Below are positions 1 to 64,000 of a stretch of DNA of 64,000 bases, one piece after another (position 1 is the first letter of the stretch; every line of letters begins with the position of its first letter). Source of the DNA: Bryopsis sp. KO-2023. Taxonomy: Eukaryota; Chlorophyta; Ulvophyceae; Bryopsidales; Bryopsidaceae. The notes below the pieces were generated by a model. The model worked only from the letters and a program-made list of their open reading frames with translations, had not been told where the DNA came from and searched no databases. The stretch covers positions 7,688,001-7,752,000 of the forward strand of contig BSYQ01000002.1 of the NCBI GenBank assembly GCA_030272585.1, in the 5' to 3' direction. The position numbers were made by a program, and so were the translations under genes.

Positions 1-734
1 ATCCCCCTCTCCACACTCTTTTCTTTTTTTGAAAATGAAATTTCACACAACAAAGAGCACCATCCCTGCAGAAGCAGCCCCAGCGTTTGCAGTCTTTCTT
101 TCAAACTCTTTGACTACAAACAAAACACTCGCTCTGTCTTGATGATCTAAGACTGGGTGGCACCCCGGCTAGCACGACCTGATGTTTCCCTTGTAATTTC
201 GATCTTCAAACCGACATCAGAGGGGTCATTCCACAGGAATGAACTCCTTGGCATCGTGGTGAAGATGCAACGGTTACGGTTGGGTTCTCCAGCAAGGAGT
301 CAAGTGATGTGTGCATGCCAACTTTTACTGAGAAGCAAGTGTGAAATCACTGGCGTCATGCCCACGTGATAAATTTCCTGGAGATTGTTCGAGAGGGGGC
401 TTTCATGGCTCCAGCAGAATAGCCCCTTGCTTCGACATGGGAGCAATTAGCCGACTATAGTTGTCCTGTTGGAAAGGAATTTAAACTCAGAGTGGGGAAC
501 AACAACAACAATGATTACATGTTACCTGAGGACTCACTCTGCTTCTATCTCTTCTCAGAGTGGGGAAACACATATTGTTTTCGCTGTAGACATTGCTTCA
601 GTTCGGTAGTGTCAGGGGATTCTCTCATCTGAAACCTCAAAAGAAAAAGTCACTGGAATCGATAGAAACTAAAGTGATATCAGAAAAGGCTTGAAGATGC
701 TTATGATAAATGGTCTGCCCAGACATGGCGCTCG
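1..734. other. No gene recognised
   Basis: I see no convincing exon, RNA gene or repeat copy here. Short open frames are present but none resembles a known family. The last part may hold upstream exons or the promoter of the lectin-like gene that follows. Confidence 0.4.
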
Positions 735-1421
735 TTGGAGATCAAGGTTCTGTGTGACTGGATTACAGCAAAAACGTCCATTCCTGTTCTCGCGCCAGGT
801 ACAGGATTCGGTGTGGAATCCCTGCCACCAGCACAGCAGAAAAAAAAAACCGAACCGAAAAGCTGGTTTCACGAGGAAAGCCTACTACGCAGTCCGGTGT
901 CTATAAACAAGACCGTCCTAGAGGGAGCACTCCCTGGAAAGGCTGTTGATGGAGATGGAAACCCACGTTGGGAGGGGAAATACTGCCAACATACCCCCGA
1001 AACCGTCAACCCTTGGTGGTCAGTCGATTTGCTGGATGAATACGACGTTTCTAGGGTTGCGATAAGCAGCCAACACTCCTATCCGAACCTGTCTTGCAAT
1101 CTGGTGATATCTGTTGGTGACAATCCATTTTCCGTGTCGAATCCCGCTTGTTTGATCGGTGGGGTGGTTGCCCTAAAGAAAACCAAGTCCTTCCCTTGTG
1201 CGTTGCGGGGAAGATTTGTGACCGTCACAAGCGTAAGCCCCAGCGAATACCTCTCACTGTGCGAAGCGGAGGTGTACGCAATCGTCGAGACGGAGAAGCA
1301 CAAAAAAAAAGTCATGCATGAAAATCCCCCCCCAAAAAAAGTAAAAGCAGAATCGAGAACAAAAACAAAACCCCGCCGTCGGTTTCAGCACCGGCGGCTA
1401 CGACCTCCCTGGCGCATCTGA
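735..1421 (+). CDS. Fucolectin-type (FTP / F5-8C-like) lectin domain exon
   Basis: An open frame of about 228 codons carries a domain resembling the eel-fucolectin/tachylectin-4/pentraxin-1 (FTP) family, a carbohydrate-binding beta-sandwich usually found in secreted or surface proteins. Family-like marks are an early AVDGDGNPRW segment, a KYCQHT cysteine, the core NPWWSVDLLDEYDVSRVAI, later cysteines in NPACLIGG and FPCALRGRFVTV, and the closing LCEAEVYA strand. The domain spans roughly residues 50-190. The frame opens on TTG with no good ATG, so an upstream exon, perhaps encoding a signal peptide, is likely missing from this model. From about 1316 the frame runs into repeat R4, so its lysine/arginine-rich tail of about 35 residues is repeat-derived and the true end is uncertain. 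The sugar ligand cannot be read. The domain call is fairly secure, the gene ends are not. Confidence 0.6.
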   Translation: MEIKVLCDWITAKTSIPVLAPGTGFGVESLPPAQQKKKTEPKSWFHEESLLRSPVSINKTVLEGALPGKAVDGDGNPRWEGKYCQHTPETVNPWWSVDLLDEYDVSRVAISSQHSYPNLSCNLVISVGDNPFSVSNPACLIGGVVALKKTKSFPCALRGRFVTVTSVSPSEYLSLCEAEVYAIVETEKHKKKVMHENPPPKKVKAESRTKTKPRRRFQHRRLRPPWRI

Positions 1422-1795
1422 TCATCCCTGTCAGTTCGAGAGTGAAGGTTCGAAACCGGGACCTGGTGGCCAAGGATCCTCTAGCAGATCCCCTTGACCA
1501 GCGGGCGAACGATGACATGCGGCGATGTCGCACTCAAGTACCCCCCCAAGGATGATTCACCCAACCGCCAGAAACTCGAGCGGTACTCTCCGACGTCTTC
1601 GAAGACGTCCCCGGTCCAAACCAGCTGAATCCAAATCGGTGTCCTCGCGATGCTCACGCGTGGTGGTGACCAAAGCCACCAAAGAGTCAGGTGGATGAGA
1701 GTGTGGGGAGCTGTTGTGTGGGGGACAGGAAAACGCTTTTCCTGTTCTGGAGAAGCTCGATCGAGTTCTCACGGCAACCAAACGCACCAACGGGT
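1310..1795 (-). repeat. Dispersed repeat R4, copy 1 (inverted relative to 7.2-7.7 kb)
   Basis: This segment is the reverse complement of 7270-7740 with scattered differences. Shared landmarks include a TCTTCGAAGACGT palindrome, a GGTTCGAA box-B-like motif, a CCGGCGG-rich stem and a CATGCATG end. The two copies flank the AP2 gene and face each other. The internal box-A-like and box-B-like motifs suggest a tRNA-derived SINE, but no tRNA fold is complete. Confidence 0.6.
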
Positions 1796-2159
1796 GCCAT
1801 GGTTTTGGCGCAGCGCGCATGAGCTGGTGATTGCGGAAAGAATCTAATTAGTTTTTTGGGGCCGATTCACACCGTTGCACCGAGACTAAATGTCAGTGAG
1901 GAATGCGGGGCACTGGAGCTCTCACAAACAACCGACCCAAATTCCCGGCTGGGGTGTTCGCTGGAAAAAGAAAATGTCGTGAGCGCGTCGCCAAACATCA
2001 GAGGAGGGACTTTCATTGCGCAAACTAAAATACGCGCGCTGCAACACGGTCGCGCGTGGACGAGGCTGGTGGGGGATCATTCTGTGTTGCTTTTTTGTGG
2101 TGAGAGTTGACATCTAATCGAATGCTGCTTCTTCTGCATACTGTCCATCAACTATCGAG
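1796..2159. other. No gene recognised
   Basis: Unannotated spacer between repeat R4 and the PAN-type gene fragment. Nothing here matches a family I recognise. Confidence 0.4.
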
Positions 2160-2575
2160 TTGATGGCTTCATGCGTGATCGAACAGGGTACAGAACAGCG
2201 GAAAAGTTATGCTATCTCCACAGATCAGGGGCATTTTTCAACATACGGGTTCTTGTCGTCATGGTATCAGTAGCAGTTCGTTTGGTCTTCGCACTCGGTG
2301 TATGAGTAGGCGACGCAGAAGAGCGTCGCGACGAGCAGAGCCGAGAGCACGAAGGTTGAAGGAGCCATAGTGTGTGAGGCAGTTCACGGAATCGAGGCCT
2401 CAAGCGCGGTACTTGTAGGAACACAAAACCGCGAACACTACAGCATGGCTCAAGGCTTTCGTGTCGCACTCGATCTGCTGTGCGGGGGCGATCTGGGTGA
2501 ATGCCAGACTGAGGCCAACACTTTGCTTGACTGTAAAGCGGATCTCGTTTCTTGGCTTGATGTTCCGGGAAAAAG
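2160..2575 (-). repeat. Duplicated first exon and promoter of the PAN-type gene
   Basis: This block matches 19260-19670 in the same orientation. The match covers the start of intron 1, exon 1 and about 200 bases upstream of the start codon. No counterpart of exons 2 and 3 is visible nearby, so only the 5' part of the gene was duplicated, or the rest was lost. Confidence 0.8.
2247..2368 (-). pseudogene. Exon-1 fragment of the secreted PAN/Apple-like protein
   Basis: The reading starts MAPSTFVLSALLVATLFCVA, nearly the same signal peptide as the intact gene at 19467. It continues YSYTECEDQTNCY and meets a TGA where the intact gene has a tryptophan codon. The 5' splice site (GTATG) is kept, but exons 2 and 3 are absent. 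It is best read as a broken partial duplicate. The promoter-side similarity could still allow transcription. Confidence 0.8.
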
Positions 2576-3685
2576 GCCAGAATTTTTCGACGTTAATCAA
2601 TGACACAGCCAATCTTTAGGCCAGAAATTTCTGATATCCTTGCTTAATTTCACCTCAATCAGTCAGCCAGAACGAGGCAAACTTGTGGACCTCAGCAGTG
2701 GATCAAAAGTTGGGCAGATCAGTAGCAGCAAATTTGATTTTTAGAAAAAGGCTTGTGGTTGGCTGGCCCCTTTATGAGAAAACTGTTGAACTTCACATCA
2801 ACTAAAATAAAAGAATGATAAGAACAAATTCATGTGGCTTTCTCTTCAAGAGACAAGTTGTCAGGGTATGATCAGCTGATCATACCCTGATCACTGCAGT
2901 GTGATTCAGCCAGGGGCCGTGTTTTTTCAATGTCAATGATGGCCTCTTTTTTTAGTCATAATAGAGTCTGTTATTATCTTTCTTCAACAATTATTCGCCA
3001 TCATCTTTTTTCAACAGCTTACAAGGAGGTGCAACCTTTGGTGGTAATGGTCCTCTTTGAATATATTTTGATGTCTTTCTTGTCATCTCATTTCTAATAC
3101 GGGACTTGCTCTTGGGTACCCCTTATATCAGTTGTACATCAATGTCTCTGGAATGAGACAGAACAAGGCTTAGAATTAACTTTACCAAGGCGAAGAGGCT
3201 GGGTATACCCCAGGGGTTTGAACTGCTTTCCTGCAGCACAGCTGAGTTGTCATTTTTGACCACGAATGTCTGTTGTCTTTGTAGTTAGCAAAGTTCTATT
3301 CATGCTTGGGCAAAGATCCCATGAGACTTGGGTGGAGACTGAATGGAGCCTCGAAAACTACAACCAACTGTTTGGCAGTATCGGCCAAACACATGGTGGT
3401 GGAGCGGTAAGTCTCCTTAATACGTCGTCTGACAAGCTCCGATTGGGACGTCACGTCGTTCTTTCCGTTCAATAGAGAAAAGGGCCTTGACGATTGGACA
3501 GTCGAAAAGGACAAAGGCGTCCAATGTTTATACCTTTCTGAGCCGCGGGACAGCTATCAATCTGCAAATAGGTCTATCACAACGAAAACAATCCAACCCC
3601 CGCTTAGTGGTGCCAACGTTTAGGGAAGTATCGAGGATCGCAGCAGAAAGTTGCTTCAGAAAGCAGATTCTGTAGGACATGAACA
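2576..3685. other. Spacer with an R1 fragment and a palindrome
   Basis: Positions about 2660-2800 resemble part of repeat R1 (compare 9735-9800 and 48280-48350). A perfect 30-base palindrome lies at 2861-2890. Short open frames at 3266-3475 and 3487-3675 match nothing I recognise. The end of this stretch would hold the AP2 gene promoter. Confidence 0.45.
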
Positions 3686-5464
3686 ATGAGCTCACCCAGT
3701 AGTGACTCTATTCTTCGTTTTCTGGGACAATACAGAATCGAGCCACAAGAATTGGAAAAATTTGGAAGTCTCGACGCAGGTGAGGTTACGGGGTGTCAAC
3801 GCCAAGAGAAAATGTGCATTTTTTATGCCTCCAAAAGACTGAGTTATTGATCTCGACCGGCGGCCACTGAGTTTTGGAATTGCAATGTAACGAACAACTG
3901 TGGTTCCTTCGTTCGGATTGTGCTGATGAGGAGGTTTACGCTTTGTTGCTGTTTTCTGGCGCAGTTTTGAGGAGTGCAGAGTGTTCATGGGACTGTCTTT
4001 CATTGTCGAAGCCACACACGCAGGATAATACAGGGTTCCAAGGGGCTGGACCCGCAGCTGAGGCTGGATTCGACTTGGATGGTGGAGCCCATAAGGCGTA
4101 CCATTGTACACAGTTCATGAAAAGCACTGGACAGTGGAATCCTCATAGCAGTACTCCAAGGCAGTCACCACAATCTCAAGGGATACCAGAAAGGACTCTT
4201 CTGGAAAATGATTCTTGTGTGCACCAAAAACCTGGATCTGTAATTGTGAGCCAAACTGCCTGCAGTCTTGAGCCTGGTCAAGACACCACCATGCATTTGG
4301 AGGAAGGTCTACCTGTGTGTTGCATGGTTCCCAGTTCCACCCCTGCAGAGGCTCCAAAGGTGTGGATCTGGTCTTCATTTTCATCTCTTTGCCCACCAAA
4401 TAGCCTTTTTCAAGATTTTTTCCCCATTTTTATTTATTTTTTCTGACTCCAGGTGTCCATTCCAAATGTTCACAACATGGGACTCACCAATCCAGAATAT
4501 GTGGCTTTTCCTACCCAACCAAGCCACCCTTTTGGAGGCTCAGCTCTGCTTCCAGGTAGAAATGACCATCCCCGTTTCGGAAGTTATCTCGAAACGGATC
4601 AGACAGTTGGTGGCCTGTTGCCTGGAGTGCACTACAGCGCGTTGCACATGAATGGAGAACCATCAAGTCAACCACCTTTTCAGAGTTGGGGCAAATTGAC
4701 TCCCACATGTGCTGCCATCACTGAAAGTGTTCCAGGAGTTTCACACTTCCACAAGGAAATCAATGACAATGATTCCACAAAGCAAAATTGCCCCCAGACA
4801 GAATCGGCTGAGATGGGCAGTGAAGTATCAAAGCTGGCTGCAGTTATTGCAAGTGGTGGGGAAGAAAAATGGATTGCAAAATTTGGGAAGTCTTCTCCCT
4901 ACATTGGTGTTACAAAGCACCGAAAAAGCAACAGGTGAGTGATTTTCCATGAAAAATAGCCATTGCTTCACTTATCTGAATTGCACAAGTCTTTCGTGCA
5001 ATTATTGATTGAGCCCTTTTGGGACAGGTGGGAAGCCCATATATGGATAAAAGATTATGGAAGGCAATTGTACCTTGGAGGATTTTCAACCGCTGAAGAG
5101 GCAGCTTGCGCCTATGATCTTGTTGCAATCAAGTGCAAGGGGGTGAAAGCAACAACCAATTCTAGGAGTGAACGGTGTGTATCATTCTCAGTGAGAGCAT
5201 AACTCTGATGCTTTGTGTTTTCTTTGTTGCACTTATCACCTGTGGCTGTGGTGTATAGCTACTCCCCATTGATGCTGTCAAGGGGCAAACAAAGGAGCAA
5301 AGGTTTTTCCAGGGGAAACTCCATGTACAGAGGTGTCACACAGCATCCTAATGGTGGGTACAACCTTTCTCTGAAGCATTCAGCAAAGATCGAGCACGGT
5401 AAATTTGGTGCTGTCATTTGATTTGTAGTTTTTCGTAGCGTTGTGCACATATAATATAATTAGG

Positions 5465-5527
<63 letters not shown>

Positions 5528-6169
5528 CTGTGTGCTGTTACTTATTACAAGGTCGTTGGGAATCAAGAATAGGAATTAGTGGGAATCGTCATATATATCT
5601 GGGTCTCTATGAGAAGCAAGAGGATGCTGCCAGCCATTATGACCGGGCCCTTGTGAGAATGCGAGGGTGGAGAGCAACAACAAACTTTCCATTTTCTGAG
5701 TATCAATCTGAGCTGGAGGAACACAAGCTCTTGGAGGAGGTATGTTAACACATGTCAGTTCAGTGTTGGGAGGACGTTCGTCAAGTGTTGGGAGGGGTAT
5801 GAAAGCAAATTGCTGTGCCTGCATTCCACATTTGTTAAGAAATAATATTGAAACCGATAATGAATCTGTTCCTCACAATTTCAGGGGGGGAAAGCCATCC
5901 AGAAACTGAGTGTACATGATTTGATGGGACCCTATGATTTCTATACTTCAAAATACCAGAGAATTAGTGACACACTTCTTAAATTCATTTTCCAGAAGCT
6001 GATGGATGATGCAGAGGAGATTGAATGTGAATCTGATCCTATTCTGAGGAAAGTATACGGATTGTGGGTAAAGAAGGGTGGACGGGATCCCCTTGAAAGG
6101 CTTATTGTACGAATACGAGAATCTGAAGAGCCTTCAAGGAACGATGAAAAGGCAGGCAGCAATGCGTGA
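3686..6169 (+). CDS. Double AP2-domain DNA-binding protein
   Basis: Seven exons give a protein of about 561 residues: 3686-3779, 3965-4359, 4453-4934, 5028-5174, 5259-5353, 5552-5739 and 5885-6169. All junctions are GT-AG and the phase is continuous. The protein starts [20 protein letters not shown]. Two AP2 domains follow a long polar N-terminal region. AP2-1 (about residues 312-372) runs from [20 protein letters not shown] through [18 protein letters not shown]2-2 (about 395-455) runs from [20 protein letters not shown] through [18 protein letters not shown] to WRATTNFPF. Both keep the WEA/WES strand and the YLG turn of the three-stranded DNA-binding sheet. The role is inferred to be a nuclear sequence-specific transcription factor. 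Each AP2 domain is split by an intron, and intron 5 contains a (TG)n run. Coding-like windows after 6270 leave open additional or alternative 3' exons. The target genes are unknown. Confidence 0.85.
5466..5527 (+). repeat. (TG)n microsatellite in AP2 intron 5
   Basis: An uninterrupted TG run of about 27 units ends in a short GCGCGCGC tract. It lies inside the intron between exons 5 and 6 of the AP2 gene, about 25 bases before the 3' splice site. It is likely length-polymorphic and Z-DNA-prone. Confidence 0.95.
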
Positions 6170-7194
6170 AGTACAGCGATTGCTATCCAGGCTTCTTTTT
6201 CTTGGATTGTATTGGATCTGTGCAAGGTGTTTGTGGAATAAGCAAATTTTTGATTATGTGATAACAATTGCAAGGTATTCCAACAAACCATGAATCGAGC
6301 GAGTGGCACACATTCTCAGACTGTCCATCTGAAATCCCCGCTTCTTTATTTGGTGAATCAAACTACGGAGGGTCTTGGGCCTGCAGGGTAACCCCCTGGA
6401 GCATTTCCACCCACGATCCCAATTGTGGTTTTTTCCGTCGCTCATCGATTGTCAAAACGCCTCAATTGTTCAAGGGCGATCTTATCATGGGTACCTCATA
6501 CGATGAGTTATTTGTGTTTTCGTGTTCTCCACCTGTGCCAAAAAATCTGGAAACTACTTTTCTTTCGAGAAATTCACTTACTATGGACCCAGCAACAGGA
6601 GGGGTGGTCGAACTCCAGGTCCTCAGTTTGCTATTGGTGCTTTCTGGTCCACAAGAGAAAGAAGGAACGAAAAAAAGATACGAGTGCAGACATGATGGCA
6701 TGTTGCAAGATGGATTTCTCTTAGAAGACATCTTTAGGGGTTCAAAAAGCTTATCAACGTTATCCTGTACTATAGAATCCTTCTTTTGGGCTGCTGAAGA
6801 CAGTCGACACCACACGAGCCAGGTCCACGGGTTTCAGTTTCACCAGAGGACTTCAGTCAGAAAATCGCTTCGTTGAGAGGGATTTATTCTGCAGAATTTT
6901 CGCTGGGACGACTGCAGCACACACAAAAAACGTTCGAAAGTGCAACCAAGACCACATACCTTCCGAAAAAAAACATCAGAGGTGTAAAAGATGTCGAGAA
7001 ACGGTTCCCAGAAATTGCGAAGGATGAAGAGAAGGAACGAGTGGATTCAAAAAAAGCAAAGTTTCCGCTCAGCAAATCGTGTTTTTCTGGTAGAACCTCC
7101 GAGCTCTTCCCAGCCCTTGATAAGGACTTCGTCTACACCACTTCGTTTCCAGCATTCTTTGATCCCCTCGCAGGAAACACTAACATTACTTCTC
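6170..7194 (+). other. Possible extra exons, unassigned
   Basis: Two windows look coding. About 6275-6388 reads VFQQTMNRASGTHSQTVHLK and ends before a GGGTAACC donor-like site. About 6565-6690 reads YGPSNRRGGRTPGPQFAIGA after a CTTTTCTTTCGAG acceptor-like site. They could be alternative 3' exons of the AP2 gene or a separate small gene. I could not join them with a continuous phase. Longer open frames at 6268-6876 and 6873-7256 are unrecognised. Confidence 0.25.
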
Positions 7195-7740
7195 CCTGTG
7201 TGGTCAGTGGGAGGGAGGGAGTTTCAAAGGAAAAAAAAGCTCTTTTCCTTTTTTAGAAGAGGAAGCTCTGCTGAGAGCTTGACCGAGCTTCTCCAGAACA
7301 GGAAAGCGTTTTCCTATCCCCCACACGACAGCTCCCCGCACTCTCACTCACCTGACTCTTTGGTGGCTTTGGTTACCACCACGCGTCAGCATCGCGAGGA
7401 CAGCGATTCGGATTGACAGCTGGTTTGGATGTGAAGACGTCTTCGAAGACGTCGGAGAGCCGCTCGACGCGCCCGCACCGCTCGAGTTTCTGGCGGTTGG
7501 GTGAGTCATCCTTGGGGGGGTACTTGAGTGCGACATCGATGCATGTCATCGTTCGCCCGCTGGTCAAGGGGATCTGCTAGAGGATTCCTGGCCACCAGGT
7601 CCCGGGTTCGAACCTTCACTCTCGAATTGTCATGCGCCAGAGAGGTCGTAGCCGCCGGTGCTGAAACCGCCGGCGGGGTTTTTGTTTTTGTTTTCGATTT
7701 TACTTTTACTTTGCTTGGGGGAATTTTCATGCATGTTGGA
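7195..7740 (+). repeat. Dispersed repeat R4, copy 2
   Basis: The mate of the 1310-1795 copy, in the opposite orientation. It begins with the block GTGGTCAGTGGGAGGGAG followed by a purine tract, and ends at CATGCATG. A TGGTCAAGGGG box-A-like motif and a GGGTTCGAACC box-B-like motif lie about 40 bases apart near 7560-7615, as expected of a tRNA-related pol III promoter. Confidence 0.6.
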
Positions 7741-8103
7741 GGAAAAAAACTGCTGTTGTTCTCGGTGCCCTTGTGTGTGTGCGTGTTTTGTTGGATCCTG
7801 GATGTTTATGGTTCTGTTATAATTTGCACCAACCCACTTGGTTTCCCAACAAAAGCGAAAAACCCCCCTGCCAGCCGATCGGCCCATTCCTCAAGATCAG
7901 TCAGACTGTGGGTGCAGATCCAACCAGAAGCCTACCAGTCACCACCCATCTACTTTCCCGACGAGCTTGGAAAAGCTGGTTTTGGCTGCACCCAACGGTC
8001 AGTCTGACTGACGTCCCTGACGTCCCTTTCGAGGGGCATTCCACATCCCCTTTGGCCACCCTGACCAGCCACGTGTGATGACATCCCTTTACCCAATCAT
8101 CAA
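7741..8103. other. No gene recognised
   Basis: Spacer between R4 and R1. An open frame crosses it without family resemblance. Its right part has no clear counterpart beside the other R1 copy. Confidence 0.35.
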
Positions 8104-10015
8104 ATTCGCACCTATTATTCCAGCCACTGTTGATTCAATGCTGGTGGATGTGAATTTCGTTTTGGAAATGTGGAAACTCAGGTAGCGGTGGCCTGAACAT
8201 TGTTTTCTAGTTCTTGACAATGGGGGGGCGGACTACAAACAAGCGAAGAGACAAAATCTGCTCGACTTCTCCATGCTACGGGCAGCAACAAGAGGAGCCC
8301 CATCTCAAAAGGACTGCAGGGAAAACTGGATGGCTGGCCAGGTCAAGTTAGTTTTCATTTACCCATCTGCTGAAAAAAATGAAAGAAAAAAAGAGAGAAA
8401 AAAGAAAAGGAGTGCCAGCAATCTTAAGAGAAAATGAAACTTTTCCTTTTGGATGGGGAAAATGAGCAAAAACAATTGCAGGAAAGCATAGCCTAAGACT
8501 CTTTTTTTGTGGGTCAGTGACCCACAAAATATCAATAGCTGGTGGTCCTACAATAGAAATTTTCTAGAATATTTTTATACTCAAAAGTGCTGAAGATGTT
8601 GCATTGGGCTGTGGACACGTATGCATCACATCGGATCGGTTTTCACCGTTATGAATGCTATGATTCAGAACAGGTAAGGGGAAATTGAAGTGAAAAAATG
8701 AGTGAAAAAAAAGATTTGTTCATATTTTGAAAAAAACAAATTATACTGGGGTTTTTTGTGGGCGCGCAGTTTCTCTCTCTCGAAATATATTTATTTGGAT
8801 TATTTTTTATTCGTAGGAATCACTTCCGCATGTTTTGGTTGACCTTTGCAACAAAACAGAGATGACTAATAAGAACTTTACAAAATAAAAAGGTAAGCCA
8901 AATGCACCAGACCGGCTGGAGTGTTTTGTGGCTACTGCATTCAATTGGTTTTAGTCAAAAACACACACATGGACAGTGATGGTTTTCTGAATTCATCCAC
9001 ATGCGTAACCCTTTTTTTTTTTATTCCCGATGTAGGCTGACATCCACAAGCCTGATGCTGCCAACCTCCCTCACACTCCTCCCCCCCCCCCTTGGGACCA
9101 AAAAAAGGGGAAAAAAAAACAAAGGAAGCTTCGGTGGTCGAATTGGTGGACTCCAGAAAAACCAAGAATGTTAAAAAAGAATGGACCATCATCCGCCTGG
9201 CAGCAAAAATGGGACTGAGAAGAAAGTTGTGAGAAATTCTCCTGCCGGGCTAAAATGCCAATGGCTACATCACACTTCAACGAAAAGGTTTAAAAAAAAA
9301 ACATGCTTTGCTGAGCGTTGCAATCACCCTGGGCGTACCTCCACAATGAATAGAAAGAAGATCAAAGTATTTTTTTTTTTCAAGTTAAGTGCATCAGTTC
9401 CTGCTGTCGATGCCTTTTAATTTAGAGAAGGAACTTCAATTTTGTCAACCCAAGGTTAGGCTGGCCAATCGATTTGTTTGGGGCTGCTCTCCTGGATTTT
9501 CCGGAATTTTCACCTGGGCTTAAGACAGCTGTAGGTAATGATGTGGACTATTTAGGTTCAGTGAAAAGAATATCTTAAACACTACTGAGGGCAGTTTAAG
9601 GTTTCAATTGTGAGGCTGACGAAAAAAGATCCACACCCTTCTGAGTATCACTTTTTCTTTTTCTTTCTTTCTTTTTTTTTGGTTTCTTTTTTCACACCCT
9701 TTCGTTCAACGCCGCCACTGACCTTGGGGTGGATCTCCCCAATGAATCAAAAGTTGGGTCAGAACAGCAGCAGCAAATTTGATTTATAGAAAGGGACACC
9801 AAAAAGAGAACATATATTTTTCAGTGTCTTTTGTATGTCGTTTTTTTTTTATTTATTTTTTTTGAGTGGGGGGGAACGTACTCCTCCACTGAGTCTTGTT
9901 AATAATAGTTTGATAAAATGACCTGAAGTAGGCATGTTTCAGGTCCCTAGGGGCAGATCTTTTCAGGAATGAGTGTTTTCTTCTTTAAAAGAACAGATGA
10001 GGCCTCAAGTGAACA
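8104..10015 (+). repeat. Dispersed repeat R1, copy a
   Basis: A block of about 1.9 kb that recurs in the same orientation at 46711-48615 and, in shortened inverted form, at about 21100-22250. Landmarks: an ATTCCAGCCACTGTTGAT start, a GCTGGTGGATGTGAATTTCG segment, a 23-base palindrome around 8506-8528 (arms TTTGTGGGTCA), a GAATTGGTGGACTCC segment near 9138, and a GATGAGGCCT end. Copies differ by many substitutions and indels, so the family is not recent. No terminal repeats or long open frame are obvious. Confidence 0.75.
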
Positions 10016-11084
10016 GCCATGGATCGAAATAATGCTGGAATAGTCTGTCCTGGTTAGAGAAGAGTTTTTTTTTCTTGATATCATTGATGTTTTTGCATTT
10101 TATCTGATTTTTCTTGCGTTTTCGATAGTTTTAGACTTTAGCTCCGATGGACCTGGGCATGTTGAAAATGTATTCAGGATCAAGGTTCTCGGGTATGAAA
10201 TCGAATAAACCTGGCTGAACTTTGTATGATTCAGCATATTTGCTTACAATACATATTTTGGGAGATCAGTACGAGAGGGAAGAGAGTCCTTTTTTTTTGG
10301 TGGCAGCAGAACCAAGACAGAAATTGAAGGCTGATTTTTTCTGGCCCTTAAAGAAATAACAAAAAATACACAGTTGTCTTTTTTTTTTTTTTTTGGCTTC
10401 ATTTAGATAGATGTATATAGGAATCTATCAGAACCCCCTGGCGGCTTGGGCCATCTTGTTGCAATACGTTTTGCACACAATTGATTTTAGTTTACCTAAT
10501 TCCATACAATAATCTTAGTGCTGCAATATCAATCATTCTCCATAGTGCCTTAGCTGCTTATTGGTTGAGGGAAAATGCAAATTGATAAGAAATAGTAGGC
10601 ATAGTAGGTATTATGTTTTGCAAGCATTTATAAATACCTAAATACCTAAAATTCAAGTAAGATTTTCTCAGGAATCATATAATTATATGATTCCTGAGAA
10701 AATCTTACTTGAATTTTATTCATTTCATGCAACATTTTCTTATCAGAGCAGTATAATCCAGATGGAGTTTTTTTTTGCCCCTCACTTCTTGGGATAGTTT
10801 TGTTTGATCAATGATTTACTTGATTCACTGTTTCTGTCTTCTGTCTTCTGAAGCTCTCCTGAAACGTCTTCTTTCTATGAACCTTACCAATTGTTTTCAT
10901 TTTTCTCTTTTCCTACGATTCTCCTGAGTTGATGGACTGAAAACAGAAACCCTCTTTTGAAATTTTTGTTCGGGAGACCATAGATTCCTGAATTGTAACA
11001 TTTACATCCACAGAACAAAAGCACCACAAGAAAAAATTTCGAAGCCGAAACACACAAAATTGTTGTTGAAGTTCAGACATGTCT
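10016..11084. other. T-rich spacer with a long perfect palindrome
   Basis: Many T homopolymers and no convincing exon. Its first part is weakly similar to the R2 start beside the other R1 copy. A 72-base perfect palindrome lies at 10647-10718. The last part should hold the 3' UTR of the F-box gene on the minus strand. Confidence 0.45.
10647..10718. repeat. Perfect 72-base palindrome
   Basis: Two 36-base arms meet with no spacer between 10682 and 10683. The left arm runs TAAAATTCAAG to CATATAA and the right arm is its exact reverse complement. Such a sequence can extrude a cruciform or, if transcribed, form a long hairpin. A partial secondary symmetry (TAGGTATT and AATACCTA) precedes it. Confidence 0.95.
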
Positions 11085-12158
11085 TTATCGAAGGACTCCG
11101 AAATCGAATTGAAGAACTTCCCCCTTTGTCGTGACTAGTATAAGCTTGTCGACTGTCAAGTGCACTCCTACCACATCACCACCCTCATAGTGGATGGTGC
11201 GGAGACAACGATCTTCATCAATATCCCACACCTCTACGGTCCCTTCTGACACTGCGTGTGCAAACTTGTTGTGGTTGATTCCAAAACTTGGTAAAAAATT
11301 ATCATTTGGATCAGTTTGGACATAAAAGACTATCAAACATTCTTCGCGATCTCGTCGCAGTACCTTGTATTCAAAATCGACTGAACTGCAAGCTATGAAT
11401 CTTTCATTAACCGCCAGATCTACTACCCAATCGTCAAAAACCTCTAGCTTTGCTACACAAGAAGCAGTTTCCAAGCTCCAAACGGATATTTCACCTCCAT
11501 TTACCCCAAAATAGAACAAACCCTCGAAGTACGTGAAACTTTTTATTTCTTCGTCCCCAATCTGAAAGACTTGAGATTCACTCCAATCCTCTTTGTTCCA
11601 AAAGCCAAGGAACCCATGAGAACCACAAACGGCGACATGTTCGTCAATATCAGCGACATCAAGAACTTTCTGAGGGATTTTGAACGACGCTTTTTTGGTT
11701 AGTTCTGGAGCATTCCATACTCGAACAACGCCTGACTCTTTGTCACCGGAAATCAACATTCCATCCACAAAACGCAGAACATCATTCCAATCTACATAAT
11801 CTTTGGAAAAGATACCATCATTTGTAAGATCCATTATCGCTATTAAGCGGGGAAATAGATTTGTTCCAATGAGTCGATGTCCCAACACACGTCTCATGCC
11901 AACTGCAATCATATTACCTTGTTCGGATGATTGACTGATTGGGAGGGGGTCTGAGATGTTAAAGTTTGAACGCTTCGGTTCGATTTCACCCGTTCTCCAC
12001 GCCCTCTCTAACTTCAGGTCATGGTTCTCGCAGATCAAATCTCTCCAGACTTTTGCCACTGAACACCAACATGCCAATTGCTTGATCGGAAGAAGGTCAA
12101 AAATATGACACAGAACCCCATCCGGCAGATCCCAGTTGGCGCTCACCAGATCGCTCAT
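11085..12158 (-). CDS. F-box/WD40-like protein, subfamily A (left copy)
   Basis: An intronless gene of about 357 residues from the ATG at 12158 (MSDLVSANWDLP). An upstream in-frame ATG at 12188 exists, but the MSD start matches its relatives (MSDYVPVEWDLP). The F-box lies at about residues 8-48: WDLPDGVLCHIFDLLPIKQL, a cysteine/serine-rich helix, then VWRDL. The rest forms degenerate WD40-like blades ending in VVRVWN, LGFWNKEDW, ISVWSLE, VEVWDID and VLQFDF. F-box proteins of this layout bind SKP1 of an SCF ubiquitin ligase and hold the substrate with the beta-propeller; substrate specificity cannot be read. The blades are weak, and only some have a clear W-D ending. Its close relative is at 49.8-51.0 kb. 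Confidence 0.88.
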   Translation of the reverse strand: MSDLVSANWDLPDGVLCHIFDLLPIKQLACWCSVAKVWRDLICENHDLKLERAWRTGEIEPKRSNFNISDPLPISQSSEQGNMIAVGMRRVLGHRLIGTNLFPRLIAIMDLTNDGIFSKDYVDWNDVLRFVDGMLISGDKESGVVRVWNAPELTKKASFKIPQKVLDVADIDEHVAVCGSHGFLGFWNKEDWSESQVFQIGDEEIKSFTYFEGLFYFGVNGGEISVWSLETASCVAKLEVFDDWVVDLAVNERFIACSSVDFEYKVLRRDREECLIVFYVQTDPNDNFLPSFGINHNKFAHAVSEGTVEVWDIDEDRCLRTIHYEGGDVVGVHLTVDKLILVTTKGEVLQFDFGVLR

Positions 12159-13694
12159 CCCTGAATCGCTAAACAAAACAAACCTCATACAAGTGAACGG
12201 AAGAGAGACAGTTCCCGTAAAAGAATGTCACTTTTTTTCATTTCGAAAGAGTCCGTGTGTAACAGCTGCGAGGGAAAGGGGGTGCCGCGAACGCATCCCC
12301 GCCCAGAACCACAACACTTTGGCTCCCTTGGATGGCAACTGATCGATATACAACCGGTGCGAAACTTTTCAGCACAAGCGAACGAGGAAAGAAAAAGTAC
12401 CACTACTGGCATTCTTTCGAAAAGGGCTTTCTCGATTTCGGTTGCCCTAACCCTAACGCGCCTGTGCAAAAGCAACTCCTTCACACACGAGATAACTCTC
12501 GAAAGGCACAACCTCTGCGGAGAATTCTTGATTTCCTGTGACTTTGCCTTTCGACCACAGGGGATCGGCGGCTGGCTCGTTTCGGAACGTTTGGACACGT
12601 CCCTCGCCTGCTGCCTGAGCTCTTTGAGGGGGATTGGGCACGCGATTGAGATTGAGATGCGAGACGCGCATCTGCCACGTTTGATTCGTCACACTCACTT
12701 TTTGGGTCCTTTTCCAAAAGCGCGGGAAAAAGTGCCGTCGGACGATCACAGAGACCGCTCAATTTACTTGGTTTTACAACTTCAATTTTCAATTTTTTCG
12801 AGAGTGAACAAGGGAGAGACAGAAACAGCAATGTCTTTACTCCCTGAAAATGATCTATCCTTCACCAGAACGTACAATATTTTATTAGTGTTTATAGCAG
12901 CATGGTGGAGGTTTTTTACCAGAATTATTTTTTTTTTTTCTTTTTTGGCATCACCCCTAACCTATCGGGGAAGGGATTTCCTCTTTTTTTTTTCCTTTCA
13001 GCAATTCCCCCACCCCTTTCTCATCAAACCCCACCCGCCCGAATTGCCCTCTCAAATATCTTTACATAACACTTTTGACATATTAATGTTTCTTTGATTT
13101 GAAGTTTCTGCTCGCATGTTCTGAAAAGGTTCTATCCAATTTTCTCTTTTTTTCCTTGCCCCCATTTTGAAGCGTTCCAAACTTCACGAAGCTTGACCAC
13201 AAAAAAATCCTTTGCTTTTTTTTCCCCCTTGTGCATCCAGTTATCCTGTTCGAAGTTTGGCTCCACCTGCTGTTCTCGCAATTTTCCGGGACTGGACATC
13301 GTTCTCCGGCTCAGCAGCTGCTGGGTCCAGATTTCTCTTTTTCTGAATCTTGGTCAGACCGTGCACAGACACTTTGTACTTTTTGCTGGAAGCATATTTT
13401 CTCGCAGAATAGAACTTGACGAGGCCGCCTGGAAAAAAACAGAATGGAAAAAGGGAACGTTTTTAAGTACTTGAATTCACCAATTCAATTCAATTCAAGT
13501 GAGCCAATCAACAACGTCGGAATTTTGATCAACTTCCCAGTCCTATCAACAACCTTCTGTTGTTCAAACGAGATCCCACACAATTTATTCAACAAACATA
13601 CAAAATACATATAATACATTACGTATCTTTCATTTACTCCTCCCCCCCCCCCCTCCTCAAAAAAACAAACCATAAGAACAGAAACTACGATTTC
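12159..13694. other. Upstream region of F-box gene A and 3' side of the cyclin gene
   Basis: This holds the F-box promoter and, at its right, sequence downstream of the cyclin stop codon. A 290-codon open frame from an ATG at 12225 runs to 13097 on the plus strand, divergent from the F-box gene. It is long for chance but has low-complexity Phe-rich parts and no family match. A short CCCTAACCCTAAC telomere-like motif lies near 12447. Confidence 0.35.
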
Positions 13695-16529
13695 TCACGC
13701 ACCTTGAGTTACGCAGGTCGGGTTCTTGGCGAGTTTGTTCAATTCCTGCGCAATGGGAAGGACCGCTTTGAACGAATGCTTGGAGTGACCCCACAGGGCA
13801 TCCGGATAGAGGTCAGGTTCGCACATTTCGATCCTGGCAGCAAGCACGATGGCCGCCGCCAGTTTTGATGGGCGAACCGATTGCAGTTGCCGGCAATACA
13901 GCACGAGTTCGGTCAGATACATACAGTACGATGTCACTTCATGCGCATCCAAGTAGCCACCCGCCCTGCATTTAGCAAACAGAAATTGGGTTCTTCGGCC
14001 GGGAAATATTGGAAAAGCATGGACTGAGCCCAGTCAAGGAACAAAAATGTGGCTATAATATTCACATCCTATGCAACAAGAATAACGGTAAAAACAGAAC
14101 TAAATCAGACTGTCATGCAGGTCATATCATTGGTTTATACATCGAAGGACTCTGTCGGGAAATCTTGACATTGTGATGCTGTCACCAGTGCAAAGAGCAA
14201 TTCTGGTTTTGACCACTTACTGGACGTATCGCAGAACGAAAATATACACGGTGGGGAGACCCGAAAAGCCCTCCAATGCTGTGAACAGTGTCCTTTCTTG
14301 CTCCAGCATTGCGTCTCGAGTTTTGATGCTTTTCTTGCTGGTGCTGATGTTCATGCGATCGATGATGTCTTTCGTGCGTGGAGCACTCATTTCCTCATAT
14401 TTACCAGCCATGAATAGGCACGTTGCGGCGAGCTGAAAAAAGAAAAAAGAAAACGATGCTTGTATAGCAGCATGCAAACTTTTTATGGGGGAAAATAAGA
14501 GGTAATTTTTCCTTTTTTTCCTAGGTTGAGGGGGGGGTCAACGAACAAAAGAAGTGAATCCGCCCCACACAGAACTGAGGAGCAACCCAATTCATGCACA
14601 ATTAACACTGTTACTTGTTATAATTGGAGTGGAGAGGCCTCACCACTTGGAATTCAGTTATAGCTATTTTCTTCACCGCCAGGTAACGATCCAAAAAACT
14701 AATCGACAGGAACAGCGTTTCCATCTTCAACTGGTTAATTCCAGACACCACAACACAACATCATTTCCTTCCCTCCCTACAATTCAGCGGGCAGGCAGCC
14801 GGTCGATCCAAAGAATTCGTTTCGACTTCAGCAGCCCCAAAGCACACACACTGTGAAAACTTAAGAAAACGAAACCTATCCCGAAACGGCCCTCCAACAA
14901 TCAACACAGGAAACACGAGCCAAAAATCTATGGCAGAGAATCGGAAAGAAAACAGATTTGGCACTTAATTTGCTCACCCTCATGTGGCTGTGGGTCTTGA
15001 CCATCCAATCTACAATATCGATCCTGCCGCGAGCGACTTCCTCATCCTACAGCAAACCCATTTCTAATATAGTACCCACATGACAGACACTGTGAAAACA
15101 TGAAAGAAAAACCTGTGACCTGAACTCAACGCTCTTTCTAAGCAGCCACACAGATGCAAGGCAAAATAGTATTCACCAATGAACAATAATTTCCTGATCA
15201 ACAATCACCATCACTAATTGAGAAAGAGACTGGCTGTGATGTTAGGAACCGCAGTTGACTCATCCCGTAGCCAGCGAATACAATAACCAGTGACGACCAT
15301 CATCATCATCAGTACAATTCATTGAAGGGGAGCAAGAAAGAGACTGCCCAGATGGCAAAAGAAAGTAAATTAGAGGAAAGAGTTCATTCACATGGTAGCT
15401 AGAAACAGCCATGGAGCACCCCCCCCCCCCCCCCAAAAAAAAAAAACACCAGTACTAAGTCACACTTCACACTTCAGCTGAGGTGACTAGTAGACCAGGA
15501 AAAGGAACAAAGACGTCACCCACCTGATGCTCGAGGTAATTTGCAGGCACAACGAACATACGCTCGCGCCGCTGATAGTTATCGAATATGTGTTTTGCGT
15601 AGAAGGAGCACAACAACTGGTTGTCCTTGTGCATGGAATCTATGTCAGGCGCGTCCGGGCGATTATCTTTCATTTCCAAAGTCTCCTCCTCTTCGATCGG
15701 CTCCAGCTTGTCTCCGGGCCTTTGCTTTCGACTGTGACCTCTCTCAGCGTTGGTTAGAGGAAGGAGCCCTCTGGCCAGCTCCGACTCAACGGGATTTTCG
15801 GTGGAGGAGGGTTCTCGGGCGGCTGGTTTCGCATTCTGAGATTCGAGTTTCGTAGCCGCGACCACCTCCGTGGCGGGATTTTTTCGAGTGATGGGGCTGG
15901 AGAGGGAGTATATTCTCAGCAAGGCCGCATTCTCCCTGCCAACACTGCCGACACTGCCGACATTGGCTTGGTTCTTCGCTGGGATTATGGCCGAGGGCCT
16001 CTTACGCTTCTGTCGATCCAAAAACACGCTCTGCGTTCAGGAACACACCGGAATACCCTAGCATTTCGGAAAATTAGCAAGAGCCTAGAGCCTGAAGAGG
16101 GAAGGATCAACGCTGTTCCGCCGCAGGGGGAAACTATTTTCGAAAAGGCTGCTTGTTTTGGGAAAGCAAGGATGAGAACGACGTGGCGGTAATCGACGCA
16201 GTCGAACGGGATTTGACTGGCGACAAACTCACCCCTTTCTGAGAGCCTTCCCCGCTACCAATTGCCTTCTCGCCACGAGGTCTGGGAGGATAAAGAGAAA
16301 CGATGAGAATGGGATAGCTGGCAACACTTCGGGCGAGCCTCTACATGCCCAAACTCCGAGCAAAAACCCCCGCTCGCTCCCTAGGGGGCCACTGAGGAGC
16401 GACAAACGAAGCAAGAACGACAGAAACAGGTTTGGATTTCTCGCTCGCGTACCCTTCAGGTCGCTGTTGGTTTTCTTGCAACTTCGGGACCGCCACGTCC
16501 AACCCGATAGGTTTGGGGTCTTCGCTCAT
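13695..16529 (-). CDS. Mitotic (A/B-type) cyclin
   Basis: Seven exons on the minus strand give 423 residues: 16453-16529, 16233-16281, 15524-16030, 14978-15046, 14644-14730, 14221-14432 and 13695-13965. All junctions are GT-AG with continuous phase. The N-terminus (about 170 residues) is basic and acidic in patches and contains an RGLLPLTN destruction-box-like stretch near residue 125. The cyclin-N box runs through GRIDIVDWMVKTHSHMR, LKMETLFLSISFLDRYLA and VLAATCLFMAGKYEEMSAP, matching the conserved MRxILVDWL, LDRxLS and ASKYEE motifs. The cyclin-C fold follows (DAHEVTSYCMYLTELVL, SKLAAAIVLAARI). The protein is expected to activate a CDK at mitotic entry and be degraded through APC/C. The invariant Arg-Met position is altered: ID-I-V-D-W replaces R-I-L-V-D-W. 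Assignment to A or B type is not secure. Confidence 0.9.
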
Positions 16530-17059
16530 CGTCGTCGACGACTCAAAATGCTCTCCCCTCGCGCGAATGTACAAGGAGTCCTCGGTCGAGAGAACCGTCT
16601 AGGCGAATTGGTGACCCTCTCGAGCCCCAGCGCGGGATTTAACCGGCAGGGCTGGCACTCCATTATTATCTATTTGCAAGTTAATGACCTAAATGACGAT
16701 GAGGTCCGACCAAAAGCGGCGAAACCACTCAACAAGATTCGCATCGATGAAAAAGAAACGACGTTGAGACCAGGCGCTGACGCTGATCCTTCCCACCCAC
16801 AAATGAAACATAACAATCTCCAATCTCCAACCTCCAACTCTTGTCCACCTGAACAAGCCTCATTTCTCCAATTTCGCAGCCTGGTATGCGTTTCTGGTGT
16901 CGAAACAAACATAAATCACATTGTGGGGGAGAATGTGAGTTTCTGGTGTCGACTCTACCCCAACTGATCTTGTGCTCAAATCACCTGCATGTTTCCTCCC
17001 AGAATCAATTCCAATCTCCTTAGTGTTAATGTGCCCATTTTTATGTTTATGGGTTGACT
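16530..17059. other. Cyclin promoter region
   Basis: Sequence directly upstream of the cyclin ATG. An open frame of about 166 codons on the plus strand (16467-16967) overlaps exon 1 antisense and looks like a shadow. No clear TATA box or motif was found by eye. Confidence 0.35.
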
Positions 17060-17260
17060 GAATAAATTATGATGTCTTGTGGAATTTGTTGTGCCAAAAC
17101 TGGCTGCTTTGGAGGTGCCCTTAGGGCGACCAGCCGACATGCCGTAATCGTGTAGGACGTGACCTTGAAAATGTGGGTCATGGAAGCAATTCCATATGTG
17201 GTGATAATGCTGAAAAAGCCATGGCTGACCCCCCCTTTTCTGAAGGTGAAGTGGTTCAAT
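17060..17260 (+). repeat. Dispersed repeat R3, copy a
   Basis: It shares CTTGAAAATGTGGGTCATGG and the following GGAAGCAATTCCATATGTGG-like segment with 46270-46350 (+) and the reverse strand of 22600-22720. In this copy the plus-strand reading continues open for 64 codons to 17367, starting MGHGSNSICGDNAEKAMADP. That may be a gene fragment carried by the repeat or chance. Confidence 0.55.
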
Positions 17261-18896
17261 TATGGAATGATACCATCAGAAAGATGCGTGTGCAGGAAGT
17301 TCTACGACTTTTCTTAAAGCCAACCATGCCTTTAGAAGTATCATCTTCAGAAGACAAAATAAAGTGATCACTGAAAAATATCCAGGGCAGAACCGACAGA
17401 AGCTTGGATCACAACCTTCGGTTCAACAATCCCCTGGAGCACGATCTGGTGGACGATATATAGTTTTTAGATGAAAGGATAGCAGTCTTTTGTTTCTCTC
17501 CCTCCCCTCTGAGATTCTGACTGATTTATTATATTTTCAATCAACTGCAAAGTTTGGGGGAGGGAAAAAAGTGAGAGACAAATGGGTCAGTCACAGAAAG
17601 CAAAAAAAAGTGAGACACCAGGGGGGATCGTTTTGGTTAAACATATAATACATAACTGCGAATAAGAAATATAGAAAATTCACTCCAGGGAGAGAACGAG
17701 AAAGTATCAAAATTGGCTGGAAGAATTTTGTGGGAAGTTGGAGAATTGACAGGTGGTACAAAAAGAAAGCGGATTTTTAGAAAGTGGGAGAGAAAACAGT
17801 TTGTTGGCAGGATAGAGTGAGAAAAACAAATGAGTGTGACATCAGTGTGCAACGGAGCCAATGGAGTAAACACCACCCCAGGGGAATGGATCAAATCAAA
17901 ATATATATCAAGACAATTCCTTGGCCCTCGGTCGAAACAATAAAATTATTCCATAATTCCCCCAAAACAAACAAACAAACAAACAAACAAAAGTGATTTC
18001 GTCGAAAAATGAGTTCCACTGGGCGATCCGCGGATCGTCAAAGTCAGGAATCCCGATGTGGTAGGGGTTCAAATCCCTCCCGTCGACGGGACGTCACATT
18101 TTCCAGTTGGAAAAAAACTTCCTTCTTTTGAATTAAAAGCCAGCACTTAGTGGCGATCCTTTTGGACTTTGGTAAAAGTCTTTTCTCGTCTCGTTTTCAT
18201 AAAGCTTGTTGTTTTGGTTTCGCATTGGTGCCCAAGGAACGGGCTTCGGAGCGGCGCTTTCTTTGACCCCAGTCACAATCTTAGAAAAAGAAGAAAGTTT
18301 TTACCCCTGCGTTTTTTTGTCACAACAACACTACCGCTGTTGGTAAATCGTGGATTGGGGAATATGGACGGAACTGGAGACGACTGGGGTCAAAGAAAGC
18401 TGGACTGCCCAGGAATCTGTGTTATCTGTAGATATGAACGACAGGTTGATATGAACGACAGGTTTCTGTGGACCAGACGGTCCAAAAATATAATCGAGTG
18501 AGTTTCTTGACCAAAGAGATGTGGGTGTGTTGAAAAAATCCGACACTGTGAACAGAATACTCACAATTTAAAGAAGCAGATTTCATCGGGAGAAAAAAAA
18601 AAAACAGTTCGAAACAAAAAAAGAAGAGACTGCTCAAAATCGTCGGCCCGCCGGCTGAGCGCTTATAGAAACTATCGATTGACACTTGGCGCAAAGGTCG
18701 AGCCCCTCTAAAGTTATACACCTGCATCCGCAATCGAGAAAGACGGTCAGCGATTCCTCAAATCGATCCAAGCCATACAGTGGGTGCAACACAACACTGG
18801 ACCTGAAGCTCAGCGATCAGAAACCGTGAGGCTGCAACGGCAGCCTCGACAAGGAGGGTTCAATAACGACCCCCACTGAGTAAACTCACGTTTTCT
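17261..18896. other. Repeat-rich spacer
   Basis: Positions about 17440-17600 resemble the end of repeat R2 (compare 49110-49215). A (CAAA)n run lies near 17968-17990. At about 18029-18050 sits a lone end of the small transposon whose full copy is at 25964-26745, followed at once by a tRNA T-arm-like GGGGTTCAAATCCC. No confident gene in the rest. The part near 18890 would be 3' of the PAN-type gene. Confidence 0.4.
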
Positions 18897-19467
18897 TTAC
18901 TCCATCATCCTTTCCTCCTTGGTCAACATCCATGGCTCCTCCTTCTGCTCGGAGTTGAACTTGTGCACCTTCCCGCACCACCAACCCCACTTGCCCTGGT
19001 GCTTCCAGTCCGCGATCTTGTTGATGTCCGCCAACCAGCAAAAGCGCTTCATGGGGTTGTACGACCAGCGGTTGCACACTGCAGAACAAAACCGTCAGCG
19101 CGCGTACAAAAAAAGAGCGCCTCAGGAAGAACACGAGAAGAAACACTGAGATCGACTTACCCTGCCCACGGTCCGACTCGCTGCGTCTGCATTCCTCGCA
19201 GCAGGCGCCGTAGCTCCCGACATTCTCCACATCCCTGCAAAAGCGAACACGGCGAAGATTAATGGCTTCATGCGTGCGCGAACAGGGTACCGAACAGCGG
19301 AAAGGTTATGCCACCTCCAAAGATCAGGGAAAATTCTCAACATACGGGTTCTTGTCGTCGTGATCCCAGTAGCAGTCCGTCTGGTTTTCGCACTCGGTGT
19401 ATGAGTATGCGACGCAGAAGAGCGTCGCGACGAGCAGAGCCGAGAGCACGAAGGTAGAAGAAGCCAT
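18897..19467 (-). CDS. Small secreted PAN/Apple-like cysteine-rich protein
   Basis: Three exons (19346-19467, 19161-19234, 18897-19078) give 125 residues with continuous phase and GT-AG introns. Residues 1-22 form a clear signal peptide (MASSTFVLSALLVATLFCVA). The mature part has paired cysteines and tryptophans in a PAN/Apple-like order: DVENVGSYGACCEEC, then VCNRWSYNPMKRFCWLADIN, then KHQGKWGWWCG. PAN modules bind proteins or sugars on the cell surface or outside the cell. A charged tail ends ...TKEERMME. The protein is short for a PAN protein and holds one module only. The promoter and exon 1 are duplicated at 2.2-2.6 kb. The signal peptide is certain by eye, and the fold call is moderate. 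Confidence 0.8.
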
Positions 19468-19973
19468 AGTGGATTGTGTGAGGCAGTTCACGGGATTCAA
19501 ACCTCAAGCGCGGTACTTGTAGGAACACAAAGCCGCGAACACTACAGCCTGTGGGCTGAGTCAAGTCCCTCATGTCGCTCTCGATCTGCTGTGCGGGGGC
19601 GATCTGGGTGAATGCCAGACTGGGGCCCAGCACTTTGTTTGACTGTAAAGCGGATCTCGTTGGTTGGCTTGCCCATACTGAAGGGAGTTGAGGGAACATC
19701 AAGTCGATCATCTCATTTGAGGCAAAGGGTGATTCGACGCCCCAAGCGTATGTGGAAGACTCAGACGCAAAAGAAAAAGATTCTGATCAAGTCATTGAAT
19801 CTAAAATTATGTTTCTGCTGAGGTCTTCGAACTGCTGACCATATTTCAGCAGAGTTCACATCTTCTACAAGAGAAGGAGAGGAAAACAGAGGGGAAAACA
19901 AAAAAAGGAGAAAAGATTGAATTTGTTTTGGTTTTTAACCCTCTTATCACCATTAATGGATGTGAAATTTCCT
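19468..19973. other. Promoter side of the PAN-type gene, then spacer
   Basis: Positions 19468-19670 match 2369-2575 and so probably include the promoter of the PAN-type gene. The remainder up to the tRNA gene shows nothing recognisable. Confidence 0.45.
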
Positions 19974-20058
19974 TGCACATGGTGGGGTTTGAACCCACGC
20001 GGAGACTAGCTCCATCAGGTCTTAAGTCTGACGCCTTGGACCACTCGGCCACTTGTGC
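19974..20058 (-). tRNA. tRNA-Leu(UAA)
   Basis: An 85-base class II tRNA on the minus strand. The acceptor 5' GCACAAG pairs with 3' CATGTGC with one mismatch. The D arm carries the box A motif GTGGCCGAGTGG. The anticodon loop holds TAA in CAGACTTAAGACCTG. A long variable arm (GGAGCTAGTCTCC) is present, as in leucine tRNAs. The T arm GTGGGTTCAAACCCCAC carries a perfect box B. No intron and no encoded CCA. It decodes UUA. An inverted copy at 34409-34479 has lost the T arm. Confidence 0.93.
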
Positions 20059-20881
20059 CCACAAAAATCATCGAACAAATTTGTCTTTTGATTGTGAACA
20101 TAAATGAAGTATTGGGACAAAATAAGTAGCAAACGAGGCGCAGAATGATTCCAAAAGTGGTGAAAAAAACAACATTGAGCGGTCCCTCTGGCTGTCTGTC
20201 ACTGGTGAATCCTGGGCTCAGCTCTGATGCATTGTCCTCCCACCGAGGCAGGCGGTCAACGATCGCTGCTCGGTTCCCCGCCTGGCGCTTTGCCCAACAC
20301 TTCATCTATTCCGCCACCGACTCCTCAGAGAAAGCACCAGAACAGGCCCACCCCTTGGAAAAGATGCACCATCAACGCTCGGCACAAGACCAATGACAGA
20401 CACCTTCGATCCACACTCAACAGTCCCCGCTTGGGTGATAAGCAGGCGCTACCCTGCTCGACAATATAGAAATAGGCCACGTCGTTTTCAGGCTTTGGGG
20501 CGAAGTTCAAGCACACGCGACAAAACCAAATGTCAGTTCTGCTGGCCTCCAGCACACTCTGATTGGTGGAGGACGAGGTGCACAGAGTGGAACGTTGTTC
20601 CAATATAAAGATTACCAGGATCGCCATGCTGAAGGGACTGGGGGCGCCTCGAAAAAAGGAAAACACATGCGCTGCTGGAGCTCTGCATGAATTCCAATCC
20701 CAAAAGAAAATAAGAAAAGACCTCACTTGAGGTAACTTAAATTGTTGTGACAGTCTATCAGGGTAGCGCCTGCTCTGCACTATTTGGGGTGGTTGAGAGG
20801 TGTCTTTGGACTTCTAGGACTGTCGTATTCAATACTGAATGAGCTCAGGTAAAAAGCTGATGAAGCACGGTATTGTTGAGT

Positions 20882-20958
20882 GTCCATGTGGCCTAATGGA
20901 GAAGGCGTCTGCCTCTGGAGCAGAAGACTGCAGGTTCGAGTCCTATCCCCCCCCAGAA
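20882..20958 (+). tRNA. tRNA-Arg-like element with CTG in the anticodon position, probably non-functional
   Basis: The body closely follows eukaryotic tRNA-Arg: GTGGCCTAATGGAGAAGGCG for the D arm, a TCTGC/GCAGA anticodon stem and GCAGGTTCGAGTCC for box B. The seven-base loop CTCTGGA places CTG, a glutamine anticodon, where Arg tRNAs have NCG. The acceptor does not close: the 5' side GTCCATG faces a run of C. It is best read as a tRNA pseudogene or the head of a tRNA-derived SINE. A second copy with the same loop is at about 33567-33645. Confidence 0.55.
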
Positions 20959-21099
20959 AAAGGAATCCTTTCTTCTTTTTATATTTATAAAGAAACACGA
21001 AAAAAAAACTGTACGTGTACATAATAACTGGTTTAGGCTCTTTAACAAAAAGCTGTGCGTCTTGTTCACAGAGAGAGCTTTCCAATAAACATGCATATA

Positions 21100-22250
21100 T
21101 TCCACATCATTACCCTGAGTTGTTATGTTAACCTCAGGTATATTTTCCTCCAAATCCAGGAGAGCAGCCCCAATCAATTTTATCAGCCAGCCTAACTTTG
21201 GGTTGACAAAATAGAATCTCTTTCTTCAATTTAAAGGTATCGGCAACAGAAACTGCTTTGAATTCCTTTTTATTCATTCATAATTGTGGAGGCACGCCCC
21301 AGGGGTGACTAATCTCTAAGGCTTTGGGAAAGTGTCTTTTTTCAGACCCTTCTTTGTGGGGTGGGGTGCAGCCACCACCACTTAAACCCTCTGCCCCAGC
21401 AAGAGTCTTTTTCATGACTACCTTCTTCTCTCGTTTCATTTGGGCTGTCAGGTGAATGGTGCTCCAAACTTTTTCATATTCTTGGGTTTTCCGTAGTCCA
21501 CCAATTCAACTGCCGCAACTTCTTAGGTTTTTTTTTTTCTTGTTTCTCCAGAAGGGGGGGAGGTTAGCAGAATCAGGCTTCTGGATGTCAGGCTACTCGT
21601 GGAAGAAAGAAAAGTTGTCGTGCATGTGGGGGAATTCAAAAGAAAAACACCACTGTCAATGTATGTGCTGTACCTAAAACTCACTGAGTGCAGTAGCCAC
21701 AAAGCACTCTTGTGAAAAGACGACTTTCGAAAAAGAGAAAATGCATGCCCACACAATAAAAAATCACAGAATGTTTCTTCCCAACAAACCAGCGAAGCAT
21801 TTTTTTACTCATTTTCGGAGCTCTTTTTTTCTTCACCTTGTTCTGATTCATGGCACTCAGAAAGACCGATTCGATGGAATGGCCCCTCTCCACAGCCCAA
21901 TGCAGAAGGGAGCCTGCTCTTTATAGGGCTGGCCTGTCCACTGGCACTCTTTTTTTTCTTATTTCTTCTTTTCTTTTCAGACTTCAGCAGATGGGTGAGT
22001 GAGAACTGCCCTGACCCAGCAAGCCATTTGGTTATTCTTGAATTTCTTTTGAGATCGCAGCTCCTGTTGCTGCGTATAGCGTCGAAGAGGCCATCTGATT
22101 TTGCCTTTTCATTGTTTGCAGTCACCCCCCCCCCAAAAAAAAAATAAAAAAATGCTGAGAACCAGAAAATCATATCCAGGTCTTTCCCACCTGAGTATGC
22201 ACACATTCAAATGAAATTCACATCCACCAGCATTGATTTTGCCTTAGGTT
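21100..22250 (-). repeat. Dispersed repeat R1, copy c
   Basis: Inverted, shortened relative of 8104-9530 and 46711-48060. Landmarks read on the minus strand: GCTGGTGGATGTGAATTTC near 22210-22230, GTTGAATTGGTGGACTACGG near 21495-21520, and the CCTGGATTTGG end near 21160. It adjoins the tRNA-Leu block at its left. Confidence 0.65.
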
Positions 22251-22529
22251 AAAGATTTGCAGGTGCAAATTCAATGATCTAGACAAGGGTGGCAAAACCT
22301 GCGGTGCTACATTGAAAAAACAACTTTCTGCGATGGCCAATTTCTGGGAGGTAAATTTTATGGTGGGAAGATTGGTCGTGTCAATCCAGGCCACACCAAT
22401 ATGTTTTTCCAGTTGACAGGGATTTTTCTTTTCAGTTGAAACAGATTCGGCATCAAGGCTCAGTGATCAGTTCACTAGGGGGATTTCTTGTTTTAATGAA
22501 AACAAAGGGGAAAAAGTAACGAGAAAAAT

Positions 22530-22730
22530 GGACAATCGAGTATTTTATTCAGGTGCGGAGTGTGATTCTGCCTTTCAGTGCCAATTAAGCAATTACCCGA
22601 TGCCTACACATCAATCCAGTGGACCCCTCATCATCTCCAGAACAAGGGGGGTCATTTTAAGCACACATGGAAATACTTCCATGACTGACATCCTCAAGGT
22701 TAGGTCCCAACACTCCTTTTAAGCAAAAAA
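22530..22730 (-). repeat. Dispersed repeat R3, copy b
   Basis: Reverse-strand relative of 46260-46460 and 17060-17260, with the shared TTTTATTCAGGTGC start and AATACTTCCATGACTGACAT segment. Together with R1 copy c it mirrors the R3-R1 order at 46.2-48.6 kb. Confidence 0.65.
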
Positions 22731-22885
22731 AAAACACAAAACACACTTTTCTTCAAACACCTCACCCGAGGTCCATCGTATTTCCAGCCAGCAAACAAGC
22801 CCCTCCACGAGCGGCTTGAGGGGGCGCAGGTCTGTCATACTGTGTCTTCAGGAAACAGTCGCACTCTAAGTCCAGAAACCCATGG

Positions 22886-23635
22886 ATGGCGTCGTCCCAA
22901 TCGCCTCAGAATGAAGTGGCTGAAAGCAATAGTGACATTCCGTCAGTAGAAATATTCGTGGGCGCTGGAGTCAGAACCCCCCAACGCATGCGTGGAAAAA
23001 AAAAGCCCACACCAGACCGACGCCATTCAACCCACTCAAAAATAGAATTCAGAAAAAAGGGGGGTCAATTGAAAGAAGAGGGAAAAGGCTCGTCACTCTT
23101 GCAGTCACTGCAGGAAATTTTGAGCTCGACCCCCTGTCTACTCGCCAGATCATTGACGCCGATCAATCCGACACCACCGTCGCAGTTCAAAAGAGGTGTG
23201 ATCGCAGCTCACCACCAACTTTTTCGGACGATCGAGTCCCTCTGCAGGAACCGTTTTTCATATCGGACTACCACACACAAGTGAGTTCGCTCAGCATCAG
23301 ATTTCTGCGGCTACGCTTTTTAAAACTTTATCAGAAAACCCAAACGACGGTAAAGGGCATGCCTGAGACTGCAGGCTTTGGCTCTGCGAAGTCGGAGGGT
23401 GGTTTTCGGAACGTTCTAGAAGAGGTTCTTTTTTGCTTCTATGATCGCCGAGTCTACGTTTTGGTCGTGGTGTTTTCGAAATGGGGAGGCCTCGTTTTGC
23501 TTCCGCTTGTGCCGGGCATCCCCACGTCTCTTTTTCGCATTGTACGCTCAGAAATGCGATAAGAGTCTCGCTCGTTTCACCACGTGATATTGTGATTCCA
23601 GGAAAAGGATCTTTTTTTTCAAGCGGGACGCCACC
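22886..23635 (+). promoter_or_regulatory. Upstream region of F-box gene B (left), conserved in the second copy
   Basis: This stretch matches the reverse complement of about 45405-46010, which is the upstream region of the second B gene, now cut off by the LTR element. Shared segments include the AAAAGAGG(T/A)GTGAT-like block and TCGGACGATCGAG near 23225. A 132-codon open frame (22886-23284) is only partly kept in the other copy, so I treat the region as promoter and 5' UTR rather than coding. Confidence 0.45.
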
Positions 23636-24679
23636 ATGAGCGATTATGTTCCGGTCGAATGGGACTTGCCCGGGGAGCTTCTGGTCGATATTCTTCGAAG
23701 GATTCCTGCTATATCGCTTGCGAGATGCTCTTGTGTGACCACAGCTTGGCGAGAAGTTACAAATCAGCAATCGTCCTTTAAAAGGAAAATCGATTTGGAG
23801 CGTGCATGGTTGCATGAACCGATAGAGCCCGTTATTCACAATGACGAAAATTATTTTCCTACATTTTGTTGTGCCAAGATGAAACATTTGATTGCCTTGC
23901 GTGGTTACGAAAGGTTGAAGGTGTTTGACTTCCATCGAAGAGAATTTGTTTTTGAATCTGAGGAGATTCACGATCTGATTGGTCTTTCTTTCATGGATGG
24001 GATGCTTGTGACCGGGGCTGAAAATGGGCACTTGAGTGGATGGGATATATCAACGTGGAGAAAGCTTTTCCACGTTCGAATTTTCGATTCAGCAATTTGG
24101 TCTATAGCCGACCTTGGCGACAACGTGGCCATTGGGGGTGAACTTGGGCGTCTTCAAATTTGGAAAAAAGGAGTGTGGGAGCTGGTTGGATCTCTTCAAG
24201 GTCATAGACGGGATGTGAATTGCCTCTTGCCCCAACCGCGCAACCTCTTGATCAGTGGGTCATGCGACGAGACTATACGAATATGGAACTTGGTTGATAA
24301 TGCTTGCGTTGGAGTGATTCGTGGACAAAAACTCGGAGTATCATCCATGAGTGTTTTTGATGGACTCATCTTTTGTGGAGGATATGATGGTAATATTTGC
24401 TCGTGGGAATGCGAAAGCGGTGAGCACGTGCAAACCTTTCGAGGTCACACCAATCGTGTGAACTCTGTCGTTGTCAAAGAAGGTCGGATGTTCACAGGGG
24501 CTGACGATGGTACGATAAAAATATGGGATGTTATAAAAGGCAAATGTGTGCGGACCCTAGATTGTTGGTACAATAGGGAGCAAGAAGCGATAGAAGGTAT
24601 ATGGGTTGATGATGAAAACTTGGTGGCCGTTGGTGGTCTTGGGGAGATTTTGGAGTGGGATTTTTCCAAGGGCCTGTGA
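23636..24679 (+). CDS. F-box/WD40 protein, subfamily B (left copy)
   Basis: An intronless gene of 347 residues. The start ATG sits in a near-ideal GCCACCATGA context. The F-box is at about residues 8-48: VEWDLPGELLVDILRRIPA, then ARCSCVTTAWREV. About six or seven WD40 blades follow, several well formed: SLQGHRRDVNCLLPQPRN to ETIRIWNL, NICSWECESG, TFRGHTNRVNSVVVKEGR to GTIKIWDV, and a final ILEWDF. The expected role is an SCF ubiquitin-ligase substrate receptor: the F-box binds SKP1 and the propeller binds the target. Its closest relative is the gene at 36291-37331, with which it shares the MSDYVPVEWDLP start and the LERAWLHEPIEP linker. The lack of introns, unlike its neighbours, suggests an origin by retroposition before the duplications, but that is inference. 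Confidence 0.93.
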   Translation: MSDYVPVEWDLPGELLVDILRRIPAISLARCSCVTTAWREVTNQQSSFKRKIDLERAWLHEPIEPVIHNDENYFPTFCCAKMKHLIALRGYERLKVFDFHRREFVFESEEIHDLIGLSFMDGMLVTGAENGHLSGWDISTWRKLFHVRIFDSAIWSIADLGDNVAIGGELGRLQIWKKGVWELVGSLQGHRRDVNCLLPQPRNLLISGSCDETIRIWNLVDNACVGVIRGQKLGVSSMSVFDGLIFCGGYDGNICSWECESGEHVQTFRGHTNRVNSVVVKEGRMFTGADDGTIKIWDVIKGKCVRTLDCWYNREQEAIEGIWVDDENLVAVGGLGEILEWDFSKGL

Positions 24680-25963
24680 GCATTCTCTTGTTTATTATGA
24701 TTTTTTTGCATCACCCGTTCATCTATTGAGAGGCGTAAGTTGAAAGAAGAGTGTCCTTTTTGGACGGTTTTAGCTTCTTATTGAACGGCTAAGTATCTCG
24801 TGTCTGCTTGATTTTTGTAATATTTCAAGCCTCCGTGATTTCAAGAAACTATCAAGTAATCGAGCTCCCCACTTCCAAATACTCCTCCCGATTAAGTTAT
24901 TATGTGCTTTTGTTGGCGCAATAAAGATTCAACCAACTTGACGAAAATGCGAATATGGGTGCGCATTGACGTTGCGGGGTGGCGGTTTTGTTTTGTTTGT
25001 TTTCCATCACACTATTTCCTTGTGTGGACTATATTGCAATAGACTTTGGTCTGGCATATGCACGTTTGTAACAGTTTTTTAGGTGAAGCGTTCCGTTGGA
25101 CCATCTCACGTCCGGTCATTTGCCTTACTCCAGTTGCCTCTCATTTTCACGGAAACACGGATAATCCGACGCCGTAGTCGGACCAGCAATTTGATCGTTG
25201 TCGGGTGACAATGCGCAGAGTTGTGCGGAAGTCGGATTTCCGACAACGACAACGGTACGGCAACGGCAACGGCAATTAACGGTGTCGTTGTTGCCGTGAA
25301 AACTGTGACCGTATCGTTGTCGCACAACGGTTTAACGGTCGTTAACGGTGTTTTAACGACTGTTGGTGACCGTTAATAACGATGACCAACGGCGACCGTT
25401 AACGGCGAATTCGATGTAAAGAGCTACTAAATTAGAATGGGTGTTTCGCTCGTTTCGCCGGTGTACAAAACCATGAAAGTCTTGAAAACGTAAACCAGAC
25501 CAAAGAAGAAGTTTTTCCGAGCACGACGCACTTTGTCGCGGACAAAACGAGCGAGGAACGAGGGAGATATTCCAGTTTCTGTATTTTTTACAGAAAAATT
25601 CGAGGAAATCTTGGCTTTTGCAATTTACGTCAGTCAGTTTGTTTGTTTGTTCGTATGTTGACGGTGCATCGAACGTCTGCTTATTGTGGGGCTCCGGATT
25701 TGGACACAAGGGCTGGGTTCTCTCGGAAAAATTAAACCTACAATGAGCACGAAAAACCACACTGACGACGAGAAAACAACGCAAAAAAAACTCACAACGA
25801 TACTAGGCGCTAATCAAAAAGATCAATCATCGTGCGATTGGCGTTGGTTGTATCGAACGCAATAAGGAGCTTTTCGCACTTTACCTTGTGAGAAGTGGAT
25901 GTTCTTGTTGATTTCCCAGCCAAGCTGGTTAGCGCCACCGGTCTGCAGGCAAGGTGTTTTTTT
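24680..25963. other. 3' side of F-box gene B and an AACGG-rich cluster
   Basis: The first 250 bases are probably the 3' UTR; an AATAAA lies near 24920. A dense cluster of AACGG/CCGTT motifs occupies about 25243-25410. A minus-strand open frame of 143 codons at 25353-25784 overlaps it and is unrecognised. Confidence 0.4.
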
Positions 25964-26745
25964 GGGATTCCTGACTTTGGCGATCCGCGGATCGTCTATT
26001 CAAACTCGATTTTTGACGAGGTTACTTTGACGATCTGCGGATCGCCAGGTGAAACTCGGGAAAAAATGAGTTGAGGTTGGCGATCCAGTGCTCTGTACAT
26101 CACATAAGGTCTCGTATTTGGGTGTTCAATGTTTTAAAGTCTCTGTCTTGGAACGATCTGTCTTTCTCAGTTGTTTTTTTTTTAACAGTCAATTGTTTGG
26201 GTGTGGGAAGGAGAGGAAGGTTTGTGGTATTTTTGGTTGTCCAATCTTGTACACACACACTCTCTCTCGCTGAAACACTTCCTCTTACCCCCTCTAGCGT
26301 TAGGGGACTATGTTATACAATGAATGTTGATAATGTTTTTTGTTTAACGTGAAATACTGTGGTTGAAGTTTCGTTGACATCGAATCGTTGACCTAAGAAC
26401 AAATGCCACGATCCTTCCTATCTTCCCCACAACTATCTCCCAACAAGGAAATATTTAAAAAAATTACGAAGAGGTTGACATATTGAATGGCCTAATGCGA
26501 CGCCTGACACAGAGTTCAGGGCAGCGGACCAAGTTCAGTTAGTTGTTTCCCGAGTTTCACTTGGCAATCCGTGGATCGTGAAAGTCACCTGACGAAATAT
26601 GGAATTTCACTTGGCGATTCACGGAACGCTAAAGTAACCTCACCAAAAGAGGACGTTCACTTGACGATCCGTGGATCGTCAAAGTAACCTCGTCAAAAAT
26701 CGAGTTTGAATAGACGATCCGCGGATCGCCAAAGTCAGGAATCCC
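25964..26745. mobile_element. Small inverted-repeat DNA transposon (MITE-like) with GATCCGCGGATC palindromes
   Basis: The two ends match over about 75 bases as inverted repeats: GGGATTCCTGACTTTGGCGA at the left and its complement at the right. Each end carries GATCCGCGGATC or diverged versions, three to five times in all, spaced by CACTT/AAGTAACCT linkers. The interior is about 500 bases without a convincing gene. No target-site duplication is evident. A solo end of the same family lies at about 18029-18050. The superfamily is not assigned. Confidence 0.8.
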
Positions 26746-28138
26746 GAGTCGCGCTCGGTTAGGCTCTTCTTGTATGTCTTGGTGCGGTACGTCAGGATTC
26801 TGTTTCTTCTCGGCATGCCTCTCGCGGTGTTTGTTGTGGCAGGTTCGCAGTTTGGGTCGACGACACGAAAAAAAACGGCTCCAAAAAGACGAAAGAAGGT
26901 TCGAAAGGTGTGTTTGCAGGTGTGACGGCAGGTCAGCCGCACCTGGAAGGCACCGTATTTACACGAAACTATAGCTTTCAAATAACGACGCTTGCATATC
27001 GAGCGAACGTTTTAACCACTCTATTGTAAAATAATCCTATCGGTTGCGGTGCTCGTTTGGCCATATGTTTTTTAACTATTGTTTCGGTGCAGCTGACAGG
27101 CGACGATTTTAAGAATTGGCGTGGAGAGGGACATTTTTCCCCTACCGCGAATCGGGTGCTGGAAAAACAAGGTATCAACGACTCGATAGTGACTCTTGGA
27201 ACTTGATGAGGTATGAAAACGCTTGAGTTGCCGTTTCTGACAAAGATGTTTTATCACCACCTCCAAGGAGACAATTTGGCCCCTCGTTTATTTTTTTTCT
27301 GTGGCAACAGGTAAGTCACGTGCATCAAAGTCTGTCCTTGTGCAGTACATGAATGCATGTCCGTCCGATTTCTGACGCTGTTTTCCATTTCATAGCTGTG
27401 GAGACCTGTGAATTTGGGTGGCAATAAGAACACAAATCTAGGCGAAAAATCTGTTTGCTTGGCAGATATTCAAAACGGTCCAGAGACGGCTGTGAGTAGA
27501 CGATATCAACCACAGGTTAGCGCTCCAAGAAGTTGAAAAGAACGCCCCACAGGGCGCTTGTCAAATCCCGATGGAGCCGCTCTCCTCCAAACGTGAGGGC
27601 TGCAAAGCATTGAATGTGAAAAAACCATCGTGTTTCGCAGGGGAGGATTGATGCCGCGATTGCTACGTGGCTTTTGACTGCAACTTCTACCCTTTTTTTT
27701 GCGTGCAAAAGGCGGCGTCCCGTGGTCGCATGAGAAGGAGGACCACTTTGAGTTTTATTGCAGATTTCAGCTTTGTTCGTTGGAAGAAAAGAAAAAACTC
27801 TACCCCATTTCTGTACCAGCTTTTTTTTGTACCTGTTCAGCATGGACTCCCCTGATGATCCACAGGGTCCCCAAGATGGAGCTTTTTTGTTGGTGTCATG
27901 ATGAAAACAAGATATTTTTTTTTGTTGGCTCGACCAAAAGTAGTATTTCTCAAAGATTACATAGTTTGGTTGATACGAGCCTACCCTGACGTTTTCCTCA
28001 GAATCCTCCTGTTGGAGTTGAGGAAAATAGCGATGTTGTGATCGCCCTAGCTGTTTTCCCGGGCTTTTTTTTCCATGCAGCCGTGGTTTTTCTTTCTTTT
28101 TCTCTGATAATCGGTAGCAGGTTCTGAGCTACCTTTGG
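26746..28138. other. Spacer with possible exons
   Basis: At 27092-27205 a possible plus-strand exon follows a TTCGGTGCAG acceptor and reads LTGDDFKNWRGEGHFSPTAN before a stop. Another open stretch lies at 27667-27989. Neither resembles a family I know and no gene could be assembled. Confidence 0.25.
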
Positions 28139-28289
28139 CACTACGAGAACAGCCAGGCTATACGATACGTTTTTTGTATCGTATACGGTACAATCTGTAT
28201 CGCACTCGACGCAAAGTATATCGTACGATACAAAACGTACCGTATAAACTGGGTCAACCGCACGTTTTTATACGATACGTTTTGTGTAT

Positions 28290-28475
28290 GGTATGAGAGC
28301 TGAAACGCAACGTACGATGTTTCTGAAGAAACAACGTATGTCGGTTGAAATGTATCGTACGATGTTTCTGGAAAAACAACGTATGTTGGCTAGACTGTAT
28401 CGTACGATGTTTTGAGAGAAATATCGCACATTGGCTGGAATGTAGCGTACGCTGTTTTGTGGGAAACGTCGATAT
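28290..28475. repeat. About four tandem units of about 45 bases
   Basis: Units follow the pattern TGTATCGTACGATGTTTCTG, then AAAACAACGTATGTTGGCT. Because the period is divisible by three, both strands read as 15-residue repeats, but this looks like a by-product and not a protein. It is the left subterminal array of the transposon. Confidence 0.8.
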
Positions 28476-28669
28476 CGCGATATCACTGTGCGATATCGCA
28501 GTGGGTGGAGTCATGTCGTACACTTTTTACATGGAAACATGTGATAATATCCAGATTCAATGATATCCAGGACTCGAACCTGGTTGGACTGCCACCTGGC
28601 ATATCATCTGTACAGTCTGGTTTTTTTTTCAAATACTCTGGAACTCACACGAAAAAAGATGCACTGCCC

Positions 28670-29986
28670 CCTAAGACTTCACATGCATTTGCCTGAGCCC
28701 AGTCAAGAAGTGCTGCCTTGTCTTGTGACTCCTCTTCAATTTTGATCGTTAGCTTTCTACATGCAGGCAGCATTGCCTCCCCGTATTCACTGGAAGTTGT
28801 GATGGCACAGATGGCTCTTGCTCTCCTCCAGTCCACTTCCTTAGAAGGGAACAGGGCAGGGTCTGGGAAAAAGCCAATACCATCCAACAACAACATGCTT
28901 AATAACATGCTTTACCTTGACCTCCAGAGTCCCTTCGACATCAGAGTTGCCGGATATCCACCTGAGAGCTATCCCCCCCACACGCACACACTGGCACAAA
29001 ATTGTTTGATCAACTGTTGCATTAGCCTCGCCACACCACTCAGCAAAATAGTGTCTCCACCACGGTGAGGATCCATAATGACGTTGACTGCCAAACAAAG
29101 AAAGGAAAATACAACTATAAGGTTCACAGGAAAAGGGCATATGCCGCCAACACAACCGACCCAGTTTTTGTTGCATTGTGTCAAGCACACGCCTTTCTCT
29201 GCCTCACTCCTTTTGTTTCGCAGATATCTGCGATGCCTGCTTCCCTTGTTTTCCCTTTTATCCAAACCTCAGCAAACCTCTCCTCGAATTCTTGACTACC
29301 CAACACCTTCACCCACCCACAAAAAAAAAGGATGCTCCTCATTCCTTGTGTCAGGGTGCTGATGGCTCAACATAATTCAAACAAGCAAATCAAAACGAAA
29401 AGATCACCCAGGAACTCTTAAACAACCCTTCCCAGATTTTGAACTATGCGGAAAACATCTGTGCACTGTGTAGATTTGCCTAATTGGGGCAGAAGTTTGG
29501 GAATCTCGAAATTAACTAATTCAGCAAGAATAAGCATCAATGCGATGGATCACTCTTTTGCAACAGAAGGAAAAACGAGAGGACGCCCCACCTTGCTGTC
29601 CAGCTTCCACAATACGGCGGACTATCCGAGTCACTGGGAAACAAAATATATTTCCTTCGCCAAGTCCTAACCTCCACTTCGCAAAAATCCTCTCTATCCA
29701 TCAGCAGCAAACTCATGAAAAGTACTGGGACAATCTGGCTTCCTTGCTCAGCTTGGTGGCCTACCTATACATCCAACAAGTTTTCGATCTCCTGGTGGAG
29801 TTTATCCCTAATTGAATTAATACAGTTACCAACCATCATAACCCCACAAAGGGCACTGGAGACAAAACAGTCATCACTTTTCAAAGCACAGCAATTATCG
29901 CCAACCCTGACCTGGGACCTGGGATTTCGCAGTTTCTTGACGAAACAAACCCAGCAAGGCAACCCATCAAGGCAACCCACCAGCAC
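28670..29986 (-). pseudogene. Unidentified gene fragments inside the CACTA-type element
   Basis: Several minus-strand stretches look coding: VRVGDNCCALKSDDCFVSSA (about 29770-29910), GEANATVDQTILCQCVRVGG then WISGNSDVEGTLEVK (about 28917-29060), and FPSKEVDWRRARAICAITTS then LTIKIEEESQDKAALLDWAQ (about 28680-28862). A good intron (GTAAAG to TTTTTCCCAG) separates the last two, but the frames do not join cleanly across it. I do not recognise the protein. It may be a captured and decayed host gene. Confidence 0.3.
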
Positions 29987-30435
29987 TGGGAAATTCGTAC
30001 AGGAGCGACTTAAACCGGGAAAGACAGAACACGGACGGGACCCTCGCGTCCCCTAGCTGTCACGTTTCGGCTCAGGGGACGTTTTTTTACTTCCCAACGT
30101 CAAACTTACAGAAAAAACAATGGAGACCCCAACCTGGAGAGGCGGTACCGCACAGCAAGGGTTGGCGAACTTCGGAAAGGACTTTCATTTTTCCTTTGCT
30201 ACCGCAGGCCCGTCATTCGTAGTTCACGTTTTTCGCTTGCCGCCCTGTTGGTTTCTCTCCCGCTTGGTTCATAGTCTCGACAGCAGCGGCAAGGAAAATG
30301 GTTCGGAAAATTACGGCGCAGCGATGTTACGATGAAAAATATAACATCAATCATTTCCCTCAATCATCACATCCACCACCACACCAGTGTTTCCTCGACG
30401 AGGAGTGTGGGGGAGACTGGGACGAGCGACACGAA

Positions 30436-30490
30436 AAGCGGTGGAGTTGGTCCACGATACTCAGAGGGTTCGACTCCCTCGCGCTTTCCT
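30436..30490 (+). other. tRNA-like remnant lacking an anticodon arm
   Basis: AAAGCGG at the 5' side nearly pairs with GCGCTTT at the 3' side. Between them lie a small D-arm-like hairpin (TGGA/TCCA) and a perfect T arm (GAGGGTTCGACTCCCTC) with box B. The whole is about 53 bases, too short for a normal tRNA. It lies within the CACTA-type element. Confidence 0.3.
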
Positions 30491-30877
30491 ATCTTCTCAG
30501 CACCCGGCCCCAAAAGACGATACGAATGGGTTGGGGATACCGCAGTGGGGTCTTTACCGCACTGTGCGTGACATTTACAAGAGGCGCGGTATCCCCCACT
30601 CAAAAAGATTGGCAAAGAAGGCAACGGCTCTGTGGCTTGGACACCTTGTGCGTGCGATGTTTTTTATCGTACGATACAGAATCAGCCGAAAACAAAGGAA
30701 TTTGTATCGTACGATAAGATATTTGTATCGCACCAACCGACTGTTCCCGTGGTTCATTTCGTACCATACAACTGCCGCTAGTTCTGTTTATCGTACGATA
30801 CATTCGGACCAAAAATCCCCAATCTGTATCGTACGATATAATATTTTGTATCGTATAGCCGGGTTGTTCTCGTAGTG

Positions 30878-31786
30878 AGATGGGTGGTGATTCCTGGTTG
30901 GAGCTGGTTGGAACATATATATACTGATGGGCTTACTCCAAGTATTTGCTTCCTCTTTTTTCGTTCAATTTCCCTCTAGACATTTTTGCTCTCAGCTGAG
31001 CTTCCTCTTCTAAAAAAGGAAAAGACCTTTTTTTTCCTTTGAAACTCCCTCACTCCCACTGACCACACTCATAACATCACCCAAGCTAGCCTAGCAACCC
31101 CAGACGAATCCTTTCTAGGAGCCAGGAATCCCTTTAAACTCGAGGGGGTCACTATCGCTGCACACTAGGGGCTCGTTTCAAGTCTAAATAAATGAGCTTT
31201 CATGCCAACCACCCACTACTAATTCTCCGCCCATTCCTTAACAATCCAGTCCACACATGTCATGACCTGCTTCAAGAAGAGTCTTGACAGCCACAAGACG
31301 GCCGTTTTTCGCAGGCATACCCAGAAAAATAAGGAGGTTCCGCATCAGCCCCCGGCAATTGCCATAAGAAAAACGAGCTGGGACATTCTGCGGCCTAAAC
31401 TGCCTCAAAACACTTTTATGAAAAGTCGCTCTCCATTTTCTTCTTCCCAAAAAAAAGCTGTGGAAAGTGGATGCAAAACATGAATCTTCAAAATACTGAG
31501 TTTAGTGTCCAAGGCCAAGAGGAAGTTCAGAGAAGAAAAACATCCCAAAAAGAAACGACCTATTCAAAAGAGGTGGTAGATTCCAGTGTAGCTTGAGTGT
31601 AGAGAAATTTTTTGTGCTGGCGCAGGAGCTATTCTCAATCGACTGATTATTGCAAAAAAAAAACCAACCCCTGGCTTGTGTGTTTAGTAAACCGTTGACT
31701 CTTCGAGCGGAACAAGCCGGGAGTCCAGAAACTCGTCTAGATTCTTATACTCTACCAGCAACAGCAGCTACAGTGATAGTAACCAT
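30878..31786. other. Spacer with an R4 fragment and an ankyrin-like exon
   Basis: Positions 30980-31075 are the reverse complement of the start of R4 (7195-7280). A minus-strand ankyrin-like piece lies near 31250-31330. The rest shows nothing recognisable. Confidence 0.4.
31255..31330 (-). pseudogene. Possible single ankyrin-repeat exon
   Basis: The minus strand reads PAKNGRLVAVKTLLEAG and then GTCATG, resembling the second half of an ankyrin repeat ending just before a donor. The same exon end (LLxAG followed by GT) occurs in the coiled-coil/ankyrin gene at 56-58 kb. No partner exons were found nearby, so it is likely a stray fragment. Confidence 0.35.
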
Positions 31787-31940
31787 GAGGACGGTGGTGT
31801 TCGCCAGTCTGTTCGCTGTTGGACTTTGTGCCAGGATGATTTCTGCTGCGAGAAAAAGGGCACACCAATGGAACAACCCCGTCGACACAGATACAGACTC
31901 TTCGTCGTCTGACGACGACAGGGAGAGTCAAAGCTCGGTG
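31787..31940 (+). CDS. First exon of a possible small secreted acidic protein
   Basis: An ATG opens MRTVVFASLFAVGLCARMIS, a plausible signal peptide, followed by AARKRAHQWNNPVDTDTDSS and an Asp/Ser-rich stretch. The exon could end at a GTGCGTTTGG donor. A Glu-rich stretch near 32055-32090 may be the next exon. The gene could not be completed. Another Cys/Tyr-rich short reading near 32523-32590 may belong to it. The family is unknown. Confidence 0.35.
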
Positions 31941-33464
31941 CGTTTGGGATGTGTCGCGTCGTTTTTTTGCGTTTCCCGGTCGAAATCTCTCTTTTTGAAG
32001 GTACACATATGAGCATTCCATGTTTGACGATATGCTTTATCGTTATGCTTTTGACAAGAGGAAGAGGGGGAGGAGGAGGACGATGTTGGCGGTTAGGCTT
32101 GCGGAGGACAGGGTTTTTTTTTGGGGGGGGGGTGGGGCGTGCTGAAGTGTTTCTGGATCCACACGTACGAGGTATGAGCTCCTACGAATGATGACAAGAA
32201 AATGACAAGAATGTTGATATCAGATTTCGGAACATATATGTGTTCATTTTGCACTCCAGCAAGTGTTCTGGAAATACATAAAACTGAATTGCTCCAAAAA
32301 TGAAAACAGTTCAAGCTTGTATTTCAGTGCTTTCCTTAATAATCGAAACTGACGAACTAGAACTTCTGGAAAGGGAAACAGATCCCCCTTAGCTATCAAA
32401 AAAAACAGCAAAGGAATTTGTTTTTCCACCTCCACTCTTGAATCTTGTCACCTGCCCCCTTGAAATTGCCTTTCAAAGATTAATATTCTTAGTGAAAGAA
32501 GTCTTTTTGAACCAGCAAAATGTGAGTCGTCAGGCTGACGACTACTACTCATGTCAGTGCTACTACCCATGCCAGCACTACCAAAAGTGACTTTAGTCGT
32601 CGTCATGTGTTTCTTCGAAGGGAAGAGGTTGAACAAGACCCCATCGTCGAAGCCCCTTCATCAGTGCGTTTGAAGTTTCTTGGAGTAGCGGAATGCGCCC
32701 TAAAAAGCACCCTGTTGCAAGGAAGTAGCGGTTGGTAGCGGAATGCTGCCAACTCAGCACTCTTTGGAGAGGAGTCGCTTTAGGTCGCGGACTCAGCACC
32801 CGGCAAGCTGGAATGCAGTTTGATGAAAGTGTTTTCGACAACGTGGTAAGCAAAGGTCCGCCGCTTTGTATGCATAAAATTACAGGCCAGCCGCCGCTGG
32901 CTTTTCCTTGTGCAATCATCTATTGAGTCCAACGCCCTCGCTGCAAAGAACAGGAAAAAGAGAAACATGTTCGTCGGGTATGATTTAACTGCAAATTTGT
33001 TTTCTTCACAGCTTGTGGAAGGTCTGGGCAGAAAAAGAAATGGTCGAGTGAAGAATGTGGAGGAACCCCCTCCCCCCCCAACAGAAAACCCTTGAAACTC
33101 TGGAGTATAAATGAATGAATGAATGAATCAATCAACGAATGAAACCTAGATGAATGTCTTTTTATAGATTCCTGTTTTGCCTTGTCAATTGAATTAGTGG
33201 ATTTTGAGATAGCGCTCTTGACATTGTGGGCAATCAGCCAGCGTAGGCGCCGAAATAGAAATGTTGACAATTGTAAATTAGTCCTGTTTTTCAAGAAACG
33301 ACCCTGAGATAAACTGTCTGAAACTTTCCCCTCCAGAAGTGAATGGTTTCGTTCCCAAAAGCGCTGTGCCCGGTATGTCTTGCGTTCTGTGAGTTGCAAT
33401 TGTATTATTTATGTAAATACAGGGCCCCACTCTGAAAAATACAAGTGTAGAACAGGGCGCGCAC
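31941..33464. other. No complete gene recognised
   Basis: Short open frames on both strands overlap heavily at 32593-32926. An (AATG)n-like microsatellite occurs at about 33111-33145. A 19-base interrupted palindrome (AGTCGTCAG/CTGACGACT) lies at 32525-32543. Nothing else is supported. Confidence 0.35.
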
Positions 33465-33566
33465 ACATACTTGCTTTCTTTTTGTTTAAAAGCCTAAACA
33501 AGTTATTATGTACACGTACATGTTTTTCTTCTTTTTCTTTTTTTCTGTTTTCTTCTTTTCTCTGTG

Positions 33567-33645
33567 GGGGGGGGATAGGACTCGAACTTGCAGTCTTCTG
33601 CTCCAGAGGCAAACGCCTTCTCCATTGGGCCACGTGACACCCAAC
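33567..33645 (-). tRNA. Second tRNA-Arg-like element with CTG loop, probably non-functional
   Basis: The reverse strand reads CGTGGCCCAATGGAGAAGGC, then an anticodon stem-loop with CTCTGGA, then CAAGTTCGAGTCC. It shares the odd CTG loop with the copy at 20882-20958, so the loop predates the duplication. The acceptor side again ends in a C run and cannot pair. Confidence 0.5.
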
Positions 33646-34408
33646 AACACCGTGCTTCATCAGCTTTTTACCTGAGCTCCTTCAGTATTGAATACGACAG
33701 TCCTAGAAGTCCAAAGACACCTCTCAGCCACCCCAAATAGTGCAGAGCAGGCGCTACCCTGATCGACTGGTAGCCTTAATTAAGGTCTTTTTCTTATTTC
33801 CTTTTTTCGAGGCGCCCTCAGTCCCATCAGCATGATGATCCTGGTGATTCTTCTGTTAGAACGACATTCCACTCTGTGCACCTCGGCCACCACCACGCAA
33901 GTGTGCTGGAGCCTACCAGAACTGACATTTGGTTTTGTTGCGTGTGCTTGAACTCCGCCTCAATGCCCGAAAACGACTTGTTCCAATTCCCAACAATAGA
34001 GTGTCGAGCAGGGTAGCGCCTGCTTATCACCCAAGCGGGGACTGTTGAGCGTGGATCGAAGGTGTCTGTCCTTGGTCCTGTGCTGAGAGTTGATGGTGCA
34101 TCCTTTCCAAGGGGTGGGTCTGTTCTGGCACCTTTTCTGAGGAGTCGGTGGCGGAATAGATGAAGTGCTGGGCAAAGCGCCAGGCGGGAAACCGAGCAGC
34201 GATCACTGGCCGCCTGCTTCGGTGGGAGGACAATGTACCAGAGCTGAGTACAGGATTCACCAGTGACAGACATCCAGAGGGACCGCTCAATTTTCTTCTT
34301 TGTCTCACCACTTTTGGAATCATTCCGCGCCTCGTTTGCTACTTGTTTTTCACCAGGACTTCATTTATGTTCGCAATCAAAAGACAAATTTGTTCTACGA
34401 TTTCTGTG

Positions 34409-34479
34409 GCACAGTGGCTGAGTGGTCCAAGGCGTCAGACTTAAGACCTGATGGAGGTAGTCTCCGCGTACCTTGTGCA
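34409..34479 (+). pseudogene. tRNA-Leu(UAA) pseudogene lacking the T arm
   Basis: It matches the intact tRNA-Leu through the D arm, the TAA anticodon loop and the variable arm, then jumps from CCGCGT to ACCTTGTGC, losing about 16 bases that held the T stem, T loop and box B. Without box B it should not be transcribed by RNA polymerase III. Confidence 0.9.
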
Positions 34480-34499
34480 AGGATATTTTACATCCATGA

Positions 34500-35110
34500 G
34501 CCTTTTTCCTCAATCAAATTTGAAATATCTGACTCGATACCTCCCTTTGTAGTGAACACATTTGTTTTCTTTTCAACAGAAGCCCTCCAATATGTGTATA
34601 GTTTTCCTCACTCTACTGATTTGGTTTTTGTTTGTTTTTGGGGTGCAGTCTTGCTGTTCTTCAGAAATAACCTCACCATGGTGGTATTTTGCTACCCCAA
34701 GAAAAAGGGGGTTAGTTTGGTTTGAATGTGTGATTTTTTGGGTTTTTTTTGGGGGGGCGTGAGGGGGGGGGGGGAACTAAACCTTTATCAGAAATCTGTG
34801 GGTTGGGTTCTGTCAAGAATATATATATATATATTTTTGGGTGTCTTTTGACAACTGTGGTGGGGGTTGTTTAAGAGGCTTTTTTGAGAACTGATTTGAG
34901 TTTCTGATGGTGGACGACGAGTAATTTTTGGAGTGTAGTGTATAGTTCCTCTTACTTCCTTTTGAGATTTCGACGGATGTTGTATTTCGAATGGGTTGCA
35001 ACATTTGGGAGGGGGAAAATAAGGGACCAATGGATTATTCACAGAAGGAAGAACATAAATCGAAGGATTTTTCATTTCTTCCTTCTTTTCCTTCTGTGAC
35101 TAGGAAAATA
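34500..35110 (+). repeat. Dispersed repeat R2, copy a
   Basis: Related to 48690-49215 in the same orientation and to about 61640-62060 in reverse. Shared landmarks: CTCCCTTTGTAGTGAACA, TATCAGAAATCTGTGGGTTG and TTGTATTTCGAATGGGTTGC. Copies are well diverged. A (TA)n run lies near 34820. Confidence 0.6.
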
Positions 35111-36290
35111 GTGGGGGGTGTATTGGCTTACAATGTAAATGATGTTTGTTTGTTTGTTTGTATTGGCTTAGAATATAGAACCGCGAAAAAGAAATGTGGA
35201 GAGTTGATTCCATGAAACAGAAAATTGAAACTTTGAAAAAAAATCGTTGTCGTGGGAGAGTTTAGGTATAACTGTCTGACGCGCAACACCACACGTGGAA
35301 GCAGTCGATTTCAACCAGCTTTTTTTTTCCTAAACCTTTTCGAGGTTCTTATCAACGTACATAGTCACCCCCCTGTCCGCGACTGCCGTTACTGCGACAG
35401 TTGAAGAGCACACCCACATTGATTTTCTTTTTATCTTGCTGAAGAAAACAGCGAGGGGCGGCCGCAGTCCCCCACAGTTTAGTAGACTCTACTACTTTCG
35501 GAAAGTGGATACATGCTACACTGGGACATTTCAAAGTCTCTTTTCGCAGGGCAAGTTCCCCAAAAAAACTGGATTGCCAGGAACCCGTTTATGACATGTA
35601 ACTGCAGAGCGTTTCACCGAAATGTGTAGTGATCGAATCGAAAATGTACTCCTGATTGTTCGAATGAAAATTTATATGACGTCGTGTGACATCTTGTCTG
35701 AGTGGGGAAAAGATATTTTCTTTCTTCTCATAGGTGAATTCGAAAGAGGTTTTCTATATTCGAGGGTCTTGTTTTTTCTGCGTCCTTCCGGATCTTGGAA
35801 AAAAAGAGAACGGTGAGGCCCACAATTTAACCCCATCGAGTTTCCTCCCTCTTCGAATTTTTAGTCGAAGGTACAGTATGCAAGGGCAAAATACGCGGCA
35901 CTCGTGAGAGAGTGCTTGACTCCGGGTGGTGAGTCAATGGGTTGGCTGGTACTTTAAGTGTGTTGGGTGTCTGGCTGATTGAGACGAAACTCAATCACTT
36001 TGGAGGCAAGGTAGGGGTGACAAAACAATTGCAAAAGTAATACATTTAAAAAAAAAAGAGTAGTCGTGAATTTATGACTTGTGCTGAATATATTTAAGAT
36101 TAATGTCCCGACTACTTGTGTCTTCTCAAATCATAGAGACTTAAAAAATATATAAAAAATAATTGCACACGCTATATTTCGTCGGTGGATAAGAAGCTAA
36201 GAGAAATTCAAAACAGCGCTTCTCTTTAGAGTTGCACCTCACAATAAATGAAAATATTAAAGAACAAAATTGTCCCCAACGAGATAATGC
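35111..36290. other. No gene recognised
   Basis: AT-rich spacer downstream of the second B gene. Its right end should carry that gene's 3' UTR on the minus strand. No RNA gene or repeat copy was seen. Confidence 0.4.
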
Positions 36291-37331
36291 TCATAACCCT
36301 TGAGAAAAATCCCACTCCCAAATCTCCCCATTACCACGAACGGCGATCAACTTTTCATCATCGACCCATAACACATTCATCCTTGGATGGATGTTTTCGT
36401 CCGATTGTGAACAATCAAAACTCTTCACACACTCCCCCTTCGTTGTATCCCATATTTTCATCGTTCTATCATATGATCCAGTGAACATCCGACCTTCTTT
36501 AACAACGATCGAGGTGATACTATCTGTGTGACCTCGAAAAGTTTGCACATGCTGACCGCTTTCCAATTCCCACGAGCGAATATTACCATCACACGCTCCA
36601 CAAAAAATGAGCCCATCAGAAACATCCAAGGACATCGCTCCCTTTTTTTGTCCCCCAATCACTCTAAGGCAGGCATTATCACCTAAGTTCCATATTCGAA
36701 TAGTCTCATCATCAGACCCACTGATCAAAAGATTGCTTGAATGGGGCAAGAGACAAGTAACACTTTTCATGTGACCTTGAAGGGATTCGATCCGCTCCCA
36801 TACCCCTTTTTTCCAAATTTCAAGATCCCCCCGGCTACTCCCAACCGCCACGTCGTCGCCAAGATCCGCAATCGATAAGACACTGCAGCCAAAAATTGAT
36901 ACGCAAAAAAGCTTTCTCCAAGTGGATATATCCCATCCACTCAAAACACCTCTGAGACCCCCGGTCACAAGTATCCCATCCAAAAAAAAGACTAAACCCC
37001 CAGCCATTCTCCTGAAAACGAATTGTCTCCGATCGAGATCAAACACCTTGACCCCGTCGTAACCACCCAAGGCAATCAGATCCTTCACCTTGGTACAAGA
37101 ATCTATTGGAAAATCATTTTCGTCGTTGTGAATGATGGGCTCTATTGGTTCATGCAACCACGCACGCTCCAAGCCGATTTTCTTTTTTAAGAACGATTCT
37201 TTTCTGGTAACTTCTCGCCAAGATGTTGCGACACAGGAGCATCCAGCAAGTGATACAGCAGGAACTCTTCCAAGAATGTTGACCAGTATATCCCTGGGCA
37301 AGTCCCATTCGACAGGAACATAGTCGCTCAT
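36291..37331 (-). CDS. F-box/WD40 protein, subfamily B (right copy)
   Basis: An intronless gene of 346 residues from the ATG at 37331 (MSDYVPVEWDLPRDILVNIL). The frame stays open 14 codons upstream but without an ATG. The F-box occupies about residues 8-48 and the WD40 propeller the rest: SLQGHMKSVTCLLPHSSN to ETIRIWNL, NIRSWELESG, TFRGHTDSITSIVVKEGR to RTMKIWDT, and a closing IWEWDF. It is clearly paralogous to 23636-24679 and diverged at many residues while keeping blade motifs, so both are probably under selection. The role is inferred to be an SCF ubiquitin-ligase receptor. About 100 bases upstream of its start the 8-kb LTR-like element interrupts its ancestral promoter, which continues at 45409. 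Expression of this copy may therefore be changed. Confidence 0.92.
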   Translation of the reverse strand: MSDYVPVEWDLPRDILVNILGRVPAVSLAGCSCVATSWREVTRKESFLKKKIGLERAWLHEPIEPIIHNDENDFPIDSCTKVKDLIALGGYDGVKVFDLDRRQFVFRRMAGGLVFFLDGILVTGGLRGVLSGWDISTWRKLFCVSIFGCSVLSIADLGDDVAVGSSRGDLEIWKKGVWERIESLQGHMKSVTCLLPHSSNLLISGSDDETIRIWNLGDNACLRVIGGQKKGAMSLDVSDGLIFCGACDGNIRSWELESGQHVQTFRGHTDSITSIVVKEGRMFTGSYDRTMKIWDTTKGECVKSFDCSQSDENIHPRMNVLWVDDEKLIAVRGNGEIWEWDFSQGL

Positions 37332-37431
37332 CCTTGCACCCTCTTCAATTCGAAAAAACGACTGATCGATCAATCAATAGTTGCTATGCTCCGCAAAAAA
37401 CGATGCTGTCAAAACCAAGACTTTTTCGCCT

Positions 37432-38972
37432 TGTGACGGGGCTAGAAAGAACATGGCAGATGTACTGCCACGAAATGTCACAATTATTCCGATGTTAATT
37501 CGGATGAACGGAACTCACCAACTCACACTGATAAACAGTCGCGTTACGCACTGCTCTGTGTGAGACCTGGTGGTTCGCACGTTGGGTTCAACTCCCGACG
37601 AGGTCGATGACGTAGGAAAAGTTGTATATCGGTGCGTTGGACGATATCGAATAGCTGGCACGCCAACCCGTGGCTAGCGCAGAGTACTAGGAGTCATACT
37701 GCCGGCCCTGTCACTCTGTGATATCCGAGGTATGACTTCTACGAAAAGTGCGGCTGGGAAAACGAGGAGCCAACGAAAACACGATAGAAAACAACGCATC
37801 GAATACAACCCACTACGAAACACGATCTTTTAGGTGATCTAGACAGCGTTTAGTCGAGTCGCTAAGCGACTCTCGCTGTGACGCCGAACTCGCAGCCAAC
37901 ACATGTGCGTTGGCACTCGAACTGGCTGCGAGTATAAAAATAGCGGTAGTTTTCTATTTAGGGACTTCCGACTTCGGGTTCTTACCTCGTATACCTCTCG
38001 CCTTGGATATCTATTTAAAGAGTGGACTTCTTTTCGTGACGGACTTAAGGAAGCTAGCTACTTACCTTAAACGGGAATCCCGAACGGATGAGGTACTTCT
38101 GGCCACGGATATGATTACCTAAGGCTATAGTGGTATACTTTTCAAAGTGGGATACACCATCCCCTCTCTTTCTGTAAAAATATTTCTCTGCAAAAGTGTT
38201 TGTGTGATCCTTTTGATCTCAGAGGAAATTTCTGTTGAATTTCCTCTATATTCTGAGATTTCTGAAGTTAGATTAAGTGTTTCTGAAAGTTCTGAAGTTA
38301 GATTAAGTGTTTCTGAAAGTTCTGAAGTTAGATTAAGTATCTCTGAAAGTGCAGTAGAATTTCTGGAAGTACTAGAGTAAAATAGGGTGTTTTCTGAAGT
38401 ATTATAAGTCTGGAAGTAAAAGGGATAAGGGTGCTGTCCCTCCCTTAGGAGTTTTTCCACTCAGAGGAGCTGCCCTCTCCTCTGAGTGTCTCCTTGTGTT
38501 TAGTTTCTCCACTCAGAGGAGCTGCCCTCTCCTCTGAGTGTTTTCTTGTGTTTAGTTTCTCCCTTCTCCAGCTCAGTTTTCAGAGTCTCCTTAGGACATG
38601 GTCTCTTAGCGACCACCCTCCGGGAAACTCCACTTTCTGTCTCGGTCGCAGGAGCAAGTCCCTCTAGCGGGTGTCTCCTTTGACTTCGACTCGTCTTACT
38701 TTCAGGTGCCTGGTCTTAGGCCTTTCGTAGTTAAGGGGATTCGAGACTGTGACTCTCGGATTGCAAGGATGTTAGTGCGACTGGTCTTAGCCGACTTCTT
38801 GGGTGACGATAGTTTCAGTGCGTTGCAGCTTAGATACCGAGTTTTTGAAATGACGTTAAAGGATGGCGCAGTCCGACTTTGTTACCGTAGACAGACTCTG
38901 CAGTAGTTCGGTGCGACTCAATTCGCGATTGCAGCGCGAATGTAAGTTAGTAGTTGCGCCGAGTGCGCTTTT
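37432..38972 (+). repeat. Left long terminal repeat
   Basis: It contains a TATAAAAA box at 37933-37940, three 30-base tandem units at 38261-38350, and two copies of a 12-base-pair hairpin (38458-38488 and 38510-38540). The TATA position would put a transcript start near 37960. A GGGTTCAACTCCC box-B-like motif lies near 37587. Confidence 0.8.
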
Positions 38973-41900
38973 TGGTTTCGGAGCGGCGACGAGCTTCGGA
39001 CTTGTTAGGAAAATGGGCCCACCATAAATGATTATATTGACCGTGTTGTGTTTGTGTTGTTTTCAATCACGAACGAGCACACCAAAATGAGATCGCTAGT
39101 GGATAGGAACAAAAGACATAACTGTCAAGCTAAAGGAGCGAATGGAACAGCGGTTGGATTTAGTCTGGAGACGAAGTAGATTATCCACGACTCGAACTGC
39201 ACCTGTTGAAGGCACAGCTCAGAACAGGAATGAAATGTCGACAACGACAAGCACATGGTCGCGCAGCATCCTTGACCACGCCAGAGCACAAGGACTATCG
39301 AATCTCAATTTATGTGAGGGATAGTGCTGGTCAGGGGGCTTGTCGAATGATTTGCAGTAGACCTGTCCTTTTTGACGCTGTAGACATTCCCTGGGAGAGA
39401 ATCAAAACTCTTTTATGGAGGTGGGAATGATTGGCGAATTAGAACAAGGCACGACTCGGAAACTGTGGCGGTTTTTCTGGAGAGATATTTCAAAGGCAGA
39501 GCAGCAGTGGACAGAACTAAAAGCAAACATGAACTGCGAAGGTTCGATCGAACTGTGGCAGCACTGGAGAGTTAAGGAGATCGGAATTTTGCAAAAGACA
39601 TTATTGCAGGGATTATTAAGTTGATCGATAAGGAAGTTGAAGAGATCTTCTTTCTCCCTCGTGAAAAGGAACTGGCATTATTGGTACCGGTTGAAATGGA
39701 GAACACTGGTTGATGGAGGGGTTCTTCAGTATGGAGATCTGAGGAATAGAATCTTTCGGAAGCAGAAATAAGCTTGGACAGTAGTAACTCCAAATGTGGT
39801 AGCTCTGGAGCATAAAGAAGGGAGATGCTCACGGTGACTGGGCAGATATAGGAGAATGGATATACACCCTGCCAAACGTAAACCATCCTTGCCAAGGCTG
39901 ATGAGGGGAGAATGCTTTTATGTACAATGAATCCAAGAGCTGGAAATTCTGGTCATCTGGTCGTCTACTGGGAAAAAGAGATGATCCAATTGTGGAGAGG
40001 GGAGTGCTGAAGGCTTTGGTTAAAAGGATTTGGAACTACTGATCCGACAATTCTACTGTCAATCGAAGGAGGTTGTGAGGATCCACAAAAAGGAGATGTC
40101 CAACAACAGAAGGAACTGTTATCGCAGCAACTGCAAAAGGATAGGGATTGCTGGTACACCAAGCAAGTAAATTGGGGAGTTGATAGAAGTTTACACTCTC
40201 TCAGTTCTAAGTAAACGAGCTCAGGGATGGGATGGAGCAAACCTAAAAAACTTTTTGGGATTTATGGAGAATCAGTCGGGTCAGCTCTGGCGAACCAGCT
40301 CGGATGATGCAGTGGAGTAAATCTTCTAACATCCATGAGGAGTCAGGGAGATCGGAATTTACAGAAATAGAATCATTCTATTATGGATAAACGGTAGAGG
40401 TGAACTCTTGTTATTCGAAGAAGCTACTGCAGAAAATATATATATAAAGTGGGAGATGCCAGGAAGAAGGAAAAAGGGAACATAGGAGTAGGGAGTCTGG
40501 CGAACATTATTATTGCTGAAGGAGCATTACTGGTGCAGCTAAGAATGGCAACCAGCGAAGTTGAGAAGGGCGCATGAAATTGGAAATAGTTTGGCGTTTC
40601 AGAAAAGTTGAGAACGAAGCCTGAAATTGGAAATAGTTTGGCGTTTCAGAAAAGTTGAGAACGAAGCCTGAAATTGGAAATAGTTTGGCGTTCCTGAAGC
40701 CTGGCGCCTGGCGCCTGGTGAAAGTATGCAGGACTAGGGTGCGCTTCTGTCGGTTGTAAAAAGGTGGCAGAAAAATCGACTGAAAGCTGAGGGTATGACT
40801 GGGGTGGAGAAGAAACTCGATGGCTGCTCAACAGGGTGGATGAAGTGGACTGGAAACTTAGAAAGAGAACTGGAAGGCTATTCTTCGACTACAGCTGATT
40901 AAGAGCCGACCTTGGAAAATACATCGAACGATTTAGGATATGGTGAAGATGGCCGTAGGAGCAGTTGGCTTTCGGCAATAAAAGAGCCGGTGCCAGAATG
41001 GGCGGAAGTTTCAGGTCAGGAAAAGTTATGAAAGAATCAGTTAAAGAATGAAGAACAAGAATATTTGCACAGAAATTATGGATGCGTTGAAAGGATTGTT
41101 TGGCTCTATAAGCGGAATTTCCGCAGTTATGAAAACAGCGGAATCAAATCAGCTTAAAATCCAGGCAATTCATAGACTATTGATTAATGATTTGAGGACT
41201 CAGTGGAGTTTCAAACAAATGTTTAGATTCTGTAGAGATAAGGTATCCTGAAAGAGGGAAACTCTCAGAATAGAGGACTACAGACTTGGATAAGTCTGTA
41301 CACACTTTGATTGTCGAAATCAATCCCTGTGAGGACCTCAGCCCCTAAGCCTAAAACGGAGTGGTGTTTGATCCAGCCTAGAAGTTAAGGTCACTTTAGG
41401 TCACTAGGGTGAAAAGTGCTCTTTCCCGGAAACAGGACTGAGAGTCCAGAACCCTGGGATTAAACAATGGCATGTTTGAAAACTAAGAGAAGACCTCCAA
41501 CGCTTATAACTCTCAGCCAGCTCACCAGCCAGCTGTAACAGTTGTAATAACCTAGAGGACTTGTATTTTAAGTGGAAACCCTTAAGACTAGAGGAGGGGG
41601 CAAACTCTGTTCTATCTACCCAGGATAGGCAACTTAAAAACAAGTGGTTCAGAGGCCAGGAGGTTCTGAAATTAGAAGCAAAAGGCAGTTTTAGGAAAAG
41701 AAGTGAACGGATGAGGAAGTATGATATGGAAAGACCCTTGCACCCTTAGTCTTTTATAGGAAGACTTTGTTTTGTTTTCTAAAAAGTTTATTAGTTAACC
41801 GGTTAGGCTTGTTGGCAAGTTTTTGAAGTGTTGAAATAAGTTTAAAAATGCATATATATATATATAAAAGGGGAGAACCTTATGAGAGCGAATAATACCG

Positions 41901-43853
41901 TTTATTTTTGGTAACAAAACATTTAGAAATTAAGGGGAATTAAACTGACAGTAGGCCATTAAGGAAAACAGTTTTTCAGAGATTAAGGCACCATTGAAAA
42001 ATTACCTCAGCTCAGTTTTGTTTTTTGTTTTGTTTTGTCGAGAAAGAAGGGAACTAATGAAATTTAGAAAGAAATTAGGAAAGAGGGCAGATCTGTTTTC
42101 GATATTGGTTATAGAAATTAGTACTTACAAGAGGATAAAAAGAGAGAAGGAAAATCAGGCAGTGGGAGAAAAATAATAGAGAGTGATCAGAGGAAGAAAG
42201 AACAAAAAAGTAAAAGAATCAGTGGAAAAGAATAGGAGAATTGTAGGGAGAAATTTTAGAAAGGAACTTTAGAGTGGAATAGTGTAGATCAACAGCGGAG
42301 AAAGACAGTGGTGAATCAACGCTAGACTGGAACAGGGAGGAGAACATTAGAGAAAGGCAGAATTGAATGGGCAGTGAACTGAAAATCGGGAAGGAAATCA
42401 GGGAAGAGTATTAGAAAGGAACGGTGGGAGAAGATGGGCAGAAAAGATTGAATCAAGAATATGATAACAGAGTGGATCTGGGGGAGAAGTATTCCACTCT
42501 TGAGTAGGTACTAAAAAAAAAAAAAAAACTGGAAGTTATATTTTGCGAAAGAAAAAGAGTGCCAAGGAGATTGGAAAGGGATAAATTCCCTCAGCACAAA
42601 AGAGGGTGTGCGAGATAGGAAGGAAAGAGAAAAGTGGCTGCCGAGTGGTGGCAGATCCTCTAGGATCGTGGACAGCGGAAATGTGGGAACTTAAAGTTGG
42701 AATCGGAGGCAGAACATGGGAGCGTAAGGATGGGATCTATTCAAACGTGCACAGGACGTCGAGGAGCACTGTGGGAATAGGATACAGGAGACTACAATCA
42801 GTATGCACGAGTCTTACAGTAAGTTGGGCGCTCAAAAATAAACAAATAAGGAGGGACAGTGGAAAATGATGATAATGATTTCGAAAATCTTTAAGTGGTG
42901 ATTTGGAAAATTCTAGTTCGCCTGATTGAGATTAGTTATTTGGAGAAGAGAAACAGGCAGACAAAATATAAAGTGAATTTGGAGGAGGAGATTGACAGGA
43001 TTAGATTTCATTCTTTAACCTTCTAGCATACTGAATTAAGAAGGGCAAAACCATTACTTACATTAGGAGAAGATACAGTTTTTCTTTTTAAGACTGAAGG
43101 GTAAATGCAGTTTTCATAGAAGGAATTCTTAATAATAGAACTGAATAAAAGTTGGGGAATATACCTTGGAGAGAAATAGAATAGCAAGAGAATGGGCAGG
43201 CAAAAAGTTCAGTGATCAGAAGAAAATATAGAGGGGACTTGGAATTTCCAAGGCTGGTTAGTGATACTGGTGGATAGAGGACTGAAACGAGTTTAAAAAA
43301 AAAAAAAAAAGGGTTTGGACATGAAGATTTAGCAAAAGGAACAAGACTGGCAGATCAAACTGCAGTGGAGAAGGTTCTTATCTTATTGAGAGGATTTTGA
43401 AAAGGTTTGATATAGTTTAGGAAGGACTTACACCGAATACAGAAGGGATAGATATTGTCGCCAACAGTGAGCAGTTAGAATATTCTCCAAAAAGAGATAT
43501 TGACAGAAGGACAAAGGAAATAGGAAGAGTCGGGTCTCGTGTTTATTTCCAGAGACAGATTTGACCAAAAATGGACTGCAGGAATAGTAGGGCACTAAGT
43601 CGTGATTGCATAAAAGGGGATTTTGCTGCTGGTGTAAGGGTGTTGTTTTGAACGCACACTAGCAATTAGAAACAAAGGGGTTTTGGCAGTGGATGTTGGA
43701 AATAGGTAATTGGCTTAGCAATAGGTGCAAGGGGTGAATATGAAGTATGAATGAAGGGAAGTGAAACTGCATGGAATGCAGTGGGTTTTCTAGCCCGAGT
43801 GAAGTGTACGCATAGAGTGGTTTCTATGCGGGTGTAAGGGGGATCGTCACAGC
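38973..43853 (+). other. Interior of the LTR-like element
   Basis: Purine-rich plus strand, especially 42000-43300, with short open frames only. No capsid, protease, reverse transcriptase or integrase region is recognisable. Small local duplications occur, for example GAAATTGGAAATAGTTTGGC repeated near 40580-40690. It ends with a polypurine tract and an 11-base copy of the element terminus. Confidence 0.6.
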
Positions 43854-45403
43854 TGTGACGGGGCTAGAAAGAACATGGCAGATGTACTGCCACGAAATGT
43901 CACAATTATTCCGATGTTAATTCGGATGAACGGAACTCACCAACTCACACTGATAAACAGTCGCGTTACGCACTGCTCTGTGTGAGACCTGGTGGTTCGC
44001 ACGTTGGGTTCAACTCCCGACGAGGTCGATGACGTAGGAAAAGTTGTATATCGGTGCGTTGGACGATATCGAATAGCTGGCACGCCAACCCGTGGCTAGC
44101 GCAGAGTACTAGGAGTCATACTGCCGGCCCTGTCACTCTGTGATATCCGAGGTATGACTTCTACGAAAAGTGCGGCTGGGAAAACGAGGAGCCAACGAAA
44201 ACACGATAGAAAACAACGCATCGAATACAACCCACTACGAAACACGATCTTTTAGGTGATCTAGACAGCGTTTAGTCGAGTCGCTAAGCGACTCTCGCTG
44301 TGACGCCGAACTCGCAGCCAACACATGTGCGTTGGCACTCGAACTGGCTGCGAGTATAAAAATAGCGGTAGTTTTCTATTTAGGGACTTCCGACTTCGGG
44401 TTCTTACCTCGTATACCTCTCGCCTTGGATATCTATTTAAAGAGTGGACTTCTTTTCGTGACGGACTTAAGGAAGCTAGCTACTTACCTTAAACGGGAAT
44501 CCCGAACGGATGAGGTACTTCTGGCCACGGATATGATTACCTAAGGCTATAGTGGTATACTTTTCAAAGTGGGATACACCATCCCCTCTCTTTCTGTAAA
44601 AATATTTCTCTGCAAAAGTGTTTGTGTGATCCTTTTGATCTCAGAGGAAATTTCTGTTGAATTTCCTCTATATTCTGAGATTTCTGAAGTTAGATTAAGT
44701 GTTTCTGAAAGTTCTGAAGTTAGATTAAGTGTTTCTGAAAGTTCTGAAGTTAGATTAAGTATCTCTGAAAGTGCAGTAGAATTTCTGGAAGTACTAGAGT
44801 AAAATAGGGTGTTTTCTGAAGTATTATAAGTCTGGAAGTAAAAGGGATAAGGGTGCTGTCCCTCCCTTAGGAGTTTTTCCACAGAGGAGCTGCCCTCTCC
44901 TCTGAGTGTCTCCTTGTGTTTAGTTTCTCCACTCAGAGGAGCTGCCCTCTCCTCTGAGTGTTTTCTTGTGTTTAGTTTCTCCCTTCTCCAGCTCAGTTTT
45001 CAGAGTCTCCTTAGGACATGGTCTCTTAGCGACCACCCTCCGGGGAACTCCACTTTCTGTCTCGGTCGCAGGAGCAAGTCCCTCTAGCGGGTGTCTCCTT
45101 TGACTTCGACTCGTCTTACTTTCAGGTGCCTGGTCTTAGGCCTTTCGTAGTTAGGGGGATTCGAGACTGTGACTCTCGGATTGCAAGGATGTTAGTGCGA
45201 CTGGTCTTAGCCGACTTCTTGGGTGACGATAGTTTCAGTGCGTTGCAGCTTAGATACCGAGTTTTTGAAATGACGTTAAAGGATGGCGCAGTCCGACTTT
45301 GTTACTGTAGACAGACTCTGCAGTAGTTCGGTGCGACTCAATTCGCGATTGCAGCGCGAATGTAAGTTAGTAGTTGCGCCGAGTGCGCTTTTGGATCGTC
45401 ACA
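43854..45403 (+). repeat. Right long terminal repeat
   Basis: Nearly identical to the left repeat, with the same TATA box (about 44355-44362), 30-base tandem units and hairpins. It ends GGATCGTCACA directly before the CGCCT target duplication. Confidence 0.8.
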
Positions 45404-45408
45404 CGCCT

Positions 45409-46010
45409 CGACGAGAGCGCAAGTCTTTTCATGAAGAAAAAAAGAAGCTGTTGGGACGCCAGGCATCAACACAGGAGGCCATCGCCCGCCCGGCGTCCAG
45501 TTTTTCTCGAAAAAACACAACAAAAACGGCGAGAGAGTAGGCGAATGTGGAAAAAAAGAAAGAATCTAGTCGAACGTCCTAACGACCAACCCCAGACATC
45601 GCAGAGACAAAACCTACAGCCTGAGTCACCCCTTTTAATAACCATCTCCTGCCTGGGTTTCTCGATAAAACTTAAAAAAGTGGAACAAGAAACTTGCTCC
45701 GAGAGAACCCACCTGTGTGCAGTAGTCCGAAATCTTTTCACGTTTTCTGTAGAGAAACTCGATCGTCCGAGAAAGCTGTTTGGGGGTTGGGATAACAGCT
45801 CTTTTCAACTGTGGTGGGGGTGTTGTCGGATTGATCGACGTTGATGACCCGACTGGTCGGCAGGGAATCAGGTCAAATTTTTGTGCAGTGAGTGGAAGAG
45901 GGACGACCTTTTTTCCCTCTTCTTTTAATTCACCCCTCTTTTGATTTTTTTTTCGAGTGGGCTGAATGGAATCGAGAAAAAAACATAGTAACATCGGCCT
46001 GCTGTCGAAT
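45409..46010 (-). promoter_or_regulatory. Displaced upstream region of the right F-box gene B
   Basis: Reverse-strand relative of about 22960-23600, the upstream region of the left B gene. It now lies on the far side of the LTR-like element from its gene at 36291-37331. Confidence 0.55.
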
Positions 46011-46159
46011 TTTTGTTTTCATTCGCGCGTTGGGGGTTTCTGACTGCGGCGCTCCACTGTTATTTCTCCAGATAAAGCGTCGGTTTGACATTTTGCCACT
46101 CCACTGTGAGGGGATTGAGACGCCATCCAAGGGCTGCTGGATTCGGAGTACGATCGCAG

Positions 46160-46470
46160 AGCTGCGCCCCCTCAAGCCACTCGTGGGGGGGCTTGCCAGC
46201 TGGCTGCTGGTGGAAAAATGACGAACCTGGTGTGCGACACTCCAACGAAAAATTGTCGGGAAAAAAAGTGTTGGGACCTGATCTTGAGAATGTCGGTCAT
46301 GGAAGCATTTCCATATGTTGTGAAAATGTTGATGGAGGCCATGACTGACGCCCCCTTCATGTTTTGGAGATAAAGGGGTCCAGTAGAATGATGTGTGTGG
46401 ATCAGGTAATTGCTTGATTGGCATTGATGGCAGAATGTCACTCAGCACCTGAATAAAATAATTGCTTGTC
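46160..46470 (+). repeat. Dispersed repeat R3, copy c
   Basis: Shares GGGACCTGATCTTGAGAATG and the GGTCATGGAAGCATTTCCAT segment with the copies at 17.1 and 22.6 kb. The minus strand here has the longest open reading of the three, but no family resemblance. Confidence 0.6.
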
Positions 46471-46710
46471 CAAATTTCCCGTTCACTTTTTCTCTTTTTC
46501 TTCATTAAGACAAGAATTCCTTCACAAACCGAGTGCTAAAAATCTTCTGTGAAATTAGAAAGTAAAAAAACAAACAAACATTGGAATGAACAAACACCCA
46601 TCGGTGTCGCCTGGATTGTCCCACCAGAATTCCTACCTCCAAAGAAATCAGTCTTGTGGGGAAATCGATTTTTTCAATGGAACACCCCCCACCCTTTGCC
46701 CAGTCAAGGA

Positions 46711-48615
46711 ATTCGCACCTATAATTCCAGCCACTGTTGATTTAATGCTGGTGGATGTGAATTTCGTTTTGAAAATGTGGAAACTCAGGTAGCGAAGCCC
46801 AGAAACATTGTCTTCTAGTTATTGACAGTGGGGGTGGATTGCAAACAGACGAAAAGGCGAAATGAGTTGGACTCTCCTCTGCTACGGCAAGAAAAAAGAG
46901 CCTTGTCGCAAAAGGACTGCAAGAATATCTGGAGGTCTTGCTAGGTCAAGTTAGTTTTCACCCACCCATCTACTGAAAAAATGAAAAAAAAGAGAAGATG
47001 AGAAAGAAAAGGTAAGCCAGCCCTCTAAAGGGAAGGCTTCCTTTTGGATGCGGAAAAAAAAAGCAAAAACAATTGCAGAAAAGCATCGACCATGACTTTT
47101 TTTTCTGTGGGTCAGTGACCCAAAAAATATCAACAGCTGGTCCTACAATAGAACGTTTTTAGAAAAGTTTTTTTAACTCAAAATTGCTCAAGGTTCTGCA
47201 CTGGGCTGTGGACAGGGGTGCATCACCTCGGATCGGTTTCCACCATTCTGGATGCTATGATTCAGATTGAGGTCAAGAAAAAAAAGGTTCAAAGATGAAT
47301 GAAAAAGAAGCATTGTTCATATTTTAGGAAGAAAGTGATATGCAGGGATTCCTTGTGTGCCATTTCGTTTTTTTCAAAGCATATTTTTTGGGATTGTTGT
47401 TCCTTGCAAGTGACTTTCCTTTTCCCATGTTTCTGTTGGATCCTGAAACAGAATTGGTCTTATTAAAAGAAACGTGACAAAAAAAGGGGTCCAGATGCAC
47501 CAGAGTTGCTGGAGTGCTTTGTTGCTACTGCAGTCAATTGGTTTTAATCAAAACACACACATGGAAGGTGCTTTTTTTATTTTGAATTCCCCCACATGCA
47601 TAACCCCTTTCTCTCTTCCCCATGTAGGTTAAGACATCCACGAGCCTGATTCTGCCAACCACCCTCTCTCGATAAAAAAAAAAATAATAAGCGGCAGCAG
47701 TTGAATTGGTGGACTCCGGAAAACCCAAGATTGTGAAAAATTTTGGAGCACCATTCACCTGCCAGCCCAAGTGAAACTGGAACAAAAAATGAAATCTTGA
47801 AGAATCCTCCTGCTGGGCTTAAATGCCAATGGCTGCATCACTGAAAAGGGTGAAAAAAATGGTTCTAAAGCGTTGCAATCACTCTTGGCCTACCTCCACA
47901 ATGAATGAAAAGAAAATCAAAGCATTTTATTTATTTTTGTTCAATGGATCAGTTCCTGCTGTTGGTGACTTTCAATTTAAAGAAGGGACTTCGATTTTAT
48001 CTACTCAAGGTTAGGTCGGGCGATCGAATCCGTGGGGCTGCTCTCCTTGATTTGCCGAATATGTTCTGGAGCTTAGCACAACTCCAGGCATATGTGATAT
48101 GTGGAATATATGGACGTGTTTTGACAAGAATATCTCAAACACGACTGAGGGCAGTTTAAGGTTTCGTTTGTAAGGCTTACGAAAAAAGTTCACACCCTTT
48201 TGAGTATCAGTTTTTCTTCTTTTTTTTTGGGTTCTTTTTTCGCACCCTTTTGTTCAACGCCGCCACTGACCTTGGGGTGGATCTGCCCAATGAATAAAAA
48301 GGTGGTGAAGATCAGCATCAGCAAATATGATTTCTGGAAAAAAGACTTGTGGTTGATCATGCCAAAAGAGAATCTGTATTTTTCGATGTCTTTTGTGTGT
48401 ATATGGAGGGAGGGGCTTTTTTTGAAGGGGGGGGGGAGGGCAATCCTCCACTGAATTTTAATAAAAAGAAGAATAAGAAGAATATTATTAAATGACCTGA
48501 ACCAGGCCTGATTTAGGTCCCTTGGCGCGGATGTGTTATTCAAGAATGGGTGTTTTCGTTTTTAAACGAGAATAAATGAGGCCTGAAATGGACAGGGACG
48601 CCATGGATCGAAAGA
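46711..48615 (+). repeat. Dispersed repeat R1, copy b
   Basis: The same-orientation relative of 8104-10015, starting ATTCGCACCTATAATTCCAG and ending near AATGAGGCCT. It keeps the GTGGGTCAGTGACCC palindrome at about 47107-47122 and the GAATTGGTGGACTCC segment near 47703. It differs from copy a by frequent substitutions and indels. Confidence 0.75.
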
Positions 48616-48639
48616 AAGATGTTGAAATAGTTTATTTTC

Positions 48640-49215
48640 TTCAGAAAATGATATCTTTTTATAATTTCCCCTGATACCATTTTTTGTTCCCCATTTCAGT
48701 GAATTATTTTGCCCTTTTTGTACTCTCTCTTTGTAGTGAACAAAAATCTCTTCGGTAGATTTTTTTTTTAAAAGAACCCTTCCAAAAACAGTAATTTTTA
48801 AATTCGTTTTTGTGTTCTGTTTTTTTTTTGTTTTTTTTTTCTGGGGTGGATTTCGGTCTCCTCAAAAAGATCTTTACCATGGTGGTGATTTTCCCAGAAA
48901 GTTCAATCCATAGGGAGGTATGGGGTGTTATTGTTTGGAGGGGGGGAAAGGGGAAATGACTATGTCTTTTTTTGTATCAGAAATCTGTTGGTTGGGTTTC
49001 GTTGGGTGGATTTTTGTATTTGTGTTTTCTGGCAGCATGGTGGGGTGTAACATGCTTCATTGAGAATTTTTTTCAGGTTCTGGTGGATAATAGGCAATTT
49101 CTAGACACTAGTGTATTGTTCCTCTCACTCCTTTTTGAGACTTCGGCTGATTTGTATTTCGAATCGGCTGCACAGTTTGAGGGAGTGAAAAAGAGTGAGA
49201 GACTAATGGGTTAGT
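48640..49215 (+). repeat. Dispersed repeat R2, copy b
   Basis: Related to 34500-35110. Landmarks: CTCTCTTTGTAGTGAACAAA, TATCAGAAATCTGTTGGTTG and TTGTATTTCGAATCGGCTGC. It directly follows R1 copy b. Confidence 0.6.
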
Positions 49216-49810
49216 CCGAGGACAGAGGAAACCTTGGCCAGTAGGGACCGAGGGGACCACGAATCAAGATCTCAATGCTCCACAGTGGCGGATGATTTCT
49301 ATAGGCACCTGACGTTCTTTTCCTTCGAACAGTGGCGGAGACCCTGCCACTAGATTTCCAGAGACGCCACCCCTTTGCGTTCGAAAAAAAGGAAAGCTTC
49401 ATCTCAGATACGCCGCAGGAACGCAAGGACTCCCTGCATTGGTTTTTCCTCTCGAAAGTGAGTGAGCGCGAGTGACTGCGAGGCTTTTTCATAAACTTTT
49501 GTCAGGGCAAGAACAATTGAAAGCGGTGAAGCGCTTATTGAGTTGAGGCGCTTTCATCTCTCACGCGCTCGTGTTGAAAAGGTATCGAATTTTGATAATA
49601 TGATTCGATTGCCGCAACCGTCTCATGGGGCGGCCCTCCCTCTCCCTTTCCCTTTCCTGTGGCTTGTTTTTGCGTTTCCGGACAGGTGTTGCCCACGAGT
49701 TGAAAGTCATGTAACGCATCGTTTTGAAACGGAAAAGGAACCCTGTCCAGAAACTTGTTCTCTTCCTTTTTGCCTTGTTAAGCTCGTTTCGTTGGTTGGT
49801 TCATCCCCAG

Positions 49811-50965
49811 GCATGGGCAATTTGGTCAGCAACATCTTGGGCGATTTGGTCAACAGCATCCTGGGCAAATTGGTCAGTAGCATCTTTGGAAGGGCCCGCC
49901 CCTTCCACCGTGGAATTGAAATGGGACTTACCGGAGGGGCTTCTGTGTCAGATCTTCGACCTTCTTCCAATCAAGCAATTGGCACTGTGCTGTTCAGTGT
50001 CAAGAAGTTGGAGGACTTTGATCAGTGAGAACCATGATCTCAAGTTGGAGAAAGCATGGAGAACGGGTGAAATCACACCAAAGCGTTTAGACTTCAACTT
50101 GCCAGATGAATTGACAGCTTATCGATCAGCTAAACACGGTGACATGATTGCAGTTGCAACGCTAGACCTCTCTTCCGGGGGTGTTCTTGGGATATTCATC
50201 ATGGATCTTAGAAATGATGACATCTTTGAGAGACCTGACGTTTGTTGGAATGGTGTTTTGCGTTTCGTGGATGAAATGCTGGTTTCTGGTGACGAAGAGT
50301 CAGGCGTGGTTCGAGTATGGGACGTTCCAAAATTGACGGAAAAAGCATTGCGCAAGATTCCTCAGAAAGTTGTTGATGTGGCTGATGTTGGTAAACATGT
50401 TGCCGTTTGTGGTTGTCATGGGTACCTTGTCTTGTGGAAGAAAGAGGATTGGAGTGAATCTCAAGTCCTTCAGATTGGGGACAAACAAATAGAAAGTTTC
50501 ACGTACTTCGAGGGTTTGTTCTATTTCGGGCTTCATGGAGGTGAAATATCCGTTTGGAGCTTGGAAAATGGTTCTTGTGTAACGAGCTGTAACACGAGGA
50601 TACAGGGGTCTGACGATTGGGTAGAAGATCTTGTGGTCAATGAAAGAGTCATAGCTTTTAGCTCAATCGATGGTGAATTTAAGATATTGCGACGAGAAGG
50701 TGAAGAATGTTTGCAAGAGTTTTATTTCTTTAAGCGTGCTCAGGTTGATCATTATGTGCCACGTTTTGGGATCAGCCGCAACAGATTTGCACATGAAGTG
50801 TCAGAAGGGATGGTGCAGGTGTGGGATGTTGACGAAGATCGTTGCCACCGAACCATCTACTTTGAGGGTGGTGATCTGGAAGGAGTGTACTTAACGGTTG
50901 ACAAGCTTATATTAGTCAAGGAAACGGGGGAAGTTCTTCAATTCGATTTTGGACTACTTCGATAA
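49811..50965 (+). CDS. F-box/WD40-like protein, subfamily A (right copy); 5' end uncertain
   Basis: The exon probably begins at 49811 after a good acceptor (TTGGTTCATCCCCAG) and gives 384 residues to the stop at 50965. The F-box starts at about residue 38: WDLPEGLLCQIFDLLPIKQL, then SVSRSWRTLISENHDLKLEK. WD40-like blades follow: VVRVWDV, LVLWKKEDW, ISVWSLENG, VQVWDVDEDR and a final LQFDFGLLR. It is paralogous to 11085-12158 throughout, with the same LKLExAWRTGEI linker. No in-frame ATG precedes the F-box; an ATG at 49813 is in another frame. So either an upstream exon supplies the start, or this copy has lost it. Three 24-base tandem repeats sit just before the F-box. The role is inferred to be an SCF substrate receptor. 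Confidence 0.82.
   Translation, partial: AWAIWSATSWAIWSTASWANWSVASLEGPAPSTVELKWDLPEGLLCQIFDLLPIKQLALCCSVSRSWRTLISENHDLKLEKAWRTGEITPKRLDFNLPDELTAYRSAKHGDMIAVATLDLSSGGVLGIFIMDLRNDDIFERPDVCWNGVLRFVDEMLVSGDEESGVVRVWDVPKLTEKALRKIPQKVVDVADVGKHVAVCGCHGYLVLWKKEDWSESQVLQIGDKQIESFTYFEGLFYFGLHGGEISVWSLENGSCVTSCNTRIQGSDDWVEDLVVNERVIAFSSIDGEFKILRREGEECLQEFYFFKRAQVDHYVPRFGISRNRFAHEVSEGMVQVWDVDEDRCHRTIYFEGGDLEGVYLTVDKLILVKETGEVLQFDFGLLR
49815..49886 (+). repeat. Three 24-base tandem repeats before the F-box
   Basis: Units start GGGCAATTTGGTCAGCAACA, GGGCGATTTGGTCAACAGCA and GGGCAAATTGGTCAGTAGCA. In the F-box frame they read as Trp-rich octads (AIWSATSW). In the ATG frame they read as GNLVSNIL, GDLVNSIL, GKLVSSIF. 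Subfamily A left copy has no such repeat. Confidence 0.9.
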
Positions 50966-53285
50966 ATTAGGACACCTCGGAACTTGAACAACAATTTTGT
51001 GTGTTTCGGCTTGACATAATTTCTTGGGGTTCTTACATTGTGTGGATGTAAATGTTACAATTCAGGAATGTTTGTGTTTCATGTGACCCCTCTTCTCTAA
51101 GTGGGGTTGATTGTCGATTGACTCTACGCTGTTTTTGTGGACATTTGCATGCCCATCGGTCGCTTCTGTTTGAGCAAGTGCACTAGCGGTTTTCTTTCAC
51201 AAAATCAAAAATCAAAACCTTTGGCTTAAATGGATACTTTCTTTTCCTGGCCGTTTTGTAGTTCGAACAAGAGCTTTTTCACTCCTGGTTTCTTTCTACT
51301 TGGATTTACTGGGCCAGGTGGCCCCTAAGGCTCTTTATCCAATTCTTGTACGATAGTTGTGGCTTTATTTCTGCCAGTGGTTCTCTCGCAGAGGGTTTTT
51401 TGGTTAACAAATGTGGTTTCGCGTTCTCCAGCTGCATTTCCAAAGGGCAACACTGCTAGCTAACTATTAACGTAGGGATGTGGTTGAATTTAACAATTTT
51501 CTAATTACATCAATACTTGTCAACTAGCCACCACAGGAAGAGTTGGTCGGCCTCACAGAATGTAACACACCTCTCGAGATGTGCTTGAATTGCACATGCC
51601 AACGGTTAATGCGTATTCTTTTTGGTTACACCAGGCCTTTGTTCAACAAGTTTGAGCGGTTTTTGCATTCAAGAAACTTTATTTGGTCCTTAAAACGCTA
51701 CTGGAAACGGGAATGCTTGGGAAAATCGAGATCGCCAACCACGAACATAGAAAATCGAGCATTGCACTGATGATGGGTGTAGATTCCTGACTTCAAAGGG
51801 GGCAGCTGTTGGTGGGTACCAAAAGAAAACAAAGCTAGACGTGAGCAAGCAGTGAAAAGAGTAGACACAATCAACCAACAATCAAGCAATCAGGCCGACA
51901 AGAGGGTGATTCGACGGCTGGCCCAATCGCCTGGATGGTGGCTGCTCCAAATCGTCGCATTCTCAGCAACAGAATCGTGATTCATGAAGAAGCCAGTCAC
52001 AAAAGAATCAACGATATGTTGATGAGGATGAAAAGAGAGCTGTAACAGTGGTGTGAGGGTAGAGTGACCTTGAGTTGGTTAGCTTGTTGTAATGGGTTGG
52101 TTAAAGTGGCTGGGATGATTCTGTGAGTCAACTGTATTGATTGGAATATCATTATGGGACTGGGTTGGCAGAAACAGTTAGAGGAAAGAACAGTATGAAG
52201 GGGTGGTGAAACATTGATCTGACACCTCGATCTGAAAGACTTCCGATCACAAGCAAAGCTTCTCGTTTTGGGACTGACACTCGAACCCACAGGAGCGCTC
52301 CGTGCGTATCAGTTTGTCAGAACGTACCTGAAACAGTACAGAGAAAAGCACCATGCAGTACATGTCTAAGGAGGAAAAGATTTTGTATCAATTTTTCTGG
52401 GGCTTTGCAATCAAGGAAGCATTGGAACGAAAAAATAAATAAATATGTATATATCAGAACTGGATAGGACTAATAGAAATCCTGTAGTAAAAAAATATTG
52501 TAAAAGCACAGGAGTGCCTGAATTCAGGCACTTCTGTGGGTTCGAACAGAAATGATCTTTCAGCAGGCCATTATCGGCAACACGTTTTTTGCTTTTGCTT
52601 TTTATCTAGGTTCTTTTGCAAGGGGAAAAGGAGTGGAACAGGATGCTTTTTGTTCTGATTGATATTCGGGAAACAATTTTTGTGTAACAATAACAGGTAT
52701 TTTTCTTCTGGTCACTGTTTCGCCACTCAAATCAAGGACCCAAGCAATTATCCTCAGATTTTGATTTGTGTGAGACGATATTCCAGTTAGATTTTTCTTG
52801 TATTCTAAGACAATGCATTGTGAACACACTTATTTTGGATGGAATGCAAACCAGCAAAGAAGAGAGGTTCACTGCCGTGCCTTTTTGATCCAAACATAAT
52901 TATACTTATTATTATAAATTTTGTTTTAAGCTATCAAAGAAGAAAACCTCCGACCAAATTCACACCTTCCGACACTACAATGCTCAGCATTTGGCTGCAC
53001 CTCCGAAAGGATGGATGGAACTCTGGAAAAACTCCAACTCCTCATCCAAGCGACCCTGGATTGGAAAACACGAAGAAAATCAAGTCATTTCAGTTATATT
53101 CCTGGTTTGCACATGCAAAACAAAATGCACCATCCTGTAACGCAACATCTCTTTCCCTCCATGTGAAAACAAAAACAAAAGATGAACATAATTTGATCCA
53201 GAAAATGTCCCATTTCCTTACACTTTCCGTAAGCACGTGCAACGTGTTTGACGCTTTCTCTTGTGCTCTTTCCCTTTTTGAACAG
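50966..53285. other. Spacer, no gene recognised
   Basis: The first part is probably the F-box 3' UTR. A 32-base near-perfect palindrome lies at 52507-52538 around GAATTC. The rest has short open frames only. It may contain upstream exons of the acidic protein that follows. Confidence 0.35.
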
Positions 53286-53580
53286 CAGCGAGAACGAAAA
53301 CGACAACGACTACATCCCGTCGAGCGAGGACGAGTCGAGCGATGAGGAGGAGGAGGAGGAAACCGTTCTAGAAGACGATATTTCAGACGAAGATGAAAGT
53401 TCGGAGGGGGAGGGAAGTCACGCCGCCGACCAAGAAGAAGTGGGATCGGACGGGTATGAAGCTGACGACGAGGGTGAGGAAGAGGATCGTAGCGTGGGGG
53501 TCGTGTCGAGGAAAAGGTCGAGGGACAGTGGTAGTGAGGGGGACGAGGGGGCAGAAATCAAAAGGAGCAGGTATCAGTAG
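53286..53580 (+). CDS. Last exon of a highly acidic nuclear-type protein
   Basis: The exon follows a strong acceptor (CTTTCCCTTTTTGAACAG) and reads about 97 residues to TAG. It is dominated by Asp, Glu and Ser (NDNDYIPSSEDESSDEEEEE) and ends with basic KRSR-type clusters, RKRSRDSGSEG and IKRSRYQ, that look like nuclear localisation signals. Such tails occur in histone chaperones, nucleolar and chromatin proteins. The upstream exons were not identified, so the family is open. Confidence 0.6.
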
Positions 53581-55922
53581 CTCAGGAGGAAGGAAATTCA
53601 GCCTTGAAAGGGATGTCAGTCAGTCAGACTGTTGGGTGGAGTCAAAGCTGATTCAGCTTGAGCTTGATTGGTGAGAGGACTCTCTGGAAAGATCCCCTTA
53701 TGTCTTTCTAGTCCTTTCATTCATCTTTCTTATATTCCTATGCTGAACTAACATTCTAGTCTTTCATTGGGAATTCCATCATGCGGAGGGGAACGCTATC
53801 GAAAGGAATGGGGTAACGCCATAGGAGGCTTTCTTAATACACCATAGTGGCTCAGGATGAATGCCTTCAGCAGTTTTTGGCAGTTACACAACCTCTCTGG
53901 ACATTTTTGCAAGGCTTTTTGAAAGATTACCTGAATTGGCTGGTCTGAATTTCTACGAACCAGTCCAGAGATCGACTTAGAAGTGTTTTTCAATGCTGAG
54001 CAGGGCAATGTTTCATTTTCCCCGCAGGCCCCCCGAAAGTTGTAGTTTTTGGTCGATTATTCTACAGAACACAGGTTCTGAGGAGTCGCTGAAAGCCCCT
54101 ATGACTGGCCATAAACATGAAGGCTCCAAGGTGCTTGGTGCGAGCCATTCTTTCTTGCAAACTTTGACTTTGCAGTGAGTAGGGCTGAGACTGGTCCAAC
54201 CACTCCCCACCCCCCTCCATCGCCACCTATTGGTGGCTTCCAAAAGAACCTCCTTTCACTGATAAGTTCGTACTCTGCACTACGTACCTGGGTGAAAGCA
54301 CCATTGGAACTGGATCACAGGAATCCATAGGGAAAATTGTGAGCAATGATGTGCAGATGGTACTCTAGCTTGTGTTCATTTTGGTTTCAAACTATATGCT
54401 ATGTCACTAGACTCTTCTTTGACAGGTGTTTTCCCGAAATAAAGAGGCCTTCGTAAAAATTATCCAAATATTACGATGAGTATAGGAGAGCCTTCTATTT
54501 CCATCCCAAATCTCAACTTACACAGTGTTAGCTTGTTCTATGATACCACTGGGGGCCCCTGGTCCAGGAATTGCGCCAAAGTCTCTCAATTGTAAACTGT
54601 TGAGAAAGGAAAACGTGCTCTATAGGAAATCGGAAACAGGCCAAGAGCTCTAAAAACACCCAGAATATCCATTCAGCTTAGCTCTACTCCACATTTTTAT
54701 AGTTTTGTATGGGGAATTGTTTGTCTTTCTTTATCGGCATCGATTTTTTAGCCTGGGTAGAAGAGGCTGTGTCCTGTTCCAGGCTATAAACTATTATTTT
54801 CTTGTTGATCTCAGAAGGTTGACATGACGTGAAAGCAAAACTCACAAAAGTTTTTGGATTCGGAGAAGGATGGAACTGGGTCGGGTTGAATAGAAAATTG
54901 AGTTTAGAAGATAAGGGACTGTCGGTCAACACTTTTTTTGCCACAACACCAGGGGTCAACCGAAACATGCAAAAGTGAAATCCCCTGCGAGGACAAATAA
55001 TCCAGAAAACTGAATTTCGAGTGAGAAAAAGGCACCCCCACAAGACATCCCTCCATCTTTTTTTTCCCGCAATATAAACAAAGCTTCTTTCTTATGTTCT
55101 CCAAACCTCACCACCACAATTCGATCACGACAACCATCCCAGGCGTGGCCGCTCCATGAGAACAATTTTATCAAAACCCCAAAAAACAACTGTTCTTCGA
55201 TAATGTGCAAAACACCCCCAAAGAAATTCGTTTCATGCCAATAAGAAAAAATCAAAACCCAAAACATATCTCTTTATATATTGAAAATGAGCTTGATCCA
55301 CTCCCCTTTCCAAGCAAACAGTTCAGCGCCTCATATCAGGTTAAGGGTTTTTCATGTTTAAATATGCCGATAGTTTTTACTATCCGGGTAAGTCATTTAG
55401 TGAAGCCTATGTTTTTTAATAAGCTCCTTCTTACCTGTCCAATTTTTTTTCCTTAAGGAGAAGATGAGAGGAGGTGATGGCCTTCGTTAAACCTAGATAT
55501 GACGGACATACTGCATATATAGATATATACAGCACTCGATACACTCTATTGCGGTGGCTCATATTCTTTTTGATATGCTTAAAATAGAACGCAGGTCTGT
55601 CAGAGCGTATAAAACAGGGCTGGTGCAAGGAATGTGTTATCCCGTCTTAAATGATTCAAAATCTGGGGAGGTTTCTTTTTGTCTACCCATTTCGCTCTAA
55701 AAAAAGGCTCCCTTCCTTAAATACAGAAAACAAAAAGCAAACAATAAAAGACCTCACTCCACGCAGGATTTCTGGTGAAAGAGCAAATATCACTACGAAA
55801 AAAGCGGAAAAGATACCTCCTCAAAAAAACAAACAAACAGTAGCACTGAGACTGTTATGCTCTTTTTTGCTACTACTACAGAGAGTCAAGCAGAAAAAAA
55901 GGAACGGTCGAAATGCAGCTGC
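53581..55922. other. Spacer, no gene recognised
   Basis: Presumed 3' UTR of the acidic gene, then unassigned sequence. Open frames at 53993-54178 (+) and 54684-55043 (-) are unrecognised. Positions from about 55430 lie downstream of the coiled-coil/ankyrin gene. Confidence 0.35.
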
Positions 55923-58900
55923 TCATTTCTTTGATATACTTAGAAGGTCTTCAAGCTCTTTTTTCAGTGACTCGTTGCAATCCTGTCTCCTATGCCACAC
56001 AATCTCCGAAGCAATTTTTCCGTCTTCATCACATATGTCTTCCCTTGCACCTTCGAAAAACAAAGAAGCCAGAAATATCATGGGTCCTGAAAAAAATACG
56101 AGCCTTTTTTTTCCCAGGGAGTCCAGGCTTTTTCTAATCACTTAACGTTTCTTTGATATTAATAGAAGTGGGAATCTGCTAGACAACCCCCCTTGAAAAA
56201 AATTTCAAGCTGTGAGAAAACAATAATTTGATTCTTTTTTCCAGCCTGGATACATCCTCAAGAAAGGTTCCCAGTAGCCAAATTTTTGTATGAATTTGTA
56301 TCGTCTTGATGGGATTGACACCCAAAACAGCTGAGAAAAAATTGATATATCAGAGTGACCTACCACTGTTGATCAATTCCCTGGCTGTGCCAAGGCGGCC
56401 AAAAAAGGACGCCAAATGTAGCGCCGTGTTCCCCTCGTTATCTTGAGCATTGACGTTGGCACCTGAAAAAAAGGAATCACTAGATCCTTATCTTGTCCAT
56501 CAAAAAAAGAAAACCAATTCTTCCTGCCGCTTTTATACAATAATGACATATTTTTAACTGGAAACAAATGAAATTGGACCGGGTTCCAGATGTTTTCGGA
56601 TGAGAATTCCGCCCAAGGAGTTGTTTTTGAGCAGTCATCCAAAAAATGAGAAAAATGCAAGAAAACTTGGATTCTACTCAAGAAGTGGATATTGAAAACT
56701 GAAGGTACTTGTTTCCCATCAGTGGAATTCCCTCTTGTGTTGATCGTTTTCCTGGAATTCCCCTTCCTCTTTTTCATGTGAACATATTGATTTAAAAAAC
56801 AAGGGAAGAAGCAGAAGTTTACCAGCGAGCAACAGTGCCTTCACCACTGCGGGGTGGCCATTTACAGATGCCGCATGCAGTGGAGTCCAACTGGAATCAT
56901 TTTTCGTATTAAGACTGGCCCCTGAACACGGACGACAACGCAAGACTAATATCTTTTTCTGTTCATTCAGCAAAAGTTTCCTTTTTGTGAACAGTCGGAC
57001 GAGTTCCAAGCTTCCTAGACCGCAACTTTTACAGTGGCTGGGCCGTAACAGCAACATATTATGAACGCTGACACTTCTTTCTCAGAGGGAAAAATTGCCT
57101 TTTGTTTGCTTTGAATGCTTGATAAGAAATAAGAAGCGAGCAAAGGCTTACCAGCGTGGATCAATTCCTCGACCACTTCGAGGCGGCCTTTTCTGCATAC
57201 AAAATGTAATGCACTCATTCCCAGGAACCCTTTCATATGAATATCGGCCCCTGACAATGCACCACCAAGCAAGTGCTTATTCACAATCAACAGAAAAAAC
57301 TGTAAAGTTCTGACCTGGAGAAAGGATCAATGCAACGCGATTGCTTGAAAACAGTTTCTATTCACTTAAAAAATGGTTCAAGACCTATATGAATACGAGC
57401 AACTTTTAAGGGGAAAAACAACATATAAAACAAATATACCATCTTTAATGAAAACAGAGAGAGCGAGAGCAAGAAAAATTAGCTAACATAGTCTTCTTTT
57501 CAAGTTCTTGACCAACCAGCTGAAAGTAGACTTGCAACAATAGAAAGATGACCATTCCAGGCAGCTTTGTTTAGTGGGGTCCATTTTTTTTCGTCTTGAG
57601 TATTCACATCGAATCCCATGAATATGAAGGCCTAAAAAATGCACATTGTCACACCACACATTAAAAAATCCTGAAGCAATAAGAAATATGTTTGCATGCG
57701 ATGATAGTAGGAAACAAGTTCGGTACTTTGGTCGGAGAATCAGAATTTTCTTACCTTGACTTGTAGAAGGTCACCGTCTTCGACAGCATCCAGAAGCAGT
57801 TCCGCACTTGTCTTCTTAATACAATAGAAAATCAGAAGCAAAATTACATTTTTCTGATGATTTCAAGAATATCCCGAGCCAACTGGCGTCAAGTAAAACT
57901 TGCAACACACCGTAGAATTACCTCTTCTGTCTTGACATGAGAAGCGACAATTTTCTCTGCAACAAGAGAATGAGAAAATATTTAAATTTTCTGGGATGAG
58001 GTAAGTGCGTGTATTGAAAATGTGATTATTAACACTATGTCTAGCGGAATATTGAGCCGAGGATATGGTGGGTTTTGAAAAATGCCATACTTATGTCGTC
58101 AAACTCTGTTTCCAACGCTTTCATCTCGCTGCATTTCTTTTGGTGGCTCTCAGCACTTGCTCTGATCATATCCTCCTTCCGCTTAATCACTTCATCTCGC
58201 TCCCTGATGTTTTCTTTCAGCGCTGTGATCGTCTCGTCTTTCCCAGTCAATTTTTTCTTACAGCTGGCTACAACGAGAAAAAAAAAGCCTTCACCCTTAC
58301 CATTTTATCCCAACTAGAAATTATTCTGCTCAAATATGGACTACATCTCTCCTGTTTTTGGCATCTTGAGCGGGCGTACCTCGCACAGCTTCAATCTCTT
58401 CCTCCCTGGCAACTCTCTGGGCGACGTTCTTTTCGAGGCTCGGCTGTAGGCATTTTATCAGGGCATCTTTCTCTACCAGTATCTCCATGTCCTTTTCGCA
58501 GAGTTTAGACCTGTTGTTTGTTTGCAGCTCCCCAAAAGCCTTCAGCTGCTCAATCACATTTTCTTGAAAACCCACATTTTGTGTCTGTAACTCGTCTATG
58601 CGGGAGAGAGCCTTTAAAAGCAAAGCATCTCTTTCAGCGGCGATGGCGTCCCTGGCAGATATGCAACGGTTTTTTTCTTCGAGTTTCTCCAGAACGCTGT
58701 GTAGATGCGCATCTTTCGCGTCAAGGGCGACCTGGACGATACCACAAAAACAAGAGTCCCGTCTTGGGGTTCATTGTAACAAAAACAGTAAAATAGTTTG
58801 GTCGATTGATGCTTTAGGCTCTGGCCTGGCATGTCTTGTAATATAAAATACTTCTGGTCCATTGATTCTGGGAGGGTAAGAATTAAAAAAATAGCTGGAG

Positions 58901-59835
58901 CACCTTCAACGAGTGTATTCCATCAGAGACGCTGTCGACTTTCATGAGCGACTGTTGCAACCTTGACCCTGGGGCTGCCATACGTGAAACCAGGAAAAAA
59001 CACTTTTACAACAATTTCTGTGTGACTAGGGTCGTTTTAGGTACAGATAGTTTGCATCCCAGATATTGTCCTGGAACCACCATCAGCGATCTTATGTTGT
59101 CACAACGGTGATTATCCACATGAATGTTTTGTGATGTCTGTTTGTCTACCCGTTGAGGAAGAAATGAGGAAAAACAATAAACGATCGTATACACTTTGAC
59201 CGTTCGGCACGTCTGCAGCGCGCCCCAGCCGAAAACTTGAAAACAACGTGGTGGCAGGCCAGTGCGCGTGCTTTTTAACTCCCTCGAAAAAGTTTTTTCT
59301 TCACCTCGCAGAGGGTCGTTTTGAGAGCTCCGCATGATCTCCTAACGAAACTCACCTGGGCCTTCCAGTTCATTCAGACGGGCACGCAGATGTGTGTTTT
59401 CCGCTTGAGCATCTGGCTTCACAGGCTCACCCAAACGCTTCCCTGTAAAAACAAGCCAAAAGAATCTCAGTGTGGCCCCTGACTGCAATGCTGTCGAGAC
59501 CTGATCAGGTAGGAAAACGTATCGACGCACGTTTTCTAGCTGATACGACGGCACGACCCTTCTCGACAACATTCACACAAACAACACGGAGCTTCACAGG
59601 TCAAGTCTATCGTGGATCGAGGGATAAAGAACGCTGTGCAGTGCCTGATATCGTAGCAACCTCCCTTGCTGTTCCAAGAAAAAGCACGCCCTTTGTGAGA
59701 ATACGAGCAGAAGAACGCGGTGTTACCTCGTGTGGAACCATCCCGACCGTCCGACATGGGCTCGTTGCCAAGCTTGTCTTCGACTGCTGCACCCCAAGAC
59801 CCCCTCCAACTGTTCGACTGCAGGCTGGAAGCCAT
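55923..59835 (-). CDS. Coiled-coil and ankyrin-repeat protein (left copy)
   Basis: Twelve exons on the minus strand give about 476 residues: 59727-59835, 59356-59442, 58904-58974, 58380-58731, 58091-58267, 57922-57956, 57755-57814, 57517-57631, 57152-57250, 56823-56921, 56364-56462 and 55923-56050. Phase is continuous. It starts [20 protein letters not shown]. Residues about 90-265 are long charged helices with heptad character ([51 protein letters not shown]), predicted coiled coil. The C-terminal half has about five ankyrin repeats ([80 protein letters not shown]). Three consecutive repeats are single 99-base exons of the same phase. The protein is likely a scaffold, with unknown partner. 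The donor of exon 2 differs from the right copy, and without that change a stop codon would follow. Confidence 0.85.
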
Positions 59836-60239
59836 TCCTGTGTTCACAAGAGTCGTTTGAAACTGTGGAGCTCTGAGACCTTTTTAAGCTTCAAGGAGGC
59901 GTGGTTGCGTCTGTCGTTTCGGTTGTGACCTGAGGGAACACTACGAGACGTTTTCCGCACTCGCTGAGCGAACACTCGCATACGTGTATCCCTTCCTATC
60001 TTTTCGCCGACCGAACCCGACCCAACCCGCTAGTGTACCGCACGTGGACAGAAATTCGCCGTTTGAGATCAAAACACACGCCAGAGGGGGGCGGAAAAAG
60101 CAAGGTGCATCGATAACTGTCGTTTCTACCATAGAACGCGCCCCTTTTGAAAAGGGAAATCGCATGTGCTGCCATGCCTTTCCAGGAAAGGCTTTCCTTA
60201 TTTGTTTGGTGTTGATGTTGGTGCTGTTGCTCTACTTCA
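59836..60239. promoter_or_regulatory. Promoter arm of the left coiled-coil/ankyrin gene
   Basis: This stretch is repeated in inverted form at about 62110-62621, so both gene copies share the same upstream sequence. Conserved segments include GACCCAACCCGCTAGTGTA and the CACTCGCTGAGCGAACA block. No TATA box is evident. Confidence 0.6.
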
Positions 60240-62109
60240 AAATCTTGTCATTCTGGTCGCTAATTTCACTCCACAGTTGCACACAACAGGTTGTTAAGGA
60301 AAAAAAGGATGAACCACGGTATCTGGCTTTCCTTGATTCGCTGAGACTTGGAATATTGAAAATAAAAGTAGCAGCGAGGTATCCAACGCGGAGGAGGGGG
60401 GACGAGAACAAATCCAAAGAAGCCCCTCTCTTCGTTATTACGCTTCCCAATCTTAAAAAGATGTTCGGGTGTTTTCTCTCTCTTTTTCGACATTTTGTTG
60501 TGCAGGAAAAAGCTTTTCTTTGAATTTAGGTTTCCAGTATGACACTAGGAGTGGATCATGGGTGGTCGATCTATGGGTGTGGTAGGCGATAAAGTCGACG
60601 TCTGTGTGAACGACACAGGACAGAATTTCAGAGGCCTTCTGCTGAAGCCTTCAAGACTGCCATCGCCAATGTATTCGACGGATCAACTGCCAGAGCGTGC
60701 AGCATATGCTGAATGCTCAATGCACCCCCCAAAAAAAAAGGAAAAAGAAAAAGAAATGGAGGGACTGGCGCAATCTAATATTGACAGAAGCAAAAAGGAA
60801 GAGGACATTCCTTCCAAAAGGAAAACCCCTGATCTAGCAGTTAATTAACATTATAATATTCGAATGAAAATCTAAAAAGAAACAACTTATTTTCTGATCC
60901 TACTTCAGTTCTGTGCCTGGTTTGCATGTAGCAAAACAAATCAATCATATTCTCCTACCCTCCTGTGGAGTTATTAATGGGGAAATTGGACTGTTAGATG
61001 GCTGTTCAATTGACGTTTCTTGATGGGTGTGAACAATTAATGCCTGTGGTGAATTAGGAGAGGGAACTGTAGGTGTTGTATTGGACTGGCAGTACCAAGC
61101 AAGGGTTTTTGAGATGTGAAGCTCAGGACCTTCGTTGTCATTATTCTATGTTTCGGACATGGTTCCACAAAAACACCACTAGTTTTCTTTCACCAAGTGG
61201 TGTTTCCTATTACATCAACATTTCACACACTTACATCACACTCCTCTTTTTTCCCACTCTCTGCTGAAAACGAATATTTTTTTATTATCTTTTAACTCTC
61301 CAATTTTTCACGAATCTGATTATCAGTTTTTGGTACCTTTGTATTTCTTTTTCGCGATTTCCTATTGTTCCACAAGGGCTGATTTGGTTTCAGAAATGGG
61401 GTAAAGATGAATGAATGGGAACCGCCGTTTTGCAAGAAGCTAGGAAAACACTCAAGCTCTGCGGATAGACAGAACGACAACAGTGTAAACGGGTCGACAA
61501 GCCCTTTCCTCGAGCGCCTATAATACTCAGACGCCTTGATTATCAAGCCATCGATGGCGGACACAGTACATAATCTTAAACGAATACAACATCGGTGTAT
61601 CACTCTTCCTCTTCTTGTGCTAGTCTCTCACTCTCCCCCCCCCCCAAAAAAAAATGCAACTGAATCAAAATTTAATATCAGTCCAAAATCAAAAAAAGGA
61701 GTGAGAGGAACAATACGCCACTGTCTTCAGATTATTCGTCAATTCTTGATCAAGCCTGTTGAACACCCCTACCATACCCCTTGAAAACACAAAAAATGTA
61801 ACCAACAGAGCCCAGTCCACAGATTTATGAAAAATCAGATTCACTTCCTATCCCCTACCCCACTCAAATAAAACACACACACACAACCAAAAAAATCACT
61901 TCCTGTTACTTTACAGAAGTTAAATTTTGCGGCTCTATGTGAAATAAAAGAGTCGCGGACAGATCTGGGTCTGTAGGAACATTTCTGTAAAACAACCAGC
62001 CATTAGACACACACACACACAAAACAAATCAACCCCCCAACCCCCCTATACATCTGGCTCACCACCACGATGATGAGGGTCTCTATTTTTAATATTCAAA
62101 GTCTAAGCA
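60240..62109. other. Centre of the palindromic gene pair
   Basis: Unique spacer of about 1.9 kb. An open frame of 96 codons (60558-60848, starting MGGRSMGVVGDKVDVCVND) is unrecognised. From about 61640 to 62060 there are reverse-strand traces of repeat R2. Short AC-rich runs occur near 61875 and 62010. Confidence 0.4.
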
Positions 62110-62621
62110 AATTAAGAAATAGCTAGATACCAGAGTTCACCCTCTTTTAATCCTTTTCCCCAGAAACCTGTGTTGTGGACCTGTGGAGCAAAGAAAGCCA
62201 GAATTACAACAGTTCGATGCAGAGCAAAAGCAAAAGCAACAGCACCAACACCAACACCAACAGAAAACGAAAGGAGAGGATTGGTAGCATATGCGATTTC
62301 CCTTTTCAAAAGTGGCGCGCTCTTGTGGCAGTAACGAACAGTTATCGATGCACCTTGCTTTTTCCGCCTCCTTGTGGCGTGTGTTCTGATCTCAATCGGC
62401 GAATTCCTGTCCATGTGCGGTACACTAGCGGGTTGGGTCGGGTTGGGTCGCCGAAAAGATAGGAAAGGGATACACGTATGAATGTTCGCTCAGCGAGTGC
62501 GAAGAACAGCTCATAGTGTTCCCTCAGGTCACAACCGAAACGACAGACGCAACCACGCCTCCTTGAAGCTTAAAAAGGTCTCAGAGCTCCACAGTTTCAA
62601 ACGACTCTTGTGAACACAGGA
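62110..62621. promoter_or_regulatory. Promoter arm of the right coiled-coil/ankyrin gene
   Basis: Inverted relative of 59836-60239, with the CGGGTTGGGTCG segment and the CGCTCAGCGAGTGCG block. A local run of about five CAACA/CCAACA units near 62235-62262 is specific to this arm. Confidence 0.6.
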
Positions 62622-64000
62622 ATGGCTTCCAGCCTGCAGTCGAACAGTTGGAGGGGGTCTTGGGGTGCAGCAGTCGAAGACAAGCTTGGCAACGAGCCCA
62701 TGACGGACGGTCGGGATGATTCCATTCGAGGTAACACCGCGTTCATCTGCTCGTATTCTCACGAAGGACGTGCTTCTTTTTGGAACAGCAAGGGACGTTG
62801 CTACCACATCAGGCACTACACAGCGTGCTTTCTCTTTCGATCCACGATAGACGCCTGCGAAGCTCCGTGTTGTTTGTGTGAATGTTGTCCAGAAGGGTCG
62901 TTCCGTCTTATCAGCTAGAAAACGTGCGGCAATACGTTTTCTTACCTGATCAGGTTTCGACACCGTTGCAGTCAGGGGCCACACTGAGCTTTTTTTCGCT
63001 TGTTTTTATAGGGAAGCGTTTGGGTGAGCGTGAGAAGCCAGATCCTCAAGCGAAAATCGCTCATCTTCGTGCCCGTCTGAATGAACTGGAAGGCCGAGGT
63101 GATTTTCATAAGGAGATCATGCGCAGTTTTCAAGAAGACCCTGTGCGAGGTAAAGGAACATTTTTGAGGGTGTTGAAAAGCACACGCACTGGCTTGCCAC
63201 CACGTTTTTTTTTGTTTTGTTTCTTGGCTAGGGCGCGCTGCAGACGTGCCGAATGATCAAAGTACATACGATCGTGTATTGTTTCTCTCATTTCTTTGTC
63301 AACGGGTAGACAAACAAACATCACATTACATTCCTGTGGATGACCACGTTGTGGTGGTGGTTCCAGGACAATATCTGGGATGCAAACTATCTGTACCCAA
63401 AACGACCCTAGTCACATAGAAATTGTTGTAAAAGTGTTTTTTCCTCGTTTCACGTATGGCAGCCCCAGGGACAAGGCTGCAACAGTCGCCGATGAAAGTC
63501 GACAGCGTCTCTGATGGAATACACTCGTTGAAGGTACTTCAGTTGTCTCGTTTTCTTACCAAAAATATTACAAGACACGCCAGGCCAGAGCCGAAGGCAT
63601 CAACTATTTCTGTTGTAATGCACCCCCAGCCGTTGGGACACCCGTTTGTGTGCTATTTTCCAGGTCGCCCTTGACGCGAAAGATGCGCATCTACACAGCG
63701 TTCTGGAGAAACTCGAGGAAAAAAATCGTTGCATATCTGCCAAGGATGCCACCCTTGCTGAAAGAGATGCGTTGCTTTCAAAGGCTCTCTCCCGCATAGA
63801 CGAGTTGCCGATACAAAATGTGGGTTTTCAAGAGAATGTCACGGAGCAGCTGAAGGCTTTTGGGGAGCTGCAAACAGAGAACAGGTCTAAACTCTGCAAA
63901 AAGAATATGGAGATACTGGTAGAGAAAGATGCCCTGATAAAACGTCTGCAAGCGAGCCTCGAAAAGAACGTCGCCCAGAGAGTTGCCAGGGAGGACGAGA
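62622..64000 (+). CDS. Coiled-coil and ankyrin-repeat protein (right copy), cut by the window end
   Basis: Exons 62622-62730, 63012-63149, 63463-63533 and 63664 to beyond 64000 mirror the left gene with continuous phase. About 218 residues are visible. It starts [20 protein letters not shown] like the left copy. Exon 2 is 51 bases longer at its 3' end, adding a segment that ends MRSFQEDPVR before a GTAAAG donor. The visible part covers the N-terminal region and most of the first coiled coil ([40 protein letters not shown]). The ankyrin half would lie beyond the window. Substitutions relative to the left copy are spread and mostly conservative, which suggests both copies were kept as coding. 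Confidence 0.82.

Follow-up and report, generated by a model that had tools for sequence, protein, structure and literature searches.

A CACTA-ended element with subterminal palindromes

The analysed window, a 64,000-nucleotide stretch of the Bryopsis sp. KO-2023 assembly (C2:7688001-7752000), carries a CACTA-ended element, hereafter the window copy of family A, the parts of which are compiled in Table 1. Both terminal inverted repeats (TIRs) begin with CACTA, and the 30-base inverted ends proposed in a first-pass annotation of this DNA were recovered in full, with the two repeats being 93% complementary. Seven TATCGTACGATA sites (five exact and two with one mismatch) were counted in the element, compared with 0.03 expected in shuffled sequences. 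The annotation was likewise right about four perfect palindromes at the right end and one at the left, but had placed the latter within a 45-bp tandem array; this perfect copy (28219) lies outside the array, which contains variants only.

Table 1 Features of the window copy of family A (positions within the window)
Feature	Position	Strand	Remarks
Family A element, window copy	28139..30877	+	2739 bp; longest ATG-started ORF 139 aa
Left terminal inverted repeat CACTACGAGAACAGCCAGGCTATACGATAC	28139..28168	+	
Two half-sites in inverted orientation, TACGATAcgttttttgTATCGTA	28161..28183	.	invariant across 12 aligned left ends
Exact palindrome TATCGTACGATA	28219..28230	.	left position 81; shared position in most other left-end copies
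45-bp tandem array, 3.5 copies	28299..28457	+	degenerate palindromes GTATCGTACGATG and GTAGCGTACGCTG inside
One-mismatch palindrome within 45-bp array	28353..28364	.	
One-mismatch palindrome within 45-bp array	28398..28409	.	
tRNA-3'-half-like conserved block with GGTTCGAGTCC word	28559..28606	-	just interior to left array
Exact palindrome TATCGTACGATA	30665..30676	.	right position 213
Exact palindrome TATCGTACGATA	30705..30716	.	right position 173
Imperfect palindrome TTTCGTACCATA, two mismatches	30757..30768	.	right position 121; mostly TATCGTACCATA in other copies
Exact palindrome TATCGTACGATA	30789..30800	.	right position 89
Exact palindrome TATCGTACGATA	30827..30838	.	right position 51
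Right terminal inverted repeat	30848..30877	-	93% complementary to left repeat

The block next to the left array resembles a tRNA 3' half: it has an outer stem, a T-arm-like hairpin and the B-box-like word GGTTCGAGTCC. All 16 genome matches to this block fell within family A copies (88-100% identity). It folded mildly better than shuffled sequences (z -1.6), and the best fold varied between copies. A tRNA-Sec match of Rfam at 30420-30488 stayed below the gathering score. Hits in the arrays to three Rfam miRNA families scored far lower than the gathering thresholds and were taken as palindrome artefacts.

Elsewhere in the window, two direct repeats of 1.54 kb (37432-38972 and 43854-45392; 99.7% identical, 6.4 kb from start to start) may be the long terminal repeats of an element that inserted recently. 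Four ORFs (11085-12188, 23636-24679, 36291-37331 and 50144-50965) form two pairs of oppositely oriented, diverged paralogues that read, by eye, like F-box/WD-repeat proteins.

Genomic distribution and recent movement of family A

The genome (91.1 Mb in 28 contigs) was examined using pattern searches, BLAST searches (with counts that are lower bounds) and flanking sequences. By our grouping, family A comprises at least 20 loci, ten of them on C2, three on C4 and one each on C5, C6, C7, C9, C13, C14 and C16; some of these are truncated, and smaller fragments exist in addition. All 20 exact TIR matches obtained are ends of family A copies. With up to two mismatches, 41 TIR matches were obtained versus 17 for a reversed control. 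Exact TATCGTACGATA occurs at 60 sites genome-wide versus three for the reversed control pattern, and each of the 50 matches listed out of these 60 lies inside a family A copy. Similarly, 74 of the 79 genome matches to the 12-mer ATCGTACGATAC are inside family A, the five outside being near the control level of three. CACTA ends together with palindromes, sought elsewhere in the genome as the annotation had suggested, were found at other loci with both ends present.

Identical 3-bp flanks, the target duplication characteristic of CACTA elements, surround eight of the 11 copies in which both tips are readable (CAT, CAG, GCA, CCT, AAA, GTT, TTC and AGA). Assuming equally likely bases, the chance of at least eight matches in 11 is 5.6e-13. 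One more copy, C2:8108198, is missing its left tip and was left out of this count. The right tip of the CCT-flanked copy is degraded, and the AGA-flanked copy is split by about 29.9 kb: at C5:6694982-6724864 an insert of this size separates outer tips that still share the duplication. Flanks differ at the 224-bp C14 copy, at C2:8222043 and at the window copy, where the left flank reads TGG and the right flank AGA. The target duplication is indeed missing from the window copy, as had been annotated; the suggestion that family A might on this account be unusual was not supported, because the absence is confined to a mosaic-looking copy and two others of the 11.

Judged from windowed identities rather than a formal recombination test, the window copy appears to be a mosaic in which at least three lineages are represented. 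Over roughly its first 320 positions it is mostly 95-100% identical to C2:8222043 and C2:8108198, and most of the interior is 89-98% identical to the C4:2726144 lineage, falling locally to 75-85%. The C4:1324910 lineage is the nearer one at positions 1901-2000 (91%) and 2501-2600 (97%), and positions 2601-2700 reach at most 80% identity to any compared copy. Matching flanks look to have been lost or never shared, and ectopic recombination between copies may explain why they differ.

Two further copies, C4:1324910 and C13:2878634, are 99.9% identical across 2,973 bp. They carry different duplications (CAG and AAA, respectively), and their 450-bp flanks do not match each other. Nearly identical copies at unrelated sites with different duplications indicate recent movement of family A.

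The palindromes consist of paired TACGATA units and are conserved

Subterminal arrays of a short word in both orientations are present in family A, the array unit being the 7-mer TACGATA. TATCGTACGATA is composed of two such units in inverted order that overlap by 2 bp and leave no loop, and the TIR tip holds TACGAGA, one mismatch from the unit. When units with up to one mismatch are counted, 17 lie in the left 330 bp of the window copy and 14 in its right 230 bp; first-order resampled sequence gave means of 2.7 and 2.1, respectively, and an interior stretch of the copy contained none. Four other lineages had 15 to 19 units on the left and 8 to 13 on the right, and their interiors held 0 or 1.

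The palindrome at left position 81 was observed in nearly all copies that retain the left end. It is absent from C2:1078801 and from C2:1767095 together with the near-identical copy of the latter on C4, has one mismatch in C14 and is shifted by two bases in C2:8108198, which has an altered tip. Similarly, the palindromes at right positions 51 and 89 occur in nearly all copies retaining the right end: the truncated C16 copy has the site at 51 only, an 8-bp shift is seen in C2:8222043, and the site at 89 carries one mismatch in the 16-kb copy. The sites at right 173 and 213 occur only in lineages with homologous sequence at these positions, and are absent from four copies (the 16-kb copy, C2:8108198, C2:8222043 and C14).

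Aligned lineage representatives, excluding the first 30 columns (TIR), were used to compare variability of palindrome columns with that of the remaining columns. Palindromes were defined as the exact word in at least one lineage, a definition mildly biased toward conserved sites, and with this definition variable columns made up 1/24 of the palindrome columns versus 38/76 elsewhere in the right 130 bp of five lineages (p = 2e-5). For the right 230 bp of three lineages, the values were 0/48 versus 37/151 (p = 1e-5), and for the left 115 bp of five lineages 0/12 versus 20/73 (p = 0.03). The site at right position 121 (TATCGTACCATA) is conserved though it is an imperfect palindrome, indicating that full symmetry is not required for conservation. 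At the level of sequence comparison, these data support an interpretation of the family A palindromes as conserved, binding-site-like units.

Search for a transposase

Among ATG-started ORFs of 90 aa or longer in seven family A copies, the maximum length was 197 aa, and some of these ORFs recur among close copies. Nine of them, comprising the four forward-strand ORFs of the window copy (all that it has) and five others, were compared with Pfam and yielded nothing above the cut-off; for eight there was no match even at E up to 1, and the ninth scored far below the cut-off. A transposase with family A ends was not found in the copies examined. The sole Pfam tnp2 locus found in the genome (C12:548569-549374) has none of the listed family A TIR or palindrome matches nearby. 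Two other transposase loci were inspected: C2:5811333 has no convincing ends within the surrounding 8.5 kb, and C9:2231319 showed no link to family A among repeats within 3.3 kb. A solo end at C17:134593 has about its first 24 bases in common with family A, with no palindromes across the next 300 bases.

Three long copies were considered as autonomous candidates and rejected, with no transposase for family A found in any of them. The 10.2-kb copy (C6:1375532-1385703) is a family A copy with an inserted element, and the 8.4-kb copy (C2:8222043-8230393) contains two insertions. The insert in the former has split direct repeats and an ORF of the phage-integrase type (PF00589, E 1.3e-6), and is similar to Ngaro/DIRS-type retroelements. 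The third candidate, of 16.1 kb (C2:8446591-8462709), has family A ends, a GTT duplication and transposase-like multi-exon ORFs at about 3018-7171. It seemed to be the longer relative with a CACTA transposase that the annotation had named as possible support, but both its length and its exons are due to a nested second element, family B, and no such relative was found. As family A moved recently and no gene was found, a transposase probably acted recently in trans.

A second CACT-ended family nested in the 16.1-kb copy

Family B is a 13.4-kb CACT-ended element at C2:8447791-8461212 (positions 1498-14919 in the sequence of the 16.1-kb copy). It is bounded by CACTCGCGTAACGG and CACTCACGTTACGA with CTC at both sides, and relatives without this stretch read through the empty site as CCCCTCTGTAGCACC. 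The right ends of family B are multicopy; ten other genomic pieces start exactly at boundary base 14919, and four others at most 8 bases outside. The CTC duplication, the empty site and the further copies that share this end point show that family B is separate from family A.

Both ends of family B contain arrays of TACCCA words (53 and 63), including inverted pairs TGGGTA-N-TACCCA, of which 14 are on the right (N = G in eight and C in six) and two on the left. Inverted pairing is therefore not unique to family A. The family B exons resemble two other ORF loci. Neither the family B exons, for which the best hint was an E of 0.04 to a C2H2 zinc finger, nor the family B-like ORFs matched Pfam above the cut-off, and a profile comparison of the latter with the tnp2 ORF gave nothing; for this reason we call the putative family B protein 'CACTA-like' from its ends, its duplication and motifs judged by eye. 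In sum, family B is like family A in having CACT ends, a 3-bp duplication and array words in both orientations including inverted pairs, and differs from it in its tips and word, in a one-base spacer in place of the overlap, and in its multi-exon transposase-like ORFs.

Proposed mechanism and alternative explanations

We consider it very probable that family A is a non-autonomous CACTA-type transposon that is mobilised in trans, with its subterminal arrays serving as a binding platform. Movement would be by cut-and-paste, as we infer, when a transposase made elsewhere acts on the family A ends. On the platform, TACGATA would be bound singly in either orientation or fused in inverted order as TATCGTACGATA, the latter probably by a protein dimer. 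Because the TIR tip holds the one-mismatch unit TACGAGA, tip and array may share one binding protein.

The palindromes might instead be sites of a host DNA-binding protein, either a transcription or a chromatin factor, with the transposase using the TIR tips alone. Such a role would suit a palindrome, which is a classical dimer site, and arrays to which no transposon protein is linked, and the conserved block with the GGTTCGAGTCC word inside the left array would be another host-like signal carried by the element. We nevertheless regard it as unlikely, since ATCGTACGATAC outside family A is near the control level, so that the host hardly uses this word elsewhere, and since the array unit reappears in the TIR tip with one mismatch. 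Even less credit is given to the arrays being inert repeats that arose by replication slippage and were inherited by descent. While the left 45-bp units are indeed a tandem array of the slippage type and many family A copies are closely related, the right palindromes are unequally spaced (38, 32, 52 and 40 bp) and separated by dissimilar spacers, yet they are far less variable than these spacers, which makes this explanation very improbable.

Family B could be the source of the transposase for family A, as it is the only element found joined to family A that has transposase-like exons, and it shares CACT ends, a 3-bp duplication and inverted word pairs. However, the ends have little in common past CACT (CACTCGCGTAACGG in family B versus CACTACGAGAACAG in family A), the array words differ (TACCCA versus TACGATA), and the searched family B exon occurs at a single place in the genome, with two distant relatives at 32% and 26% identity. 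A supply of transposase by family B is accordingly quite improbable.

A broader and rather doubtful speculation is that CACTA-like elements of this lineage have replaced single subterminal words by paired inverted half-sites to which dimers would bind, a design common to both families (TATCGTACGATA and TGGGTA-N-TACCCA), with the half-site also serving as TIR tip in family A and with a transposase lineage that Pfam does not recognise. Family A offers a recently mobile CACTA-like family with a clean, conserved and countable array of symmetric sites, which eases testing how CACTA proteins read subterminal repeats with respect to monomer or dimer binding, orientation and spacing. Together, families A and B illustrate that a nested element can mimic a full-length autonomous relative.

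Comparison with known CACTA systems

The family A tip CACTACGAGAAC resembles the En/Spm tip CACTACAAGAAAA. Separately, an inverted pair of CACTACAAGAAAA words, identical to the En/Spm tip, was observed 4.8 kb apart at C1:3140363-3145131 and may mark a further CACTA element. The annotation of the window element as a CACTA-ended transposon is supported by the ends and the 3-bp duplications of its family. We propose family A as a new non-autonomous CACTA-like family, ordinary in kind but unusual in its symmetric-site layout, its superfamily being assigned by ends and duplications and not by a transposase. Among the open papers listed, none was found in which a CACTA subterminal motif is itself an overlapping palindrome, and the two papers listed with TATCGTACGATA both concern DNA nanomaterials by title and abstract.

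As described in two reports (PMC8195511, PMC8978399), plant CACTA/En-Spm elements have CACTA tips, a 3-bp duplication, abundant non-autonomous copies and subterminal arrays in which short words are repeated both directly and inverted. Family A resembles them in all four respects. In contrast, its 7-mer is fused to a self-complementary 12-mer at most right-end sites, and no tnp2 is linked to it. The palindromic 12-mers noted in the annotation are real, but their foreignness to CACTA elements was overstated, as the unit is a 7-mer that occurs in either orientation and inverted subterminal repeats are described for soybean Tgmt* (PMC2613891). There, Tgmt* has a 3-bp duplication, and 14 palindromes can form from its inverted subterminal repeats. 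Tgmt* and Tgm1 share with family A inverted subterminal repeats capable of forming palindromes or stem-loops. While the Tgmt*/Tgm1 motif is 17-20 bp long and its pairs form stem-loops, the family A units overlap by 2 bp and are loopless. Similarly, Jozin CACTA elements of Chenopodium (PMC8978399) have ends starting with CACTA and 19 to 23 copies per element of a 12-bp subterminal motif, a repetition also seen in family A. The Jozin motif, for example TATTTGTAACTA, is not self-complementary, whereas the 12-mer of family A is.
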